A DNA stretch of 64,000 nucleotides, taken from positions 1-64,000 of the forward strand of contig NZ_LMKA01000112.1 of NCBI RefSeq assembly GCF_001421435.1. Reading direction: 5' to 3'. The DNA comes from Chryseobacterium sp. Leaf201. GTDB taxonomy: Bacteria; Bacteroidota; Bacteroidia; Flavobacteriales; Weeksellaceae. This document shows, one piece after another, positions 1-64,000 of the stretch (position 1 is its first letter; every line of letters begins with the position of its first letter). The notes below the pieces were generated by a model that did no database searches, had not been told where the DNA came from, and saw only the letters and a program-made list of their open reading frames with translations. A program made the translations under genes and the position numbers.

Positions 1-174
1 AAATCAATTTTACCGCCTATAATAATCATAAAATTTACAATATATTATTATTCAAAACATAATTAATACTGTATTTTTCAGCTTATTAAATCAATTTTAC
101 CGCCTATAATAATCATAAAATTTACAATATATTATTATTCAAAACATAATTAATACTGTATTTTTCAGCTTATT
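1..174. repeat. Perfect 87-bp tandem duplication
   Basis: The segment at 1-87 is repeated without a mismatch at 88-174. The unit is AT-rich and contains no gene. The first copy starts exactly at the window edge, so the array may extend further left and the unit boundaries are arbitrary. The second copy ends 3 bases before the stop codon of the neighbouring minus-strand gene. It could be a recent slippage or duplication event, or an assembly artefact. Confidence 0.95.
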
Positions 175-177
175 TTT

Positions 178-567
178 TTATTGAGAAATTAGAGTTAAGA
201 CAAGGTAATCCGGTTTTGCAGATGAGGCGGTATACATTTCGCTCATCAGTCTGCGCATCTTCTGATCTATGGTGTACGTTTTCTGTACTGTCCCTCTGCT
301 GCTGTTGATGATATTCATTTTATCATCATCATTTACCTGATGGATGTTCACTTCAAATCCGGCTGTACTGGATATGGCAAAATATTTTTTTTCATCGATA
401 TTTCCTGCCGGCTGCTCATTCCGGAGGTCACCGATTGAAAGAACCTGTACAGGATGCAGACGCGTGTTAAGATAGACACCGTCATTCTGTCCTGAAACAT
501 TTATGAAAGCAAAGAATAAAATACTGAATAAAAAAAGTTTGGCACACATATCACCTAGATTTTTCAC
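178..567 (-). CDS. Small secreted protein of unknown function
   Basis: I do not recognise this family. The 129-residue product starts with a charged N-terminus and a hydrophobic stretch (about residues 10-26, ending near VSGQ) that looks like a Sec signal peptide with signal peptidase I cleavage, so a mature protein of roughly 100 residues is expected in the periplasm or outside the cell. The mature part is polar, has no cysteines and shows no repeat. It lies 40 bases downstream of the AraC-type gene on the same strand, so the two could share a transcript. Its stop codon abuts the tandem duplication at the window edge. Nothing in the sequence supports a specific function. Confidence 0.6.
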   Translation of the reverse strand: MKNLGDMCAKLFLFSILFFAFINVSGQNDGVYLNTRLHPVQVLSIGDLRNEQPAGNIDEKKYFAISSTAGFEVNIHQVNDDDKMNIINSSRGTVQKTYTIDQKMRRLMSEMYTASSAKPDYLVLTLISQ

Positions 568-607
568 TGAGTTGTTACTTAATGTAAAAGTACAATATTT
601 TTTTTAT

Positions 608-1438
608 TTATTTCATTTCTGAGGGATTTTTTCCAGTATGTTTTTTTACAAAGTTGCTGAAATTCCCTTCATCATTGAAACCCAGGTCATAAGAAATTTC
701 CGAAATGGTAAAATTTGTGAAAACCAAGGCTCTTTTAAACTCAGTTATTATCTTTTCAATAATAATTCCCTTCGCAGTTTTCCCCAAAACATATTCCGTC
801 ATCTCTGTAAGCCTTCTGGATGTGATATTAAGTTCACTGGCATAATGTGAAACTTTTTTTGCAGTTTTATAATCCCTTTGGAGAAGAATTTTAAACCGGT
901 TTACATAATGGAGATAATCAAATTTAATATCTTTTTTTATCTCTTCGTTAGGTATATACAAAAATGCATCCAAAATCAGCCGTTCAATAGCATTATGTGC
1001 CGCAGATACATAAAGGTTTTCATCTTTCTGCTGAAAAGCTTCCATACGTTCCATGAAAATGACTCTCATATGCTCAATATTCAGGAAGGGAGCTATGAAA
1101 AGATCCGCTTCATAATTGAAAAAAAGCTGCGAGTTCAGGAACAGGCTGTCCTTGGAAGATCTTTCATAGAAACTGGATGAAAAAGCAATGACCAATATCT
1201 GGTGCCCGTCTGCATTGCCGAACACAATCTGTTTTTCAGGTCCTAGAAAAGCAATATTTCCGGCCTTGATGGAATACGGGATGTTTTCTACCTCTACATC
1301 AACGTCTTCCATAAATATATAAATACAGTAATATTCCATTGTATGGAACTTTCTGTTGTAATTATTTCGCTTAACAATATTATCCAGACGGTTGACACTA
1401 AACCCTATACTTTTTAACTGATCTGTTATTACATACAT
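608..1438 (-). CDS. AraC-family transcriptional regulator
   Basis: This 276-residue protein has the AraC/XylS layout: a variable N-terminal sensing domain (about 1-165) and two C-terminal helix-turn-helix motifs (about 185-276). The second motif reads FTISEISYDLGFNDEGNFSN followed by FVKKHTGKNPSEMK, the family signature (the usual form is ..IA..GF....YFSR.FKK..G.TP...R). There is no signal peptide or membrane segment, so it acts in the cytoplasm. The ligand cannot be read from the sequence. Its neighbours are a small secreted protein downstream and galT beyond a 181-base spacer upstream. A link to galactose genes is possible but not shown. Confidence 0.88.
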   Translation of the reverse strand: MYVITDQLKSIGFSVNRLDNIVKRNNYNRKFHTMEYYCIYIFMEDVDVEVENIPYSIKAGNIAFLGPEKQIVFGNADGHQILVIAFSSSFYERSSKDSLFLNSQLFFNYEADLFIAPFLNIEHMRVIFMERMEAFQQKDENLYVSAAHNAIERLILDAFLYIPNEEIKKDIKFDYLHYVNRFKILLQRDYKTAKKVSHYASELNITSRRLTEMTEYVLGKTAKGIIIEKIITEFKRALVFTNFTISEISYDLGFNDEGNFSNFVKKHTGKNPSEMK

Positions 1439-1619
1439 AGTACAACGATAAGAAAATTTTCACATAATCATTTTATAAAAATAAGTTTTTTAATTACATT
1501 ATCTTAATAAATCATGATATGTTACATATCTATTATGTAATTGTGAATTATGTTCCTAATGCCACAAAATCATTATAATATCCATGCTATGCATAGGTTT
1601 CTTAAAGAATCGTATAAAT
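1439..1619. other. Intergenic spacer between galT and the AraC gene
   Basis: This AT-rich spacer of 181 bases must hold the promoter of the AraC-type gene and the 3' end of the gal transcript. I find no perfect TAnnTTTG box and no strong hairpin in it. Confidence 0.4.
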
Positions 1620-2681
1620 TTAACTGTTTTGAAATTGAATTTTATAATGAACGGTTGACCTGTCTTTAAGAACTTCCGCACTCTGTTCCGGCGTAAGGTC
1701 CCGCTGCGTTTCGGCAAGCATTTCATAGCCCACCATAAATTTTTTCACCTCGGCACTTCGCAGAAGCGGCGGATAGAAATGCATATGAAAATGCCATTCC
1801 GGATGGTTTTCACCGTCTGTAGGTGCCTGGTGGATCCCGGAAGAATAGGGAAATGAGATATTAAAAATGTTATCGTATTTGGTCGTAAGGTTTTTTAAAA
1901 TTTCCGCCAGTGCATTTTTTTCCTTTTCTGAAAACTGAGAAATGTTTTCAGCTTTCCGCTTACTGATGACCATTGTTTCATAAGGCCATGATGCCCAGAA
2001 AGGAACCAGTGCCACAAAATCACTGTTTTCCAGAATAATCCTTTCCCCGGCCTCCATTTCCTGCTGAAGGTAATCCTCTAAAAGCGACTTTCCGTTTTTA
2101 TCAAAATACGTTTTTAAATTTTCCTGGGTTTTGCGGATCATGGTGGGAATGGAAGACTGCGCCCAGATCTGACCGTGCGGATGCGGATTGCTGCATCCCA
2201 TAATTCTTCCCTTATTTTCAAAGATCTGGACATGGTTGATATAATCCTGAGTCCCCAGTTCTTCATACTGCTGCTGCCAGACATCAACTACCCTTCTGAT
2301 GTCTTCCGTTTCCATTTCCGGTAAAGTAAGGCTGTGGTTTTCAGAGAAGCAGATGACCCTGTTAATACCGCGTTCGGGATGCATTGAAAAAAAACCGGTT
2401 TTATTTTCTGAAATTTCCACTTCTTCATTCATCAGAGATCCGAAATCGTTGTCAAAAACATAGACACCTTTATAATCCGGATTTTTCTCACCGTTAACCC
2501 GGAGATTTCCTGCACATAAATAACATCCGGGGTCATGTTTCGGGAGATGTTCCTGCTCAGAGCCTTCGGTCTGCCCCTGCCACGGGCGGTTGGCCCTCTG
2601 TGGTGAAACAAGAATCCATTCGTCCAATAACGGGTTATACCTTCTGTGCGGATGCTTTTTACTGTCAAATGATGAATTCAT
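1620..2681 (-). CDS. galT: Galactose-1-phosphate uridylyltransferase
   Basis: It transfers UMP from UDP-glucose to galactose-1-phosphate, the second step of the Leloir pathway, in the cytoplasm. The active-site motif HPHGQ is at residues 167-171, with H169 at the position of the uridylylated histidine (His166 in E. coli). The structural zinc ligands of the family are also in register: C53 and C56 in CYLC, H116, and H167. A second His cluster (HFHMH) lies near residue 300. At 353 residues it has the normal length. Its start overlaps the end of galK by 17 bases, so the pair is cotranscribed and probably translationally coupled. No galE is in this window. Confidence 0.96.
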   Translation of the reverse strand: MNSSFDSKKHPHRRYNPLLDEWILVSPQRANRPWQGQTEGSEQEHLPKHDPGCYLCAGNLRVNGEKNPDYKGVYVFDNDFGSLMNEEVEISENKTGFFSMHPERGINRVICFSENHSLTLPEMETEDIRRVVDVWQQQYEELGTQDYINHVQIFENKGRIMGCSNPHPHGQIWAQSSIPTMIRKTQENLKTYFDKNGKSLLEDYLQQEMEAGERIILENSDFVALVPFWASWPYETMVISKRKAENISQFSEKEKNALAEILKNLTTKYDNIFNISFPYSSGIHQAPTDGENHPEWHFHMHFYPPLLRSAEVKKFMVGYEMLAETQRDLTPEQSAEVLKDRSTVHYKIQFQNS

Positions 2682-3864
2682 TGTCCGTATATTCTTTTAT
2701 TCCTTCGGAAATATTAATTTTATAAACCTTCATATCAATACCGAATGCCTTCCGGTATTTTTCTTCAATATTCCTGCTGATCCGGTCTGCCTGATCTTCT
2801 TTTACCAGATTGATGCTGCAGCCGCCAAAACCGCCGCCCATCATCCGTGCGCCCAAAACGCTTTCTTCCTTCAGTGCCTCTTCCACCAGAAAGTCAATTT
2901 CATTACAGCTTACCTCATATTCCTGTGAAAGCCCGGTATGGGTTTCGGTCATCAGACGGCCAAGGTATTCCGGATTGTTTTCTGACAGGGCCTTTACCGC
3001 CTCTTCTACTCTTTTTATTTCTTTAACCAGATACAGGCACCGCTTATAAGCCAGATCGCCCATATCTTCCTTCAGCTCTGTAAGGATTTCTTCAGTAACC
3101 TGACGGAAATTAAGAATCCCTGGATAATGGGACTTAATGATTTCCTTTCCCACCTCAACATCTTTTCTTCTGTCGTTATAACCGGAAGTGAGATGGGTAT
3201 GTTTTACACAGCTGTCAAACAGTACCAGGCTGTAGCCGTTCAGCTGCGCATCGTAATACTGATGCTCCAGTGAATTACAGTCCAGCATCATAACTTTATT
3301 TTCCTTTCCGAAGACCGAAGCAAACTGATCCATGATCCCGCATTGTACGCCTGCAAAAGTATGCTCTGCTTTCTGGCCGATCAGTGCAATTTCTTTCTTT
3401 GAAAACTGAAGATCAAACAGGATATTTAAAATATAGGCGAAACCACATTCCAGTGCTGCGGACGAAGACAATCCTGATCCCATGGGAATGGTACTGCTGA
3501 ATGCGATCTGTAACCCACCCACTGTTTTCCCGCTTTCCTGAATGGCATCAACCACGCCCAGCAGATAATTAACCCACATCTGCCCGACCGGACTTTGTTT
3601 TTCACTGATATTAAAACTGAAGGATTCATTAAGGTCTGCAGCGAAAAACGTACAGGTTTCGGAGTCCTGCTGTTTTTTAACGGCAAAGCAGATGTACTTG
3701 TCGATGGCAGCCGGAAGTACGTAACCGTCATTGTAATCTACATGCTCCCCGATGATATTGATTCTTCCGGGAGAAAGAAAAATATGTTCAGGCTCCGACT
3801 GAAATGCTGACTGAAATGCTGCTTTTGCAGCGTTGATTAAGGTAGTATGCATAGATAGATGCAA
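2665..3864 (-). CDS. galK: Galactokinase
   Basis: This GHMP-family kinase phosphorylates galactose at C1 with ATP in the cytoplasm. The galactokinase signature GRINIIGEHVDYNDGYVLP lies at residues 33-51, the phosphate-binding loop PMGSGLSSSAALE at 127-139, the catalytic aspartate at D179 in GIMDQ, and the third GHMP motif GGGFGGC near residue 355. Length (399) is typical. Two in-frame ATG codons, at residues 1 and 5, could be the start. The second (3852) gives the more usual N-terminus, and no clear ribosome-binding site decides. galK precedes galT with a 17-base overlap. Galactose could come from GH97 action or from galactosyl side chains of xylan (inference). Confidence 0.96.
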   Translation of the reverse strand: MHLSMHTTLINAAKAAFQSAFQSEPEHIFLSPGRINIIGEHVDYNDGYVLPAAIDKYICFAVKKQQDSETCTFFAADLNESFSFNISEKQSPVGQMWVNYLLGVVDAIQESGKTVGGLQIAFSSTIPMGSGLSSSAALECGFAYILNILFDLQFSKKEIALIGQKAEHTFAGVQCGIMDQFASVFGKENKVMMLDCNSLEHQYYDAQLNGYSLVLFDSCVKHTHLTSGYNDRRKDVEVGKEIIKSHYPGILNFRQVTEEILTELKEDMGDLAYKRCLYLVKEIKRVEEAVKALSENNPEYLGRLMTETHTGLSQEYEVSCNEIDFLVEEALKEESVLGARMMGGGFGGCSINLVKEDQADRISRNIEEKYRKAFGIDMKVYKINISEGIKEYTDNEFII

Positions 3865-3973
3865 TTTATAATTTTCCGGCCAGGAAATAATAATAAAATC
3901 AATTCAGAAATGTTAAAATTGTATTTCAAATCCAGGCAGGCAGAGAGTTTTATATTAAAAATCAATTAAAAAC

Positions 3974-4846
3974 CTATTCAATCAGGTAATTAAATTCTTT
4001 CCTGTACTGCGAAGGGCTTTTTTTGATGTATTCTTTAAATGTCTTATTGAAATAGCTGAAATTATTGAAACCGGATTCAAAGCAGACTTCGGTAATGCTT
4101 AACGGCTGTTCAGACAGAAGCTTTAATGAATGGGTAATCCTGTATTCATTCACGAACTGGGTAAAGGTCTTGTTGGTGATTTTCTTGAAGTAGCGGCAGA
4201 ATGAAGGGACTTTCATATTCGCGAGATCAGCGATTTCTTCCAGGGTCATCTGTTCCCTGAAATGGTCTTTCACATAATTAAAAATAATATTAATCCGGTC
4301 ATTGTCTTCCACCTGGGTCTGGAGGTAATATTTTCCGGCGTTCAGAATCCTGCAGTCCTGGGTAAAAGCCAGTTCATCCAGAATGCCCAGAAACCTGATC
4401 AGCCGGTCCAGGGATGATGACTCGTGCATGTCTGTAATTTTTTTCCCGATCTCTTTCTTGGTATTTTCACCGAATACAATCCCGGCTTTTGATTTCTCCA
4501 GCAATGCGACAATCCGCTGCATTTCCGGGGCTTTCCAGATCGCTTCGCCTAAAAAATCAGGCTTGAACTGGACTACCATTTCATAATCATTGTTGGTTTG
4601 TTCATTCGTAAGCCCGCAGTGCGGAAGATTACTGCCGATAAGTACCAGGTCGCCATCCGAAAAGTAAGAGATATTACTCCCGATCTGCCTTTTCCCCGAA
4701 CCTTTACAGACATAGATCAGTTCAATCTCCGGATGGTAATGCCAGACATGGGATTTGATGTTTTCATTGGTAAGGAATTTCAGGCTGGTAAAGCTGCTTC
4801 CTATGGTAGGATGTATGGCTTCAAAGGCGGGATGTGAATGTTTCAT
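3974..4846 (-). CDS. AraC-family regulator with cupin sensor domain
   Basis: This is a 290-residue cytoplasmic regulator. The N-terminal half (about 20-100) has cupin features, with HVWHYHPEIELIYVCKG and an H..G motif around LPHCG, as in sugar-responsive AraC proteins. The C-terminal 100 residues hold both helix-turn-helix motifs (MTLEEIADLANMKVPSFCRY and LSITEVCFESGFNNFSYFNK) and end in the typical FKEYIKKSPSQYRKEF. It sits 109 bases upstream of galK in the same direction and is divergent from a small secreted protein gene. It could control galK-galT or the divergent gene, and the ligand is unknown. A minus-strand -7 box, TAATTTTG, is at 4883-4890. Confidence 0.9.
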   Translation of the reverse strand: MKHSHPAFEAIHPTIGSSFTSLKFLTNENIKSHVWHYHPEIELIYVCKGSGKRQIGSNISYFSDGDLVLIGSNLPHCGLTNEQTNNDYEMVVQFKPDFLGEAIWKAPEMQRIVALLEKSKAGIVFGENTKKEIGKKITDMHESSSLDRLIRFLGILDELAFTQDCRILNAGKYYLQTQVEDNDRINIIFNYVKDHFREQMTLEEIADLANMKVPSFCRYFKKITNKTFTQFVNEYRITHSLKLLSEQPLSITEVCFESGFNNFSYFNKTFKEYIKKSPSQYRKEFNYLIE

Positions 4847-4882
4847 AACAATAATATAATGCTATATTGACTAAATTATACA

Positions 4883-4890
4883 CAAAATTA
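4883..4890 (-). promoter_or_regulatory. -7 promoter box of the cupin-AraC gene
   Basis: On the minus strand this reads TAATTTTG, a perfect match to the Bacteroidota -7 consensus TAnnTTTG, 37 bases upstream of the start codon. No convincing -33 TTTG was found. Confidence 0.5.
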
Positions 4891-4961
4891 ACAATTAATA
4901 TTTAATTAACATACACACAGGGTTAATATAAGACATATATATGAAAATTGTATGGTAGACT

Positions 4962-4976
4962 GCAGTAGATTACTGC
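4962..4976. promoter_or_regulatory. Perfect 15-bp palindrome, candidate operator
   Basis: GCAGTA-GAT-TACTGC is a perfect inverted repeat with 6-bp arms. It ends two bases before the TATCTTTG box of the plus-strand gene that follows, so a bound protein would cover the -33 region. The neighbouring AraC-type regulator or another regulator might bind here; this is inference only. Confidence 0.45.
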
Positions 4977-4978
4977 TG

Positions 4979-4986
4979 TATCTTTG
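4979..4986 (+). promoter_or_regulatory. -7 promoter box of the secreted beta-sandwich gene
   Basis: TATCTTTG matches the TAnnTTTG consensus exactly and predicts a leader of about 25 bases before the ATG at 5019. Confidence 0.6.
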
Positions 4987-5018
4987 CCCTATAAATTATT
5001 GATAACAAAAACATTATC

Positions 5019-5612
5019 ATGAATACATTCTTAAAAACCGGGATTCTTTTGGGATTCTCACTGATGTCAGCCAGCCTGATGAGTAAAGACAGGGATTTTT
5101 CTGTGTCTGTAGGAAACATAACAGCAAAAACTGTACATTTTGAAGTATCGAATGCTAAGAATATGTCAATATTCATCTACAATGATACGGAAGGTGAACT
5201 GTATTCTGAAAACCTGGGTTCGGAAGCGCATATAGCGAAATCCTATGATCTTCAGGCACTTTCCCCGGGAACGTATTACCTGATTGCAGAATCTGAATCC
5301 AGGATAGAAAAGTATAAGATAAGCATTGATAAGAATAACATGGTGAAAATGGAAAAAACACCGGTGAGCTCCGTAAGCAAGCCCGAATTTACCATTTCAG
5401 GCCATACCGTGAAACTTCATCTTGCTGAAGCTACCATGCCTGTACAGATTTCTGTTTATGATGACTCCAATACAGCCTATTACACAAGCAGTAAAAAATC
5501 TGCTGAAGGAGCACTTGACCTGACTTTTGATCTTAATCCGGAAACTTCCGGCACTTATATCATCCGGGTTGAACAGGGAGGAAGTGTTTTTAACAAAGTC
5601 ATCACTCTTTAA
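5019..5612 (+). CDS. Secreted protein with two beta-sandwich repeats, function unknown
   Basis: The 197-residue product has an N-terminal hydrophobic segment (about residues 5-21) consistent with a Sec signal peptide. The rest looks like two tandem all-beta units of similar plan. The first (about 25-107) contains LSPGTYYLIAESESRIEKYK, and the second (about 120-197) contains the matching ETSGTYIIRVEQGGSVFNK. These G-T-Y-x-I/L strands resemble small Ig-like or type IX sorting-domain folds, but no LYPNP motif is present, so I would not call it a sorting domain. It is the only plus-strand gene in the first 16 kb and has its own promoter and terminator. I do not recognise a specific family or function. 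Confidence 0.65.
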   Translation: MNTFLKTGILLGFSLMSASLMSKDRDFSVSVGNITAKTVHFEVSNAKNMSIFIYNDTEGELYSENLGSEAHIAKSYDLQALSPGTYYLIAESESRIEKYKISIDKNNMVKMEKTPVSSVSKPEFTISGHTVKLHLAEATMPVQISVYDDSNTAYYTSSKKSAEGALDLTFDLNPETSGTYIIRVEQGGSVFNKVITL

Positions 5613-5683
5613 CAAGATCCATAACTAAATTATAGATACATTCCTGAATTAAAGGGAATAACAATTTTACGTACAGTCAGTTT

Positions 5684-5737
5684 TGAGGTAGCTCTTCTTT
5701 TCTTAAATCACGGAGAAAGAGTTGCCTCATTTTTTTA
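5684..5737 (+). terminator. Hairpin terminator after the secreted beta-sandwich gene
   Basis: An imperfect stem pairs TGAGGTAGCTCTT (from 5684) with AAGAGTTGCCTCA (ending 5729), allowing G-U pairs, and is followed by seven T residues. It lies between convergent genes and may also slow transcription arriving from the GH67 side. Confidence 0.7.
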
Positions 5738-7789
5738 ATTATGGTGTCCCATATCAAGCTTAATTTTTTTCAAATCCTCGAGTTCGTGAACCGGACGTTC
5801 GATGTCGTAAGGAACCGGCATTTTAGAAAAAGTCTGAAAATACAGCAGGCAGGCATCTTTCCACCACACTGCATCTCTTGACTGGATTTTAAGCTTATAC
5901 TGTACTTCCGCAAACCTCTGTTCATCAACATAAGGCTGCATCCGGTCCCAGGTAACCTGATAACCGCGTACATTTTTAACACCCGTATCATATTTATAAC
6001 ACAGTTCTTCCCATAATGTTTTTCCGTCCTTCATTTTATAATTCCAGGGAACATGGTGAAACCACAGCAGAAGATTTTCCGGGCAGGTATTGATGTTTCC
6101 GTAGATTTCGTTCAGCGGCGGATTATATTGTGAAACCGCATTGCTTCCTGTCCTGGTCCTGTCAAACCCGATTCCTTCCGCATTGGCCTGATGATAATAT
6201 ACGGGAGACCAGTCCGGCCTGCCGCCTTTGTAATCGCCCCACGGTTCAGGGCCGTAATGATGGCCTCCTGCAAAAATATGGTGCAGTCCTAAAGGCATCA
6301 TATAATCCACCACGGTTTCCCTTGAAGTGAGCATCATATTTTTTACCGGATCCAGAAAACGTTTATCATCCGTAAAGGTCATTTTTATCCATTCAGCGGC
6401 AATCTGTTCCGGGGTAAGGTCATGGTTCCAGGCCAGCCTTCCGAAGGCGTACCAGTTGGCCTGAGCAAACTGATGGCCGGTCCAGTTGGTATCTTCCCCG
6501 ATGTTCGCCACCGCGGAAACTGCCGTAAGCTTTTGCATACGTAGCGTACCGTCTGTAATTCTGGCGATGGTAGACCCTTTTCCTTCTGCATAGGTATCGC
6601 TTTCCAGGGTTTCTTTAAACAACGGGGCTAAATATGCCAGATGGTTAGACTGCCCCAGATATTCCTGCGTGATCTGGAATTCAACCATTTCAGGAGTCTT
6701 TTTTAAAGCCCCGAACAACGGGTTGAATGCTTCTCTCGGCTGGAAATCAACCGGTCCGTTTTTAATCTGGATGATCACATTATCCCGGAACTTGCCGTCC
6801 AGCGGCACAAACTCCAGATAGGCCTGTTTGGCGCGGTCTTCTTTGCTCGGACTGTACACAAAAGCCCTCCACATAACAATTCCGTTGTAAGGCTTCAGGA
6901 CATCCGCCATCATATTGGCGCCATCAGCATGCGTTCTTCCGTAATCCTGAGGTCCGGGCTGCCCTTCCGAATTGGCTTTAACCAGAAAACCACCGAAGTC
7001 AGGAACCAGTTTATAGATTTCAGCGGCTTTATCTTTCCACCACTTCCGGACATTTTTATCCAGCGGATCTGAATTTTCCAGTCCGCCGAGAACTTTCGGG
7101 GATGAAAAATTAACCGAGAGATATACTTTAATCCCGTAAGGACGGAAAATATCTGCCAGTGCTTTCACTTTAACCAGATAGTCATTGCGGAGCATGTTGG
7201 GTGAAGCATTCACATTGTTAAGCACCACCGAATTAATTCCTATGGAAGCATTCGCGCGTGCATATTCTTCATACCTCGGCGAAATCTTTCCCGGTAAATC
7301 TTCCCATTTCCATAATGATCTTCCGGCATAGCCTCTTTCAATACTGCCGTCCAGGTTGTCCCAGTGGTTGAGGATCCTTACATCATAAGAAGGCTTTTCC
7401 GTAATATCAAGACCTGTTACAACTGATTTTGTCTGCTGAAGGCGTAAAATATGATAGACTCCGTACAACAGCCCGATTTCTTTTTCAGCAGAAATAACCA
7501 GTTTATTCTGAACCGTTTTTATGGTATAGCCGCCTTTCAGGTTTTTTAATGACCGGTCTGTACGGAGTTCGACGGTCTGTCCCTGCCAGTGACTGCTTAA
7601 CTCTTTTCTTGCAATAGTCAACGTCGGACTATTCCCTCTGGAAATAATCTGATCTGCTGAAATTCCGTTTTTTGCCGGAAATCTAAGCCAGAGCCGGCTT
7701 CCGTCTTCTGCAAAAGCCGTTAACGGAATCATTAAAAATAATATGATGTATACTCTGAAATGCTGCATCTGGAACTGTTTTTTATCCAT
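5735..7789 (-). CDS. GH67 alpha-glucuronidase
   Basis: It removes (4-O-methyl-)D-glucuronic acid from the non-reducing end of xylooligosaccharides. The catalytic set of GH67 is in register with the well-studied Cellvibrio enzyme: the acid is E275 in VKANSEGQPGP, and the bases are D348 in NGPVDFQPRE and E376 in QITQEYLG, with the same spacings of 73 and 28 residues. A Sec signal peptide (about 12-27, IILFLMIPLTAFA) places it in the periplasm. Length is 684 residues, normal for the family. It is the last gene of the long minus-strand locus. A second alpha-glucuronidase of a different family (GH115) is encoded near 35 kb, so both terminal and internal glucuronate side chains can be removed. Confidence 0.95.
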   Translation of the reverse strand: MDKKQFQMQHFRVYIILFLMIPLTAFAEDGSRLWLRFPAKNGISADQIISRGNSPTLTIARKELSSHWQGQTVELRTDRSLKNLKGGYTIKTVQNKLVISAEKEIGLLYGVYHILRLQQTKSVVTGLDITEKPSYDVRILNHWDNLDGSIERGYAGRSLWKWEDLPGKISPRYEEYARANASIGINSVVLNNVNASPNMLRNDYLVKVKALADIFRPYGIKVYLSVNFSSPKVLGGLENSDPLDKNVRKWWKDKAAEIYKLVPDFGGFLVKANSEGQPGPQDYGRTHADGANMMADVLKPYNGIVMWRAFVYSPSKEDRAKQAYLEFVPLDGKFRDNVIIQIKNGPVDFQPREAFNPLFGALKKTPEMVEFQITQEYLGQSNHLAYLAPLFKETLESDTYAEGKGSTIARITDGTLRMQKLTAVSAVANIGEDTNWTGHQFAQANWYAFGRLAWNHDLTPEQIAAEWIKMTFTDDKRFLDPVKNMMLTSRETVVDYMMPLGLHHIFAGGHHYGPEPWGDYKGGRPDWSPVYYHQANAEGIGFDRTRTGSNAVSQYNPPLNEIYGNINTCPENLLLWFHHVPWNYKMKDGKTLWEELCYKYDTGVKNVRGYQVTWDRMQPYVDEQRFAEVQYKLKIQSRDAVWWKDACLLYFQTFSKMPVPYDIERPVHELEDLKKIKLDMGHHN

Positions 7790-7813
7790 AGACTGACCTA
7801 TGGTTATTGATAT

Positions 7814-7860
7814 TGCACAGGTTGCACCTATGCTATTGTTGTTGAACCCTCCGGATTCTC
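7814..7860. repeat. Palindromic intergenic repeat, family B copy 1
   Basis: This is a degenerate copy of a 37-47-base element made of two consecutive hairpins, CCGCAGGT-AnT-ACCTGCGG and GAACCCTTCGGGTTC, joined by CTATTGTTGTT. Other copies are at 22824, 36518 and 50094. Confidence 0.75.
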
Positions 7861-7919
7861 TTGAAAGCTTTTATTGTAACAGAATAATCTCTGTATTGGA
7901 TTTATTATAAGCCCCTTAC

Positions 7920-8885
7920 CTATTCCTGGCCTTCAATGGTTTTGATTTTACCGTCGCTGTCATATTCAAGCTCAACCACTTTCATGCTTCTGAGCCATGT
8001 TTTTCCTTCGCTCGGAACACAGTCATGGAAGAACAGGTACCATTTCCCTTTAAATTCCACAATACTGTGGTGGGTGGTCCATCCTACAACAGGCGTCAGG
8101 ATTTCCCCCTGGAAAGTAAACGGCCCGTAAGGATTGTCCCCCGTTGCATAACATATCAGATGGGTGTCTCCGGTAGAATATGAAAAATAATATTTGCCGT
8201 TGTATTTATGCATCCATGAAGCTTCAAAAAAGCGGTGTTTGTCGCCGTGAAGCAAAGGACTGCCTTTTTCATCAAGAATCAGAACATCTTTGGCTTCTTC
8301 CCCGAATTCCAGCATATCATCGCTCAAAGCAACAACTTTTGAAGAAATTGCAGGTTCATTTTCATCGGGAAGAACTGCAGATTCCAGCGCTTTGTTATTT
8401 CTGTAACGCTGTAACTGTCCGCCCCAGATCCCTCCGAAATACATATAATGCCTGCCGTTGTCTTCAAAAATACACGGGTCAATGCTGTAGCTTCCCAGCA
8501 TCGGATGCTTTTCAGGGATGAAAGGCCCGTAAGGTCTGTCGCTTACCGCAACGCCGATGCGGAAGATATCATTTTTATCTTTCAGCGGATAATACATATA
8601 ATATTTGCCGTCTTTACAGGCAACATCACAATCCCAGAGCTGTCTTCCTGCCCACGGGATATCTTTTACCGAAAGTACGACACCGTGATCTTGGATTTCG
8701 CCATTTTCCACATCATCAAGGGAAAAAACATGGTAATCATTCATGTCAAAATGGTCGCCGTTGTCATTTTCCTCAATTCCGCTTTCGCGGTCGTGGGACG
8801 GGTAGATATAAAGCCTTCCTTCAAAAACATGTACGGAAGGATCTGCCATGAAGTCTTTTGGGAATAGATATTTTGATTTGTTCAT
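7920..8885 (-). CDS. GH43 glycosidase, probably cytoplasmic
   Basis: This is a single-domain GH43 five-bladed propeller of 321 residues. The three catalytic acids can be placed: D15 in MADPSV (base), D136 in YSIDPCIF (pKa modulator) and E221 in FFEASW (acid). Likely activity is beta-xylosidase or alpha-L-arabinofuranosidase on short oligosaccharides; the sequence does not separate the two. It has no signal peptide and starts MNKSKYLFPKDF, unlike every other glycosidase in the locus, so it should act in the cytoplasm. This fits its position close to the GPH symporter, which could import short xylooligosaccharides. A 15-bp tandem repeat lies just upstream of its start. Confidence 0.85.
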   Translation of the reverse strand: MNKSKYLFPKDFMADPSVHVFEGRLYIYPSHDRESGIEENDNGDHFDMNDYHVFSLDDVENGEIQDHGVVLSVKDIPWAGRQLWDCDVACKDGKYYMYYPLKDKNDIFRIGVAVSDRPYGPFIPEKHPMLGSYSIDPCIFEDNGRHYMYFGGIWGGQLQRYRNNKALESAVLPDENEPAISSKVVALSDDMLEFGEEAKDVLILDEKGSPLLHGDKHRFFEASWMHKYNGKYYFSYSTGDTHLICYATGDNPYGPFTFQGEILTPVVGWTTHHSIVEFKGKWYLFFHDCVPSEGKTWLRSMKVVELEYDSDGKIKTIEGQE

Positions 8886-8902
8886 TTTTTAATATAGATG
8901 TT

Positions 8903-8947
8903 TAGATAATGGACTGATAGATAATAGACTGATAGATGATAGATTGG
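8903..8947. repeat. Three tandem copies of a 15-bp unit
   Basis: TAGATAATGGACTGA (8903-8917), TAGATAATAGACTGA (8918-8932) and TAGATGATAGATTGG (8933-8947) follow one another without gaps, inside the leader of the GH43 gene. Such an array could vary in copy number by slippage and alter expression, but no functional evidence is visible. Confidence 0.8.
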
Positions 8948-9000
8948 TGGATAAATGTTTTTAATCTTTTTAAACCTTATATTATAGGTTTCAGGCTGTA

Positions 9001-10125
9001 TTATTTTTCTTTTGTCAGCTGAATGATTTTCCCTACTACAGGTTTTGTTCTGTACTGGCGGTCAAACAATAACGGATAATCGGTTCTGCCTTTGATCGGG
9101 AAATCGTTTTTCCAGGACTGGCTGTCGGTTACGCCCCATAATGTGACCCTTCTGATGCTGTTTTTATGTTTCAGAAATAATCTGAAAAAATCCTCATACC
9201 GTTTTTCCCAACCGGCCTGTACATCTGCGGGAAGCCCTTTTTTATAGGGATTCATTTTTTCGTCGTATGCTATTTTATCAGAAACATTGGCAGACGTTCC
9301 CCACGGCGAAGGCAGGGCACTGATGTCCAGTTCTGTAATGTTTACTTTCACACCGGATTGGGCGTAAGCGGAAATGGCTGTCTCATACTCGCTTACTGAC
9401 GGCGTATCCATGCCCACATGAGCCTGCATGCCTACACCGTCAATCCGGATGCCTCTTGCTTTTATGTCTTTTACCATTTTGATAACGGTGGCTACTTTTC
9501 CGGGATACCATTCATTGTAGTCATTATAATACAGTTCCGCATCAGGGTCAGCTTCATGGGCATACTGGAAAGCCAGCGGAATAAAATCTTCGCCCAGGAT
9601 TTCGTAGAATTTACTTTTTCTGTAAGAGCCGTCTTCCATGATCGCTTCGTTCACCACATCCCATCCTTTCACCCTTCCTTTGTAGCGGGAAACCACAGTG
9701 GTGATGTGGTTTTTCATTCTCTGCATCAATACTTCCGGGGAAACATCCCGGCCGTCTTTTTCAGTGAAGAACCATTTCGGCAGCTGTGAATGCCAGATCA
9801 GCGTATGCCCGATGATAAACATGTTGTTCTTCTCACCGAAAGCTACGAATTTGTCAGCATCATCAAAGAAGAACTTATCCTCTTCCGGCTGCAGGAACAT
9901 GGATTTCATACAGTTTTCCGCTACAATGGAACTGAACTGTTTCTTAATGATTTCAACGGATTTGCGGTCCTTGCCATAAATCTGCGGCAGGCTCATGGCT
10001 GTCCCGATGTAGAATGTATCTTTAAAAGCGGTTTTCAGGGTTGCATTACTGCGCTGCGCATTTATGTTACAGGGAGTTAAAGCTGTAATGGCTGCTGCCC
10101 CCAAGAATATAAAAAGCCGTTTCAT
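9001..10125 (-). CDS. GH10 endo-beta-1,4-xylanase
   Basis: It hydrolyses internal beta-1,4 bonds of xylan or long xylooligosaccharides with retention. The acid/base E160 lies in [12 protein letters not shown] and the nucleophile E265 in VNITELDIS, both classical GH10 motifs; [11 protein letters not shown] near residue 106 is the conserved -1 subsite strand. It has an N-terminal Sec signal peptide (about 1-23, ending INAQ) and no carbohydrate-binding module or sorting domain, so it is probably periplasmic or cell-associated. Its 374 residues cover just the catalytic barrel. The start lies 14 bases after the GPH symporter stop, indicating cotranscription. Confidence 0.96.
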
Positions 10126-10139
10126 ATATTTTGTTTAAA

Positions 10140-11606
10140 TTAATTTTGTTTGATCCCGGATGATTTTCTTCTTTCAGCCAGGTCTTTTTCAATCTGAACC
10201 TCCATCTTTTTGTTGATTTTATAAAATAAAAGCAGGCCGCAGGAAAGGAAGAACGGTACAGCCGGAAAGATGCTGACCAGCATTTTGGCACCTGCCGCCA
10301 CCGTTTCGGGCTGAATAACATTCTGCGCACCTTCTGATGAAATATACCCGTAATGCCCGATGATTGACGACACCAGTGAACTGCCGATGCTTAAGCCTAC
10401 CTTTAATCCCACCATCATGGCAGAGAAAATAATAGCGGTTGCGCGGCGGTTGTTTTTCCACTCGGAATAATCGGCTACGTCTGCAATCATTGCCCACAGC
10501 AAAGGGGTACTGATCCCGTAAAAGAATCCGTGAAGGATCTGTGATGTAAACATTAACCCGACTGCTTTGGGCGGGAACAGGATAAAGCACAGCACAAACA
10601 GGGTAGAAATGAACAATGAAGCGATAAATGTATCCCTTTTCCCGTATTTATCCGCAAACTTTTTAGAGAATGCAATCCCCACAATCATCATGATGATCCC
10701 TCCGGCATTGAACAGACCGAATCCTGCAGATTTAGGGTCTTCCCCAAAAAAATTCATCCCAACGGAATTGAAAAAAGCGGTAATCGGCGAGATAAATGAG
10801 GTAAGTGCATCTTCATCTACATAGTTATTGAAATAATATACATAGGAACCTCCTTTCATGGCCAGGGTAATGAAGATCAGTGCGGTTACGGTAAGCATAA
10901 TGATCCACGGCTTGTTCTTAGAGAGGTCTTTAAGGTCTTCCTTCAAGCTGGATTTCTGTTCAGAGGTAGGAACAATCCTTTCCCTGGTCGTAAAAAATGT
11001 AATGAGCAGCATCACAGATCCGATAACGGCCAGCCAGGTCATCACCGTTTCAATACCCGCTGCCTTATCCCCGTTTCCTACGGATAAAATAATCGGGAGC
11101 ATAAATACCTGTACAAAAAACTGTGCAAACATAACGGCCACAAAACGGTAGGATGAAATACTGTTCCGTTCCCCCATGTCACCGGTAATTACCCCGCTTA
11201 ATGCAGCATACGGTAAATTGTTGGCTGCATACAGCAACAGCAGCAGTGAATAGGTTGCCGCCGCATAGATCATTTTTCCTTTGTAGGAAAAGCCGGGCGT
11301 GCTGAAAGCAAGCAGCGCGGCAATGCCCAAGGGAACTGCTGTGAACAAGATCCACGGACGGAATTTCCCCCATTTGGTGCGGGTACGGTCTGCCAGTGCC
11401 CCGATTACCGGGTTAAATCCGAATCCGGCAATCAGCCCTACAATAAGGGTGATGATGGAAGCATCTTCAGGTTTGAGTCCGTAAATATCGGTATAAAAAT
11501 AAGCGAGGTAGGTCACCAGGGTCTGAAAAACAAGATTGGCAGCAAGATCACCTAAGCTATAGCCTATTTTCTCTGTTACTGATATTTTTTGTGGATGATT
11601 GTTCAT
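10140..11606 (-). CDS. GPH-family sugar:cation symporter
   Basis: This MFS-type carrier of the glycoside-pentoside-hexuronide (MelB) family has about 12 hydrophobic segments in 488 residues. The N-terminus EKIGYSLGDLAANLVFQ and the loop DRTRTKWGKFRPWIL (about 73-87) are diagnostic of the family. Inner-membrane uptake of xylooligosaccharides or xylosides with Na+ or H+ is the likely role, because the next gene is a GH10 xylanase and a cytoplasmic GH43 follows. The substrate itself is not visible in the sequence. It is 80 bases downstream of the acetylesterase-like gene. Confidence 0.88.
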   Translation of the reverse strand: MNNHPQKISVTEKIGYSLGDLAANLVFQTLVTYLAYFYTDIYGLKPEDASIITLIVGLIAGFGFNPVIGALADRTRTKWGKFRPWILFTAVPLGIAALLAFSTPGFSYKGKMIYAAATYSLLLLLYAANNLPYAALSGVITGDMGERNSISSYRFVAVMFAQFFVQVFMLPIILSVGNGDKAAGIETVMTWLAVIGSVMLLITFFTTRERIVPTSEQKSSLKEDLKDLSKNKPWIIMLTVTALIFITLAMKGGSYVYYFNNYVDEDALTSFISPITAFFNSVGMNFFGEDPKSAGFGLFNAGGIIMMIVGIAFSKKFADKYGKRDTFIASLFISTLFVLCFILFPPKAVGLMFTSQILHGFFYGISTPLLWAMIADVADYSEWKNNRRATAIIFSAMMVGLKVGLSIGSSLVSSIIGHYGYISSEGAQNVIQPETVAAGAKMLVSIFPAVPFFLSCGLLLFYKINKKMEVQIEKDLAERRKSSGIKQN

Positions 11607-11686
11607 ATGAATTAGATGTTAGAGGATAGGCAAATAGTTTATAGATTAAATCTGCCTGTCCTTATTTTTATTTTTATGTGTTGATT

Positions 11687-13603
11687 TTAATATTGTTCTG
11701 TGGTAAACGGTGAAGCCGGAAGCCCGCTTTTGTTGGTGAGGTTTCCATCCGGATTATCTGCCCAGTCATACCGTACTGCAACCGGATTGCTGATGCGGTC
11801 ATTCCAGACCTTGATTTTATTGCCTTCAATTTTTGCTTTTGCCCATTCATATTTTCCATCTGGACCTTTAACAGCAAAACCTTTCAGTTCTGAAACCGGG
11901 GTCAGATGGTCTGTTCCGGATTTAAAGGAAAGAATAATTGTACTGCCTTCTTTCTTCATGGATTCGTAAACAGGTCCGTCTGCCGTGATATTTTTTTTAC
12001 CGGCAATCCTGAATGCCTGTAAAGCGAGCCGGTCACCTATGGTTTTTTTATTTAAAGGATGAATGTCATTCCACTCCCCTGCATCAATGCCTACAGCAAG
12101 CCCCGTATTCAGAACGGTTAGTGAAACGGTCCGCTGTTGGTTTCTCAGCTCTGCCCAGTTGCTTTCAACGGGCTGGCTTTTCGGTTCCATAAAATTAGCG
12201 AGCTGAACAATCAGGAACGGTGCTTCTTTTTCATTCCATTTTGAACGCCAGTCGGTGATCATCGTGGTCAGTAAGTCTCCGTATTCTGTCGGTTTCCCGG
12301 TATTGCTTTCTCCCTGATACCAGAGAAACCCTTTAACTTTATAATTAACCAGCGGGCTGATCATGGCATTGTACAGCCCGGTCGGTTTCCAGCGGATAAA
12401 AGTCTGGCCCGGAGCCATTTTCCCCATTTTAGCCCCTACTTTATATTTCCATTCTCCTTTCAGGTCAATTTTACGGCCGCCGATTTCCAGATAATAAGGC
12501 TTATCAGCAATGAACTGCCCTTTTCCGCTTCCGTTGGTAATTCTCACGGCAATAACATTTTTGCCTTCTTTTAAAACACCAGCCGGAATATCGTACCACC
12601 GCGGCGGATATTCATAGGTTACATTTCCTACTTTTACACCGTTAATGTAGGTGACATCGGCATCTTTAATCCTTCCCAGATTTAAAAATGCAGGCTGATC
12701 TGCTGAACCTTTGGGTAGCATAATTTCTTTTCTCAGCCATACGGATCCGTCAAATGAACCTTCCTGGTCTTCCCATGATCCCGGTACCGTCATGGTTTTC
12801 CATCCGGAATCATCAAGATCAAAGTTTTCCCAATGCTGGTTCAGCCCGGAATCTGTCCGGTCAAGTTCGGTATACCAGGCTTTGCTTAAGGCCTGCTCAT
12901 CAGATTCTGTTGATTTAATTAACGCATCATTCTGCCATTTTTTGGCTTCATCCAGATACTCAGGATATTTTTTCAGGGACTTTTCGTCCATCCAGGCCTG
13001 TACCGGGGAACCTCCCAGGCTGGTGTGGATAATTCCTACCGGAACTTTATTTTTTTCATTCAGTTCTTTGGCAAAAAAATAGGCAACACCCGAAAAGTTA
13101 AGAATGGTCTGCGGATCTGTGGCTTCCCATTTACCGCCCTCCAGTTCAGTCTGCGGGGCTTTAAAATTATATTTTTGAGGAACCGTGAAAAACCGGATAT
13201 TCTGGTTACCGGCATTTTTGATTTCGTTTGCATATAATGGCTTCAGCCTGCGCATCGGAAGTTCCATATTGGACTGTCCGGAAGCTACCCAGACATCGCC
13301 TACCAGGATATTTTTAAGGATAATTTCATTAACCGTCATGATGAAAGGCCCGCCTGCTTTAAGCTCGGGGAGCATAATATTCCAGTTTCCGTTTTTGTCT
13401 GCAATGGCGGTATAGGATTTATTCAGGAATGCAACGCTTACTTTCTCTCCTGCATCCGCGTAGCCCCAGATTTTCAGTTTCTGATTTCGCTGGAGAACCA
13501 TGCCGTCCGAAACCAGGGCCGGAAGCTTGATTTTGGCCTCCATGAAAATGCAGAATGTGCAGAGGAGCAAAACCAGAACTTTGGTCAATTTTTTCTTATT
13601 CAT
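11687..13603 (-). CDS. Sialate O-acetylesterase-like (SGNH) carbohydrate esterase
   Basis: The product (638 residues from this start) is a secreted SIAE-type esterase. The nucleophile serine is about S111 in WVASGQSNMELPM; other family blocks are GIIHTSLGGSPVQAWMD and LWYQGESNTG, and the catalytic His is probably in IHPLNKKTIGDRL. A galactose-binding-like beta-sandwich (roughly 215-345) is inserted in the catalytic domain, as in many Bacteroidota members. In a xylan locus the likely substrate is acetylated xylan (inference). I chose the ATG at 13603 because it begins MNKKKLTKVLVLLLCTFC, a signal peptide. The frame stays open 23 codons further upstream into a non-coding repeat, but that extension would put 23 residues before the signal peptide. 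Confidence 0.88.
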   Translation of the reverse strand: MNKKKLTKVLVLLLCTFCIFMEAKIKLPALVSDGMVLQRNQKLKIWGYADAGEKVSVAFLNKSYTAIADKNGNWNIMLPELKAGGPFIMTVNEIILKNILVGDVWVASGQSNMELPMRRLKPLYANEIKNAGNQNIRFFTVPQKYNFKAPQTELEGGKWEATDPQTILNFSGVAYFFAKELNEKNKVPVGIIHTSLGGSPVQAWMDEKSLKKYPEYLDEAKKWQNDALIKSTESDEQALSKAWYTELDRTDSGLNQHWENFDLDDSGWKTMTVPGSWEDQEGSFDGSVWLRKEIMLPKGSADQPAFLNLGRIKDADVTYINGVKVGNVTYEYPPRWYDIPAGVLKEGKNVIAVRITNGSGKGQFIADKPYYLEIGGRKIDLKGEWKYKVGAKMGKMAPGQTFIRWKPTGLYNAMISPLVNYKVKGFLWYQGESNTGKPTEYGDLLTTMITDWRSKWNEKEAPFLIVQLANFMEPKSQPVESNWAELRNQQRTVSLTVLNTGLAVGIDAGEWNDIHPLNKKTIGDRLALQAFRIAGKKNITADGPVYESMKKEGSTIILSFKSGTDHLTPVSELKGFAVKGPDGKYEWAKAKIEGNKIKVWNDRISNPVAVRYDWADNPDGNLTNKSGLPASPFTTEQY

Positions 13604-13647
13604 ATTTATATAAAATATTTTAATCAGTTTTAAACGTTGTATTACCC

Positions 13648-13763
13648 GCAGCCCGACTTGAGCGGAGCTCATTTTTTCATTGCGACTGCTGAATGGTTAT
13701 AAGGATTGCTTTACTTCGCCCGCAATGACAAAATAGCGGGAGCGGAAGGCGGATAAAGCTGCC
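13648..13763. repeat. REP-like intergenic repeat, family A copy 1
   Basis: This element starts GCAGCCCGACTTGAGCGGAG and ends GCGGATAAAGCTGCC. Its centre holds an inserted hairpin, CATTGCG...CGCAATG, not present in the other copies at 23894, 36584 and 42691. It fills most of the spacer between the GH127 and esterase genes. Confidence 0.85.
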
Positions 13764-13801
13764 CAAAAACAAATTTATATTTAGCTTTTTCATTTTTAAA
13801 T

Positions 13802-16171
13802 TTATTCTGGCGTTTCTGACAGCAATCTTACTTCAATAATTTTCGGGGTAAGCGATTTCTCACCTGAATTAAATTTTACGGTAAGGATTTCCTTATGACT
13901 TTCAGATTCAGGAATCGGGATTAACAGTGATTGTGGAGAGCTGCCCGGTTTTCCGTCGAAATCTTTAGAAATCACTTTTATTCCATTAATTTCTGCATGC
14001 AGCGTTCGGTTGTTATTGGCATCGAAATAAAGAAGATACAGGTATTTTGCATTTTTATCTCTGTTTCTCATCTGATAGCTGAACCATCCCTTTGCTTCGC
14101 GGAAATGACGGTCTTCCATATAACCAGTGTTGGAATCTTTGCTTTCAAAAAAGTGATCGGATTCCGGCTGCTGCTCGCCCAGCTGAATTTTATCCGCGGT
14201 AATGCGGTCCAGTTTTCTTATTGCTGCTTCATCCTCAGCTTTCTGCTTCTGAATTATTTCAATTTTCCCTTGGTCTGCCTGAGGAAAATAAATGATATAC
14301 CGCTCTTCCTGAATTTTATAAAAGGGAATCAGCTCCAGGCCGTTGTTGAATTTATCCTGAGGATACAAGCCGTTTAATTTAAAGGTAAGGTCCTTTGCGT
14401 TAACCTTTTTCAAATGGCTTATAACTGATGCTTGGCTTCCCAAAATAACAGGGATTTCGTTTAGAGGGATCTGCGGGCCGTGTGCGATGTGTCCGCCCCT
14501 GCTTTCATCAGCAAACAATCCGGTCTGGTTTTGCGTACCGTATCTGGCAGCCAGAACAACCGGCCCGTATTTAAATGCAAAATAATCTGAATGATCCGGG
14601 AGCTGCTCGGCTGAAAGATGCATCGGCAGTTTCATTTCCACCACATCGCCTTTTTTCCATTTTTTTGAAAGGTTAAAATAGCCGTCGGCATCAGGCTGTA
14701 TATGATGCTGTTTTCCATTGATAAGAATTTTCACCTCCGATGGTTCTGCCCATTCCGGAGATCTTAATTTCAGGTTTACCACTGATTTCCCTGCCAGATC
14801 AAAAACAAGCTTTGTTTCAGGATTTGCAGGAAAATTATTTTCCTGTCTCAGCATAATCTGCTTTTCCGGCCACTTTAATGTTGACGGAATGAATAGATTA
14901 ACATACAGATCTTTATCAGAATGTGCATAAATCATTTCTCCGTATTTGGCGTGATTCTCCATGCCTGAACCCACGCAGCACCAGAAACCGCTTTCCGGCC
15001 GGGAATATACCCTGTAATGGCCGGGACGCATCGGCGTAAAATACACAAAGCCACCTTTTCCGGTATTCTGTGTGGAAAGAATATGGTTGTACAAAGCCCT
15101 TTCGTAATAATCTACGTAAGAGGATTTCGGATTGGTTGCATACAATTCTCTGGAGAGCTTCAGCATATTATAGGTATTGCAGGTTTCGGGACCTTCGATG
15201 CTCTTAATCATTCCGCTGAAATCATCTGTCGGATTAAAATGTTCGCTGACACTGTTTCCCCCGATAATCGCCGAACGCTTTTGTGTAACGTTGGCCCAGA
15301 AAAAATCAGCGGCACGGCTCCATGCTTTGTTGTTTTCTAAATCTGCTATCCTTTTGTATCCTATTACCTTCGGAATCTGTGTATTGGCATGCATTCCCGT
15401 AAGTTTATCTTCACTTTCCAGCAACGGATTCAAAACAGCGAGATGAGAAAAACGACGGGCGAGCTTCAGATATTCCGGATTTTCTGTAATATCATACACA
15501 TCAGCAAAAACTTCGTTCAGTCCGCCGTGCTCACTGCGGAGCATCTCCTGAATCTGCTCATCAGAAAGGCCTGAAACCTCATCTGCCATCCAGCCGGTAA
15601 GTTTTACCAGCATTTTTTTTGCTTTCTCACTGCCTGCATACCAATAGGCATCACGCAGCCCTGAATAGAGTTTATGGATATTATACAGCGGAACCCAGCG
15701 GTCATTCAGTCCGAAGCCCGAAGCCCGTATGTTTCCTTCAGCAATTTCCTTCCATATTTTTTTTCCACCCGGAACTCCGGACATGTATCCTTTCCCAGAT
15801 GTATCCTGACAGCGTTCCAGCTCATCAAGCATATAATCCAGGCGGTTTTTTACTTTGGTATCCCCTGTAGAAGCATACATTAATGACAGTGCGGAAAGGT
15901 AGTGCCCGCCGATATGCCCGTCCAGCCCTGTGTTTTCCCAGTTCGGATAGTTGTCTGCTTTTGGCGGCAGGCCGGCTTCTTTAAGATAGGGGGACAGCAG
16001 CCTGTCGGGGTTCATGGACATGATGTATTTCTTATCGGTATCCATCGCAGCACTGAAAACACTTTCTGATAAACGCACATCGCCCAGGGGAAAATAACTT
16101 ATTTTCTTATCTGTCTGCCCAAATGAAAATGATGCGCAACTTAAAAATACGGCCAGTGCTGTTCTGTTCAT
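13802..16171 (-). CDS. GH127/GH146-type beta-L-arabinofuranosidase
   Basis: The family (formerly DUF1680) is an alpha/alpha-barrel enzyme that releases beta-L-arabinofuranose using a zinc-bound cysteine as nucleophile. The metal/nucleophile set is complete: E329 and C331 in GPETCNTYNML, and C398-C399 in GFWCCVGSGMENH. The N-terminal block YPNWENTGLDGHIGGHYLSA (75-94) is typical. There is a signal peptide (1-18, ending SFG), so it is periplasmic. At 789 residues it carries extra C-terminal beta domains beyond the barrel. It is divergent from the araR-type regulator across a 536-base spacer. Whether the enzyme belongs to GH127 or the related GH146 needs a tree. Confidence 0.9.
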   Translation of the reverse strand: MNRTALAVFLSCASFSFGQTDKKISYFPLGDVRLSESVFSAAMDTDKKYIMSMNPDRLLSPYLKEAGLPPKADNYPNWENTGLDGHIGGHYLSALSLMYASTGDTKVKNRLDYMLDELERCQDTSGKGYMSGVPGGKKIWKEIAEGNIRASGFGLNDRWVPLYNIHKLYSGLRDAYWYAGSEKAKKMLVKLTGWMADEVSGLSDEQIQEMLRSEHGGLNEVFADVYDITENPEYLKLARRFSHLAVLNPLLESEDKLTGMHANTQIPKVIGYKRIADLENNKAWSRAADFFWANVTQKRSAIIGGNSVSEHFNPTDDFSGMIKSIEGPETCNTYNMLKLSRELYATNPKSSYVDYYERALYNHILSTQNTGKGGFVYFTPMRPGHYRVYSRPESGFWCCVGSGMENHAKYGEMIYAHSDKDLYVNLFIPSTLKWPEKQIMLRQENNFPANPETKLVFDLAGKSVVNLKLRSPEWAEPSEVKILINGKQHHIQPDADGYFNLSKKWKKGDVVEMKLPMHLSAEQLPDHSDYFAFKYGPVVLAARYGTQNQTGLFADESRGGHIAHGPQIPLNEIPVILGSQASVISHLKKVNAKDLTFKLNGLYPQDKFNNGLELIPFYKIQEERYIIYFPQADQGKIEIIQKQKAEDEAAIRKLDRITADKIQLGEQQPESDHFFESKDSNTGYMEDRHFREAKGWFSYQMRNRDKNAKYLYLLYFDANNNRTLHAEINGIKVISKDFDGKPGSSPQSLLIPIPESESHKEILTVKFNSGEKSLTPKIIEVRLLSETPE

Positions 16172-16291
16172 AATTTTACTGATTCCTATATTTTTTAAAA
16201 ATAAAAGAAAGTATTTATATATAAAAGCAATTTTAGGCTGCGGCCTGTTTATAAAACGTATTCAACACGATAAAAAGTCCGTTAACACGAA

Positions 16292-16299
16292 CAAAACTA
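16292..16299 (-). promoter_or_regulatory. -7 promoter box of the GH127 gene
   Basis: The minus strand reads TAGTTTTG, an exact TAnnTTTG match. It predicts a leader of about 115 bases. Confidence 0.45.
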
Positions 16300-16631
16300 T
16301 CCTCCTTATCATAAAATGTAAGAATATCGAAAAAGGGATGTTTTATATCTTTACCGGATACAATGGGCTGTTATCAAACCATTCATGAAAGCATGAGGGC
16401 CATCAGCTGATTTTTTAACGAATGCTTATCGTATTTTTAATAATATCCATCAAAACAAAGCTTATGAGAAGGTATTTTAATTTATATTTAAACTTTAACA
16501 TAATTTTAACGTTAAATTAATATGTATATGGATTATTTTATAGATAAATCTCATCAATTACAGCTTTAGTAATCCCCTTAAATGATGTTGAAATCCCGGA
16601 ATTGAGAAAATAGATATTTCCGGCCTATATA

Positions 16632-16653
16632 AAGTGTATATGCCACATTTATT
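16632..16653 (+). promoter_or_regulatory. Proposed AraR operator upstream of araR
   Basis: AAGTGT-ATATGCC-ACATTTATT has the same arms and the same 7-base spacer as the sites at the araB and GH3 promoters. It lies 31 bases upstream of the araR -7 box, against 13 in the other two, so the geometry differs. It suggests autoregulation and could also act on the divergent GH127 gene. Confidence 0.65.
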
Positions 16654-16684
16654 TTACGGCCTGCTTTTATCAGCGCTAAAACAG

Positions 16685-16692
16685 TACCTTTG
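16685..16692 (+). promoter_or_regulatory. -7 promoter box of araR, decides the start codon
   Basis: TACCTTTG matches TAnnTTTG. Transcription should begin about 7 bases downstream, after the in-frame TTG at 16690, so that TTG cannot be the start and the ATG at 16708 is preferred with a leader of only about 10 bases. Confidence 0.6.
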
Positions 16693-16707
16693 CATAAATT
16701 GATTCAG

Positions 16708-17394
16708 ATGGTAAAAGACTACGGAAACTATCCCAGACATTTGGTTGCAGTTGACTGTATTATTTTCGGTTTTGACGGGGAAAATCTTAAGATCCTGCTG
16801 ATCAAAAGGGATTTTGAGCCTGAAAAAGGGCAATGGTCTCTGATGGGTGGCTTTATTAATTCTGATGAAACCTCGGATCAGGCCGCTTCCAGGGTCCTTA
16901 ATACACTGACGGGAATTGAGAATATATACCTTGAACAGCTGAAATGCTACAGTGGAACAGAGCGTGAACCTACTGCCCGAATCATATCCGTTTCTTATTA
17001 TGCGCTGATCAATATCGAAAAAGACATTCAGATCAATGAGCGGTACAGTGCCCAATGGTTTGACGTGAAAGATTTTCCGCACCTGATTTTTGACCACAAC
17101 GAAATGGTGCAGGATGCAGTATCCCGGTTGCGGTACCGTGCTTCTACACAGCCCATAGGATTTGAGCTCCTGCCGGAACGGTTTACCATGAAAGACCTGC
17201 AAAACCTATATGAGGCAATCTCCGGCGAAGAATATGATAAAAGAAATTTTATCAGCAAAATTAACAGCCTTGGAATTTTGGTGAGAACCGATGACAAAGA
17301 CATGACTTCTTCTAAAAAGGGTTCTTTTTTATACCGGTTTGATGAAGAGAAGTACCATAAGCGGATTTCGAAAGGATTTATGTTTAAGATGTAG
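16708..17394 (+). CDS. araR: Nudix-related transcriptional regulator, AraR type
   Basis: The 228-residue product has an N-terminal Nudix-like fold (about 8-135) and a C-terminal winged helix (about 150-228, with GFELLPERFTMKDLQNLYEA). The Nudix box, canonically GX5EX7REUXEEXGU, reads G48...E54...RVLNTLTGI, so all three metal-binding glutamates of the REUXEE part are lost and hydrolase activity is unlikely. Known relatives are NrtR and the Bacteroides AraR, which bind DNA and respond to nucleotides or L-arabinose. Position beside the arabinose genes and a shared dyad at the araR, araB and GH3 promoters support an arabinose-responsive repressor. A paralogue with the same layout heads the xylose block at 59.3 kb. 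Confidence 0.85.
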   Translation: MVKDYGNYPRHLVAVDCIIFGFDGENLKILLIKRDFEPEKGQWSLMGGFINSDETSDQAASRVLNTLTGIENIYLEQLKCYSGTEREPTARIISVSYYALINIEKDIQINERYSAQWFDVKDFPHLIFDHNEMVQDAVSRLRYRASTQPIGFELLPERFTMKDLQNLYEAISGEEYDKRNFISKINSLGILVRTDDKDMTSSKKGSFLYRFDEEKYHKRISKGFMFKM

Positions 17395-17416
17395 ATTGCC
17401 CTCCCATATTATATAC

Positions 17417-17453
17417 AAAACCCCTTAAAACTTATAGCTTTTAAGAGGTTTTT
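17417..17453. terminator. Bidirectional terminator between convergent genes
   Basis: AAAACCCCTTAAAA and TTTTAAGAGGTTTTT form a stem with one mismatch around a loop of about 8 bases, with A and T tracts on both sides. It serves araR (plus) and the secreted-protein gene (minus). Confidence 0.75.
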
Positions 17454-17471
17454 AGAATGGCACAGTGTATA

Positions 17472-18200
17472 TTATAATCTTTCCATGACCATTTTTCTTG
17501 TGCCCATATCAATTTCCTGTTTCAGTACGTCACGGGTATCTACATCCATATAATACGTACTTATTGCCTTTTTTTCTGAGATATCATCGGTTGCGGAAAC
17601 GATCCATACCGGCTTATTATTCAGGGTACCTTTTCGGGTTCCGGTAATATAGGCTTTGATGACGCCTATGGCAGATTTCGGATTGTAATCAAACAGGGCA
17701 ATTTCTACGGTGTAATTTTCTTTCAGCGGAAGCCAGCGGATCAGCTGCGGATAAAAATTGCTGTCAAAAAACTTTCCGTTTGTTTCTTCACTGATCTCAG
17801 TTTTCTTATTCTGGATCTTATCCAGATAATATCCTGTTACCCTATTCTTTTTCCCGAAATCCAGCAGCATCTCCCGCTGGGTATTGAATGAGCTGTGCTT
17901 TACGGGAGCAAGACCGGGAAAAGCCACTGCTGTTTCGTCTGTCCAGTCCGGCATGTTTTTCATCTTAACGGTTGTGGTAACATTAATACGGGTACCGGTT
18001 TTCAGAATTTTCGTATCAATCTTTGCCATTTCTATTTTTGAGGTGTCCTTCAGGGCATACCAGGTCATGGAATAGTCTTCACTTTTAATGAGTGACAGGT
18101 TAACCTGGTTGTTTCCCGGCGTCTGCAGGGACTGCGCCTCTGTGTAGGAAAAGGCAGACTGGAATACAAGTATTACGGATAAAAGTTTTAATAATTTCAT
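17472..18200 (-). CDS. Secreted protein of unknown function (possibly DUF3108-like)
   Basis: The 242-residue product has a clear signal peptide (about 1-22, ending TEAQ). The mature region looks all-beta, with alternating hydrophobic strands, and ends in a segment (TYYMDVDTRDVLKQEID) that recalls DUF3108-type periplasmic beta-barrel proteins, where a late strand pair carries a similar D...V.K motif. I am not certain of the family and give no function. A strong terminator at 18316-18349 separates it from the arabinose operon, and the convergent araR lies on the other side, so it is probably not part of the sugar regulon. Confidence 0.6.
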   Translation of the reverse strand: MKLLKLLSVILVFQSAFSYTEAQSLQTPGNNQVNLSLIKSEDYSMTWYALKDTSKIEMAKIDTKILKTGTRINVTTTVKMKNMPDWTDETAVAFPGLAPVKHSSFNTQREMLLDFGKKNRVTGYYLDKIQNKKTEISEETNGKFFDSNFYPQLIRWLPLKENYTVEIALFDYNPKSAIGVIKAYITGTRKGTLNNKPVWIVSATDDISEKKAISTYYMDVDTRDVLKQEIDMGTRKMVMERL

Positions 18201-18315
18201 AGCTTTAATTTTATATTAGTACTGCTTACCGAAAGATTGTTACACCGGCTGCTTTTATATTTTATTCTTAAGCCTCTCCAAATTCTGCATTTACTATTTT
18301 CCCCTGCTCTTCTCA

Positions 18316-18349
18316 TAAAAAAACAGGATGACCCAAAGGCATCCTGTCT
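18316..18349 (-). terminator. Terminator of the arabinose operon
   Basis: A perfect 8-bp stem, ACAGGATG (18323-18330) with CATCCTGT (18340-18347), is followed in the minus direction by a run of eight T residues. It lies 30 bases after the symporter stop codon. Confidence 0.85.
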
Positions 18350-18378
18350 GTTTAAATTTATTTGATATATCCTGTTAT

Positions 18379-20106
18379 TTACCAAAACCTTACATAAAGT
18401 GCCGTAAGCAGTAATAATGTAATGACAATCATTACCACGGTCCTGTTATCCACTCTGAACATGGAGGCATCGATTGCAAAAGCTTTCGGATTGACCTTCG
18501 GGCCTGCAAGACTGATCATCACCATTACGGCAACTGTGATAAAGAATGACCATCCCATATTAATGAGAAACGGAATCTCTGTTATGGTCTGAACAGCGCC
18601 GTTCTCTAATTTTTCATAGGTGAAAGCCGTATACAGCCAGGTTTCTTTCCCGAAAATACCGACTGCAAAACTGTTGAAGAAAATTGCAAGTAAAAAGCCC
18701 AGAAGAACTCCAACCAACGCTGCCGTTCCTGTGGTTCTCTTCCAGAACATCCCCAAAAGGAACATCGCAAAAACCCCGGGACTGATAAATCCTGTATATT
18801 TCTGGATGAATGTGAAACCTCCTTCCCCTCCGATTCCCAGCACATCCGTCCACGTAAATGCCAGTGCAACGAACATGGCGATAATAATTGCCCAGCGCCC
18901 GGTTCTTACCATCTCGATTTCGGTAGCATCTGTTTTCAGGTATTTTTTGTAAATATCCAACGTGAAAATCGTTGAAATACTGTTTACTTTCCCTGCTAGA
19001 GAAGCTACAATTGCGGCAGTCAGTGCTGCAACGGCCAGGCCTTTCAGCCCGGTTGGCAGAAATCCTAAAATAGCTGAATACGCGCCGTCTTTTACCCCAT
19101 TGAATCCCGGCAGATGGCCTTTTGTATATAAAACATACGCTGCAATCCCCGGAAGCATAACGATAACCGGCATAAATAACTTCAAAAATCCGGCAAATAA
19201 AATCCCGGTTCTTGCGGTTTTTAAATCAGCTCCCAAAGCGCGCTGCGTGATGTACTGGTTGCATCCCCAGTAATTCAGGTTAACAATCCACTGTCCTGCA
19301 AAATACATCGCCAATCCTGGCAGAACCACATATTTCTGAACACTCAGGTTCTCCGGCATTGCCAGGGTTGTGGTGGTTGTCGTTGGTTTGTCAAGCATTA
19401 ATTTAAAATGCTGCGGTGCTTCATTCATCAAGGTCTGAAAACCTGCGAAAGCATTTCCTACAGCCGCACCGTTAATCCTCTGGTCAACAATCTGCAGTGC
19501 CATATAAACGGTTGCAAAACCTCCGATAATCAAAACAGCGACCTGGATTACATCGGTATATCCGATTACTTTCATCCCGCCCAGACCGATCAGCAAAGCC
19601 ATCAGAAGCAGCCCGATCATGATGATATGAAGATTATCGCCTCCCAACAGCGTATCGATGGCCAAAGCTCCGAGATACAAAATGGAGGTAAGGTTGACAA
19701 TTACATAGAGAAACAGCCAGAAAACCGCCATAATCAGGGAAACCGATTTGTTGTAACGGGTTTCCAGAAACTGGGGCATGGTGTAAATTTTATTTTTAAG
19801 ATAAATCGGAATAAACCAGATGGCAATAATGATGAGCGCAACAGCGGCGAGCCATTCGTAAGCTGCCACGGCAATCCCTACAAAAAAGCCTTCGCCACTC
19901 ATCCCGATGAACTGCTCTGCGGAAATATTGGAAGCAATTAAACTGGCCCCGATTGCCCACCAGGTAAGCGATCCCTCTGCCAGAAAATAATCTTTACTGC
20001 CGGTAGCCGCAGATTTTTTCCTGTTATAAATCCAGATCCCGTATCCTGCGACCACCACAAAATAAATAAGAAATATAATGACGTCAATAGTTGATAAGTT
20101 TCCCAT
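18379..20106 (-). CDS. SSS-family sodium:sugar symporter (probable arabinose importer)
   Basis: This 575-residue integral membrane protein has about 14 hydrophobic segments and resembles the Vibrio Na+/galactose symporter vSGLT. Landmarks are the first-helix region with ASLIASNISAEQFIGMSGEG (about 53-72) and the SSS block with NLNYWGCNQYITQRALGAD (about 273-291). The substrate is probably L-arabinose because it is the last gene of the ara operon, two bases after galM. The sequence alone cannot exclude xylose or galactose. Confidence 0.88.
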   Translation of the reverse strand: MGNLSTIDVIIFLIYFVVVAGYGIWIYNRKKSAATGSKDYFLAEGSLTWWAIGASLIASNISAEQFIGMSGEGFFVGIAVAAYEWLAAVALIIIAIWFIPIYLKNKIYTMPQFLETRYNKSVSLIMAVFWLFLYVIVNLTSILYLGALAIDTLLGGDNLHIIMIGLLLMALLIGLGGMKVIGYTDVIQVAVLIIGGFATVYMALQIVDQRINGAAVGNAFAGFQTLMNEAPQHFKLMLDKPTTTTTTLAMPENLSVQKYVVLPGLAMYFAGQWIVNLNYWGCNQYITQRALGADLKTARTGILFAGFLKLFMPVIVMLPGIAAYVLYTKGHLPGFNGVKDGAYSAILGFLPTGLKGLAVAALTAAIVASLAGKVNSISTIFTLDIYKKYLKTDATEIEMVRTGRWAIIIAMFVALAFTWTDVLGIGGEGGFTFIQKYTGFISPGVFAMFLLGMFWKRTTGTAALVGVLLGFLLAIFFNSFAVGIFGKETWLYTAFTYEKLENGAVQTITEIPFLINMGWSFFITVAVMVMISLAGPKVNPKAFAIDASMFRVDNRTVVMIVITLLLLTALYVRFW

Positions 20107-20108
20107 AA

Positions 20109-21269
20109 TTAATTTTTAACAGAGAATTTATAAATGGTTTTAGTCTGGTATTTCTGTCCGGGCTTCAGTTCTGTAGAAGGGAAAGCCTGCTGGTTCGGGG
20201 AATCCGGATAATGCTGGGTCTCCAGGCAGAACCCGCTTCTTTTTTCATATTTACCGCCGGTTTTGGTTTCATATTTCCCATCCAGGAAGTTTCCGGAATA
20301 GAACTGAACGCCGGGCTGGTCACTCATTACCTCCATCACTCTTCCGCTTTCCGGATGATGGACGGTTGCAATGGTTCTCAGGCCTTTCCCGTTCGGGATC
20401 CAGTTATGGTCATAACCTTCGCCTAACCGGAGCTGTTCGTCATCGGAATCAATGTCTTTGCCGATTGGTTTTGAAACGGTAAAATCAAACGGAGTCCCTT
20501 TTACCGGCTTCAGTTCTCCGGTTGGGATAACGGTCTTATTCACAGGCAGAAACCGGTCTGCGTTGATCTGCATTTCGTGATCGGTAACGGGTTTTGTGAA
20601 ATCCCCTGAAAGGTTAAAATAAGAATGCTGGGTCAGATTGACAACAGTAGCCTTATCCGTCTCTGCCTCATATGAAATTTCCAGTGCATCATCATCGGTA
20701 AGCGTGTAGAATACAGTGGTGGTAAGTTTTCCCGGGAATCCTTCTTCACCGTCTGCACTTACATACGTCAGCTTAAGGGTAGGAAGCTGAGCATTTTCCA
20801 CAGGTTCAACAGTCCAGATTCTGGTATCAAATCCGTTTCTACCGCCATGGAGGCTGTTCGGGCCGTCGTTTTTATCCAATTCATAGGTCTTCCCTTCTAA
20901 AGTAAACGCTGCATTGGCAATCCTGTTGCCGTATCTTCCGATCAGGGCTCCGAAAAAATACGGGTTCCCGCTGAAATAATCTTCAGGCTTTGTAAACCCC
21001 AGGACAACATCTTCATATTTACCGTTTTTACCGGGAGCCGTAAGAGAGGTGATGATCCCTCCATAACTGATGACCTCCACTTTCATCCCGTTCTTATTGG
21101 TTAAGGTGTATTTTTTAACGGAATCGCCTTTTGCCGTTACCCCATAGTCTGAAACCTGAATATTTTTCATATTTTCTGATTGAGTTTTTTGATTAGTTTC
21201 TTTTTTATTACAGCCGAAAATACATAAAACTGTTAACAAAAAGAGTAAACTTCCTCCTATTTTTTTCAT
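20109..21269 (-). CDS. galM: Aldose 1-epimerase lipoprotein (mutarotase)
   Basis: It interconverts alpha and beta anomers of aldoses. Family histidines are visible at H141 (NSLHGGRNGFD) and H215 (NLTQHSYFNLSG), and the catalytic glutamate lies in GFCLETQHYPDSPN near residue 360. The N-terminus ends in LCIFGC with Cys20, a lipobox, so the mature enzyme is a membrane-anchored periplasmic lipoprotein, unlike cytoplasmic GalM of enterobacteria. It lies between araA (23-base gap) and the symporter (2-base gap), which suggests it supplies the anomer the carrier or AraA prefers. Length 386 is normal for the lipoprotein form. Confidence 0.92.
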   Translation of the reverse strand: MKKIGGSLLFLLTVLCIFGCNKKETNQKTQSENMKNIQVSDYGVTAKGDSVKKYTLTNKNGMKVEVISYGGIITSLTAPGKNGKYEDVVLGFTKPEDYFSGNPYFFGALIGRYGNRIANAAFTLEGKTYELDKNDGPNSLHGGRNGFDTRIWTVEPVENAQLPTLKLTYVSADGEEGFPGKLTTTVFYTLTDDDALEISYEAETDKATVVNLTQHSYFNLSGDFTKPVTDHEMQINADRFLPVNKTVIPTGELKPVKGTPFDFTVSKPIGKDIDSDDEQLRLGEGYDHNWIPNGKGLRTIATVHHPESGRVMEVMSDQPGVQFYSGNFLDGKYETKTGGKYEKRSGFCLETQHYPDSPNQQAFPSTELKPGQKYQTKTIYKFSVKN

Positions 21270-21292
21270 AATTGATCTATTTTTCTGAAGGA

Positions 21293-22789
21293 TTAACGGT
21301 AATATATTTCATTCCACCGAAGGGTATTTTTAAAATCACGGATTTTGGTATCTTCATCAATTACCAATGACTCGATGCCTGCGATCTCTGCAAAATCTTC
21401 CAGCTGTTCTGCACTGATGTTTTCACTGTAACATGTGTGATGCGCTCCACCGGCCAGAATCCATGCTTCCGCAGCCGTGTATAAATCCGGAAGCGGCTTC
21501 CAGAGGACTCTCGCCACAGGAAGTTTTGGTAATTCTTCGGTAATTTCCAATGCTCTTGTTTTGTTGATTAATAGTCTGAAATGATTTCCGAAATCCATTA
21601 AAGCCGCGTTCAGAGAATCGATATTTCCTCTTGAATTGAATACCAGGCGAACAGGATCGGCTTTTCCGCCAATTCCCAACGGATGAATTTCACAAGACGG
21701 TTTGTCAACCGCTAAAACAGGGTCAACTTCCAACATATGCGAGCCTAAAACCGAAGGATTTGAAGGATTGAGATGATAGGTATAATCTTCCATAAAGGCA
21801 TTTCCGCCTGCCAGACCCTGCCCCATTGTTTTCATGGCACGGACTAAGGCAGCCGTTTTCCAGTCGCCTTCTCCGGCAAAACCGTATCCTTTTTCCATCA
21901 GCCTCTGAACGGCAATTCCCGGAAGCTGCTCCAACCCATGAAGGTCTTCAAAAGTATCTGAAAAACCTTTGAAATTTCCGTCTTTCAGGAATTTTTCCAG
22001 TCCTAATTCTATTCTTGCCGCTGCTTCCAATGATTTTCTGTTGCTTCCACCGGATAGAAGAGATTTTGCCATTTTGTAAGAACTTTCATATTCTTCCATC
22101 AACGTTTTCACTTCACCGTCACTAATGGAATTGACAACGCTTACCAAATCACCAATTCCCCAGGTGTTTACCGAAAATCCGAATTTTGTTTCTGCTTCTA
22201 CTTTATCACCATCGGTTACGGCAACGTATCTCATATTGTCTCCAAAACGGGCGAATTTTGCACCCTGCCAGTCGTCCCAACCTGCAGCTACACGACTCCA
22301 GTCACCGATTTGTTTCTGAACCCTTTCTTCAGCCCAATGTCCGACAACGACTTTCCTGTTTTTGCGGAGGCGGCTTACCATAAACCCGAATTCACGGTCA
22401 CCGTGCGCGGCCTGATTCAGGTTCATAAAATCCATATCCATTGTAGCCCACGGAATATCCTGGTTGAACTGTGTATGCAAATGCAGCATTGGCTTTTGTA
22501 AAGCCGTCAAGCCACGAATCCACATTTTTGCAGGTGAAAACGTGTGCATCCAGGTTACAATCCCGATGCAGTTTTCCGCATGATTGGCTGCCGTTAATGT
22601 CTCAAAAATTTCTTCGGTAGATTTTACAGTTGGCTTAATAATGACTTTTACAGGAATTAATGAAGACTCATTAAAAGCTTCCACAATTTTCTGTGAATGT
22701 TCTGCAACCTGAGCCAATGTTTCAGGGCCGTATAAATGCTGGCTTCCGGTGATGAACCAGATTTCTTTGGTGTTGAGAGGTGTTAGCAT
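21293..22789 (-). CDS. araA: L-arabinose isomerase
   Basis: It converts L-arabinose to L-ribulose in the cytoplasm with a divalent metal. The four metal/catalytic residues of the E. coli enzyme (E306, E333, H350, H450) are found as E307 (GFAGEGDW), E334 ([11 protein letters not shown]), H351 ([10 protein letters not shown]) and H450 ([10 protein letters not shown]), and the length (498) equals the family norm. It follows araD after a 266-base spacer packed with palindromic repeats and precedes galM by 23 bases, so it may be transcribed from the araB promoter or partly from a local one. Confidence 0.97.
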
Positions 22790-22823
22790 ATATTGTAAAT
22801 GATAATTGATTATTTTTATTTTT

Positions 22824-22870
22824 CCACAGGTTTTACCTGCGGCTATTGGTATTGAACCCTTCGGGTTCTG
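22824..22870. repeat. Palindromic intergenic repeat, family B copy 2
   Basis: CCACAGGTTTTACCTGCGG followed by CTATTGGTATT and GAACCCTTCGGGTTC: two adjacent hairpins, nearly perfect in this copy. Confidence 0.85.
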
Positions 22871-22890
22871 TCTGAAATAAATTGTTTTAT

Positions 22891-22926
22891 CAAACCTTAT
22901 AGGTTTTAGAAACCTATAAGGTTTTG
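22891..22926. repeat. Palindromic hairpin repeat, family C copy 1
   Basis: Arms AAACCTTATAGGTTT and AAACCTATAAGGTTT flank a 3-base loop. The near-perfect 15-bp stem is flanked by C and G. Related copies are at 22995, 28154 and 36471. Confidence 0.85.
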
Positions 22927-22994
22927 TTTTTCGTTAATAAATAATTTCAGAATGATGCTATTTATTGTCCGTAGTAGGCATTTTTGCCATTCTT

Positions 22995-23030
22995 CAAACC
23001 TAACAGGTTTTAAAAACCTGTTAGGTTTTG
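22995..23030. repeat. Palindromic hairpin repeat, family C copy 2
   Basis: Arms AAACCTAACAGGTTTT and AAAACCTGTTAGGTTT form a near-perfect stem. It differs from copy 1 by compensating changes in both arms, which keeps the stem paired. Confidence 0.85.
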
Positions 23031-23055
23031 CTAACGTTAACTTATCAGAAGCTAT

Positions 23056-23754
23056 TTACTGTCCGTAATAGGAATTTTTGCCATGTTTACGTTCGTAATG
23101 TTTTTTGATGAGTGAATCTTTCAGGCGCGGTGCGTACGGGTTGATTTGTCTTGTACGATAAGCCATTTCGGCAATGGTTTCCAGAACTTTGCTGTTGTAA
23201 ACGGCTTTATCCGCGTTTTTACCCCAGGTGAACGGTCCGTGGTTTCCGATAAGCACCATTTCCACTTCTTCGTAAGACAGTTCTTTTTCTTTGAAGCAAT
23301 CCAGAATCTGAATTCCGGTATTGTATTCGTAATTTCCTTTAATTAAATCATCACGCATCGGCGGTGCACACGGAATATCTGTCGTTAGATGATCTGCATG
23401 TGTGGTTCCGAAAATCGGAATATCCATCTGAGCCTGAGCCCAGGCTACCGAATAAATGGCATGCGTATGAGAAATCCCGCCAATATTTTCCCAATTTTTG
23501 TAAAGGTAAGCGTGGGTTTTGGTGTCTGACGACGGTCTTAATTTTCCTTCGATAACATTCGCATCGTAATCTAAAATCACGATGTCTTCCGGTTTTAGAA
23601 TCTCATAAGGCACACCGCTTGGTTTGATGGCAAAAATCCCTTTATCACGGTCGACGGCACTCACGTTTCCGAATGTATAAACGACCAGCTTCAAGGCATC
23701 CAGCTGCATATTGGCTTCGTAACATTCTCTTTGAAGTTCTTTATAGATGCTCAT
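23056..23754 (-). CDS. araD: L-ribulose-5-phosphate 4-epimerase
   Basis: This class II aldolase-family epimerase makes D-xylulose-5-phosphate from L-ribulose-5-phosphate. The zinc ligands and catalytic residues match E. coli AraD shifted by one: D77 (RPSSDTKTH), H96 and H98 (ISHTHAIYS), H172 (IGNHGPFTWG). The 232-residue length is normal and it is cytoplasmic. It lies downstream of araB across 391 bases of repeat-rich spacer, with araA next on the same strand. Its product feeds the same pentose-phosphate entry point as xylB. Confidence 0.97.
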   Translation of the reverse strand: MSIYKELQRECYEANMQLDALKLVVYTFGNVSAVDRDKGIFAIKPSGVPYEILKPEDIVILDYDANVIEGKLRPSSDTKTHAYLYKNWENIGGISHTHAIYSVAWAQAQMDIPIFGTTHADHLTTDIPCAPPMRDDLIKGNYEYNTGIQILDCFKEKELSYEEVEMVLIGNHGPFTWGKNADKAVYNSKVLETIAEMAYRTRQINPYAPRLKDSLIKKHYERKHGKNSYYGQ

Positions 23755-23842
23755 TTTATTTTTTATTAAATGATTAAAGATTAAATGATTTAAAAATTAC
23801 AGGTGCTGCTTCGGGTTAAAGCCCGTTCCTATTGGTTTTCGT

Positions 23843-23877
23843 AAGCCTTGTCAAGGTTTTGAACCTTGACAAGGCTT
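23843..23877. repeat. Perfect 16-bp-arm palindrome
   Basis: AAGCCTTGTCAAGGTT and AACCTTGACAAGGCTT form a perfect stem around TTG. It is more GC-rich than family C but similar in size and may be a related mobile hairpin. Confidence 0.9.
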
Positions 23878-23893
23878 TAACGGTGAATTGCAC

Positions 23894-23972
23894 GCAGCCC
23901 GACCTGAGTGGAGCTCTTTTTGTGTAGCAAAGCGGAACAAAAAAGCGGGAACGGAGGGCGGATAAAGCTGCC
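23894..23972. repeat. REP-like intergenic repeat, family A copy 2
   Basis: This copy runs from GCAGCCCGACCTGAGTGGAG to GCGGATAAAGCTGCC, with an inner stem GCTCTTTTTGT...ACAAAAAAGC. It is almost identical to the copy at 36584-36662. Confidence 0.9.
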
Positions 23973-24040
23973 ATAAAAAATTTAGTTGTTTGTTTTTAGT
24001 TTTTGGTTTATAGACGTTTGTTAGTTTTAATTATATTTAA

Positions 24041-24118
24041 TTAACAGGTCGCCTCTATGAGGCTTGATGTGTATCGTCTAAATCGTTTGCTATTAACAGG
24101 GCGCTCCTACGGAGCTGG
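24041..24118. repeat. Two imperfect direct repeats with hairpins
   Basis: TTAACAGGTCGCCTCTATGAGG (24041 on) and TTAACAGGGCGCTCCTACGGAG (24093 on) share the frame TTAACAGG-CGC-CTAYGRRG, each with a small hairpin (CCTC-TAT-GAGG and CTCC-TAC-GGAG). Confidence 0.75.
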
Positions 24119-24145
24119 CAAAAGCAGATTGTAATTTCCTATCAA

Positions 24146-25843
24146 CTACAAACTGTCAACTTTCAACTTCTTTTTTGACTTGATATTATTTTCCGTGAAG
24201 TCTGCGAGAATCTGGTATTGGTTCATTAATTCGGCATATTTTTCCACGTGTTCTGTCTGCGGGAAATATTCCGCTTCGAAGTCGGAACCCATTTTTTGGC
24301 CTGCTTCCTGAATGTTCGGGTAAATGCCTGCCGAAACCGCTGCATAAATTGCTGCTCCCAAAGCCGGAGCCTGGTCAGATGCAGCTACAACGATCGGCAT
24401 ATTCAGGACGTTGGCCAACGTCTGCATAATAAATGGGGATTTTCTGGCCACACCTCCAATTCCGATGACTTTATTGATTTTTACACCTTCGTCTTCGAAA
24501 CGGTCAACAATCTTTTTGGAACCGAAACAAATGGCGTTGACCAATGCTTTGAAAATATGCGGCGCTTTTGTACCGAGCGAAAGATTGCTGATCGCCGCTT
24601 TCAGTTCCTGATTGGCATCCGGCGTTCTTCGTCCGTTGATCCAGTCCAGGGCAATTGGAACGGCTTCGGAAAGAGGAATTTTTTCTGCTTCCAGCGTAAG
24701 ATTGCGAATGAGATTGTTTTCTATTTCTTCTTTTAACAATTGCTTTTGGTTGTCATCAATCACGTTGGAACTCATCAGAATATTGTGAACAGGCCAGGTC
24801 AGAATATCTTTGTACCACGCCAATGCATCACCAAATGCAGACTGCCCGGCTTCAAGACCTATTAAGCCCGGAATAACGGAACCGTTTACCTGCCCGCAGA
24901 TTCCTCTGACGGTTTTATCGCCGATAATATCGTTGGGTGCCACCATAATATCGCAGGTGGAAGTTCCCATAATCCGGATCAGAATATTTTCTTCCACTTT
25001 TGCACCGACCGCTCCCGAATGGGCATCGAAAGTTCCTACGGCAATAACTGTGTTGGTAGTCAATCCAAGTTTTGTTGCCCATTCCTGGTTTAAGTTTCCT
25101 GCAACCTGATCTGAAGTATATGTTTTGTCGTACAACCTGTCACGAAGTTCAGCCAAAGACGGATCTAACAAACTGAGAAACTCTTTTGACGGCAGTCCAT
25201 CCCATGATTCGTGCCACATGGCTTTGTGCCCCGCTGCACAACGACTTCTTTTGAATGTCGTTAAATCCTGATTATCGGAAAGTAAAAAAGTAATATAATC
25301 GCAGTGTTCCATCCAGCTGTAAGCCGAGTTTCTCACTTTCTCATCTTGCCTGTTGATGTGCAGAATTTTTGCCCAAAACCATTCGGAGGAATAGATTCCG
25401 CCTTCAAATCTGGTATAGTCTTCACCACTCCAATTTCTCGCCAAATGGTTGATTTCTTCTGCTTCATCAATCGACGTATGGTCTTTCCATAAAACCATCA
25501 TTGCATTTGGATTTTGTTCGAAACCGGGCGTTAAGGCCAACGCAACTCCTTCTTTATTTACCGGAAGCGGTGATGAGCCGGTGGTATCGATGCAGATGCT
25601 GACGATATGTTCCGGTGCTACTCCACTTTCTTTCACAACGGTGGAAATGGTTTTTTCTAAACCTTCGATGTGGTCTAACGGATGCTGGCGAAACTGATTT
25701 TCTTCCGGCTGGCAGAATTTCCCCTGCTTCCAACGTTGGTAATAGCTGACGGATGTTGCAAGTTCGGCTCCGTTTTCTGTATCAATCAGGACTGCGCGCA
25801 CGGAATCTGTACCATAATCCAACCCGATAACATATTTCTTCAT
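24146..25843 (-). CDS. araB: Ribulokinase (FGGY kinase)
   Basis: It phosphorylates L-ribulose with ATP. The N-terminal phosphate-binding motif YVIGLDYGTDSVRAVLID (4-21) and the AraB-type insert GSSPLPVNKEGVALALTP are present, with a second ATPase-domain block VIGIGGVARKSPFIMQTLANV near 440-460. At 565 residues it matches bacterial AraB rather than the shorter xylulokinase encoded at 57.8 kb. It heads the arabinose operon with a promoter at 25995-26002 and an overlapping candidate AraR operator. The leader is about 145 bases. Confidence 0.95.
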   Translation of the reverse strand: MKKYVIGLDYGTDSVRAVLIDTENGAELATSVSYYQRWKQGKFCQPEENQFRQHPLDHIEGLEKTISTVVKESGVAPEHIVSICIDTTGSSPLPVNKEGVALALTPGFEQNPNAMMVLWKDHTSIDEAEEINHLARNWSGEDYTRFEGGIYSSEWFWAKILHINRQDEKVRNSAYSWMEHCDYITFLLSDNQDLTTFKRSRCAAGHKAMWHESWDGLPSKEFLSLLDPSLAELRDRLYDKTYTSDQVAGNLNQEWATKLGLTTNTVIAVGTFDAHSGAVGAKVEENILIRIMGTSTCDIMVAPNDIIGDKTVRGICGQVNGSVIPGLIGLEAGQSAFGDALAWYKDILTWPVHNILMSSNVIDDNQKQLLKEEIENNLIRNLTLEAEKIPLSEAVPIALDWINGRRTPDANQELKAAISNLSLGTKAPHIFKALVNAICFGSKKIVDRFEDEGVKINKVIGIGGVARKSPFIMQTLANVLNMPIVVAASDQAPALGAAIYAAVSAGIYPNIQEAGQKMGSDFEAEYFPQTEHVEKYAELMNQYQILADFTENNIKSKKKLKVDSL

Positions 25844-25878
25844 TTTATAATGAATTTAGTTTAATAATATTTTGATAG

Positions 25879-25901
25879 ACCCATCGACAATCTCAGGATG
25901 A
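25879..25901. repeat. Short dispersed repeat in the araB leader
   Basis: CCATCGACAATCTCAGGATGA resembles CCTTCGACAAGCTCAGGATAA at 42752-42772. This is a short repeat type dispersed in spacers. Confidence 0.55.
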
Positions 25902-25994
25902 TATTTCTGCTAAATGCTTAAGCTTAGATTTAATTTGATGACTAAAAAGAATCATTTTTAATTAAACTTTAACAAATCTGTTTTTGAGATAAAA

Positions 25995-26002
25995 CAAATA
26001 TA
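25995..26002 (-). promoter_or_regulatory. -7 promoter box of the araB operon
   Basis: The minus strand reads TATATTTG (TAnnTTTG). Together with the operator 13 bases upstream it forms a block of about 50 bases almost identical to the GH3 promoter at 30910. Confidence 0.75.
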
Positions 26003-26015
26003 ACATTCTATTCTA

Positions 26016-26037
26016 AATAAATGTACAAAATACACTT
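26016..26037 (-). promoter_or_regulatory. Proposed AraR operator at the araB promoter
   Basis: The minus strand reads AAGTGT-ATTTTGT-ACATTTATT. The core TGTA-N5-TACA is a perfect dyad. It covers the -33 region, as expected for a repressor site. Confidence 0.75.
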
Positions 26038-26072
26038 AATTTTATTTTTCTCTTTATTTACAAAGCTTTAGA

Positions 26073-28046
26073 CTATTTAATCTTTAAAATAATCAAAGAA
26101 TTAGCAGGAATTTCCACTGAAAATTTCCCTTTTTTAATGACAGAATCCTCTTCAACTGGCTGTATACTTTCTGTTTTAAAATTATTTTCGGCAGAAAGTA
26201 CAGGAGCTGTTAGGATCATTTTTGTTAGTTTTTGCCCCAGTTTTACATTTTTAGGATTAATTTCTATTGACTTTTTCTGAGAATCTGTGTTGACAATTTT
26301 GATAATGACTTCATTATTTTGACTGTCCTTTACTGCAGTTGCATACAATTTTTCCTGCCCGCTGACTACATTTTTATTGTGGTAAATCCTCAGTAAATCC
26401 GTTCCTTTATTATTTGAAAATAATTTCTGAACATAATAATTGGGTGTTGCGTAGGACTGCAGGTTATTGAACCAGATCAAGTCCGGCGTCCATTGCCAAC
26501 CATCGGCGTGAGCAAATAACGGCGCATAAGAAGTCATCGTCACGACATCCGCATTTCTTTCCAGTCCGGTCATAAAAGCGGCTTCCGAAAGTGCCGATTC
26601 CCAATTGTTTTTATTGTCCGGACTTACTGTTTTTACTGACTGAACGGCATATTCTCCGGCAAAAACTTTAGGCCCGTTTCTGTCATATTTATCATATCTC
26701 GCAGCATTTTCCTGAAACCATTTTGCCGAGTTGTAGTAATGTTCATCCACGATCTGTGCGTTGAGTTTTTGCAGCTCTTTCCAGCCGTAATCGAAAAATT
26801 CTCCGTCAGGCGACGGTCCGCTTCCTGAAATGATTTTAATCTCCGGATATTTGGAGTGAATGGCTTTTTCAAAAATTTTGTACCGTTCGATATAATCTTC
26901 GCCCCACTGTTCGTTTCCAACACCGATGTATTTCATATTAAACGGTTTGGGATGTCCCATTTCTTCACGGATTTTGCCCCATTTGGTATTGATATCCCCG
27001 TTGGCAAATTCAATTAAATCCAAAGCATCCTGAACGAAAGGATTTAATTCTTCTAAGTGAACCAGTTCGCCTGTGTTGAACTGACACGCGATTCCGCAGC
27101 TCAGAATCGGCAATGGCTCAGCTCCCAAATCTTCCGAAAGCTGGAAATATTCATAAAAACCGAGTCCAAAAGACTGCCAGTAATCCGACGTAAGACGGTG
27201 GGCAAACCCGTTGTTCCATTTGTTGATGAGATTTTCACGGTCTTCGACTTTTCCTATAGTTTTTTTCCATTGATAACGCTCTGCCAAAGTTCTTCCTTCG
27301 ACGATGCAACCACCCGGGAAACGTAAAAATCCCGGTTGTAAATCGTATAATTTCTGAACCAAATCTTTTCTTAAACCGCCTTTTCTGCCTTTCCAGGTAT
27401 CTTGCGGGAAGAGTGAAATCATATCCATATTCACCACACCTTTTCCGGTAAAAGTCATTTGAAGTTTTGCTTTTTCAACCGTATCTGAGGGTGAAAAAAC
27501 TGCGGTATATTTTTGCCAACCTTTTCCTTTAATCAATATCGGAACTGTAGAAATTATGTTTTCATTTTCGTCTACCAAGCTTGCATTCACAGCAGAAATA
27601 TTTCCTGATACATTTTCCAAGTCGAAACTGAAATCATACTTTGCACCTTGATGAAGCCCGATTCCTCTGAAACCTTCGTTCTCCAAAATATAATTTTTGT
27701 CATTGTAAACGGTGATTCTTGCGTAATTTTTATTGGTTTTAGAATGCTCAGAATAAATGGTCAAAAAACCGGAATCTAAATTTGGAGAAAGCGTTTTCGT
27801 ATTAGCCTGTTTCCAGCCCGTTAAGGGTTCATTAAATTCAAAGCTTCGGTTTTTGATAAGCTCGGCGTAAATTCCGCCATCAGCTGCAAAATTGATGTCT
27901 TCAAAGAAAATCCCGTACATCGTTGGCTGGATTTTGATGTTGGTAGGACTTCCATCCAGATCTAAAGTAAATTTTGTCGTTTGTGCAGATGAAAATGCAA
28001 CACAACTTGTGAGAAGAACTGTGAAAATTTTATTCTTAATTTTCAT
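26073..28046 (-). CDS. GH51 alpha-L-arabinofuranosidase
   Basis: It removes alpha-L-arabinofuranosyl side chains from arabinoxylan or arabinan. The acid/base is E379 in IGVGNEQWG and the nucleophile E465 in VFAGEYAVQS. A signal peptide (1-21) places it in the periplasm. Between the N-terminal strand and the barrel lies a carbohydrate-binding-like beta-sandwich (about 75-215), giving 657 residues, as in the longer GH51 forms. It follows GH3 by 157 bases and ends just upstream of the araB promoter, so it is probably induced with the arabinose genes from the GH3 promoter. Confidence 0.94.
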   Translation of the reverse strand: MKIKNKIFTVLLTSCVAFSSAQTTKFTLDLDGSPTNIKIQPTMYGIFFEDINFAADGGIYAELIKNRSFEFNEPLTGWKQANTKTLSPNLDSGFLTIYSEHSKTNKNYARITVYNDKNYILENEGFRGIGLHQGAKYDFSFDLENVSGNISAVNASLVDENENIISTVPILIKGKGWQKYTAVFSPSDTVEKAKLQMTFTGKGVVNMDMISLFPQDTWKGRKGGLRKDLVQKLYDLQPGFLRFPGGCIVEGRTLAERYQWKKTIGKVEDRENLINKWNNGFAHRLTSDYWQSFGLGFYEYFQLSEDLGAEPLPILSCGIACQFNTGELVHLEELNPFVQDALDLIEFANGDINTKWGKIREEMGHPKPFNMKYIGVGNEQWGEDYIERYKIFEKAIHSKYPEIKIISGSGPSPDGEFFDYGWKELQKLNAQIVDEHYYNSAKWFQENAARYDKYDRNGPKVFAGEYAVQSVKTVSPDNKNNWESALSEAAFMTGLERNADVVTMTSYAPLFAHADGWQWTPDLIWFNNLQSYATPNYYVQKLFSNNKGTDLLRIYHNKNVVSGQEKLYATAVKDSQNNEVIIKIVNTDSQKKSIEINPKNVKLGQKLTKMILTAPVLSAENNFKTESIQPVEEDSVIKKGKFSVEIPANSLIILKIK

Positions 28047-28074
28047 TATAATTTATTTTCGGGATTAATTCAAC

Positions 28075-28102
28075 CAGACACTTTGACTACGTTCAGTGTG
28101 AC
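28075..28102. repeat. Short inverted repeat between GH3 and GH51
   Basis: CACTTTGACTACGTTCAGTGTG is an imperfect palindrome, CAC(T)TTGA-N-TTCA-GTG, of a type dispersed in spacers. Confidence 0.5.
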
Positions 28103-28153
28103 ATCTCTGATAGTGGACTTTTGAATTGAATGGTATTATTCTGTTTTATTGAT

Positions 28154-28186
28154 AAACCTTATAGGTTTTAAAAACATATAAGGTTT
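28154..28186. repeat. Palindromic hairpin repeat, family C copy 3
   Basis: AAACCTTATAGGTTT and AAACATATAAGGTTT form the same stem as copy 1 with one mismatch. Confidence 0.75.
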
Positions 28187-28203
28187 CCTACATTGAGAAT
28201 AGC

Positions 28204-30831
28204 TTATTTGACTTTCAACTGAATACTTTTTAAATCTGAGTTTTTTGAAGTTCCACCGTAAAAAATGGTATAATCACCAGGTTTTGAAATTAAATCATCC
28301 GCTTTTTCGTCATAAAATTTGAATGATTCTCCGGAAATGTTTAACTGGATGTGTTTTGTTTCTTTTGCTTTAATTAAAACTTTTTCAAAAGCCCGCAACG
28401 TTTTTACGGGTGCTAAAGGATCGTTATTCCTTTTCACATACACCTGCACCACTTCTTCACCGTCTCTTGCTGAAGTATTGGTGACCGGAATGGTTACCGT
28501 GATATTCTCATCAGGATTGATGCTGCTTTTACTTAATTCAGCATTACCAAAAGTGAATTTTGAGTAGCTCAAACCGTGGCCAAATGCATATAACGGATCT
28601 TCGGTCATATAGCGGTAGGTTCTTCCTTTCATATCATAATTCTCAAAACTCTGATGCTTGCTTGTGGTCGAAAGTGCATTATCCAACTGCTCAAGATTCC
28701 TGTAAAAAGTAATGGGTAATTTTCCCGAAGGATTATAATCTCCCGCCAGAACATCGGCAACGGCAGTTCCACTGGATTGTCCGCCGTACCAGGCATTCAG
28801 CAAAGCATCATAATTTTTTTCATCCTGCTGTAAACCAAGCGCACTTCCCGTGCACAGTACAAAAACAACTGGTTTTCCTGTTTTTCTTAATTCTGCCAGC
28901 AATTCACGCTGAACTTTCGGAAGCTCTATGGATGTTTTATCGCCCCCTTTAAAACCTTCAGCACTGACCTGCATTTCTTCTCCTTCAAGACTTGGGGAAA
29001 GTCCGCCTACAAAAACAATTACGTCCGCATTTTTCACCTTTTCTTTTACTGAATTGAAATTCACCGGATCTTTTCGGTATACTTCAAAGCCAATGCTTAC
29101 GTATTTTCCTTTCTGGCTGTGTCGAAGTTCTACCAAATATTCTTTTCCTTTCTCCATTTTCACCGGAAATTCCGAAGGATGTCTGGCGTCGGGACCTTTT
29201 CTTGTGGCGATTTCTTTTCCATCGATCAAAAGCGTGTAAATATCTGATGTTGAAGCAGAAAATATAACCTCACCGGAATAACTGCTTTTAAAAACACCTG
29301 ATATTCTTGCCGAAGTATTTTCCCGGGCAACTCCCGGTGCAAGCTGGGTTCCACCAAAACTATTGTAGGTAATTCCTGTTTTATTAACGGAAGTATTAAC
29401 CGGTTTTTCTTTGAATTCGTTATTATTAAAAAACTCAACCTTCATTCCTTTTTCACCGTTTTCCTGACTTACAAAATTCTGATAAAGAGATCTTCTGGAT
29501 GATGGATCTGCCACTTCGCTTCCTTTTTCGTAAATAATTTCAGCATTTGGAAATTTGGTTTTAATTCCTTCTAAAATCGTCACGGTTGAAGAAGGTGTTC
29601 CGTTGTAATTTCCCAACTGCATAATTCCGTCATCGGCATTGGGACCAACAACCGCTATTTTTTTAATATTTTTATGTAAAGGCAGAACATTTTTTTCATT
29701 TTTCATCAGGACAATAGACTTTTGCGCCATTTTTAATGCCTGCTCTTTGTGTTCTTTAGAATCTACCGTAGAATAAGGAATATTGTTCCAGTAAACGGAA
29801 GATTTAGGATCAAGCATACCCAGTTCAAACCAACCTTTCAGAATTCTTCGCATTGAAATGTCGAGGTCTTTTTCGGTGATTAATCCGCTTGCCAAAGATT
29901 TATTAAGATTGTTGTACGTATCACCGCATTCCAGATCTGTTGAATGTTTTAACGCATCTGCCGCGGTTGTTTTTTCATCGGGATGGGTTCCGTGGTATTT
30001 TTCCTGGTAGAAATCTGCCAGAGCCCAGCAATCTGAAACGACCATTCCGTCATATTTCCATTTACCACGAAGAATTTCATTAAGCAACGTATTGTTTGCA
30101 CAGCAAGGCTGACCTTCAAAAGCATTGTAAGCGCACATCACTTCTCTCACATTGCCTTCTAACACCAATGCTTTGAAAGCCGGAAGATAAGTTTCATACA
30201 AATCTCTTCTGGAAATTTCAGCGTTGTAGGAATGCCGGTTCCATTCAGGACCGCTGTGAACGGCAAAATGCTTGGCACAGGCATGGGTCTTAAAATATTT
30301 AGGATCATTTCCCTGCAGGCCTTTTACCGCAGCAACACCCAAAACAGAAGTAAGATACGGATCTTCACCATAGGTTTCCTGACCTCTTCCCCATCTCGGA
30401 TCTCTGAAAATATTGATGTTTGGAGTCCAGAATGTAAGACCTTCGTAACGTCCGGTTTTACCGGCTTCATCAAAAGATTTATTATATTTTGCCCGGGCTT
30501 CGTCTGAGATCATTTCAAAAGTTTTGAGATGTTCCGGAACGTCCCAGGTTGCCGCCAATCCGATTGCCTGAGGGAAAACGGTAGCCGTTCCTGCTCTTGC
30601 CACACCGTGAAGCGCTTCATTCCACCATCCGTAAGCCGGAATTTCCAGTCGGGGCACTGCTTTGGAATTATCCATCATCATTCCGATTTTTTCATCAACG
30701 GTTAATAATCCCAATAAGTTTTCAATCCTCTTTTCAACCGGAAGATTAGGATCTCGAAACGGATATTTATAATTCTGAGCAAAACTGAAAGCGCAGACTA
30801 CAACTGATATGGTTATTAAAATTTTGTTCAT
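28204..30831 (-). CDS. GH3 beta-xylosidase-type glycosidase with PA14 domain
   Basis: This periplasmic GH3 enzyme has 875 residues. The nucleophile is D267 in MVVSDCWAL, and conserved sugar-binding blocks WWNEALHGV (69-77) and KHFAVHSGPEWNRH (187-200) are present. A PA14-like domain (about 455-590) is inserted in the C-terminal alpha/beta sandwich, and a fibronectin type III-like domain closes the protein. The layout is that of Bacteroidota beta-xylosidases or beta-glucosidases; context favours xylosides or arabinosides. The signal peptide ends near residue 18. It has its own promoter with an AraR-type operator, so it seems to belong to the arabinose regulon rather than to the upstream xylan transcript. 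Confidence 0.92.
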   Translation of the reverse strand: MNKILITISVVVCAFSFAQNYKYPFRDPNLPVEKRIENLLGLLTVDEKIGMMMDNSKAVPRLEIPAYGWWNEALHGVARAGTATVFPQAIGLAATWDVPEHLKTFEMISDEARAKYNKSFDEAGKTGRYEGLTFWTPNINIFRDPRWGRGQETYGEDPYLTSVLGVAAVKGLQGNDPKYFKTHACAKHFAVHSGPEWNRHSYNAEISRRDLYETYLPAFKALVLEGNVREVMCAYNAFEGQPCCANNTLLNEILRGKWKYDGMVVSDCWALADFYQEKYHGTHPDEKTTAADALKHSTDLECGDTYNNLNKSLASGLITEKDLDISMRRILKGWFELGMLDPKSSVYWNNIPYSTVDSKEHKEQALKMAQKSIVLMKNEKNVLPLHKNIKKIAVVGPNADDGIMQLGNYNGTPSSTVTILEGIKTKFPNAEIIYEKGSEVADPSSRRSLYQNFVSQENGEKGMKVEFFNNNEFKEKPVNTSVNKTGITYNSFGGTQLAPGVARENTSARISGVFKSSYSGEVIFSASTSDIYTLLIDGKEIATRKGPDARHPSEFPVKMEKGKEYLVELRHSQKGKYVSIGFEVYRKDPVNFNSVKEKVKNADVIVFVGGLSPSLEGEEMQVSAEGFKGGDKTSIELPKVQRELLAELRKTGKPVVFVLCTGSALGLQQDEKNYDALLNAWYGGQSSGTAVADVLAGDYNPSGKLPITFYRNLEQLDNALSTTSKHQSFENYDMKGRTYRYMTEDPLYAFGHGLSYSKFTFGNAELSKSSINPDENITVTIPVTNTSARDGEEVVQVYVKRNNDPLAPVKTLRAFEKVLIKAKETKHIQLNISGESFKFYDEKADDLISKPGDYTIFYGGTSKNSDLKSIQLKVK

Positions 30832-30909
30832 ATGATTGATTTTAAAGCCGTTTTCAATTAGATTATCTTAAAAATTATTACTGAATATTTCTTTATTATG
30901 TGATAAAGA

Positions 30910-30917
30910 CAAATATA
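30910..30917 (-). promoter_or_regulatory. -7 promoter box of the GH3-GH51 unit
   Basis: The minus strand reads TATATTTG, with the same spacing to the operator (13 bases) as at araB. The expected leader is about 70 bases. Confidence 0.75.
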
Positions 30918-30930
30918 ACATTCTATTTTT

Positions 30931-30952
30931 AATAAATGTATATATTACACTT
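30931..30952 (-). promoter_or_regulatory. Proposed AraR operator at the GH3 promoter
   Basis: The minus strand reads AAGTGT-AATATAT-ACATTTATT, with core TGTA-N5-TACA a perfect dyad. Confidence 0.75.
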
Positions 30953-30970
30953 AATTATAAACAATATAGA

Positions 30971-31000
30971 AAAAAGTCACCGGAATGAACCGGTAACTTT
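30971..31000 (-). terminator. Terminator after the GH30 gene
   Basis: The stem GTTACCGG/CCGGTGAC (one G-U or mismatched pair) with a 6-base loop is followed in the minus direction by six T residues. It separates the xylan/glucuronate block from the GH3 promoter located only 20 bases further on. Confidence 0.8.
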
Positions 31001-31029
31001 AAGTAATTGTACTCTTGAAACGATCCGGA

Positions 31030-33771
31030 TTATTGTTTTATAAATTTACCTGTGATGTTTTTTCCTGAGCCTGATATTTCAATAAAATAAACTCCCGTAG
31101 GCAGTGCTGAGATATCAATCCTGTTTTTACCGTTGGTTAATTTTAATTTATAAGAAACGGTACTTCCTTTTGCATCAATGATAGAATACACTGCATCAGA
31201 CGATTTCCAATCAACAAAAATTTCATTTTTAGCCGGATTTGGATATAAGATGATTTCATTATTTTTCGCCGTTACGTCATTAACGCCAAGTGTGGCAAAG
31301 CTCAACGGAAGAACACTATTCGTATAGGTATTATTTTCAGTAAGGTATCCCTGGAATGAGTTAATGGTTGGCTCACTGCCGGCTGTTACTTTATAAAATC
31401 CTGTAACTCCGTTTTCTGTTTTCAGTACATATCCGCCTGCAGCCACTTTTACAGCCTGATAAACTCCGTTGATCTGATCGACCGTAATAGCTTTTGGGGT
31501 AGATACAGCCCCTGATCCCGTGAAGGTTTTACTTCCTGTAGCATTGATTAACACAGGAATATTGGCAGGAATTACGCCATTGGAAATCGGTGTACAAATT
31601 ACGCTTCCGGAACCCGGCTGCATCATGTATGCCGTAACTCCCGAAGGAATGGCTGACTGGAAAGGTAAAAGAACGATCCCGTATCCATTAAAAGTTCTTG
31701 TGTACGTGGCAGAACTTGCGTTGAAATTAAACGGCACCTGAAAATCTTTACCCAGATCTGAAAGCGTAAGGTTCTGACAAGAATTTCCTGAAACTACATT
31801 GACATTACTGTTGCTGACACTTCCGTTAACATAAAAAATACTGTTACGATTGGCCGAAGCACTGTTCCAGGTATCTGCCGGTGTGTTTCCTGTAACATCC
31901 CTGAAATCTACAGATGTGTAATATTCATTTTCCAGGGCATCCATAAGATTACTGTCGGTAAGCGAGTAAGCCGCTGCAAATTTTGAAGCCCTTTCATTGC
32001 CTACATTGAAATAAACATCACCCAGCATAAGGGTAAGAATGGAGCTGAAATTTCCACTTCTGAGACCAATAATACCTTTGCATCCGTAAGGCAGAACGGA
32101 TCTGGATATATCAAAAACAAGATTAAAACTTCCTGATCCCGGTGTTGGGAACGCTACACTTCCGTAATTGTGATTTCGCAGTGTTCCATTGCTGTCTACG
32201 TAATACAATGTGGTATTGGAAGAAGTCGGCAGGTTGCTTGTTGTATAATTTAATACATTAAAAATTAACCTGTTGTAACGGTCATCCAGATTTAAATATC
32301 CATTACTGGCATTTGTGTTTGAGCTTATCAATGGAGTGGAATTGTAGAATGTAACCGTTTTTCCGCTCAGCTGGTAATTAGTACCAAATGCTGAATTGGT
32401 CGGAACCTGGGATTCAATCTTATTATAATGAATATCACCGCCCGTCATTAATGATGCCGGCCTGTCTCCGCTTTTATTAAAAACAAAAGTCATTACACTG
32501 GAAGGGCTCACCTGAACTGTGGGGCGGAAACTCGCCGTACTGAAAGAGAAAGGTGATGAAGCCATATTCACAGATTGCGAAGTGGTGGTCTTTACTCCTG
32601 AAGTCGTAAAGAAGGGCAGGTCAACTTTAAGATCATACGTGTTGGAGGAAGAATTGATAACAACAAGGGTAATCTGGTTACCGTCCAGCGAAATATAAGA
32701 AGATCCTTCCAATGTTCCGACTGAGGTTTCCCATTTCGCATCAATCCTGTTTTTACCTGTGGTATTTTTAGCATATTGGGATAAAATATACCCTCTTTTG
32801 GTCATGTCTCCGGCAATGGTTCCATATGTTCCGTCTCCCATCAGTCCGTAATATCTTTTTGAGGCATAATGAATCCATGCATTTACATTTCCAAGCAGTG
32901 CATTATTAACACTTTTTGCGAAAGTAAACCCGTCCGTATTCCATATAAAATCTCTCGGGGCCTGGCTGGTTGAAGAATTCCAGTTGATGAGATATTCCGT
33001 CTGCCATATTTCTTTGTTGTAATTCTGAAACTGCTTGTAAACAGACTGCATAGAACCGTACTGATGACCTCCGTACACCTCGAAGTTTGCCATTACCGCG
33101 GGATCTAAGAATGCATTGGCATAATTATCTGTAAAACCTACACTTTCGGGCGCAATGACCTTACAGTTGATCAGCTGACCGTAGTTTTTTACAAAATTCG
33201 CAATCTGTGCCGGTGTCCAGATACAGCCCTGGTACTGTGCCATTTCATCAGGTTCATTCTGTATGGATATGTAATCCAATGTTACCCCGTTATCCTGCAT
33301 ATAGGTGACAAAACTGTTGAGATACAGGGCATAATCCTGATATTTTTCCGGCTTAAGATAACCGATCTGCTGTATACCGTTGGCGTCGGTATATACTGCG
33401 TTCACGTGGTTATTGGTTTTCCATTCTGCGGGCATGGTCCACGGACTGGCGAATATGGTAAGTCCCATAGATTTTGCCAGTTGGGCTGTCGCAAGGGCCG
33501 TGCTCCAGTTGCTGCTCTGATCCGGAATGTAAAGGCGCATGATATTATATCCTCCGTCACTGCCTGCACCCCAGAGCTTCTGGATTTCTGTGGTCGTCAT
33601 GTGGTTGTACCCGAACTGCGGGCTGCAGACAAAGCCGCCGAAACCCGTTATTTTCTGATAAGCAATCGTCTTATCGATTTTTACTTTTGCCTGCACGTTC
33701 TGTGCTTTCAGCTGTACTGACATTGTAATACCTGTAATCATTACAAGCATAAACCTGAAGATTTTGTCCAT
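31030..33771 (-). CDS. GH30 xylanase with T9SS sorting domain
   Basis: This secreted endoxylanase or glucuronoxylanase has 913 residues. Signal peptide 1-23; GH30 barrel and side beta-sandwich about 28-435, with acid/base E173 in YISIQNEPDE and nucleophile E259 in IWQTEYLIN. Two further beta-rich regions follow (about 440-640 and 650-820). The second, with LLPFQSAIPSGVTAYMM and PANIPVLINATG, resembles a beta-sandwich common on Bacteroidota surface glycosidases. The last 80 residues (LYPNPAKNEIFVDW ... GVYFIEISG ... KFIKQ) form a type A sorting domain, so the enzyme leaves through the type IX system. It is the only such substrate seen in the locus and is therefore the likely first attack on polymeric xylan. 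Confidence 0.92.
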   Translation of the reverse strand: MDKIFRFMLVMITGITMSVQLKAQNVQAKVKIDKTIAYQKITGFGGFVCSPQFGYNHMTTTEIQKLWGAGSDGGYNIMRLYIPDQSSNWSTALATAQLAKSMGLTIFASPWTMPAEWKTNNHVNAVYTDANGIQQIGYLKPEKYQDYALYLNSFVTYMQDNGVTLDYISIQNEPDEMAQYQGCIWTPAQIANFVKNYGQLINCKVIAPESVGFTDNYANAFLDPAVMANFEVYGGHQYGSMQSVYKQFQNYNKEIWQTEYLINWNSSTSQAPRDFIWNTDGFTFAKSVNNALLGNVNAWIHYASKRYYGLMGDGTYGTIAGDMTKRGYILSQYAKNTTGKNRIDAKWETSVGTLEGSSYISLDGNQITLVVINSSSNTYDLKVDLPFFTTSGVKTTTSQSVNMASSPFSFSTASFRPTVQVSPSSVMTFVFNKSGDRPASLMTGGDIHYNKIESQVPTNSAFGTNYQLSGKTVTFYNSTPLISSNTNASNGYLNLDDRYNRLIFNVLNYTTSNLPTSSNTTLYYVDSNGTLRNHNYGSVAFPTPGSGSFNLVFDISRSVLPYGCKGIIGLRSGNFSSILTLMLGDVYFNVGNERASKFAAAYSLTDSNLMDALENEYYTSVDFRDVTGNTPADTWNSASANRNSIFYVNGSVSNSNVNVVSGNSCQNLTLSDLGKDFQVPFNFNASSATYTRTFNGYGIVLLPFQSAIPSGVTAYMMQPGSGSVICTPISNGVIPANIPVLINATGSKTFTGSGAVSTPKAITVDQINGVYQAVKVAAGGYVLKTENGVTGFYKVTAGSEPTINSFQGYLTENNTYTNSVLPLSFATLGVNDVTAKNNEIILYPNPAKNEIFVDWKSSDAVYSIIDAKGSTVSYKLKLTNGKNRIDISALPTGVYFIEISGSGKNITGKFIKQ

Positions 33772-33918
33772 AATAGTAAATAGTTTAATTGTGATAAATA
33801 AGTTTAATGTATCTGTTAAATTATGCTTGCGATACCCAAAATATTCCAGCTTCTTTTTCTGAAAATTATCCCTTCATTAAACTTAGCATCATCAATTTTC
33901 AACAATTACCCTCTTTAT

Positions 33919-36447
33919 TTATTTTCCTGAATAATCACTTTGAGGCGCTCCCAGATAACTTGGTTTGAGGCCTCCGGTATCAATCAATATTTTTTCTAAA
34001 ACAATTCCCGGTTCCAGCACCCTGAATCTCAACGTATGTTTACCGGGTTGTGAAATCTGATGTCTTGTTACTGATTTAATGATGTGTTCCGACTGCCATT
34101 TCCCCAGTTCTCCGCGGTAATGTCCGTTGAAATTGACGGTTTGTGGCGATTGTCCGTCGAAAGAAATCTCGTAGCGAAGTCCTTTGTTGTGATTATAATT
34201 TAAAGTCGGTGCCAGCAAAAGCTGAACTTCAAATTCGCCTTTAGATTCAAAATTAATATCATATTCCAGATAGATATTTTCGTCAGATTTTGGATAGGCA
34301 TTCTGTGGAAATGTGGTAATACCGGATTTAGTTTTTCCAAAGTCAGGAATCGTTTCCCAATGAATTTTGTCTGAATTATTCATTCTGGCAAAATTTCCCG
34401 CTTCGATAGAAACATAACCGTCTTTTTCCTGAAAGATTTTGTTTTTTAAAGCATTATCATCGTAAACATAGGTCACTTCGGGCATTATGTTTTCTTTAGT
34501 GTCATTCCAGTTGGTGTAGCCGATACGCATCTGATCCATCATATGTGCCCATTTTCCGCCTGCAATTTCATGGTTATATTTATGGTCGAGATACGCATTC
34601 CGTTTAAAACATTCTTTCACTTTATCGGCATAATAATTGGCCTGGATGTCATATTTTGCTGCCAGTTCTTTATTTTTAGCTACAGCATAATACATTTCGT
34701 ACAAATTGCTGCATGCATCAATCGGGTAAAGAACCAGCTGATAATAGGCATCCTGATATTCTGCCGGAATCTGGTCTTTTAAACGTAACGCATCTACTGC
34801 CAACGCTCTGTAATCATTCAAAACGGTTTCAAATTCATTATAATTTTCGAGACTGAATGTTTTGCTATCTAGCGTTTCCGGCGTTACTCTGCGGTTGTAT
34901 TTGGCATACAGGTTAATCATTCCGGCAATTTCCTTGGAATACTTTTCGCCAAATTGCTGTGCCGACCATTTTTCAGTGTATTCCAAAAGGTTTTTTGAGT
35001 TAAACTGTTTCGGATTCCAGGCCATTTCAAGGAAAAAACTGATCGGGAATTCCATCGGTTTTAAATCTCCTACATTAACCACCCAAACTTTATCAACTTT
35101 ATGCTCATAAGAAAGATTCATCTGTTCCCAAACCCTTTGAATCGGACTGATATTGATCCATTTGGAATTTCTCGGCCCGCCCACATAATCAAAATGATAA
35201 TACATTCCGTACCCGCCTTTATGCAAGGGTTTTGAAAGATCCGGAAGCTTTCTCACATTGCCCCAATTGTCGTCACAAAACAATAGAATTACATCATCCG
35301 GAACTCTCATTCCTTTGTCATAATAATCCTGGACTTCTTTGTATAATGCCCAGACCTGAGGTGTTCTTCCCGCTCTTTTTCCGGTTACGTCAGCAATGAT
35401 TTTACGCTGGTCTTTTACGATATTTTCGAGTAAAGAAATGTTGGTTCCCTCTCCCATCGCTTCATCGCCGTCACCACGCATGCCGACCGTAACCAGCTTT
35501 TCCCAGTTTTTACTTCTTACCATTCCGGCTTTCCAGAATTCCTGCAATACTTTTGCATTTTTAGAATAATCCCAGACGTTCGGAAGACTGTTTCTTTTGA
35601 TATACCGGTGCCAGTCGGTCTGCGCCTGCGCCATCGGCTCGTGGTGAGAAGTCCCCATCACGATTCCCATTTCGTTGGCCAAAGGTCCGCTTAAAGCATC
35701 ATCGTCATAAAATGCTTTTCCCCACATGGCAGGCCAGAGATAGTTGCCTTTCAGACGGAGGATCAGTTCGAAAACCTTTTCATAAAATTTAGAATTAATT
35801 CCGCCAAAAGTTGTTCTGGCCCAACTTCCAAGTGAAGGTTCTTCGTCATTGAGGAAAATCCCGCGGTATTCTACGGCAGGTTCTCCATCAGTATAAATTC
35901 CTTTCTTGAAATATAAATTTTCTTTCTTTTCAACCGGAACATCTGCCCAGTAATTCCAGGGCGAAACGCCAATCTGCTGCGAAACTTCATAAATTCCGTA
36001 AATGGTTCCTCTTTTGTCACTTCCCGCAATCACAATGGCTTCCGAAACTCCGGGAAACGGATTGCTGATATTCCGGATAATGTATTTCTCGTTTTTTCCT
36101 GCTAAAGATTTCCCGTCAATCTTTTTCTGTTTTATTAAATCATCAATCACCGATTTTGTTCCGACCGTTCCGATGATGAGTAAAGGAGAATTCATTCCTG
36201 AAATCTGATTCAAAATTGTTGGTTGCTCACCTATGACTTTCTGGAAATCGGACTGCAGGTTTTTGACAGCTCTTAATATTCCTGCGTCGATATTACTGTT
36301 TGTAAATATTGAAATGCTGACTGATTTATCTTTCAGAAGAATGGCATCATAGCTTTTTTTCGTTGTGATAAATGGTTCGGTTGCCTGTACATTTAAACAA
36401 GCACCAAACAGCAGTACAAAGAGAAATAGTAATGGTAATCTGTTCAT
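33919..36447 (-). CDS. GH115 xylan alpha-1,2-glucuronidase
   Basis: GH115 enzymes remove (4-O-methyl-)glucuronic acid from internal as well as terminal xylose residues. Family blocks are visible: IVIAGSDKRGTIYGIYEVSQ (about 135-155), VEYRGIFLNDEEPSLGSWA (about 191-209), GNYLWPAMWGKAFYDDD and MGTSHHEPMAQAQTDW. The signal peptide ends about residue 22 (NVQA), so it is periplasmic. The 842-residue length is usual, with a C-terminal beta domain ending in a typical binding-module-like strand pattern. With GH67 it gives the locus two complementary routes to release glucuronate, which the uxaC-uxuA branch upstream consumes. Confidence 0.93.
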   Translation of the reverse strand: MNRLPLLFLFVLLFGACLNVQATEPFITTKKSYDAILLKDKSVSISIFTNSNIDAGILRAVKNLQSDFQKVIGEQPTILNQISGMNSPLLIIGTVGTKSVIDDLIKQKKIDGKSLAGKNEKYIIRNISNPFPGVSEAIVIAGSDKRGTIYGIYEVSQQIGVSPWNYWADVPVEKKENLYFKKGIYTDGEPAVEYRGIFLNDEEPSLGSWARTTFGGINSKFYEKVFELILRLKGNYLWPAMWGKAFYDDDALSGPLANEMGIVMGTSHHEPMAQAQTDWHRYIKRNSLPNVWDYSKNAKVLQEFWKAGMVRSKNWEKLVTVGMRGDGDEAMGEGTNISLLENIVKDQRKIIADVTGKRAGRTPQVWALYKEVQDYYDKGMRVPDDVILLFCDDNWGNVRKLPDLSKPLHKGGYGMYYHFDYVGGPRNSKWINISPIQRVWEQMNLSYEHKVDKVWVVNVGDLKPMEFPISFFLEMAWNPKQFNSKNLLEYTEKWSAQQFGEKYSKEIAGMINLYAKYNRRVTPETLDSKTFSLENYNEFETVLNDYRALAVDALRLKDQIPAEYQDAYYQLVLYPIDACSNLYEMYYAVAKNKELAAKYDIQANYYADKVKECFKRNAYLDHKYNHEIAGGKWAHMMDQMRIGYTNWNDTKENIMPEVTYVYDDNALKNKIFQEKDGYVSIEAGNFARMNNSDKIHWETIPDFGKTKSGITTFPQNAYPKSDENIYLEYDINFESKGEFEVQLLLAPTLNYNHNKGLRYEISFDGQSPQTVNFNGHYRGELGKWQSEHIIKSVTRHQISQPGKHTLRFRVLEPGIVLEKILIDTGGLKPSYLGAPQSDYSGK

Positions 36448-36470
36448 AATCTTTATATTTTATCTGATTG

Positions 36471-36501
36471 AAACCTTAGGTTTTGAAAACCTATAAGGTT
36501 T
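36471..36501. repeat. Palindromic hairpin repeat, family C copy 4
   Basis: AAACCTTAGGTTTTGAAAAC followed by CTATAAGGTTT: one arm has lost two bases relative to copy 1. Confidence 0.7.
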
Positions 36502-36517
36502 ATTTGATTATTGTTTT

Positions 36518-36564
36518 CCACAGGTTGCATCTGTGGCTATTGATATTGAATCCTTCGGATTCTC
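36518..36564. repeat. Palindromic intergenic repeat, family B copy 3
   Basis: CCACAGGTTGCATCTGTGG, then CTATTGATATT and GAATCCTTCGGATTC: both hairpins are kept by paired changes (for example C/G to T/A in the second stem). Confidence 0.85.
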
Positions 36565-36583
36565 CTGTTGCGTCGAATCTCCC

Positions 36584-36662
36584 GCAGCCCGACCTGAGTG
36601 GAGCTCTTTTTGTGGAGCAAAGCGGAACAAAAAAGCGGGAACGGAGGGCGGATTAAGCTGCC
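36584..36662. repeat. REP-like intergenic repeat, family A copy 3
   Basis: This copy is nearly identical to that at 23894-23972 and again sits directly between two genes of the locus. Confidence 0.9.
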
Positions 36663-36677
36663 CAAATCATTCCTGTG

Positions 36678-38621
36678 TTAGTTTTTCAAAACAAACCCTC
36701 CGTTTGGCTGAATTTCTACTTTGAATTCTCCTTCTGTATTGACTTTAACTTCTTTTTCCGATGAGTTTCCCTGAGCATCGTCATTGATGAGTTTCACCGT
36801 TTTTCCGGCAAACATTGGGAGATTAATCTTCAATTTTTTCACCGTTTTTTCTGCATTCACTCCTGCCACGTACCATTTATTCTGATGTCTTCTCGCAATG
36901 ACCGAATACTTTCCTGGGTAGCCGTCGATGAAAACCGTTTCGTCCCAGAGCGTGGGAACTTCTTTCATAAAATCAAGCTGGAATTTTGGAACATCGGTCA
37001 GGTTATTGGGCATTACCGCAAACATCTGAATGGGGTTCTGAAAAAGAACGGCTGTTGCCAGCTGGAAACCGTCTGTGGTGTGTCTTTTATTCTTTTCCGT
37101 ATTGGATTTCGTAAGGTATTTATTAAAGAAAGTTCCGCCAAATTCCATACTTCCGACTGTATTTCTGATAAACGGATGCAAAGTGGCAAAAAACGCTTCC
37201 TGTTTGCGGACATCTTCTGAAAAATACAGCATTTCTGAGGCTAAAACGGCTTCACTGCCTGCGTAATTCGGATACATCACTTCCCAGCCCCGAGGCAAAG
37301 TGGCGCCGTGGAAAATAATGGTTAACCCAAAATCGTTGGCATCAGATAAAATATCTTCGTACAGACGCATGGTTTCCTGCTTGTCGCCGCCAAAGAAATC
37401 GACTTTCAGGCCTTTTACGCCGGCTTCTTTGAGCCATTTCATTTCTTTTTTGCGTTCTACAGAAGTACTCATCTTGTTTCTTGGTCCCATCGGAGCGTCA
37501 TTGGCGGAACCGTTGGAATTGTACCAAAGCAAAACTCCTACATTTTTGGATTTTGCATACTGAATGAGCTCTTTCATCCTTTCTTTACCGATATTCTTAT
37601 CCCAAAGCGCATCGATTAAAATGAATTCATAATTAAGTTTTGATGCTAAATCGATAAATTTGGTCTGGTCATCATAGTTCATGCTGTTATCCTGCCACAA
37701 AATCCAGCTCCAGGTGGAACGTCCGAACTGATAGTTCTGTGAAGGCTCGTAAAGCGGCTCTACCACATCAAACGGAATAGTAGTTTCCACAATAGGTTTC
37801 AGAGAATCGCCGATGGTGATGGTTCGCCACGGAGTTGTTCCCGGAAGAGAAATCGCTGCGCCCGAACTTCCGAAACCGTTGTTTTCTGCCATATTTGGAT
37901 ACGCCACTTTGTAAAGGTTTTTTTCTGACGTGGTTTCCAGATGAGAAGCACAGTACAAGCTGTTTACGCCAGTTTCCGAAAGTAAAACCCATCCATCGTT
38001 TCCGATATGGAAAAGTCCGGGGAAAACGTAACCATAATCAGCTTTCGTTCCCAATTCTGCATCGGCTTTATAACCGCTTTCGTAGCTTGGTGCTGTTCGG
38101 GCAAAACCGGTCATCGGCTTCATCATTGGTGAGAGGAAAGTCGTGGTTTGAGACGGAAATCTGTACCCTGTCATTTCTGACTGTACTACAACGCTCAAGC
38201 GGTCTTTCATTGGTTCAATACTGTAGCGAAAAGCAATATTGTTATCACTTACCTGAAACTCAATCCCGATATTGAACTGATCTGCATTCATGAAATTGAC
38301 AGTCAACGTATTCGCTTTATACTCAACTTCTGATTTTTTTATTTTTTCGTTGCTGTACTTTTTGGAAATAAAGTCCTTTTTACTGTTGATGAATTTTAAA
38401 TTCTCAGAAAAATCCGATTCATTAGTGATCAGTCCCAACGGAGATTTGTCAAGCATTGTTTTTTCCTGAAAGCTTACAGAATACATTGCTTTTCCTCCTT
38501 CTGAAAATACATTTAGCTTCAGCTTACCGTCCGGACTGGAAATTTCGGCGGCCTGTGCTTTCACTTCCGATAAAAAACAGAAGCTTATGAATAACAGAAA
38601 TATGAGTATTACTTTTTTCAT
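36678..38621 (-). CDS. GH97 glycosidase, retaining (alpha-galactosidase-like) type
   Basis: GH97 splits into inverting alpha-glucosidases and retaining alpha-galactosidases. Here the nucleophile position is an aspartate, D408 in LKVDFFGGDKQ, and a candidate acid/base is E457 in YAGSEAVLASEM. This is the pattern of the retaining branch (BtGal97b type), so alpha-galactosidase or a related alpha-L-pyranosidase activity is more likely than alpha-glucosidase. Signal peptide 1-22; N-terminal beta-supersandwich to about 280, barrel to about 560, C-terminal beta domain; 647 residues, normal. It starts 6 bases after the preceding GH43 stop. Galactose capping of xylan side chains would explain its presence here (inference). 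Confidence 0.88.
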   Translation of the reverse strand: MKKVILIFLLFISFCFLSEVKAQAAEISSPDGKLKLNVFSEGGKAMYSVSFQEKTMLDKSPLGLITNESDFSENLKFINSKKDFISKKYSNEKIKKSEVEYKANTLTVNFMNADQFNIGIEFQVSDNNIAFRYSIEPMKDRLSVVVQSEMTGYRFPSQTTTFLSPMMKPMTGFARTAPSYESGYKADAELGTKADYGYVFPGLFHIGNDGWVLLSETGVNSLYCASHLETTSEKNLYKVAYPNMAENNGFGSSGAAISLPGTTPWRTITIGDSLKPIVETTIPFDVVEPLYEPSQNYQFGRSTWSWILWQDNSMNYDDQTKFIDLASKLNYEFILIDALWDKNIGKERMKELIQYAKSKNVGVLLWYNSNGSANDAPMGPRNKMSTSVERKKEMKWLKEAGVKGLKVDFFGGDKQETMRLYEDILSDANDFGLTIIFHGATLPRGWEVMYPNYAGSEAVLASEMLYFSEDVRKQEAFFATLHPFIRNTVGSMEFGGTFFNKYLTKSNTEKNKRHTTDGFQLATAVLFQNPIQMFAVMPNNLTDVPKFQLDFMKEVPTLWDETVFIDGYPGKYSVIARRHQNKWYVAGVNAEKTVKKLKINLPMFAGKTVKLINDDAQGNSSEKEVKVNTEGEFKVEIQPNGGFVLKN

Positions 38622-38627
38622 TTTAAA

Positions 38628-40001
38628 TTATTTTGAAAACATCCAATAATCGAAGAACATGATATCTTTTTCCGCTTTTCCGTTGAATACGAAATACAGA
38701 TTGTGAAGGCCCGTAATTTTGTTGGATACGTTAACTGTAACTGTTTCAAAACGGTCATCGCCACCGGTCAGGGGAACTTTTACAGTTTCTATAATTGGAC
38801 CGTCCGGATTATCTAAACGAACATCCATGGTGACACCGCTGTTGTGGGTGGTTCCTACTCTTGCAGAAAAATATTTTGTCCCGCCTTTTCCGAAATCGAC
38901 ATTTTTCACACTTGAGTAAGCACCGTTTTTCTTTGCTTTGATGAAAACGCCCGCCGTTTTATTCTGATACGATTTTACATTTTCCGACCAGGCAATCATT
39001 TCCGCCTGATTGAAAGCGTAAGGATTAACAGTTTCAATGGCTTTCGTAATGCCGTTGGTCATTTTAAAAGGTGAAATGGAGCCGTCTTTATTGAAATTAA
39101 TCTCCTGAACACTTACGGATCTGGTGAACCCGCTTCCTCCCGGCAATGCGCCGTTGTGATAGAAGAAATACGTTTTCCCCCTAAAATCAATAACGCCGGG
39201 GTGATTGGTAAAAGATTTTCCTTCCGCAGGCATTATGATTCCGCCGTACTTCCACGGACCCTGCGCACTTTTGCTGGTGGAATAACCGATAAATTCAGGA
39301 AGCGGACCGCCCGGCCAAAACAGATAATAGAGATCTTTCCGTTTGTAAAGCCACGGACCTTCTTCGTATTTTGTCGGTCTTTCAGGGTTTTCTTTTCCGT
39401 CTCTTTTGCCGAAAGCTTCTTCAGTCATCGGAACTTCAACAATATCGCCGGAATAGGAAATCATATTTTCATTCAGCTTTACATATTTAAGCTTCGGATT
39501 TCCCCAGTACAGATGCGCCTGACCATCATCATCAATAAACACTGTTGGGTCGATATCTCCCCATTCGCTCTGAACCAAAGGCTTCCCCAGCGGATCGTGG
39601 AATGGCCCGAACGGACTGTCAGCAACTCCAACTCCAATGGCGCCTTTGTTATTGGTTTTAGAAATCATCGGCACGTACATAAAAAATTTGCCGTTTCTTT
39701 CTACACATTGTGCCGCCCACGCATCTCGCTTTGCCCAGTCGAAATCTTTGTAGGAAAGAATTACGCCGTGGTCTGTCCAGTTGACCATATCATTGGTGGA
39801 AAATACCTTCCAGTCGTTCATCGTAAACCAGGTGGAATCGTCCTCGTCGTGTGTTGTATAAACATATAAACGACCGTTGTAAACCATCGGGGCAGGATCT
39901 GCGGTGTAGGAAGTCTGAATGATGGGATTCTGGGCAGAGAACGACAATCCCGTTAAAAGTAATCCGATATTCAGGGTGTATTGTAAAACCTTTTCCTTCA
40001 T
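38628..40001 (-). CDS. GH43 with C-terminal CBM6-like module (arabinoxylan arabinofuranosidase-like)
   Basis: Signal peptide about 1-22. GH43 propeller (about 25-320) with D in YTADPAPM, D in [12 protein letters not shown] and E in [11 protein letters not shown] as the catalytic acids. The C-terminal 130 residues (from [13 protein letters not shown]) have the plan of a CBM6 xylan-binding module, ending with [18 protein letters not shown]. This combination is typical of arabinoxylan alpha-L-arabinofuranohydrolases, although beta-xylosidase activity is not excluded. It lies 15 bases from the esterase stop and 6 bases before GH97, so the three genes form one unit. Confidence 0.9.
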
Positions 40002-40016
40002 GACTTTGATTTTAGA

Positions 40017-40916
<900 letters not shown>

Positions 40917-40996
40917 TTATTTGTATTTTCAATACTTATTAATTGGGATAAAAAAATAACAGTTCATTATTCGTTATTTCATGTCTTAATCGGATT

Positions 40997-42616
40997 TTAT
41001 TTTATGATTGAGGAATCTGTTATTCTGAAAAAATCAACATCTATGAAGCCTCCTGTACTTTTTGTGGCGTAATTAAAAACCGCAAATTTAGATCCCATAA
41101 ATAACCTCCTGTAATCGAAAATCATCTTATATCCTTTTTCCATAACCGTCCAGTTTTTCTGGTCGGTGCTGTAAGAGAAATCTGCCAGGTCTTTTCCAAG
41201 ATTAAAATCAGCTTCAATACGAAGATAAATTTTATCTGCAGTCAGGGGAATAGGCTTTTTCTCTACTTTTTTAACACTCAAAATGGCTTTTGTCTTGTTA
41301 TCAAGACTGACTTCATTGGTAGAAAACGTCAAAAATTTCTGACTGCCTTCTTTTATAACTTCGAGCAATCCGGAATCTCCGTTAAACGCACTGAAACCGG
41401 TAACATCGCCGTCTTTCATTCCTTTTAAATCCAACGCGACAACAGCACTTGATTTCGGCCCGGTCATTCTTTGCGTCAACGTATTCGGAGCAGCGTAAAG
41501 GTTGTCCACCACGCGATTCGTTTTCAGTCTCATAAAACCTTTTCTTTCAGATAATGACCAGGCTTCGTTTACAGGATTATGATTCCACTGCCACTGGATT
41601 TTTAATTTTTTATCTGAAAACTCATCACTTTCTACCATATTATTTTTAGGTTTAAAGGGAGGAAGCGGAACTTCACCGTTCAAAGGGACTTTCCCGTTAT
41701 CACCCAAAACCGGCCAGTCGTTTTCCCATTGTACGGGAATCAAAAGCGGAACGCGCCCCACTCCGCCTCTGTCCTGAAAAATCAGCGAATACCAGTTGCC
41801 GTTTTTATCATCGATCAAAGCACCTTGTCCGGCGTAGGAAAATCCTAAAAAGTTATCTTCCAGAATGACTTTTTTCTCGTAAGGCCCGATTACTTTATCG
41901 GATCTGTAGACTACCTGACGTCGTTTTTCACCTTTAGGCCAGGAAATCATCATCATATAATATTTGCCATTTCTTTTAATGATCTGATTGCCTTCGAGAA
42001 GCCCGGTTTCTGACGAATCTTTCTGAAAAACTACCGTTCCATCGGGATTTCCTATCACATCTTTAAAATCAGGACTTAATTCAAAAACTTTATTGGAAGT
42101 GAAAACATAAACCCGGTCGTCATCATCAAAAAACAAGGAAGCATCGTGAAAATGCCTGGCTCTGGTCATTAATTTCCAGTTGCCTTTTTCAGGGTTGTCC
42201 GTTACATAAAAATAGGATTTGAAAGGCTCATCATTCGGAGAAAACAGCACGTAATATTTTCCTTTATGATAACGGATCGAAGACGCCCACTGACCGCGGC
42301 CGTAAACGGTTCCGTCGATCAAATCATATTTGGAATTGTCATTCAGAGAATTAAAAACATAGCTTGCCATTTCCCAGTGGACAAGATCTCTGGAATGCAT
42401 TACCGGAGCTCCCGGCATCAGGTGCATGGTGGTACTGATGAGGTAAAAATCATCTCCGTTTCTGGTAATCGATAAGTCCGGCGCATCTGCCCAAATGATG
42501 GGATTGGTAAACGGTGTTGCCTGCTTGTTCTGAACAGGATTTACCTGGGCCGAAAGAAGATTCAGCCCGATAAATCCATAAAAAGAAACTATATAAAATG
42601 ATTTTTTAATTTTCAA
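40997..42616 (-). CDS. GH43 beta-xylosidase/arabinofuranosidase with C-terminal beta-sandwich
   Basis: Signal peptide about 1-24. GH43 propeller (about 30-320) with D in WADAPDLSI, D in HDASLFFDDDD and E in GLLEGNQIIKR, followed by a concanavalin-like C-terminal domain (about 330-539) that contributes to the active site in several GH43 subfamilies. The motif HDASLFFDDD in place of the usual DP motif is characteristic of the two-domain subfamilies acting on xylooligosaccharides and arabinoxylan. The exact linkage cannot be told from sequence alone. 539 residues. Confidence 0.88.
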   Translation of the reverse strand: MKIKKSFYIVSFYGFIGLNLLSAQVNPVQNKQATPFTNPIIWADAPDLSITRNGDDFYLISTTMHLMPGAPVMHSRDLVHWEMASYVFNSLNDNSKYDLIDGTVYGRGQWASSIRYHKGKYYVLFSPNDEPFKSYFYVTDNPEKGNWKLMTRARHFHDASLFFDDDDRVYVFTSNKVFELSPDFKDVIGNPDGTVVFQKDSSETGLLEGNQIIKRNGKYYMMMISWPKGEKRRQVVYRSDKVIGPYEKKVILEDNFLGFSYAGQGALIDDKNGNWYSLIFQDRGGVGRVPLLIPVQWENDWPVLGDNGKVPLNGEVPLPPFKPKNNMVESDEFSDKKLKIQWQWNHNPVNEAWSLSERKGFMRLKTNRVVDNLYAAPNTLTQRMTGPKSSAVVALDLKGMKDGDVTGFSAFNGDSGLLEVIKEGSQKFLTFSTNEVSLDNKTKAILSVKKVEKKPIPLTADKIYLRIEADFNLGKDLADFSYSTDQKNWTVMEKGYKMIFDYRRLFMGSKFAVFNYATKSTGGFIDVDFFRITDSSIIK

Positions 42617-42690
42617 AACTTTGCTATTTAATGTCTACGTTATTTTGTTTTAATAATCACTTGATGACACGTTTGGAACGTTGAATTGTT

Positions 42691-42794
42691 GCAGCCCGAC
42701 TTGAGCGGAAATCCTTTTTGTTTTTTTTCTAAAAAATAAAAAGATTGAAAGCCCTTCGACAAGCTCAGGATAAACTACGGCGGATTAAGCTGCC
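42691..42794. repeat. REP-like intergenic repeat, family A copy 4, interrupted
   Basis: The ends (GCAGCCCGACTTGAGCGG ... GGCGGATTAAGCTGCC) match the other copies but the centre is replaced by other DNA, including CCTTCGACAAGCTCAGGATAA (42752-42772). It looks like nested insertion of one repeat in another. Confidence 0.75.
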
Positions 42795-42821
42795 ATAAAT
42801 GTTATCATATGATTTTAAAAT

Positions 42822-44540
42822 TTAATCAGGTACAATATCGTTAGCCGAAGTGCTGTACAAACCAATCAGGCTTCCGGTAAATCCACCTGCCACATCGGTA
42901 GAAAGAATATCCCCGGAAACCAGGCTACCAAGATTTCTGAAGTTTTTACCATCCAAAGAGTAGCTGAAATTAAGGTCATCTTTTTCACCAACTACCTGTA
43001 ATTTAATCGTTTTTGAAAGTGCAATTTTTTCACTGGCAATCAGTTTCGATTCTCCTTTTTCAGTTCTTTCCAAAACGATATAATAGTCTTTGTCTTTTTT
43101 GGTGATTCCGAAAACATAATTGAATCTTTCGCTTTGATAACAGGTGATTCCTGCTAATTCTTTTTCAGATTTAGGTTTGAAATCAAGCGTAACGGAAGTT
43201 TCGAAATCTTCGTGCTGCAATCTGTGGAATAATGCCGAAACCGGAGCCAAAGCTTTGATATTCGTTTCCATAGCATTCACTTTTACGCCATTTTTCGTAG
43301 CCGTAATAAAATTTTCACGCGGTCCGCGCATGGCGATCCATCGGAAATCCAGATTTTTATCAGTCAGCTTATCATTGTATGTAAAGTTTCCGTTCGGGAA
43401 AAACCCGTTTTGTCCGGTCTGATTTTTTACATCTTCCGGCAATTTTAATTTTGGTTTCATCGGAACCAGCCCGTTTTCAAAAACAGGATATTTTCCACTC
43501 CAGTCTACGGGAAGAATGAACGTTTCTCTTCCGTGGTTCACACGTCCTTTTTCGTTGGGGCGGATGGCTAAAAATACACCGTAATATTTTCCATCAGGCG
43601 TTTCCACCAAATCGGCATGACCTGCCCAATCCACTTTATCTTTCCTGTCTTTCGGGAAATACCGCTGCGTCAAAATCGGATTATTCTTCGCAGGAACAAA
43701 CGGACCTTTTGGAGAATCAGCCATAAAAATAACTTCACTGTGATTGCCTCCTGTTCCGCCTTCGGCACACATCAGAAAATATTTACCGTTCTTTTTGTAT
43801 AAATGCGGACCTTCTATCCAGATCGGTTTCTGGGAAAGATCAACACCGCCGTTTACAATAATTTTATCCGAACCTGCTACTACCTGGTCTTTTTCCAGAT
43901 CATAATCCCACATTTTGATGACACGGTGACCGTTGTACTGCTCGGTTCCTTTTGGCGGCGCGTCATTGTGAACGATATAGGCTTTTCCGTCATCGTCAAA
44001 GAAAATGGCAGGATCGATACCGTCAAAATTCAGTTTTTGAACTTCGCTCCAGCCTTTTGCAGGATCTTTCGTTTTCACGACCATATTTCCGATTCCACCC
44101 GCAATTTGTGTGGTGATCATATAAAAAGTGTCGTTGAATTTATTGTATTTTATATCCGGTGCATAGATTCCCTGAGAAACGCCACCTTTTTCAACTTTAA
44201 GCTGTGAAGGCCTGTCCAGAACGTGCCCTACCTGCTTCCAGTTCACCAAATCTTTAGAAGTAAAAATCGGAACCCCGGGAAACATTGAAAATGAAGAATT
44301 GACAAGGTAATAATCGTCTCCTTTTCTGGTAATGCTCGGATCGGGGTAACAGCCCTGAAGAATTGGAGTGTAAAACTCGTTTTCTTTTAAAGGATTGTTT
44401 GTGTATATTTTATCATTTCCACGGTAGGAAAAATCTGAGAAAGTCTGCGCTGAAAAACTGCTTAAGGAAAGCAAAGAAGCCGCCGCTGCTAAAGTGAATT
44501 TATTTCTTAAAAAAATCGAGTACATTATTTTCTGTTTCAT
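42822..44540 (-). CDS. GH43 beta-xylosidase with C-terminal beta-sandwich
   Basis: The 572-residue protein has an N-terminal hydrophobic segment (about 12-31) read as a signal peptide. Propeller residues: D in GCYPDPSITR, D in GIDPAIFFDDDG and E in IWIEGPHLYKK. The block WAGHADLVETPDGKYYGVFLA is typical of two-domain beta-xylosidases, and the last 200 residues form the lectin-like sandwich. An in-frame ATG at residue 6 is an alternative start and would shorten the pre-signal region. It is the first CAZyme gene after the glucuronate genes, 60 bases from exuT. Confidence 0.9.
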   Translation of the reverse strand: MKQKIMYSIFLRNKFTLAAAASLLSLSSFSAQTFSDFSYRGNDKIYTNNPLKENEFYTPILQGCYPDPSITRKGDDYYLVNSSFSMFPGVPIFTSKDLVNWKQVGHVLDRPSQLKVEKGGVSQGIYAPDIKYNKFNDTFYMITTQIAGGIGNMVVKTKDPAKGWSEVQKLNFDGIDPAIFFDDDGKAYIVHNDAPPKGTEQYNGHRVIKMWDYDLEKDQVVAGSDKIIVNGGVDLSQKPIWIEGPHLYKKNGKYFLMCAEGGTGGNHSEVIFMADSPKGPFVPAKNNPILTQRYFPKDRKDKVDWAGHADLVETPDGKYYGVFLAIRPNEKGRVNHGRETFILPVDWSGKYPVFENGLVPMKPKLKLPEDVKNQTGQNGFFPNGNFTYNDKLTDKNLDFRWIAMRGPRENFITATKNGVKVNAMETNIKALAPVSALFHRLQHEDFETSVTLDFKPKSEKELAGITCYQSERFNYVFGITKKDKDYYIVLERTEKGESKLIASEKIALSKTIKLQVVGEKDDLNFSYSLDGKNFRNLGSLVSGDILSTDVAGGFTGSLIGLYSTSANDIVPD

Positions 44541-44600
44541 ATATGGATTTTTTATTTTTTTGAAAGTGATCTGGAATTTTATCCGGTATAATGCTAGACT

Positions 44601-45896
44601 TCATACACTGAGCTTATCATCAGGCTTTATATTCTTCCGGTTCAGGAACCAGATGATTCCCCAGGCGGCAATGTATGATATGCCGGCAATGAAAAATATA
44701 ATGTTGTATCCTCCGTTGATGTTTCCTGCTTTCTTGAAGGTGTCCAGAACAATTCCGATAAACAGCGGGAAAATAATCCCTGCTGCCGACCCCAGCATTC
44801 CGCCAAAACCAATGACAGAACTTACATAATTATTGGGTAATTTATCTCCTACCGTTGTCATCAGATTGGCTCCCCACCCCTGGTGTGCTGCCGTTGCCAA
44901 AGCAATGATCATGGTAATGAGCCACACATTGTCTACGTATTTTGAGAACATTACCGGAACCACCATCAATGCAAAAAGCAGCATCGTGAAGCTTCTCGCT
45001 CTTCCGATTCCCCAGCCTTTTTTAATTAATAATGAAGACAGGTAACCACCGCCGATACTTCCGATTGTGGTTCCGCTGTAGATAATAATCAGTGGAACAG
45101 AAGGTTTGGTCATATCCATTTTAAATACGTCTGAAAAATAAGCCGGAAGCCAGAACATAAAGAAATACCAGATAGGATCAGTCATTATTTTACCTACTGC
45201 AAAAGACCAGGTTACTCTGTGCTTTAATATTTCTGACAGCGGAACTTTGGACTGTTCCTGTGTTTTTCCGTCCTGATCACTTTTGATGTACTGTAATTCT
45301 TCCTGGCTCAGGTTTTTGGCTTTCTCCGGGATTTTATAGAATCTCCACCAAAGGACAATCCATAATAAACCTAAAGCTCCAATCCAGACGAAGGTTTCCC
45401 GCCATCCGTAATGTCCCAGAATATACGGCACAAGCAGCGGTGCCAAAATGGCTCCGACCGTGGCACCGGAGTTGAATATCCCTGTCGCCAGGGCTCTTTC
45501 TTTTTTCGGAAACCATTCTGCTACCGATTTTATGGCTGCCGGAAAATTTCCGGCTTCGCTGATTCCGAGTGTACTTCTTGCAATTAAAAATCCAACCGTA
45601 CTTTTCACGAAACCATGTCCTATCGAAGCTAAACTCCAGACAATCAACGAAACGGCATACCCGATTTTGGTTCCTACCCTGTCGATAAACCTTCCCATCG
45701 CAAGATATCCGATTGCATAGGTGGTGGTAAAAGCCATCACGATATAACTGTAGTCTTTTTCGTCCCAGCTGAACTCTTTTTCAAGAACAGGCTTCAGTAA
45801 TCCCATAACCTGCCGGTCTAGATAATTGATGGTGGTCGCGAGAAAGACCAGAGACAGCATAAACCATCTGATGTTGCGGTTTTTAGGAGCCTGCAT
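44601..45896 (-). CDS. exuT: Hexuronate transporter, ACS family of the MFS
   Basis: It imports glucuronate/galacturonate across the inner membrane with H+. The N-terminus (INYLDRQVMGLLKPVLEKEF, about 24-43) and the helix-4/5 block GISEAGNFPAAIKSVAEWFP (about 112-131) are characteristic of the anion:cation symporter family to which ExuT belongs. 431 residues with about 12 membrane segments. Its ATG overlaps the kdgA stop codon (TAATG), indicating translational coupling with the hexuronate pathway, which sets the substrate. Confidence 0.9.
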   Translation of the reverse strand: MQAPKNRNIRWFMLSLVFLATTINYLDRQVMGLLKPVLEKEFSWDEKDYSYIVMAFTTTYAIGYLAMGRFIDRVGTKIGYAVSLIVWSLASIGHGFVKSTVGFLIARSTLGISEAGNFPAAIKSVAEWFPKKERALATGIFNSGATVGAILAPLLVPYILGHYGWRETFVWIGALGLLWIVLWWRFYKIPEKAKNLSQEELQYIKSDQDGKTQEQSKVPLSEILKHRVTWSFAVGKIMTDPIWYFFMFWLPAYFSDVFKMDMTKPSVPLIIIYSGTTIGSIGGGYLSSLLIKKGWGIGRARSFTMLLFALMVVPVMFSKYVDNVWLITMIIALATAAHQGWGANLMTTVGDKLPNNYVSSVIGFGGMLGSAAGIIFPLFIGIVLDTFKKAGNINGGYNIIFFIAGISYIAAWGIIWFLNRKNIKPDDKLSV

Positions 45897-46531
45897 TAGT
45901 TTTGATTAAGTTGTTGTAGTAAATTCTGAACTTTTTCTGTAAGCTGACCTGCTGTAAAATCTGTTTTGATAAGAGAACTTCCCAAACCGACCGCAATGGC
46001 ACCGCCTTCTAGCCAGTCTGTAATATCATCAAAATCAGCACTGATGCCTCCGGTCGGCATAAAATTCATCTCCGGGAAAACCGGCTGAATGGATTTTATA
46101 TAATTTTTACCCAAGGCATCTGCCGGGAAAACCTTCACCAACCGAAGCCCGTTCTGATAAGCTGAATTGACCTCAGAAGGCGTGAAACATCCCGGAATTA
46201 AACTGATATTTTTTTCAGCAGCATGTTCTGCAAGTTCTTCGCTGATGACCGGTGTAATAATAAAATCTGCTTTTGCAGCAGCATAATCATCCATTTCTTT
46301 TGTATTTTTTACAGTTCCGATCCCTAATAAAAGTCCAGGGAATTCTGTGGAAGAAATTTCTTTCAGCCGGGTAAAGTTTTCCAGTGCCTTGCCTCCACGG
46401 TTGGTATACTCGATTATACGGATCCCTCCATCGTACAAAGCTTTTATTGTATTTTTTGAAACTTCAAAAGATTCGTGGTAAAATAGCGGAATGATTTTCT
46501 GTTCTTTTATTTTCCGGATGATTGCATTCAT
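45896..46531 (-). CDS. kdgA: KDPG/KHG aldolase
   Basis: It cleaves 2-keto-3-deoxy-6-phosphogluconate to pyruvate and glyceraldehyde-3-phosphate, ending the glucuronate branch. The Schiff-base lysine is K133 in LRLVKVFPADALG and E41 in IIEYTNRGG is the partner acid, at positions equivalent to the E. coli enzyme. 211 residues, a single class I aldolase barrel, cytoplasmic. It overlaps kdgK by 4 bases (ATGA) and exuT by 1 base, the tightest coupling in the locus. Confidence 0.95.
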   Translation of the reverse strand: MNAIIRKIKEQKIIPLFYHESFEVSKNTIKALYDGGIRIIEYTNRGGKALENFTRLKEISSTEFPGLLLGIGTVKNTKEMDDYAAAKADFIITPVISEELAEHAAEKNISLIPGCFTPSEVNSAYQNGLRLVKVFPADALGKNYIKSIQPVFPEMNFMPTGGISADFDDITDWLEGGAIAVGLGSSLIKTDFTAGQLTEKVQNLLQQLNQN

Positions 46532-47529
46532 AATTCTTCAATATTAATACGGTCATTAATGGTATCGCCTTTTATAAAAAGTTTTCTGAAAGCCACTTTT
46601 GTGGCATCTTCTAAAATCTGTTGCAGAGGATTTGTTTTTAAAGTTCCGTGGATGAGTGCTGCCATAAATGCGTCACCGCTGCCTACTCTTTCCTCAATTT
46701 TATCCGACCGGTACTGCTGCGAAACCAGAAGTTTTTCATCAGCATATAAGGTTGCAAAATAATTAACTTCCTGCCCGCTCGTGAAGCGGAATGTATTCGC
46801 GATCATTTCAACACGGGGATAGATGTTCTGAATTTCTGATGCTGACTGTTCTGCCTGTTTTAAAAGGTTTTTATCATCATAATCTCCATTCAATTCGTAT
46901 TCAACAGGAATATTCAGGAATTGCTGAACGGACCAGATATTTCCCATCAAGACATTCACAAAAGGCATCAGAGATTTTATTTTATCTGAAGGGTTCCTGC
47001 CCTGCCAAAGTGCGGCGCGGTAATTCAGGTCAAGAGAAACCTTGATGTTTCTTGAAGCTGCTTCCTTCATTAACTCCAAACATTTCTGACAGGCATTTTC
47101 ACTCAAAGCCGGTGTAATGGTGCTGATATGCAGCCATTGTACTTCTGAAAATACCTCATCCAGACTGAAATCATTAAAATCCGACTGTGTAAAAACCGAT
47201 GGAAAGCGGTCATAAACCACCGATGTATTCTGCATATCACCATCCGAAGAGAGGTAAAAAGTCCCGATTCTGCCGTTATTTTTTTCTGCGAGAATTTCAA
47301 TTCCTTTATTTCTCAATTGAGACTGCAGTTGGTTTCCCACAAAATTTCCGGGCAAAGCGGAGAGAAGCTTTACCGGGTTTTTCCATTGTGCAAGAGCTGA
47401 AGCAACGTTATATTCTGCACCACCCACGAAAACCCTGAGAGCCTGCTCACTGAGCCAGTTTCCATCTGAATCCGGAGCAAAATGGAGAAGGAGCTCCCCG
47501 AAGCAAAGTATTTTTTTTGAAGCTGTCAT
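46528..47529 (-). CDS. kdgK: 2-keto-3-deoxygluconate kinase (PfkB family)
   Basis: This ribokinase-fold enzyme phosphorylates 2-keto-3-deoxygluconate. The C-terminal PfkB signature with catalytic aspartate is VGSGDAFMAALIHG (about 282-295), and the N-terminal motif is VGGAEYNVASALAQW (about 35-49). The 333-residue length is normal. The substrate is assigned from its place between uxaC and kdgA, which supply and use the intermediate. A perfect hairpin lies between its start and the uxaC stop. Confidence 0.93.
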   Translation of the reverse strand: MTASKKILCFGELLLHFAPDSDGNWLSEQALRVFVGGAEYNVASALAQWKNPVKLLSALPGNFVGNQLQSQLRNKGIEILAEKNNGRIGTFYLSSDGDMQNTSVVYDRFPSVFTQSDFNDFSLDEVFSEVQWLHISTITPALSENACQKCLELMKEAASRNIKVSLDLNYRAALWQGRNPSDKIKSLMPFVNVLMGNIWSVQQFLNIPVEYELNGDYDDKNLLKQAEQSASEIQNIYPRVEMIANTFRFTSGQEVNYFATLYADEKLLVSQQYRSDKIEERVGSGDAFMAALIHGTLKTNPLQQILEDATKVAFRKLFIKGDTINDRINIEEL

Positions 47530-47595
47530 ATGGTGTACTGCCTTGTTTCTGTTTTCTCTTTTAAGTCCTGATTGATTCAGTTTACTTTTGTTATC

Positions 47596-47625
47596 TGCAG
47601 GAGTTTTTTAGTAAAGACTCCTGCA
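47596..47625. repeat. Perfect hairpin between uxaC and kdgK
   Basis: TGCAGGAGT and ACTCCTGCA form a 9-bp stem with a 12-base loop. Downstream of uxaC it may stabilise or attenuate the message; no T tract follows in the minus direction, so it is not a typical terminator. Confidence 0.65.
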
Positions 47626-47673
47626 CGACAACTCCTTTCACTAGATTTATTTCAAACGTTTTTAAAGTGAATT

Positions 47674-49092
47674 TTAAAAGCCGAAATAATTTTTTGTATT
47701 GTGATAGCAGATATCCTGTATGATCCTGCCTATCCATTCTTCATCGTTGGGAAGAAGCCCTTTTTCCATTTCATTGCCGAACATATTGCAAAGCAGCCTT
47801 CTGAAATATTCATGTCTTGAAAATGACAGGAAACTTCTGGAGTCGGTCAGCATTCCGATAAAAGTACTGATCAGTCCGAGATTGGAAACGGCATTCATCT
47901 GTTTTTCCATACCGTCCAGCTGATCAAGAAACCACCATGCGGCACCGAACTGTATTTTTCCTTTGATCCCTTCTTCATTAAAGTTTCCGGCCATTGTTGC
48001 CAGCACTTCGTTAAGGGTAGGGTTAAGGGTGTAAATCACTGATTTAGCCAGCCTGTCTTCAGCATTAAGCGCATCAAACATCACACTCATCCTTTGGGCA
48101 AAATAGGATTCGCCAATCGCATCATAGCCTGTATTGGCACCGATCCTGTGAAGCATTCTGGAATTGTTGTTGCGGGTGGCACCTATATGGAACTGCTGAA
48201 CCCAGCCTTTTGCAGCATACATTTTACAGAGTTGTTTCAGCAGATAGCCGGTTAAGGCTTCAGGATCTGAAAATCCGGTCCTGTCCCCGCTCAGGAATTC
48301 CCTGAACTCATGATCTAATGTCGTGTTCCATCTGGTGGTATCAGGAAAAGACTCAAAACCATGATCTGAAATCCGGGCTCCGTGCTCATGAAAATAATTG
48401 ATTCTTGACTGTAAAGCATCCAACAGATCAGGTGCTGAACTGATGCCGGTGCCCACAGCTTTTTCGAGTTTCCGAATGTTTTTACGGTACGCCTCAGCAT
48501 CTGTAAAAGCAATGTAGGCATCAGGCCTGAATGCCGGGAATACTCCGGTGGTACAGCCTGATTTTTTTAATGCCTGATGAAATTCCAGACTGTCTGCAGG
48601 GTCATCTGTAGTACAAAGTGCCTCTACGTTAAACTGCTGCAGCAATTGCTGCGGACGGAAAGCATCGGACTGTAGCGCATTATTCATTTCGGCATAAACT
48701 GTTTCCGAATTTTTCCCGGAAAGGTATTCTGTAATTCCGAACGGATTTTTAAGCTCCAGATGGGTCCAGTGAAACAAGGGATTCCGGAGGGTGTAAGGCA
48801 CTGTTTCTGCCCATTTCCTGAACTTTTCCTCGTCACCGGCATTTCCGGAGATAAATTTTTCCTCTATTCCGAAATTCCTCATGGCCCTCCATTTGTAATG
48901 GTCGCCGTCAAGCCAGATTGCTGTCGGGGAAAGGAAGTGCTCGTTTTTTGAGATAACATCCGGCTCAAGGTGATTGTGATAATCAATAACCGGCATGTCT
49001 TTCGCGTACCCGAAATACAGGTTTTCTGCTTTTGATGATTCAAGCAAAAACGATTCTCCGAAAACTTCTTTATTTTTAATGGCGTTCGTCAT
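47674..49092 (-). CDS. uxaC: Glucuronate/uronate isomerase
   Basis: It isomerises D-glucuronate to D-fructuronate (or galacturonate to tagaturonate) in the cytoplasm. The amidohydrolase-like metal motif HxH is at H39 and H41 (VIDYHNHLEPD), followed by WLDGDHYKWRAMRNFGI, the classical UxaC block. QQFHIGATRNNNSRML and SFSRHEYFRRLLCNMFG are further family motifs. 472 residues, full length. It follows the SDR gene after 146 bases of AT-rich spacer in which no box or hairpin is evident. Confidence 0.96.
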   Translation of the reverse strand: MTNAIKNKEVFGESFLLESSKAENLYFGYAKDMPVIDYHNHLEPDVISKNEHFLSPTAIWLDGDHYKWRAMRNFGIEEKFISGNAGDEEKFRKWAETVPYTLRNPLFHWTHLELKNPFGITEYLSGKNSETVYAEMNNALQSDAFRPQQLLQQFNVEALCTTDDPADSLEFHQALKKSGCTTGVFPAFRPDAYIAFTDAEAYRKNIRKLEKAVGTGISSAPDLLDALQSRINYFHEHGARISDHGFESFPDTTRWNTTLDHEFREFLSGDRTGFSDPEALTGYLLKQLCKMYAAKGWVQQFHIGATRNNNSRMLHRIGANTGYDAIGESYFAQRMSVMFDALNAEDRLAKSVIYTLNPTLNEVLATMAGNFNEEGIKGKIQFGAAWWFLDQLDGMEKQMNAVSNLGLISTFIGMLTDSRSFLSFSRHEYFRRLLCNMFGNEMEKGLLPNDEEWIGRIIQDICYHNTKNYFGF

Positions 49093-49238
49093 GATTCAGT
49101 TAAAAAAATTAAAGCGTAATGATCTTGATTTTGTTACGGATGTATGCTGGTGTAGGTCAATCGTAAGTCAGTTCTATTTGCAGACAGAAAGTTTTAAACC
49201 CTTATTAATCAAGAAAATGACATACAACAACCGTTTAG

Positions 49239-50054
49239 TTAAACTCCGCTGAAAGCACTGAAGCCTCCGTCTACAGGCAGTAAAGCCCCGGTAATAAAGC
49301 TTGCGGCATCAGAACAGAGAAACTGCACGGCACCATTGAGCTCTTCCACTTCCCCGAATCGCTGCATCGGTGTTTTGGCCATAACTTTCCTGCTCCTATC
49401 GGTTAAAGAACCGTCAGGGTTCAGCAGAATAGCACGGTTCTGGTCTCCGATAAAAAATCCGGGTGCTACGGCATTCACTCTTATTTTATCTCCGTATTTT
49501 AAAGCGACATCCGAAGCAAGCCACTGGGTAAAATTGGTAATGGCCGCTTTTGCTGCAGAATATCCTGCAACGCGGGTAATGGCTGAATAAGCTGCCATGG
49601 AAGAAATATTGACGATACTTCCGCTTCCCTGCTCTGCCATAAGTTTCCCAAAAACGTAACTCGGGTAAACGGTACCATTGATGTTGAGGTCGGTAACTTC
49701 ATTCCAGCCTTCTATTTTCATATCAAAAAACGACTGTTCCGGAGATAAAGTGGCGGCAGGAATATTCCCTCCTGCAATGTTCAGCAGAATATCAATCCTG
49801 CCATATTGTTCCTTAATTTTTTCTGCGGCTTTTTCAAGGCTCTGAATATCCATTACATTGGCTTCTACGGCCAGGGCTTCCCCTCCGAGATCTTTCAGTT
49901 CTTTTACCCTGCTGTCCAGCGTTTCCTGGTTTCTTCCTAAAGCAACAACCGTGGCTCCGGCTTCTGTAAAACTCTTTGCCAGGCTTCCTCCCAAAACGCC
50001 GGATGCACCTGTAATGACGGCTACTTTATCTTTTATGCTGAATATTTCGTTCAT
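49239..50054 (-). CDS. SDR-type fructuronate reductase (mannonate oxidoreductase)
   Basis: This 271-residue short-chain dehydrogenase has the NAD(P) motif TGASGVLGGS (about 16-25), NIAGGN (about 92-97), the catalytic S in NISSMAAYS and the Y-x-x-x-K of YSAAKAAI (about 164-171). In this context it should reduce D-fructuronate to D-mannonate, as do SDR replacements of UxuB in Bacillus and Bacteroidota. The classical long-chain UxuB is absent from the window. The family is very broad, so the role rests on its place between uxuA and uxaC. Confidence 0.85.
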   Translation of the reverse strand: MNEIFSIKDKVAVITGASGVLGGSLAKSFTEAGATVVALGRNQETLDSRVKELKDLGGEALAVEANVMDIQSLEKAAEKIKEQYGRIDILLNIAGGNIPAATLSPEQSFFDMKIEGWNEVTDLNINGTVYPSYVFGKLMAEQGSGSIVNISSMAAYSAITRVAGYSAAKAAITNFTQWLASDVALKYGDKIRVNAVAPGFFIGDQNRAILLNPDGSLTDRSRKVMAKTPMQRFGEVEELNGAVQFLCSDAASFITGALLPVDGGFSAFSGV

Positions 50055-50093
50055 GATTTATAATTGATCAATGATAATAAATCCCGCAGGTAA

Positions 50094-50130
50094 TACCTGC
50101 GGCTATTGTTGTTGAGCCCTTCGGGTTCTG
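50094..50130. repeat. Palindromic intergenic repeat, family B copy 4
   Basis: CCGCAGGTAATACCTGCGG, CTATTGTTGTT and GAGCCCTTCGGGTTC: the cleanest copy of the two-hairpin element, lying between uxuA and the SDR gene. Confidence 0.85.
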
Positions 50131-50133
50131 ATG

Positions 50134-51309
50134 TTACTGTTTTGACATTTCGTTTTGTACAGCTGCCATGACGCCTTCAATCTGTCCTAAAGCGAGCATT
50201 CTTCCCAAAAATGAATATCCGGGATGGTATCCCTTGTCGATATCGTCCGTTAAAAGTCTTCCGTGGTCCACTCTCATGGGCAGTGACGGGTTTTCTTTTT
50301 CAAATACACGGATCACCTCAATAAGCTGCCCTCTGCCGGATAAATGCATCGCTTCGATAAAATCTCCGTTTTCAAAGACATTGGTGCTTCTTAAATGGAC
50401 AAATTTTGTTCTTGAAGCATATTTCTTAGCGAGTTCCGGCACATTATTATGAAGACCGGCGCTCAGTGAGCCTGCACAAAACGTGAGTCCGTTATGCGGA
50501 TTATCAACGGCACTTAAAAACCAGTCGATATCTTCTTCACAGGTCACAATTCTTGGCAGTCCCAGCAGTGAAAACGGCGGATCGTCCGGGTGTACACACA
50601 TCTGGATGTCCCACTGTTCGCATACCGGCATAATTTTTTCCAGAAAGTATTTCATGTTCCGGCGGAGCTGGTCTTTATCGATCCCGTCATACAGAGCCAG
50701 TAAACTTTTAAATTTAGCTACTGGATGCTCATCTCCTTCTTTGATATTCCCATTAACAAATCCCTGGGTTTTAACGATAATGGAATCAATAAGATCCTGC
50801 TCTGCTTCTTCGGTAATGGTGTTTTTTAAGGCTTCTACTTTGGTAAGAACAGCTTCATTATAATCTTTTTCTGCTCCTTCTCTTTTCAGGATGTGGATTT
50901 CGAAATAGGCAAATTTTGCCTTATCAAAATAAAGCGACGAAGCGCCGTCTTCCCACTGATAATACAGATCGGTACGCGCCCAGTCCAGTACCGGCATAAA
51001 ATTGTAACATACGGTTGTAACGCCTGCTTTCCCTAAATTTTCCAGGCTCTGAATATAATTTTCTATTAAAGAGTCCCGGTCTTCACCGCCGTACTTGATT
51101 GCTTCGCTTACGGGAAGGCTTTCCACTACCGACCAGCGAAGACCGTGACTTTCTATGTATTTTTTATATTCAGTAATGGCTTCTGAAGGCCACACCTGTC
51201 CGTTTGGGATATCATGAAGGGCAGAAACAATACCTTCAACACCAATCTGGCGTAGCATATCCAACTGTATTTTATCTTTTTTACCGAACCAACGCCATGT
51301 TTTTTCCAT
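50134..51309 (-). CDS. uxuA: D-mannonate dehydratase
   Basis: It dehydrates D-mannonate to 2-keto-3-deoxygluconate. The N-terminus MEKTWRWFGKKDKIQLDML, the metal-binding block CVHPDDPPFSLLGLPRIV (about 239-256), and FVHLRSTNVFENGDFIEAMH and MRVDHGRLLTDD in the C-terminal third are conserved in UxuA. 391 residues, full length, TIM-barrel, cytoplasmic. It is the first gene after susD and starts the glucuronate branch of the locus. Confidence 0.96.
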   Translation of the reverse strand: MEKTWRWFGKKDKIQLDMLRQIGVEGIVSALHDIPNGQVWPSEAITEYKKYIESHGLRWSVVESLPVSEAIKYGGEDRDSLIENYIQSLENLGKAGVTTVCYNFMPVLDWARTDLYYQWEDGASSLYFDKAKFAYFEIHILKREGAEKDYNEAVLTKVEALKNTITEEAEQDLIDSIIVKTQGFVNGNIKEGDEHPVAKFKSLLALYDGIDKDQLRRNMKYFLEKIMPVCEQWDIQMCVHPDDPPFSLLGLPRIVTCEEDIDWFLSAVDNPHNGLTFCAGSLSAGLHNNVPELAKKYASRTKFVHLRSTNVFENGDFIEAMHLSGRGQLIEVIRVFEKENPSLPMRVDHGRLLTDDIDKGYHPGYSFLGRMLALGQIEGVMAAVQNEMSKQ

Positions 51310-51329
51310 AATCTAAAATGTTTCATTAA

Positions 51330-51360
51330 ACAAAGCAGGTGCCTGTGACACCTACTTTGT
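51330..51360. repeat. Hairpin between susD and uxuA
   Basis: ACAAAGCAGGTG and CACCTACTTTGT form a 12-bp stem with one mismatch. No good T tract follows in the minus direction, so it may mark mRNA processing or protection of the susCD message rather than full termination. Confidence 0.55.
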
Positions 51361-51389
51361 GTTGATATGAATATAAATGTGTTTTAAAT

Positions 51390-53330
51390 TTAATATCCCG
51401 GATTCTGATATTTGGCTTTGATATCTGCAGAAACTTCCATTGCATCCAGCTGTGCCTGAGGAATTGGTCTCAGATAATGGAATTTCTGAATATTACGGGA
51501 TACCGTCTGAGGGGTATGGGCTCCATAAGAAGCTCCGCCGATCTGATAAGTTGCTGCATATTCTGCCCACTTCTGGGTACGTACCAGATCGTACCATCTG
51601 TAAAATTCTCCATAGTACTCTCTTGATCTTTCTGCAAGGATATAATCAATGGTAATGGCTGCCGGCGTAGCTGCAGTCATGGCTGCACTGTTATCTGCTA
51701 TATAGGTTACATTCTGAGCATTATTGAATTTCCATTTTCCGGCTCTTGCACGGATAACGTTGATTAAATCTCTGGCTGTCATAGTTCCTGAAGCTCCTTT
51801 TACGGCTGCTTCTGCGGCAATGAAATAAAACTCAGAAAACTTAGCTACATTAAAAGGTCTTGTTAAACCGGCATTCGGATAGCCTAATCCGTTCGGATCA
51901 TCAGTACGGTAAGTCCCGATTTTCCACAGACCCGGATATACAATCCTGCTGATCCCATTGGGAGCAACTACCCAGTCTGCCCTCCCCGGTAAAGTTCCGG
52001 CTCCTACTCCGTTCTGCCCTGAGCCTGACGGATATGCAGGTGTCTGGGTATCGTCATTCAGGAATGTAAGGATAGCTCCTCCCGGTTGTACCGGCAGACT
52101 GTTGGCATTGTATAATACGGCATTGGAAACCCCTGCTTTATCCCAATTTCCTCTATAAGTTGTTACAAACGTCCCGTCATATCTTGAGTCATTGGTTTTA
52201 TCTGCAAATGTATTTTTAATGACTCCGATTGTGGGAGCCATCCGTACCCAAGGGCGTCCCAGAGATTGTGTTGCTGCACGCTGTACAGAACTTATTCCTG
52301 CAAATGATGAGGCGGAAGTACTGCTTCTTATGGCAGTATAGTTCCAGGTCTGCATCCAGGCTGCAAAATTATCCGGTGACCATCCGGAACCGAATCCTAC
52401 AGGGTCACTTTCATTATAGAATGCACTTGCCTGCGTGTGATCTGCATATAACATACATTCGCTGTTACGATCATTAGGCCCTGCATTAACATCATAAAAA
52501 GTAGGCTGTAAACTGTAAGGAGCCGGAGAACTGATACCGGCCATGGCTATATCATAGGCCTGCTGGAAATACCATTGCGCGTTATGCCCGTCAGGATCTG
52601 TTCTGGGTGCTTCAGGATAGGTTGGGATACTGTTTGGATTTTCCAGCCACCATCCATAAGTAAGATAAGCTTTGGCTAAGAACAGTCTTGCTACATTTTT
52701 AGTCACTCCTCCTGTTACCCTTGGAGAAACCGGTAAATTATCAACTGCTTTTTTAAGGTCAGGAAATACGGCTTTTGTATATACTTCCGGAACTGTATTT
52801 CTTACAGAAGTAGTTGCTGCAGATGTATTGAAAGCAAGCTCTCCCGAACCCAGATCCAAAGGTACTCCTCCATAGGTCTGTGCCAGCATAAAATAATTAA
52901 ATCCCCTGAAAAATCTGGCTTCTGAAATGAGAGATTCAGCAATTCCAAAATTCGGTCCTTTTTCTATAATCCCATTGGCTGTATTAATATAGGGGAAAAC
53001 AGCTCCCCAAACCATGCCTGTAGGAAAAGTGGCAGAATTGATATTTCCGTTTCCGGACATATCCAGATCCCTGAAATTTCCGTCTGCACTTTGTGCCCAG
53101 GTAGACTCATCCGTACCAGTCTGGCAGTTACTCATAAAGTATCCGTTTCCATACAACAGCCTTAAATTCCTGTATAATGAAGTAAGACCCTGACTCACTC
53201 CCTGTTCGGTATTAAAATACTCAACAGTATAATTTGATCTCGGCTCTTCGTCTAATATTTCATTACATCCTGTGAATGTTAATGATAGAAAGATGGCTCC
53301 TAATACCAATTTTTTATTGAAATGTATCAT
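51390..53330 (-). CDS. SusD/RagB-family glycan-binding lipoprotein
   Basis: This surface lipoprotein binds oligosaccharides at the outer membrane and covers the SusC channel. The signal peptide ends in LTFTGC with the lipidated Cys near residue 22. The N-terminal block ILDEEPRSNYTVEYF..., TPR-like helices and the C-terminal block ILAERSREYYGEFYRWYDLVR (about 567-587) are typical. At 646 residues it is at the long end of the family. It starts 12 bases after the susC stop. The ligand should be a xylan-derived oligosaccharide, inferred from the locus. Confidence 0.93.
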   Translation of the reverse strand: MIHFNKKLVLGAIFLSLTFTGCNEILDEEPRSNYTVEYFNTEQGVSQGLTSLYRNLRLLYGNGYFMSNCQTGTDESTWAQSADGNFRDLDMSGNGNINSATFPTGMVWGAVFPYINTANGIIEKGPNFGIAESLISEARFFRGFNYFMLAQTYGGVPLDLGSGELAFNTSAATTSVRNTVPEVYTKAVFPDLKKAVDNLPVSPRVTGGVTKNVARLFLAKAYLTYGWWLENPNSIPTYPEAPRTDPDGHNAQWYFQQAYDIAMAGISSPAPYSLQPTFYDVNAGPNDRNSECMLYADHTQASAFYNESDPVGFGSGWSPDNFAAWMQTWNYTAIRSSTSASSFAGISSVQRAATQSLGRPWVRMAPTIGVIKNTFADKTNDSRYDGTFVTTYRGNWDKAGVSNAVLYNANSLPVQPGGAILTFLNDDTQTPAYPSGSGQNGVGAGTLPGRADWVVAPNGISRIVYPGLWKIGTYRTDDPNGLGYPNAGLTRPFNVAKFSEFYFIAAEAAVKGASGTMTARDLINVIRARAGKWKFNNAQNVTYIADNSAAMTAATPAAITIDYILAERSREYYGEFYRWYDLVRTQKWAEYAATYQIGGASYGAHTPQTVSRNIQKFHYLRPIPQAQLDAMEVSADIKAKYQNPGY

Positions 53331-53342
53331 GATTGTAGAATG

Positions 53343-56234
53343 TTAAAAAGTTAAATTAAGTCCCATTAAATAATTTCTTGTGGAAGGATTATTTGTTCCT
53401 ATAATCAGTTGGCGTGCCTGATATCCGCTTACTGCCTGATTCTGGTTACCTACAGAGTTAGGTTCCGGATCCATTCCTGATAATTTATGATATGCAGAGA
53501 ACAATACTACAGGGTTGGTCACCGTGAAATAAATTCTAAAGCTATTGATTTTCAAATCTTTTAAGAATTCCTTATTTACGTTATACCCCAAAGTAATGGT
53601 ACGCAATTTCAGGTATGAAGCATCAAACATAGCTAAGGTGGAAGAATATTTAGGATTATCACCACTTAAATGGCGGCCCGGGCGTGGGAAATATGCATCT
53701 GTATTATCTTCAGTCCAGTAATCTACATCTACGTTGTTACCTCTGCCTGTCAGTCTGTTAAGATAACTTGCGGAACCATATAGTGAGCTGATCAGTATGC
53801 CCCCATGCTGAAATGCTCCAACAGTGCTTAAGTCAAAGTTTTTGTATGCGAAACGCATATTGAATCCTCCCTGAAATTTAGGAGCCGTATCAAAGATCTG
53901 TCTGTCTGCAGGACCTATCGCACGGACCGGTGTACCATCTGCATTATATCCTCCTGTATATAATACTTTTATAGAACCTATTACGTCAGCTGGTGTTCCC
54001 GGCTCAAGGATATTTTGGTAAGGGTCACCTGCCTGCCAGAGTCCGATATATTGATAATCGTAAATAGCATTGATATTATGTCCGACAAACCATAAATTAT
54101 TTTCATCTTTCTCAGTTCCTGAGGCCAGTGAAAGGATTTTGTTTTTATTGGTGTAAAAATTTACGCCTGCTTCCCATGTAAACCCATCTGGATTATCGAA
54201 AATAATACCGTTTAAGGAAAATTCTACTCCTTTATTCTCAGATTCAGCAACATTTGCGGTCTGAGATCCAATACCTGATGAGATAGGAAGCGACTTTCTG
54301 GTTAAAAGATCTACTGTATGGGTACGGTAGTATTCGGCACTTCCGGTAAGCCTGTTACTGAAAAATGCAAAGTCCAAACCATAATTCTGTGTTTTAGAAT
54401 ATTCCCAGCCAAGATTGGTATTCGGTGCTTCAGTTACGTAAACACCTGTGCTATTTGTATTGCCAAAATTATACGGTACAACTCCCAGTCTACCCAATGT
54501 AGAATATTCAGCAACTGCCTGATTGGAGGTCTGCCCCCAGCCTGCTCTCAGCTTTAAAAGATTAATGAATTTTACATTTTGCATGAAAGATTCATTGGTA
54601 ATATTCCATCCTAAGGATATTGCAGGATAAGTATGCCATTTATTTCCGGGAGCCAGCCTTGAAGAACCGTCTGCACGCAAAGTAGCCGTTAACATATACT
54701 TATTGTCAAAAGTATACATCACTCTTCCCATAGCGGAAAGAAGGCCGTTCTGGATATACTGCTGATCTTCAGGTTTCACAGAAATATCTGCCTGAGGAGC
54801 CTGTCCCAGATTATAATACTGAAAAAAGTCGGCCGGAACATTTCTTGCGCTCATATAAGAACTGACAAACCTGTTTCCTTCTGCTGAATATAATCCTACA
54901 GCATTGATTTTATGCTTCCCAAATGTACGGTCATACGTTAAAAGGTTTTCCAATACCCAGTGATAGGTCTGGTTGTTTCCTTTACCGGCAGATGAGGGAC
55001 CTAATGGATTGGTATTAAATACACCTACTCCTGCATAATTCCCGCTGTTGGATGTGCGGTAATCCAACCCGACATTTAACCTGTATTTAAGGCCATTTAT
55101 AATGCTAAGCTCACCGTACATATTATTATAAGATGCAAAAGATTTGCTTTCGTCAATATATTTGTCTCCTAAGCTGTTTATCCCTTCGCGTGTATAAATC
55201 CAGGTTTGATCTATCCCTCCTGCTGTCGTCATGGTTCTTTTCAGACTTCCGTCAGCATTATAAGGATTTGCCAATGGTGAGTATCCTAAAATAGCTCCGG
55301 GATTCAAACCGTTTCCATCTGATACAGAATAATTCGTGTTGGTTGTAAAACCAAATTTGAATACTTTACCTATTTGCTGGTCAATAGCCATCCTTAAAGC
55401 AAACCTTTCATAGCTCTGGATCGGGATTAATGCATCCTGCTTGAAGTAAGAAAGTCCTACATTATAGTTTCCGCCTTCCGTACCGGCTGAAATTCCAACA
55501 TCATGACTCGTCATCATTGCCGGTTTGTAATATAAATCCTGCCAGTCTGTATTTATGTTATTGCTTTCATCTACCCCATTGTTATATAATGGTGTAGTGG
55601 TACCAGCCGGAACAGCATACGCCCTAAGTCTGGCAAATTTCTCTCCGTCCATCATAGGATATCGGGAAAAGAGTGTCTGCACTCCGGTAAAAGTATTATA
55701 GGTAAATCTTGCTTTCTGTCCTTTTGAACCTCGGTTGGTTGTTACCAGGATCACTCCGTTTGCTCCTCTGGAACCGTAGATTGCCGTTGCAGAAGCATCT
55801 TTAAGGATATCAAGACTTTTAATGTCACTTGAGCTTATGTCGCTCAGTGATCCAGCGAACGGAATACCATCAAGCACAACAAGGGGATCATTGCTTCCGG
55901 TTAATGATCTCGTTCCACGGATACGGATCTGCATGGCAGCTCCCGGTTTTGTGGAGGTCTGGGTAATATCTACACCTGCTGCCCTGCCCTGCAGAGCCTG
56001 CGTAATGTTTGCCGAAGGTACTTCACGCAGCATGTCTCCTTTTACGGTAGCTACGGAACCCGTTACAGATTCTTTTCTCTGGGTACCATATCCAATAACA
56101 ACCACTTCATCGATCTTCTTCTCTTTTGTTACCGTATCTTTTTTAACCTGGGAATAAGCCATGCCCGAAGGCAATAAAGCCATGGCAAAGAATATTGCAG
56201 CCTTATTGGTTTTAGCAAAATGAAATCGGTTCAT
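53343..56234 (-). CDS. SusC/RagA-family TonB-dependent outer-membrane transporter
   Basis: It imports oligosaccharides across the outer membrane. The TonB-box region KKIDEVVVIGYGTQRKESVT (about 39-58) is followed by the plug (about 60-190, with LQGRAAGVDITQ and ILKDASATAIYGSRGANGVI) and a 22-strand barrel that ends in an aromatic residue (LNLTF). The signal peptide ends about residue 29. The carboxypeptidase-regulatory-like domain usually found before the TonB box in this family is missing: only about 10 residues separate the signal peptide from it. 963 residues. A hairpin terminator lies between it and xylA. Confidence 0.94.
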   Translation of the reverse strand: MNRFHFAKTNKAAIFFAMALLPSGMAYSQVKKDTVTKEKKIDEVVVIGYGTQRKESVTGSVATVKGDMLREVPSANITQALQGRAAGVDITQTSTKPGAAMQIRIRGTRSLTGSNDPLVVLDGIPFAGSLSDISSSDIKSLDILKDASATAIYGSRGANGVILVTTNRGSKGQKARFTYNTFTGVQTLFSRYPMMDGEKFARLRAYAVPAGTTTPLYNNGVDESNNINTDWQDLYYKPAMMTSHDVGISAGTEGGNYNVGLSYFKQDALIPIQSYERFALRMAIDQQIGKVFKFGFTTNTNYSVSDGNGLNPGAILGYSPLANPYNADGSLKRTMTTAGGIDQTWIYTREGINSLGDKYIDESKSFASYNNMYGELSIINGLKYRLNVGLDYRTSNSGNYAGVGVFNTNPLGPSSAGKGNNQTYHWVLENLLTYDRTFGKHKINAVGLYSAEGNRFVSSYMSARNVPADFFQYYNLGQAPQADISVKPEDQQYIQNGLLSAMGRVMYTFDNKYMLTATLRADGSSRLAPGNKWHTYPAISLGWNITNESFMQNVKFINLLKLRAGWGQTSNQAVAEYSTLGRLGVVPYNFGNTNSTGVYVTEAPNTNLGWEYSKTQNYGLDFAFFSNRLTGSAEYYRTHTVDLLTRKSLPISSGIGSQTANVAESENKGVEFSLNGIIFDNPDGFTWEAGVNFYTNKNKILSLASGTEKDENNLWFVGHNINAIYDYQYIGLWQAGDPYQNILEPGTPADVIGSIKVLYTGGYNADGTPVRAIGPADRQIFDTAPKFQGGFNMRFAYKNFDLSTVGAFQHGGILISSLYGSASYLNRLTGRGNNVDVDYWTEDNTDAYFPRPGRHLSGDNPKYSSTLAMFDASYLKLRTITLGYNVNKEFLKDLKINSFRIYFTVTNPVVLFSAYHKLSGMDPEPNSVGNQNQAVSGYQARQLIIGTNNPSTRNYLMGLNLTF

Positions 56235-56264
56235 AATTATTATTTTTAAATATTAGGATTGAAT

Positions 56265-56323
56265 AAAAAAGGCTGTTAATAATTACATTGTAAAATCCTC
56301 AGTGTTTATTCTGCAGCCTTTTT
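56265..56323 (-). terminator. Terminator-like hairpin between xylA and susC
   Basis: In the minus direction AAAAAGGCTG ... CAGCCTTTTTT, with a long loop (about 38 bases) and a final T run. It ends the xylA message or partly limits read-through into susC. No TAnnTTTG box is visible between it and the susC start, 30 bases further on. Confidence 0.65.
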
Positions 56324-56329
56324 ATTGTA

Positions 56330-57658
56330 TTAGATATACATGTTTACGATAGCTTCGAACAGTTCCTGTTTTCCGCTTTTTGGCTGAGGCTCACCGATTT
56401 CATGTGCTATTTTCCGAAGATCCTCGAGGGAAAGGGTGCCTTCTTCAAATGCTTTTCCGTTTCCGCTGTCAAAAGAGGCATAACGGTCTGTTCTCAGTTT
56501 TTTATAATCTGAATGCTCAAGAATATCTGCTGCTGCCAGAAGGCCTTTTGCAAATACATCCATTCCGGAGATATGAGAGATGAATAAATCTTCAGGATCA
56601 ATAGAATTCCTTCTGATTTTGGCATCAAAATTAACACCGCCTGTTCCCAGGCCTCCTGCAGGAAGAAGAACCAGCCACGCCTGAACCATGTCATAGTAAT
56701 CTACCGGGAACTGGTCTGTATCCCATCCGTTCTGGTGGTCTCCCCTGTTCGCATCAATGCTTCCCAATAACCCTGCGTCTACGGCTACCTGAAGCTCATG
56801 TTCAAAAGTATGGCCTGCCAGTGTTGCATGGTTTACTTCAATATTAAGTTTAAAATCTTTATCCAGTCCGTAATGTCTCAGGAACCCGATTACCGTTTCA
56901 GAATCATAATCATACTGATGTTTGGTAGGCTCCATCGGTTTAGGCTCAATCAGGAAAGTTCCTTTGAAACCCTGCTGGCGGGCGTAATCCCTGGACATGG
57001 AAAGGAAGCGAGCCAGATGGTCTTTTTCACGTTTCATATCGGTGTTCAGAAGGCTCATATACCCTTCTCTGCCTCCCCAGAATACATAGTTCTCACCTCC
57101 CAATGCAATGGTTGCGTCAATAGAATTCTTAACCTGGGTACCGGCGCATGCCAGTACGTCAAAGTTCGGGTTTGTGGAAGCTCCGTTCATGTATCTTTCG
57201 TGGGTGAATACATTGGCTGTACCCCATAAAAGCTTAATTCCCGTTTCTGCCTGTTTCTGTTTTGCATATTCTACAACAGCCTGAAGGTTTTTCTCATACG
57301 CTTTCCAGTTGTCAGCAGGCTCTACCAGATCAATATCGTGGAAACAGTAATATCCGAAGCCCATTTTAGACATAAACTCGAAACCGGCATCCAACTTGTG
57401 CATGGCTCTGGTCACAGCATCATTTCCGGTATCCCAAGGGTGATGGATGGTAGGTCCGCCGAAAGGATCACTTCCGTCTGCGCATAAGGTATGCCACCAG
57501 GCCATTGCAAAACGGGTCCATTCTTTCATCGGTTTTCCCATGATGATTTTTTCTGCATCGTAATAGCGGAAGGCCATCGGGTTTCTGCTTTCTTTTCCTT
57601 CAAACTGAATTTTTTCAATACCTGTAAAAAACTCTTTTGTACCTGTTAAAGTGTTCAT
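56330..57658 (-). CDS. xylA: Xylose isomerase
   Basis: It converts D-xylose to D-xylulose in the cytoplasm with two divalent metals. Catalytic and metal residues are in place: H107 and D110 (YCFHDIDL), E238 and K240 ([16 protein letters not shown]), E274 and H277 ([11 protein letters not shown]), and the block VFWGGREGY (192-200). At 442 residues it is a class II isomerase of normal length. It follows xylB by 98 bases on the same strand. Confidence 0.97.
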
Positions 57659-57756
57659 ATTGATTTATTTATTTTTTAAAATTTTGTGTAAAAATCCCCT
57701 GCTCACCGGTGTAAAACAGCCGGTAAGTGCAATGGAAGAATTCCGTTGTTGTTCGT

Positions 57757-59241
57757 TTAGATGATTTCCTTAAGATGGTTTTTCCATCTTGAATAGGCTT
57801 CTATATACTGTTCCTGTTTTTCATGTTCAGGTTCTATCACTGCTATTTTTTCAAGGGAAGCGAAGGCTTCTTTAGAATCTGCATAAAAACCGATTCCCAT
57901 CCCTGCTGCTCTTGCTGCACCCACAGCTCCGTCGGTATCATAAAGTTCGATAACCGCATTGCTTACACTGGAAAGCGACTGGCGGAAGATGGAGCTCAGA
58001 AACATATTGGCGTTCCCGGCCCGGATCACCTGGATATCCATCCCGATATTCCTCATGACATTCATTCCGTATTCATAGGAAAAAACAATTCCTTCCTGCG
58101 CGGCACGCAGAATATCCCCTTTTGAATGGATGTTAAAATTAATCCCGTGGATTGAACAGTTGGTTTCTTTATTCTCCAGAACCCTTTCCGCCCCGTTTCC
58201 GAAAGGCACGATGCTCAGCCCTTTGGAACCGATCGGTGACAATGAAGCCAGTTCGTTCATATCCCCGTAAGAAGACAGTGACGTAGCAAAATTATGTTTC
58301 AGCCACGAGTTTAAAATCCCTGTCCCGTTGATGCAGAGCAGAACGCCTAACCTGATCTGTTCGGGAGTGTGATTCACGTGGGCAAACGTATTTACCCTGG
58401 ATAATTTATCATATTCAAGCTGATCCAGTACGCCGTACACAACGCCTGAAGTACCTGCTGTAGAAGCAATTTCCCCGGGATTGAATACATTCAGGGAAAG
58501 CGCATTGTTCGGCTGGTCTCCTGCCCGGTAAGAAATCGGTGTCCCCTCTTTTAAGCCTAATTCATGAGCAGCAGCGGCCGAAACGGTCGACTGGATTCCG
58601 AAGGTGGGTATAATTTCCGGGAAAAAACTCTTCGGGATCCCGTAATAGCTGATTACATCTTCTGAGATACAGTTATTTTTAAAATCCCAGAAAATCCCTT
58701 CAGACAAACCTTCAATTGTCATCCCGATGTGACCGGAAAGCCTCATGGCAATATAATCTCCCGGCAGCATGATCTTATCGATCTTATTAAAAATTTCCGG
58801 CTCATTTTCTTTTACCCATGCCAGTTTGGAAGCGGTAAAGTTTCCCGGGGAGTTCAGCAGATGGGACAGGCATTTTTCTTCTCCGATGGTTTTGAAGGCC
58901 TGCTCACCGTAAGGAACCGCACGGCTGTCACACCAGATAATGGAAGGCCTCAGCAGATTCTGATCTTTATCTACCAGGATAAGGCCGTGCATCTGCCAGG
59001 TAATGCCGATCCCCTTGATATCTTCAGGATGTACCCCGGACTCATGCATAACAGCTTCATGGGCAAGTTTTAGATTGGTCCACCAGTCTGCCGGATTCTG
59101 TTCCGCCCATCCCGGGTTCACAGCCGTGATTTTCATTTCCTTTTTAGGAGAAAATTCTGAAGCAACCACTTTGCCGCTGGATGCCTCAATGAGACACACT
59201 TTCACGGAAGAACTGCCAATGTCATAGCCTAGTAAGTACAT
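57757..59241 (-). CDS. xylB: Xylulokinase (FGGY kinase)
   Basis: It phosphorylates D-xylulose with ATP. N-terminal motif YLLGYDIGSSSVKVCLIE (2-19), substrate-binding M84-H85 in GITWQMHGLILVD, catalytic D242 in YRAGDQPNNALSL. The 494-residue length and the MH pair separate it from the longer ribulokinase near 25 kb. It lies 17 bases after the xylR-type regulator, so the regulator, kinase and isomerase form one transcript from the promoter at 60013-60020. Confidence 0.95.
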   Translation of the reverse strand: MYLLGYDIGSSSVKVCLIEASSGKVVASEFSPKKEMKITAVNPGWAEQNPADWWTNLKLAHEAVMHESGVHPEDIKGIGITWQMHGLILVDKDQNLLRPSIIWCDSRAVPYGEQAFKTIGEEKCLSHLLNSPGNFTASKLAWVKENEPEIFNKIDKIMLPGDYIAMRLSGHIGMTIEGLSEGIFWDFKNNCISEDVISYYGIPKSFFPEIIPTFGIQSTVSAAAAHELGLKEGTPISYRAGDQPNNALSLNVFNPGEIASTAGTSGVVYGVLDQLEYDKLSRVNTFAHVNHTPEQIRLGVLLCINGTGILNSWLKHNFATSLSSYGDMNELASLSPIGSKGLSIVPFGNGAERVLENKETNCSIHGINFNIHSKGDILRAAQEGIVFSYEYGMNVMRNIGMDIQVIRAGNANMFLSSIFRQSLSSVSNAVIELYDTDGAVGAARAAGMGIGFYADSKEAFASLEKIAVIEPEHEKQEQYIEAYSRWKNHLKEII

Positions 59242-59258
59242 AATTTAAAAAAGGGGTA

Positions 59259-59984
59259 TTATTTTATTAATTTAGTGTTGTTTTTTTTGTAGACTTTGGC
59301 GTCGAACTTATAATATCTTGCAGCCCGGTGCGAAACATTTTTTTCTATTTCATCCAAAGGGACAATGTAATTGAATGAGGATATCTTTTTATGAAAGTTT
59401 TTAATATCAATGTGCTTTTCACTTAATGCCGTGTAAAGCTGGTACAGCTGCCTGATGGTAAATCTTTTCGGCAGCAGCTCGAAAATAATGGTAAAATCAG
59501 ATTCTATCCATTTTCTGATCTCCACAAGAGACTCGCTGATGATCTTGTTATGGTCAAAAGGCAGTGTAGGAACCTCATCAATTGGGAACCAGTCTACCGT
59601 ATCATATTTCGTGCTGTTGATCTTATGGTCAATCTTGCAGAGCGAAAGGTAAGCTACGGTAATGATCCTGTCAATATCATGCTTATATTCCTCGCCCATC
59701 CATTTGATGTCATGCTCACTGGTAGCGCGTGCCGGATCTGCAAAGCATTTGAACTGTTTAAGAACCATTTTCTTAATGCCTGTAAGTTCATGAAGCACCC
59801 TTTGTGCGGCATCATCAACATCCTCATCACTGAAAATAAGGCTGCCCGGCAGTTTTCTCTGACGTTCCAAAGGAACATCCTCTACATGTCGCTGAACCAG
59901 TAAAATGTTCAGCCTGTTTTCGTAATCAAATCCGAACACAACACAATCGACAGATACATACGTATGAATAAAATCAGGGCTCAT
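59259..59984 (-). CDS. Nudix-related transcriptional regulator, probable xylose regulator
   Basis: The 241-residue product is a paralogue of the regulator at 16.7 kb: N-terminal Nudix-like domain (about 10-145) and C-terminal winged helix (about 165-241, with IFELLPKRFTIRQLYQLYTA). The Nudix box reads G47...RVLHELTGI, keeping one glutamate (E66) but losing the two others of REUXEE, so hydrolysis is improbable. Its place as the first gene before xylB-xylA points to control of xylose genes, with xylose, xylulose or a phosphate as possible ligand. Its leader contains a dyad (59990-60010) suited to autoregulation. Members of this family can act as repressors or activators, and the sequence does not tell which. 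Confidence 0.82.
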   Translation of the reverse strand: MSPDFIHTYVSVDCVVFGFDYENRLNILLVQRHVEDVPLERQRKLPGSLIFSDEDVDDAAQRVLHELTGIKKMVLKQFKCFADPARATSEHDIKWMGEEYKHDIDRIITVAYLSLCKIDHKINSTKYDTVDWFPIDEVPTLPFDHNKIISESLVEIRKWIESDFTIIFELLPKRFTIRQLYQLYTALSEKHIDIKNFHKKISSFNYIVPLDEIEKNVSHRAARYYKFDAKVYKKNNTKLIK

Positions 59985-59989
59985 TTAAA

Positions 59990-60010
59990 ATGTTAACATT
60001 TATGTAACAT
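59990..60010. promoter_or_regulatory. Dyad in the xylR leader, candidate operator
   Basis: ATGTTA-N9-TAACAT is a perfect inverted repeat. Inside it AAATGTTAACATTT (59988-60001) is itself a perfect 14-bp palindrome. It lies between the -7 box and the start codon, where a bound protein would block transcription. Confidence 0.55.
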
Positions 60011-60012
60011 CA

Positions 60013-60020
60013 CAAATATA
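60013..60020 (-). promoter_or_regulatory. -7 promoter box of the xylR-xylB-xylA unit
   Basis: The minus strand reads TATATTTG, a perfect TAnnTTTG. The leader should be about 20 bases. Confidence 0.7.
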
Positions 60021-60094
60021 AAAATTCAATTGAATAAAAAAAATAAAATTACTACTATGAACTACATATCAATAATTTACATATCTATTTTTAA

Positions 60095-60149
60095 TGATAA
60101 GTATTGTATAAAAAAAATGATAAGGTTATCATAATAACTATACTTATCA
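60095..60149. promoter_or_regulatory. Nested inverted repeats upstream of xylR
   Basis: Outer arms TGATAAGTAT (60095-60104) and ATACTTATCA (60140-60149) are a perfect 10-bp inverted repeat. Between them TGATAA-GG-TTATCA (60118-60131) repeats the TGATAA/TTATCA arm. They lie about 75-130 bases upstream of the -7 box, a place more typical of an activator or looping site. Confidence 0.5.
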
Positions 60150-60269
60150 ACATCGTATTACATGAATCAGCAATCAATTACGTAAAAAAATATAAAAAAT
60201 AACAGGCTAAATTCTTCACTGAAATGATATGATAAGAAACATTAAAATCTATTTAACTTTTTTTTAACT

Positions 60270-60292
60270 GAAAGTGTATAAAAAACACTTTC
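60270..60292. promoter_or_regulatory. Symmetrical AraR-like dyad
   Basis: GAAAGTGT-N7-ACACTTTC is a perfect inverted repeat with the same AAGTGT arm and the same 7-base spacer as the proposed AraR sites. No -7 box is found at the 13-base distance on either strand, so its target is unclear. It could also be a simple terminator stem. Confidence 0.35.
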
Positions 60293-60625
60293 CAGCTCCT
60301 ATATTCTTAAAAAAAATAATTTTTCTTTTACCATTTTCATATCCAAGACTACAAAATCATAGCAAAAAGAAAAATTCAAATCATTCTCTGAATTAATTTT
60401 TTGAGAACGGAACATTAAAAGATTGTCATTTACTGCCGGATCATTATCCAGAGAAAATAATCAGATATACATGAGCCGTATGATGGTTGCAATAACGGAT
60501 TATTTTCAATAAATAAGTATCATTTCATGCCCGTATTCTCAGATGCTGTATTAATTTTTTCCCAATTTTACAGGTATGGCACAACTTCTGATGTAGGAAA
60601 ACCGCAACACTTTAAATCCAATATT

Positions 60626-61057
60626 ATGTCTATAAAAATACAGGTTGCTATTTGCACACAATGCAATGGCTACTACTCATCTGCGCCTTTGGAAAAAAAG
60701 GATACCGGACATCCTGAAATTATCGATCACTTCTTTTATCACGGTGAGCCCTGGTTTACGCTGGAACAGGAAACATTTGACCGATGCAGAGGTTATGAAC
60801 ATACGGAAATTGCGGTGGTTGATCTTCATGAACATGCCCAGAACGACCATCAGTACTGTCATTGCAAGAAAAATGTAATTACTGAAGAAAAAATTCTTTC
60901 AGCAGGCCCTAAACTTCAGAAAAGCATTCCGGTTGCAGAGAAATATGAAATTGAAACTGAAATTTATTTTAAAGACCTGTATTATACTTACAATAATTTT
61001 CATGGAATACAGATTCCTGCGGCCGGCAATTATAATTCCAACAGAAAGTACGGTTAA
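60626..61057 (+). CDS. Small Cys/His-rich protein of unknown function
   Basis: I do not recognise this family. From the ATG at 60626 the product has 143 residues and begins MSIKIQVAICTQCNGYY. It contains a CxxC near the N-terminus and a later QYCHCKK with several histidines (DHFFYHG, DLHEHAQNDHQ), a pattern that may bind a metal such as zinc. There is no signal peptide or membrane segment. The frame is open further upstream to an ATG at 60527, but that extension (with FSQFYRYGTT) is of different character and lies in AT-rich spacer. It is transcribed away from the sugar locus and is probably unrelated to it. Confidence 0.55.
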   Translation: MSIKIQVAICTQCNGYYSSAPLEKKDTGHPEIIDHFFYHGEPWFTLEQETFDRCRGYEHTEIAVVDLHEHAQNDHQYCHCKKNVITEEKILSAGPKLQKSIPVAEKYEIETEIYFKDLYYTYNNFHGIQIPAAGNYNSNRKYG

Positions 61058-61147
61058 CAGCCAGTCCTTTCATTTTTAATAAATAACGGTATCTGAGAAT
61101 AATTTACAGGCTAAATTAAACTCATGATATTTTCAACATATAACTGA

Positions 61148-61178
61148 GAAATGCGCACGTTTTTGTGCCGCATTTTTC
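61148..61178 (+). terminator. Hairpin terminator after the Cys/His-rich gene
   Basis: GAAATGCG-CAC and GTG-C-CGCATTTTTC pair around a T-rich loop with one bulge and end in a T run. It lies in the 240-base spacer between convergent genes, which holds nothing else I can identify. Confidence 0.6.
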
Positions 61179-61297
61179 TATGTCGTAATAAACTATGATT
61201 TTATACTTATCTGAATATAAATTTCAACACCAATCCATATATTTTTTTCACACCGGTAATACCCCGTATTAATTGATGCTGATTGATTATAATAAAG

Positions 61298-61890
61298 CTA
61301 TATCTTTTCCAGCAGGTGCCCGAAATAATCTCTCTTAGTCATCAGGTAGCTTTCATTCACCGCATTGGAGTCTATTTCCAGGGAATCCTTCCCGCCAGAG
61401 TAATGCCGCTGTTCTCCAGTGCCTTCAGCTTATCCGGATTGTTGGTGAGCAGGTAAATACTATTTACATCCAGAAGTTTAAGCATCTCTATGGCTACTCC
61501 AAAATTCCTTCCATCAGCAGGTAATCCCAGGCGGAGATTGGCTTCAACCGTATCCAGCCCCTGCTCCTGAAGTGCATATGCTTTTAATTTATTGATGATC
61601 CCGATATTCCGTCCTTCCTGGCGAAGGTAAATAATCATCCCTCCGTTTTCAGAAACAAATTTCATGGCGGCATCAAGCTGCTGGCCGCACTCACATTTCT
61701 TAGAATGGAAGATTTCACCGGTGATACATTCTGAATGGAACCGTACATTAACCGCCCTGCTGAAATCCGTTGTTTTGGAAACCCATACCAGATGAGGCAT
61801 CCAGTCGGTCTCGTCTTCAGAAAATGCGTATACGGTAAAGATCCCAAAATCAGTCGGGATATCGGACTGTGCCTGTATTCTTAACATCAT
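61298..61890 (-). pseudogene. ribA: GTP cyclohydrolase II with an apparent frameshift near the C-terminus
   Basis: This enzyme opens GTP at the first step of riboflavin synthesis. The zinc cysteines C55, C66 and C68 (SECITGEIFHSKKCECG) match E. coli C54/C65/C67, and the active-site block RQEGRNIG starts at R90. The open frame stops after GITLAGRIPWK at 172 residues (61372). In the next frame the DNA continues without a break from about 61393 to 61298 as GKDSLEIDSN, AVNESYLMTK and RDYFGHLLEKI, the missing family C-terminus. Joined, the protein is about 197 residues, the usual length. A single-base loss in the GCGGGAAGG run explains it. It may be a sequencing error or a real mutation, and a truncated enzyme is unlikely to be fully active. 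A -7 box is at 61917-61924. Confidence 0.82.
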
Positions 61891-61916
61891 CTAAAATTTA
61901 AATCATTTTTATAGTA

Positions 61917-61924
61917 CAAATTTA
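61917..61924 (-). promoter_or_regulatory. -7 promoter box of ribA
   Basis: The minus strand reads TAAATTTG, 27 bases upstream of the start. It is divergent to a plus-strand box at 61958. Confidence 0.55.
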
Positions 61925-61957
61925 TACTTTATTTTAATTTAAAGTAATATTATTTAC

Positions 61958-61965
61958 TAAATTTG
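61958..61965 (+). promoter_or_regulatory. -7 promoter box of the TetR-like/ABC1 unit
   Basis: TAAATTTG, 17 bases before the ATG, predicts a very short leader. Confidence 0.6.
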
Positions 61966-61981
61966 TAAGAAAGAAATTCAA

Positions 61982-62635
61982 ATGGAAAATCAAGATCAGA
62001 ATTATATAACCTCAGAAAGCATACTTGAACTGTACGGCGATTACATTCTTAACCATGGCGAAAAACCGAAAAATGTGTATCTGTTTGCCAAAGAAAACGG
62101 ATTTGAAGAAAAAGAATTCTACCATTTCTTTTCCGGGTTTGAGCATATGGAAAGGGAAATTTTCAATCACCTTTTTAAAAAATCCCTGGAACTTGCAGCT
62201 GAAGTCAATATCTCTGAAGAAGTAACGGCTAAGGAAAAGCTGCTGAATGTTTATTTTATCTTCTTTGAGAACCTTACAATGAACAGATCACTCATTCTTT
62301 CATTGTTGGGAAAAGACAGAATGGAAAATGCAAAGGTTCTGAAAAGCCTGAAAAAGACCCATCAGCAATTTATCAGTACGCTGGATTTCAACGAATGGGA
62401 AATACTGAGGAAAGCGGAAAAAATCAGGAATTTCAACGAAAAATCCAGACAGCAGGCATTATGGCTGCACCTCGTATCATGTATCGAGTTCTGGAAAAAA
62501 GACACATCGCCGGACTTTGAAAAGACAGATATCTTTATTGAAAAAACAATTGATACCGGATTTGAGCTGATTGATAACGAACCGCTGAAGAAGCTTCTCG
62601 ATCTCGGAAAATTTTTATGGAAAGAACACAGGTAA
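61982..62635 (+). CDS. TetR-like helical regulator
   Basis: The 217-residue all-alpha protein looks like a TetR/AcrR-type regulator: an N-terminal segment of about 50 residues with a possible helix-turn-helix (ILNHGEKPKNVYLFAKENGFEEKEFYHFF, divided at KPKN) and a long C-terminal ligand/dimer domain. The DNA-binding part is divergent, so regulator status is an inference. It precedes the ABC1/UbiB-type kinase by 10 bases, an arrangement I recall as common in Flavobacteriia, and the two should be cotranscribed. No signal peptide. Confidence 0.7.
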   Translation: MENQDQNYITSESILELYGDYILNHGEKPKNVYLFAKENGFEEKEFYHFFSGFEHMEREIFNHLFKKSLELAAEVNISEEVTAKEKLLNVYFIFFENLTMNRSLILSLLGKDRMENAKVLKSLKKTHQQFISTLDFNEWEILRKAEKIRNFNEKSRQQALWLHLVSCIEFWKKDTSPDFEKTDIFIEKTIDTGFELIDNEPLKKLLDLGKFLWKEHR

Positions 62636-62645
62636 ACAAGCATTT

Positions 62646-63965
62646 ATGAAAACATTAGATAAAATACCGACGGGGAAAATTGAAAGAACCGGAAGCCTCC
62701 TGAAAGCAGGTGCCAAAGTGGGCGTCAATTACCTTAAATATTACGGCAATAAAATAACCAAAGATGAAGGCGAAGCAAGAAAAATCCTGAATGAAGACAA
62801 TGCTTCGGACATATATGATTCATTGAAAGAACTGAAAGGGTCTGCTCTGAAAGTTGCGCAGATGCTGAGCATGGAGAAAAATATGCTTCCGGTGGAATAT
62901 GTGGAAAAGTTTTCGCTGTCCCAGTTCTCAGTACCGCCGCTTTCAGGGGCACTGGTAAGAAAGACGTTCAGGAAATACTTCGGGAAAAATCCTGAAGAAA
63001 TATTTGATGAATTTTCTTCGGAATCGGTAAACGCGGCAAGCATCGGCCAGGTACATAAAGCCCGGAAAAATGATAAATCCCTCGCGGTGAAAATACAGTA
63101 TCCCGGCGTGCGTGAAAGCATCAGCAGCGACCTTAAAATGGTAAAGCCTATTGCCATGAAAATGTTCAACATTAAAAAGGACGGCTCGGAATCTTATTTT
63201 CAGGAAGTTGAAGACAAGCTTTACGAGGAAACCGACTATAATCTCGAACTTCAGCGGAGCCAGCATTTTGCATCGGAATGCAGGCATCTCCCGAACCTTC
63301 TTTTTCCAGCCTATTATCCGGAATATTCATGTGAAAAAATCATTACGATGGACTGGATGCCTGGGCTTCATTTTTCAGAGTTTACCAAAAAAAGCAATAC
63401 ACAGGAAGAGCTGAACCTGATAGGGCAGACTCTCTGGGACTTTTATATGTACCAGATGCACATCCTTAAAAAAGTACATGCAGATCCGCATCCGGGTAAT
63501 TTCCTGGTTTCTGATGATCAGAAGCTCCTGGTTATTGATTTCGGATGCATCAAGGAAATCCCGGAAGATTTTTATACGCCTTATTTTGAAATGGCGAAAG
63601 AAGAAAACCTGAAGAATCCTGAGATATTCAGGGATAAATTATACACGCTGGAAATACTGCGTGATGACGATACGCCTGAGGAAACCGCCTTTTTCTCAAA
63701 ACTCTTCTATGAACTGCTGGAACTGTTTACCAGGCCTTTCAACCGGGAAGATTTTGATTTTTCAGATGATTCGTTCTTTAATGAAATCGCAGACCTCGGA
63801 CAGCGGTATTCAAAGCTCAGCGATATGAAAGGAATGAATGCCAACAGGGGTTCAAGACATTTTATCTACCTCAACAGGACATTCTTCGGGCTGTACCATA
63901 TGATGCATGACCTGAAATCAAACCGTGTGGTTATCAACAATTATAAAAATTTTGTAAAACCGTAA
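62646..63965 (+). CDS. ABC1/AarF/UbiB-family atypical kinase
   Basis: This is a 439-residue member of the ABC1 family, which supports quinone or lipid metabolism through ATPase activity. Family motifs are seen in order: a KxGQ-like helix LKGSALKVAQMLS (about 54-66, with A in place of G in KxGQ), the Ala-rich loop AASIGQVHKA (about 129-138), the lysine strand LAVKIQYPGVRES (about 145-157), the catalytic loop HADPHPGNFLV (about 279-289) and the metal motif VIDFGCIKEI (about 297-306). No obvious membrane anchor at the C-terminus. Exact role unknown; menaquinone is the quinone of this group, so a ubiquinone role should not be assumed. Confidence 0.9.
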   Translation: MKTLDKIPTGKIERTGSLLKAGAKVGVNYLKYYGNKITKDEGEARKILNEDNASDIYDSLKELKGSALKVAQMLSMEKNMLPVEYVEKFSLSQFSVPPLSGALVRKTFRKYFGKNPEEIFDEFSSESVNAASIGQVHKARKNDKSLAVKIQYPGVRESISSDLKMVKPIAMKMFNIKKDGSESYFQEVEDKLYEETDYNLELQRSQHFASECRHLPNLLFPAYYPEYSCEKIITMDWMPGLHFSEFTKKSNTQEELNLIGQTLWDFYMYQMHILKKVHADPHPGNFLVSDDQKLLVIDFGCIKEIPEDFYTPYFEMAKEENLKNPEIFRDKLYTLEILRDDDTPEETAFFSKLFYELLELFTRPFNREDFDFSDDSFFNEIADLGQRYSKLSDMKGMNANRGSRHFIYLNRTFFGLYHMMHDLKSNRVVINNYKNFVKP

Positions 63966-63967
63966 AT

Positions 63968-64000
63968 ATGCCTGCCGGAATGCCTTCAAAGACCTGTGAA
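63968..64000 (+). CDS. Possible start of a further gene, cut by the window
   Basis: An ATG 3 bases after the ABC1 stop opens a frame of 11 codons (MPAGMPSKTCE) that runs off the window. It is too short to identify and could be chance. Confidence 0.2.
   Translation, partial: MPAGMPSKTCE

Follow-up and report, generated by a model that had tools for sequence, protein, structure and literature searches.

The window, i.e. the whole stretch of 64,000 nucleotides of Chryseobacterium sp. Leaf201 that was analysed, carries araR on the plus strand (16708–17394), whose product, composed of a Nudix-like domain and an NrtR/AraR winged helix, is predicted to be an L-arabinose-responsive repressor. On the minus strand lie araB, araD, araA and the genes of an aldose epimerase and an SSF sodium:sugar symporter (18379–25843), which we infer from their order and orientation to form one operon, predicted to be controlled by AraR; the gaps araB-araD and araD-araA measure 391 nt and 266 nt respectively. 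The same strand carries the genes of a GH3 protein (beta-xylosidase-like) and of a GH51-type alpha-L-arabinofuranosidase (26073–30831), the number GH51 being our interpretation of Pfam arabinofuranosidase domains. Also on the minus strand, a gene for an xylR-like NrtR-family regulator (59259–59984) is the first of the series xylR-xylB-xylA-susC-susD, and so clusters with a xylulokinase-like FGGY kinase gene (xylB) and a xylose isomerase gene (xylA; both within 56330–59241). The NCBIfam score of xylA is above the cut-off and that of XylB below it. A small gene (60527–61057) is divergent from xylR.

The araR product has the Pfam domains NUDIX, NrtR_WHD and AraR_C. Its top PDB match is BtAraR (5bs6, E 5.3e-67), with 46.5% identity; the BtAraR regulon has been described in Bacteroides thetaiotaomicron and Prevotella (Chang et al. 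2015, PMC4666351). In a tree of the NrtR family, built without BtXylR, the protein falls in the BtAraR clade and not with the other NrtR proteins (support 0.989–0.992 in two outgroup versions). This clade also contains a protein of a genome (G038) without araA or araB match. In the alignment the Nudix box is impaired: RVLNTLTGI replaces REUXEEXGU, with three Glu substituted. The residues that hydrogen-bond L-arabinose in BtAraR (R34, R86 and H131) are kept in the araR product and in 80/80 orthologs, and the DNA-contacting K179, R180 and N181 are present in all 80 orthologs as well. Four of the six base-contacting BtAraR residues are identical in the araR product; K184 is replaced by S and R205 by K, two residues termed absolutely conserved in the account of BtAraR by Chang et al. 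These differences from BtAraR are shared by the orthologs, position 184 being S or N in 78/80 and position 205 being K in 79/80. Position 204 (K204 in BtAraR) is K or R in 77/80.

The initial annotation had placed a dyad, AAGTGT-N7-ACATTTATT, upstream of araR, araB and GH3. The three copies are exact (16632–16653, plus strand; 26016–26037 and 30931–30952, minus strand). They are the only exact copies of the 22-mer in the window and in the whole 4.34-Mb genome, and none appeared in 100 dinucleotide shuffles (0/100), which rules out a chance repeat as their origin. The palindromic core of the dyad is 19 bp long, AArTGT-N7-ACAyTT, while the closing ATT of the 22-mer belongs to the promoter side; one half-site is mostly ACATTT instead of ACACTT (ATGT on its own strand). 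As a regulon, the list araR, araB and GH3 holds for these three sites but is incomplete, since a fourth exact match to the core stands before xylR (60272–60290). Matches are not scattered before unrelated genes: the four other core matches of the genome, all outside the window, lie within long reading frames, as judged by eye.

With the relaxed core, no enrichment of counts was seen over the whole genome (8 matches, against 8 in the backward control), so the location of the sites is used as the argument instead. The stricter core AAGTGT-N7-ACAYTT occurs at 3–8 places in each of eight AraR-positive genomes and at 0–1 in each of four AraR-negative ones. Counted on both strands, the values are 4–10 (backward control 1–4) and 0–1 (backward control 1–5) respectively; in one of the eight AraR-positive genomes (G135) the control equals the count (4 and 4). 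We also varied the spacer in AAGTGT-N-ACACTT, allowing at most one mismatch. N7 was found in 48/80 araR and 26/34 araB upstream regions. Spacers of 3–6 and 8–11 gave no match in the 34 araB regions and, in the 80 araR regions, six matches at spacer 5, one at spacer 10 and none elsewhere.

The predicted AraR operators of the araB operon (core 26019–26037, minus strand) and of the GH3-GH51 genes (core 30934–30952, minus strand) are each followed by TATATTTG, the likely -7 box (25995–26002 and 30910–30917 respectively). The gap of 13 bases between 22-mer and box, claimed for both promoters, is exact at both, and their near-identity is borne out by 44 identical positions out of 50. With the -7 box at -12 to -5, according to the flavobacterial convention (PMC9723704), the core extends from about -47 to -29; the dyad was thus correctly said to overlap the -33 region. 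The geometry at araR is different. Its predicted operator (core 16632–16650, plus strand) is separated by 31 bases, counted from the end of the 22-mer, from the likely -7 box TACCTTTG (16685–16692, plus strand), which matches the consensus TAnnTTTG and lies 34 nt past the core. The araR site is therefore upstream of -33.

These arrangements are conserved in the genus. The araR site is found in all 19 AraR-positive genomes examined, window included, and in all 19 aligned it is followed by a TAnnTTTG-type box at a distance of 26–40 nt. The araB site is present in 18/18 genomes of the genus, window included, and in 2/2 of another family, with the box 15–16 nt past the core in 20/20. The GH3 site is present in 15 of 16 readable genomes, window included (the exception is G008), and TAnnTTTG lies 16–17 nt past the core in 15/15 sites. 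Other flavobacterial genera also keep the araR and araB sites. Further targets appear among the relatives. A site with two mismatches precedes GH127 in 17/17 readable ones; no dyad was found before GH127 in the window, nor does L143, the carrier of the closest AraR found (85%), have one before its GH127. Some relatives have an AraR-type site at the transaldolase operon; at the transaldolase gene of the Leaf201 genome (contig C134) the search for the dyad gave none.

Much of this follows the BtAraR regulon as presented by Chang et al. (PMC4666351). Both involve an NrtR-family repressor with the same arabinose pocket residues, and targets that comprise (here by prediction) araB, araD, araA, a mutarotase, a symporter and arabinofuranosidases; the dyad has the GTGT half-sites and the 7-bp spacer of the BtAraR oligonucleotides tested by EMSA. 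In contrast to the Bacteroides regulon, the genes here stand in separate operons with araR apparently transcribed alone, the araB operon has a single site instead of tandem sites, one half-site is usually ACATTT, and operators are predicted at xylR and, in relatives, at GH127 and the transaldolase operon. No xylR target is named for BtAraR in the regulon description of that paper.

The fourth predicted operator, AAGTGTATAAAAAACACTT, lies 306 nt before xylR and is perfectly palindromic. The likely -7 box of xylR is TATATTTG (60013–60020, minus strand), proposed on a consensus match and also seen when 22 upstream regions are aligned; 251 nt separate it from the site. Among 22 xylR loci the AraR-type site is present in all 19 AraR-positive ones, either at -303 to -306 or at -211/-212 relative to xylR. 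The two positions are 94 bp apart, i.e. about nine helix turns, and in some genomes they flank opposite sides of an element that has not moved.

The presence of the ara genes varies within the genus: among 36 genomes, 19 have an araR ortholog (at least 73% identity) together with araA, and 17 have none of araR, araA and araB. araB is found in 18 of these 19, the remaining one being a fragmented assembly. Over 84 genomes of the genus with xylR, the AraR-type site upstream of xylR is present in 61/62 AraR-positive versus 1/22 AraR-negative genomes, where the exception is a 73%-complete assembly; the outcome for the last 62 genomes had been predicted before checking. The exact half-sites at six other spacers occur once overall upstream of xylR (G121, spacer 8). 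These 84 genomes are far from independent because only about six changes of AraR state are inferred on a rough tree of 401 nt of the xylR locus.

The dyads had been attributed to AraR, and four lines of evidence agree with this: homology and the arabinose pocket, an operator architecture like that of BtAraR, conservation in the genus and, for the araR and araB sites, in other flavobacterial genera, and the tracking of araR by the xylR site. On these sequence comparisons the assignment is strongly supported, and the dyads, including the fourth at xylR, are very probably operators of AraR, an NrtR-family repressor that would be released by L-arabinose. Repression and arabinose release are taken over from BtAraR by analogy, and binding by this AraR, like the direction in which xylR and araR are controlled, is inferred.

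The reading that competes best concerns this direction: AraR could be an activator at xylR and araR, or the xylR site could have no effect on transcription. Neither site is at the classic position of a repressor, given the upstream location at araR and the distance from the box at xylR. But Chang et al. (PMC4666351) report that BtAraR no longer binds DNA when arabinose is present and that the targets predicted for it are upregulated on arabinose-containing glycans, which speaks against activation, and a site without effect would hardly be present or absent together with AraR. We consider this reading unlikely, though it retains some weight.

It is far less plausible that the site serves the divergent small gene and not xylR. 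The site does stand between both genes, and its distance to the small one is 236 nt, but this small gene is upstream of xylR in only 4/22 loci, while the site is in all the AraR-positive ones.

About equally implausible is the ownership of the dyads by another NrtR-family paralog. The genome encodes four NrtR_WHD proteins, i.e. AraR, the XylR-like protein and paralogs on contigs C1 and C81, and the best palindrome stands upstream of the xylR-like gene. However, the 22 AraR-less genomes retain xylR, but 21 of them lack the AraR-type dyad. The near sister G035 has none of araR, araA, araB, araD, GH51, GH3 and GH127 in the compared stretch, where GH97, a GH43 and an esterase, whose genes have no dyad, are also missing; its xylR dyad is broken between intact flanks, despite a xylR protein 99.6% identical. 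C1-like proteins (about 43% identity) occur in many AraR-less genomes too, and XylR-like proteins have I179, K180 and H204 where BtAraR has K, R and K. A different dyad is moreover common before xylR: ATGATAA-NN-TTATCAT (60117–60132), the sole exact match in the window and a candidate XylR operator. With at most one mismatch it is found in 62/62 AraR-positive and 13/22 AraR-negative genomes; it was expected in both groups, and the latter value falls short of the prediction. The paralogs are thus rejected as binders of the dyad on residues, the G035 locus and co-occurrence with AraR. Lastly, a Crp-like or general promoter element is the least believable source of the repeat: Bacteroides ara and xyl operons do carry a Crp-like palindrome, as described in PMC3878776, but its consensus TATGTTnTAnAACATA differs from the dyad in sequence and spacing, the distance from dyad to -7 box is variable at araR and large at xylR, and the copy upstream of xylR follows the presence of AraR.

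With AraR as the owner of the dyads, the following scheme can be proposed. Without L-arabinose an AraR dimer would occupy AArTGT-N7-ACAyTT, and at araB and GH3 it would cover the -33 region and exclude the polymerase from the TATATTTG promoter. Once released from arabinoxylan, L-arabinose would enter the Nudix pocket and AraR would leave the DNA, turning on araBDA, the epimerase, the symporter, GH3 and GH51. The position of the araR site would fit a mild autoregulation. The fourth operator would couple the operon of the xylose regulator to arabinose. A search for an outward-facing TAnnTTTG box up to 50 nt away from this operator gave none, so that remote action is probable; no promoter was recognised beside it either. 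The AraR regulon thus probably extends into xylose control, as the counts for the xylR site among AraR-positive and AraR-negative genomes suggest. We lean towards a direct control of the xylR gene by AraR in Chryseobacterium, a wiring that tracks the presence of AraR and whose two-position site would fit action from afar by DNA looping.

The core of this regulon is of a kind already known, and the AraR-xylR link is the new part; we found no description of a flavobacterial AraR regulon or of such a link in the open-access literature. In E. coli the arabinose regulator AraC acts on xylose genes, and arabinose blocks xylose use. AraR is likewise predicted to act on xylose use, but it belongs to an unrelated protein family and a block of the AraC type is not assumed here. 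Bacteroides XylR (BT0791), described in PMC3878776, is also an NrtR-family regulator whose gene is linked with xylose genes; the xylR gene here differs from that description by carrying a predicted operator that tracks AraR. Two other reports were set aside as not relevant: XylRA of PMC12125979 is likened there to E. coli XylR and is not of the NrtR type, and the AraR and XylR of PMC10766802 are described as LacI-family proteins.

The AraR regulon established in gut Bacteroides is hereby carried over to flavobacteria, with sites that are directly testable. The genus offers a natural comparison in the form of araR-less genomes in which xylR persists without the AraR-type operator. The fourth site points to an inherent coupling of two pentoses that are co-released from arabinoxylan, and suggests that the sensing of arabinose may help to decide the timing of xylose use.

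The window carries a large arabinoxylan locus, with the arabinose genes (18379-25843), GH51 (arabinofuranosidase) and GH3 genes and further glycoside hydrolase genes (GH127, GH30, GH115, GH67, GH10, GH97 and GH43), and close to its right end a xylose operon with SusC/SusD genes. The 22-mer AAGTGT-N7-ACATTTATT, a candidate AraR operator that the initial annotation placed upstream of araR, araB and GH3, is found exactly at these three places, with no further copy in the window, and exact copies are confined to the same sites across the 4.34-Mb genome; none occurs in 100 dinucleotide shuffles of the window. The -7 boxes of araB and GH3 and the 13-base gap before them are as described, and the two promoters are identical at 44 of 50 positions. 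The symmetric portion of the 22-mer is a 19-bp core, AArTGT-N7-ACAyTT. The three sites thus hold, but they are not the complete set: a fourth, at 60272-60290, had been overlooked. Its sequence, AAGTGTATAAAAAACACTT, matches the core as a perfect palindrome and lies 306 nt upstream of a gene called xylR here, an NrtR-family member followed by xylB, xylA and SusC/SusD genes.

The araR product (gene start 16708) combines a Nudix-like domain with an NrtR/AraR winged helix. Its closest named matches belong to Chryseobacterium, on which basis the window is ascribed to that genus. Its top PDB match is AraR of Bacteroides thetaiotaomicron (BtAraR), with which it forms a clade (46.5% identity; support 0.989-0.992 with two versions of the outgroup sequence); three other NrtR-family proteins of the genome fall apart from this pair. 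The clade also includes one protein of the genome G038, which has no araA or araB match at the cut-off used. Besides AraR and XylR, the genome encodes two NrtR-family proteins (contig C1:27894-28547 and contig C81:32066-32455); among the matches listed, proteins like the C1 one occur in many genus genomes, with and without AraR alike. The residues that form hydrogen bonds to arabinose in BtAraR (R34, R86, H131; PMC4666351) are kept in 80/80 AraR orthologs, as are K179, R180 and N181. In the alignment, the Nudix box shows the degeneration described for AraR. In contrast, residues 184 and 205, which contact DNA in BtAraR and are termed absolutely conserved in the 2015 paper (PMC4666351), are replaced in nearly all of the 80 proteins: K184 by S or N in 78, R205 by K in 79.

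Gel shift assays showed that BtAraR binds oligonucleotides containing AAGTGTAAAAAAGACACTT and related sites (PMC4666351), and the window sites have the same half-sites and spacer as these operators. Among the best 80 of 570 loci (19 belonging to Chryseobacterium or Epilithonimonas, 61 to other records), a dyad at spacer 7 with at most one mismatch occurs in 48/80 araR upstream regions (18/19 and 30/61 in the two groups) and in 26/34 readable araB upstream regions (8/9 and 18/25). For the other spacers within 3-11, the same loci give no dyad at araB and, at araR, six at spacer 5, one at spacer 10 and otherwise none; a control with swapped half-sites gives none at any spacer.

Within the genus, window included, the site is present at araR in 19/19 genomes, at araB in 18/18 (araB of the 19th was not recovered) and at GH3 in 15 of the 16 with a readable upstream region, G008 being the exception. 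At araB the -7 box lies 15-16 nt past the core (20/20 sites, including two of another family); the distance is 16-17 nt at GH3 (15/15), versus 26-40 nt at araR. These distances define two promoter types, one with the operator across the -33 region (araB, GH3) and one with the operator upstream of it (araR).

An AraR ortholog (at least 73% identity) and araA occur together in 19 of 36 genus genomes, 18 of which also have araB; all three genes are missing in the other 17. In a survey of 148 genus genomes, xylR was present in 84 and AraR in 62, all within these 84. Among the first 22 of the 84, the site upstream of xylR was found in 19/19 genomes with AraR and 0/3 without. For the remaining 62 the outcome was predicted before their sequences were fetched, and the site was found in 42/43 and 1/19 respectively. 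The pooled counts (site at most 420 nt from the xylR start codon, at most one mismatch; a second, siteless xylR copy of G111 left out) are 61/62 and 1/22. Of the 61 sites, 57 are exact AARTGT-N7-ACAYTT and four have one mismatch. The single AraR-bearing genome without the site, G121, has half-sites 8 bp apart. The single AraR-less genome with it, G146, had been flagged as weak beforehand. Its assembly is 73% complete, its nearest tree relative has AraR, and its own AraR may just be absent from the assembly. Fisher's test gives p = 1.5e-17 as counted, but its true weight is much smaller: the genomes share ancestry, and a rough tree built from 401 nt of the xylR locus implies no more than about six changes of AraR state.

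The cleanest single contrast is G035, a near sister matching the window at ~83-90% across long stretches. The 40 kb of it that were compared contain neither GH127 nor araR nor the block araA-araD-araB-GH51-GH3, but retain the symporter, epimerase, GH30 and GH115 genes (loci L139 and L140). The loss reaches beyond AraR targets, since GH97, one GH43 and the adjoining esterase gene, none of which has the dyad, are gone too. Its XylR is 99.6% identical to that of the window and the flanking DNA is close, but its xylR dyad has one base deleted and one half-site letter changed. By sequence, G035 is a naturally AraR-less strain whose xylR operator is broken. Four window stretches (13728-13768, 22809-22868, 23894-23972 and 36515-36666) all align to one ~160-base stretch of G035, which suggests a dispersed intergenic repeat.

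The fourth site could instead serve a divergent small gene beside xylR; this gene is present in only 4/22 loci, so xylR is the likelier target. In the 19 genomes tested, a search of 50 nt to either side of the site, reading the xylR strand downstream of it and the opposite strand on its other flank, finds no TAnnTTTG that faces outward. A second, distinct dyad, ATGATAA-NN-TTATCAT (60117-60132), is a candidate operator of XylR itself. We had predicted it in genomes with and without AraR alike; with at most one mismatch it is upstream of xylR in 62/62 of the former, but is lacking in 9 of the 22 latter (present in 13). Many relatives carry extra CTTATCATA half-sites upstream of xylR. In 47 AraR-bearing genomes the start of the AraR-type site is between -302 and -313, in 14 it is at -211 or -212. 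In six of these 14 a CTTATCATA element remains near -250, which suggests that the AraR-type site switched sides of a fixed element rather than being shifted by an indel. The two positions differ by 94 bp, near nine helix turns; as just two positions are known, this is a hint of DNA looping, not evidence for it.

Relatives carry further sites. AAATGT-N7-ACATTT immediately precedes the GH127 start codon in 17/17 relatives readable in one comparison, but not at locus L143; before GH127 of the window (16172-16200) there is no AraR-type site, and the upstream letters are still similar to those of relatives. In seven of the eight AraR-bearing genomes whose whole-genome matches were listed, a perfect AraR-type palindrome falls between GH67 and galK. 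In these seven (L311-L316, L319), chosen for having it, this palindrome precedes by 37-42 nt a transaldolase gene located at the far end of the locus; Pfam identified the gene in one genome, G028, where transketolase genes follow. The eighth, G131, listed no such site. The transaldolase gene of the window's genome is on another contig, with no site before it. In G013 and G131 a site lies ~480-500 nt upstream of GH30.

Neither AraR nor its arabinose targets are new; the open-access literature searched yielded no account of an AraR regulon for Chryseobacterium, nor of an AraR operator at xylR. BtAraR is a repressor lifted by arabinose (PMC4666351), and by analogy AraR would repress here and arabinose would release it, which fits araB and GH3 because the operator covers -33. 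On balance we lean towards the same relief by arabinose of a repression at araR and xylR, whereby arabinose derived from arabinoxylan would ready the cell for xylose use.
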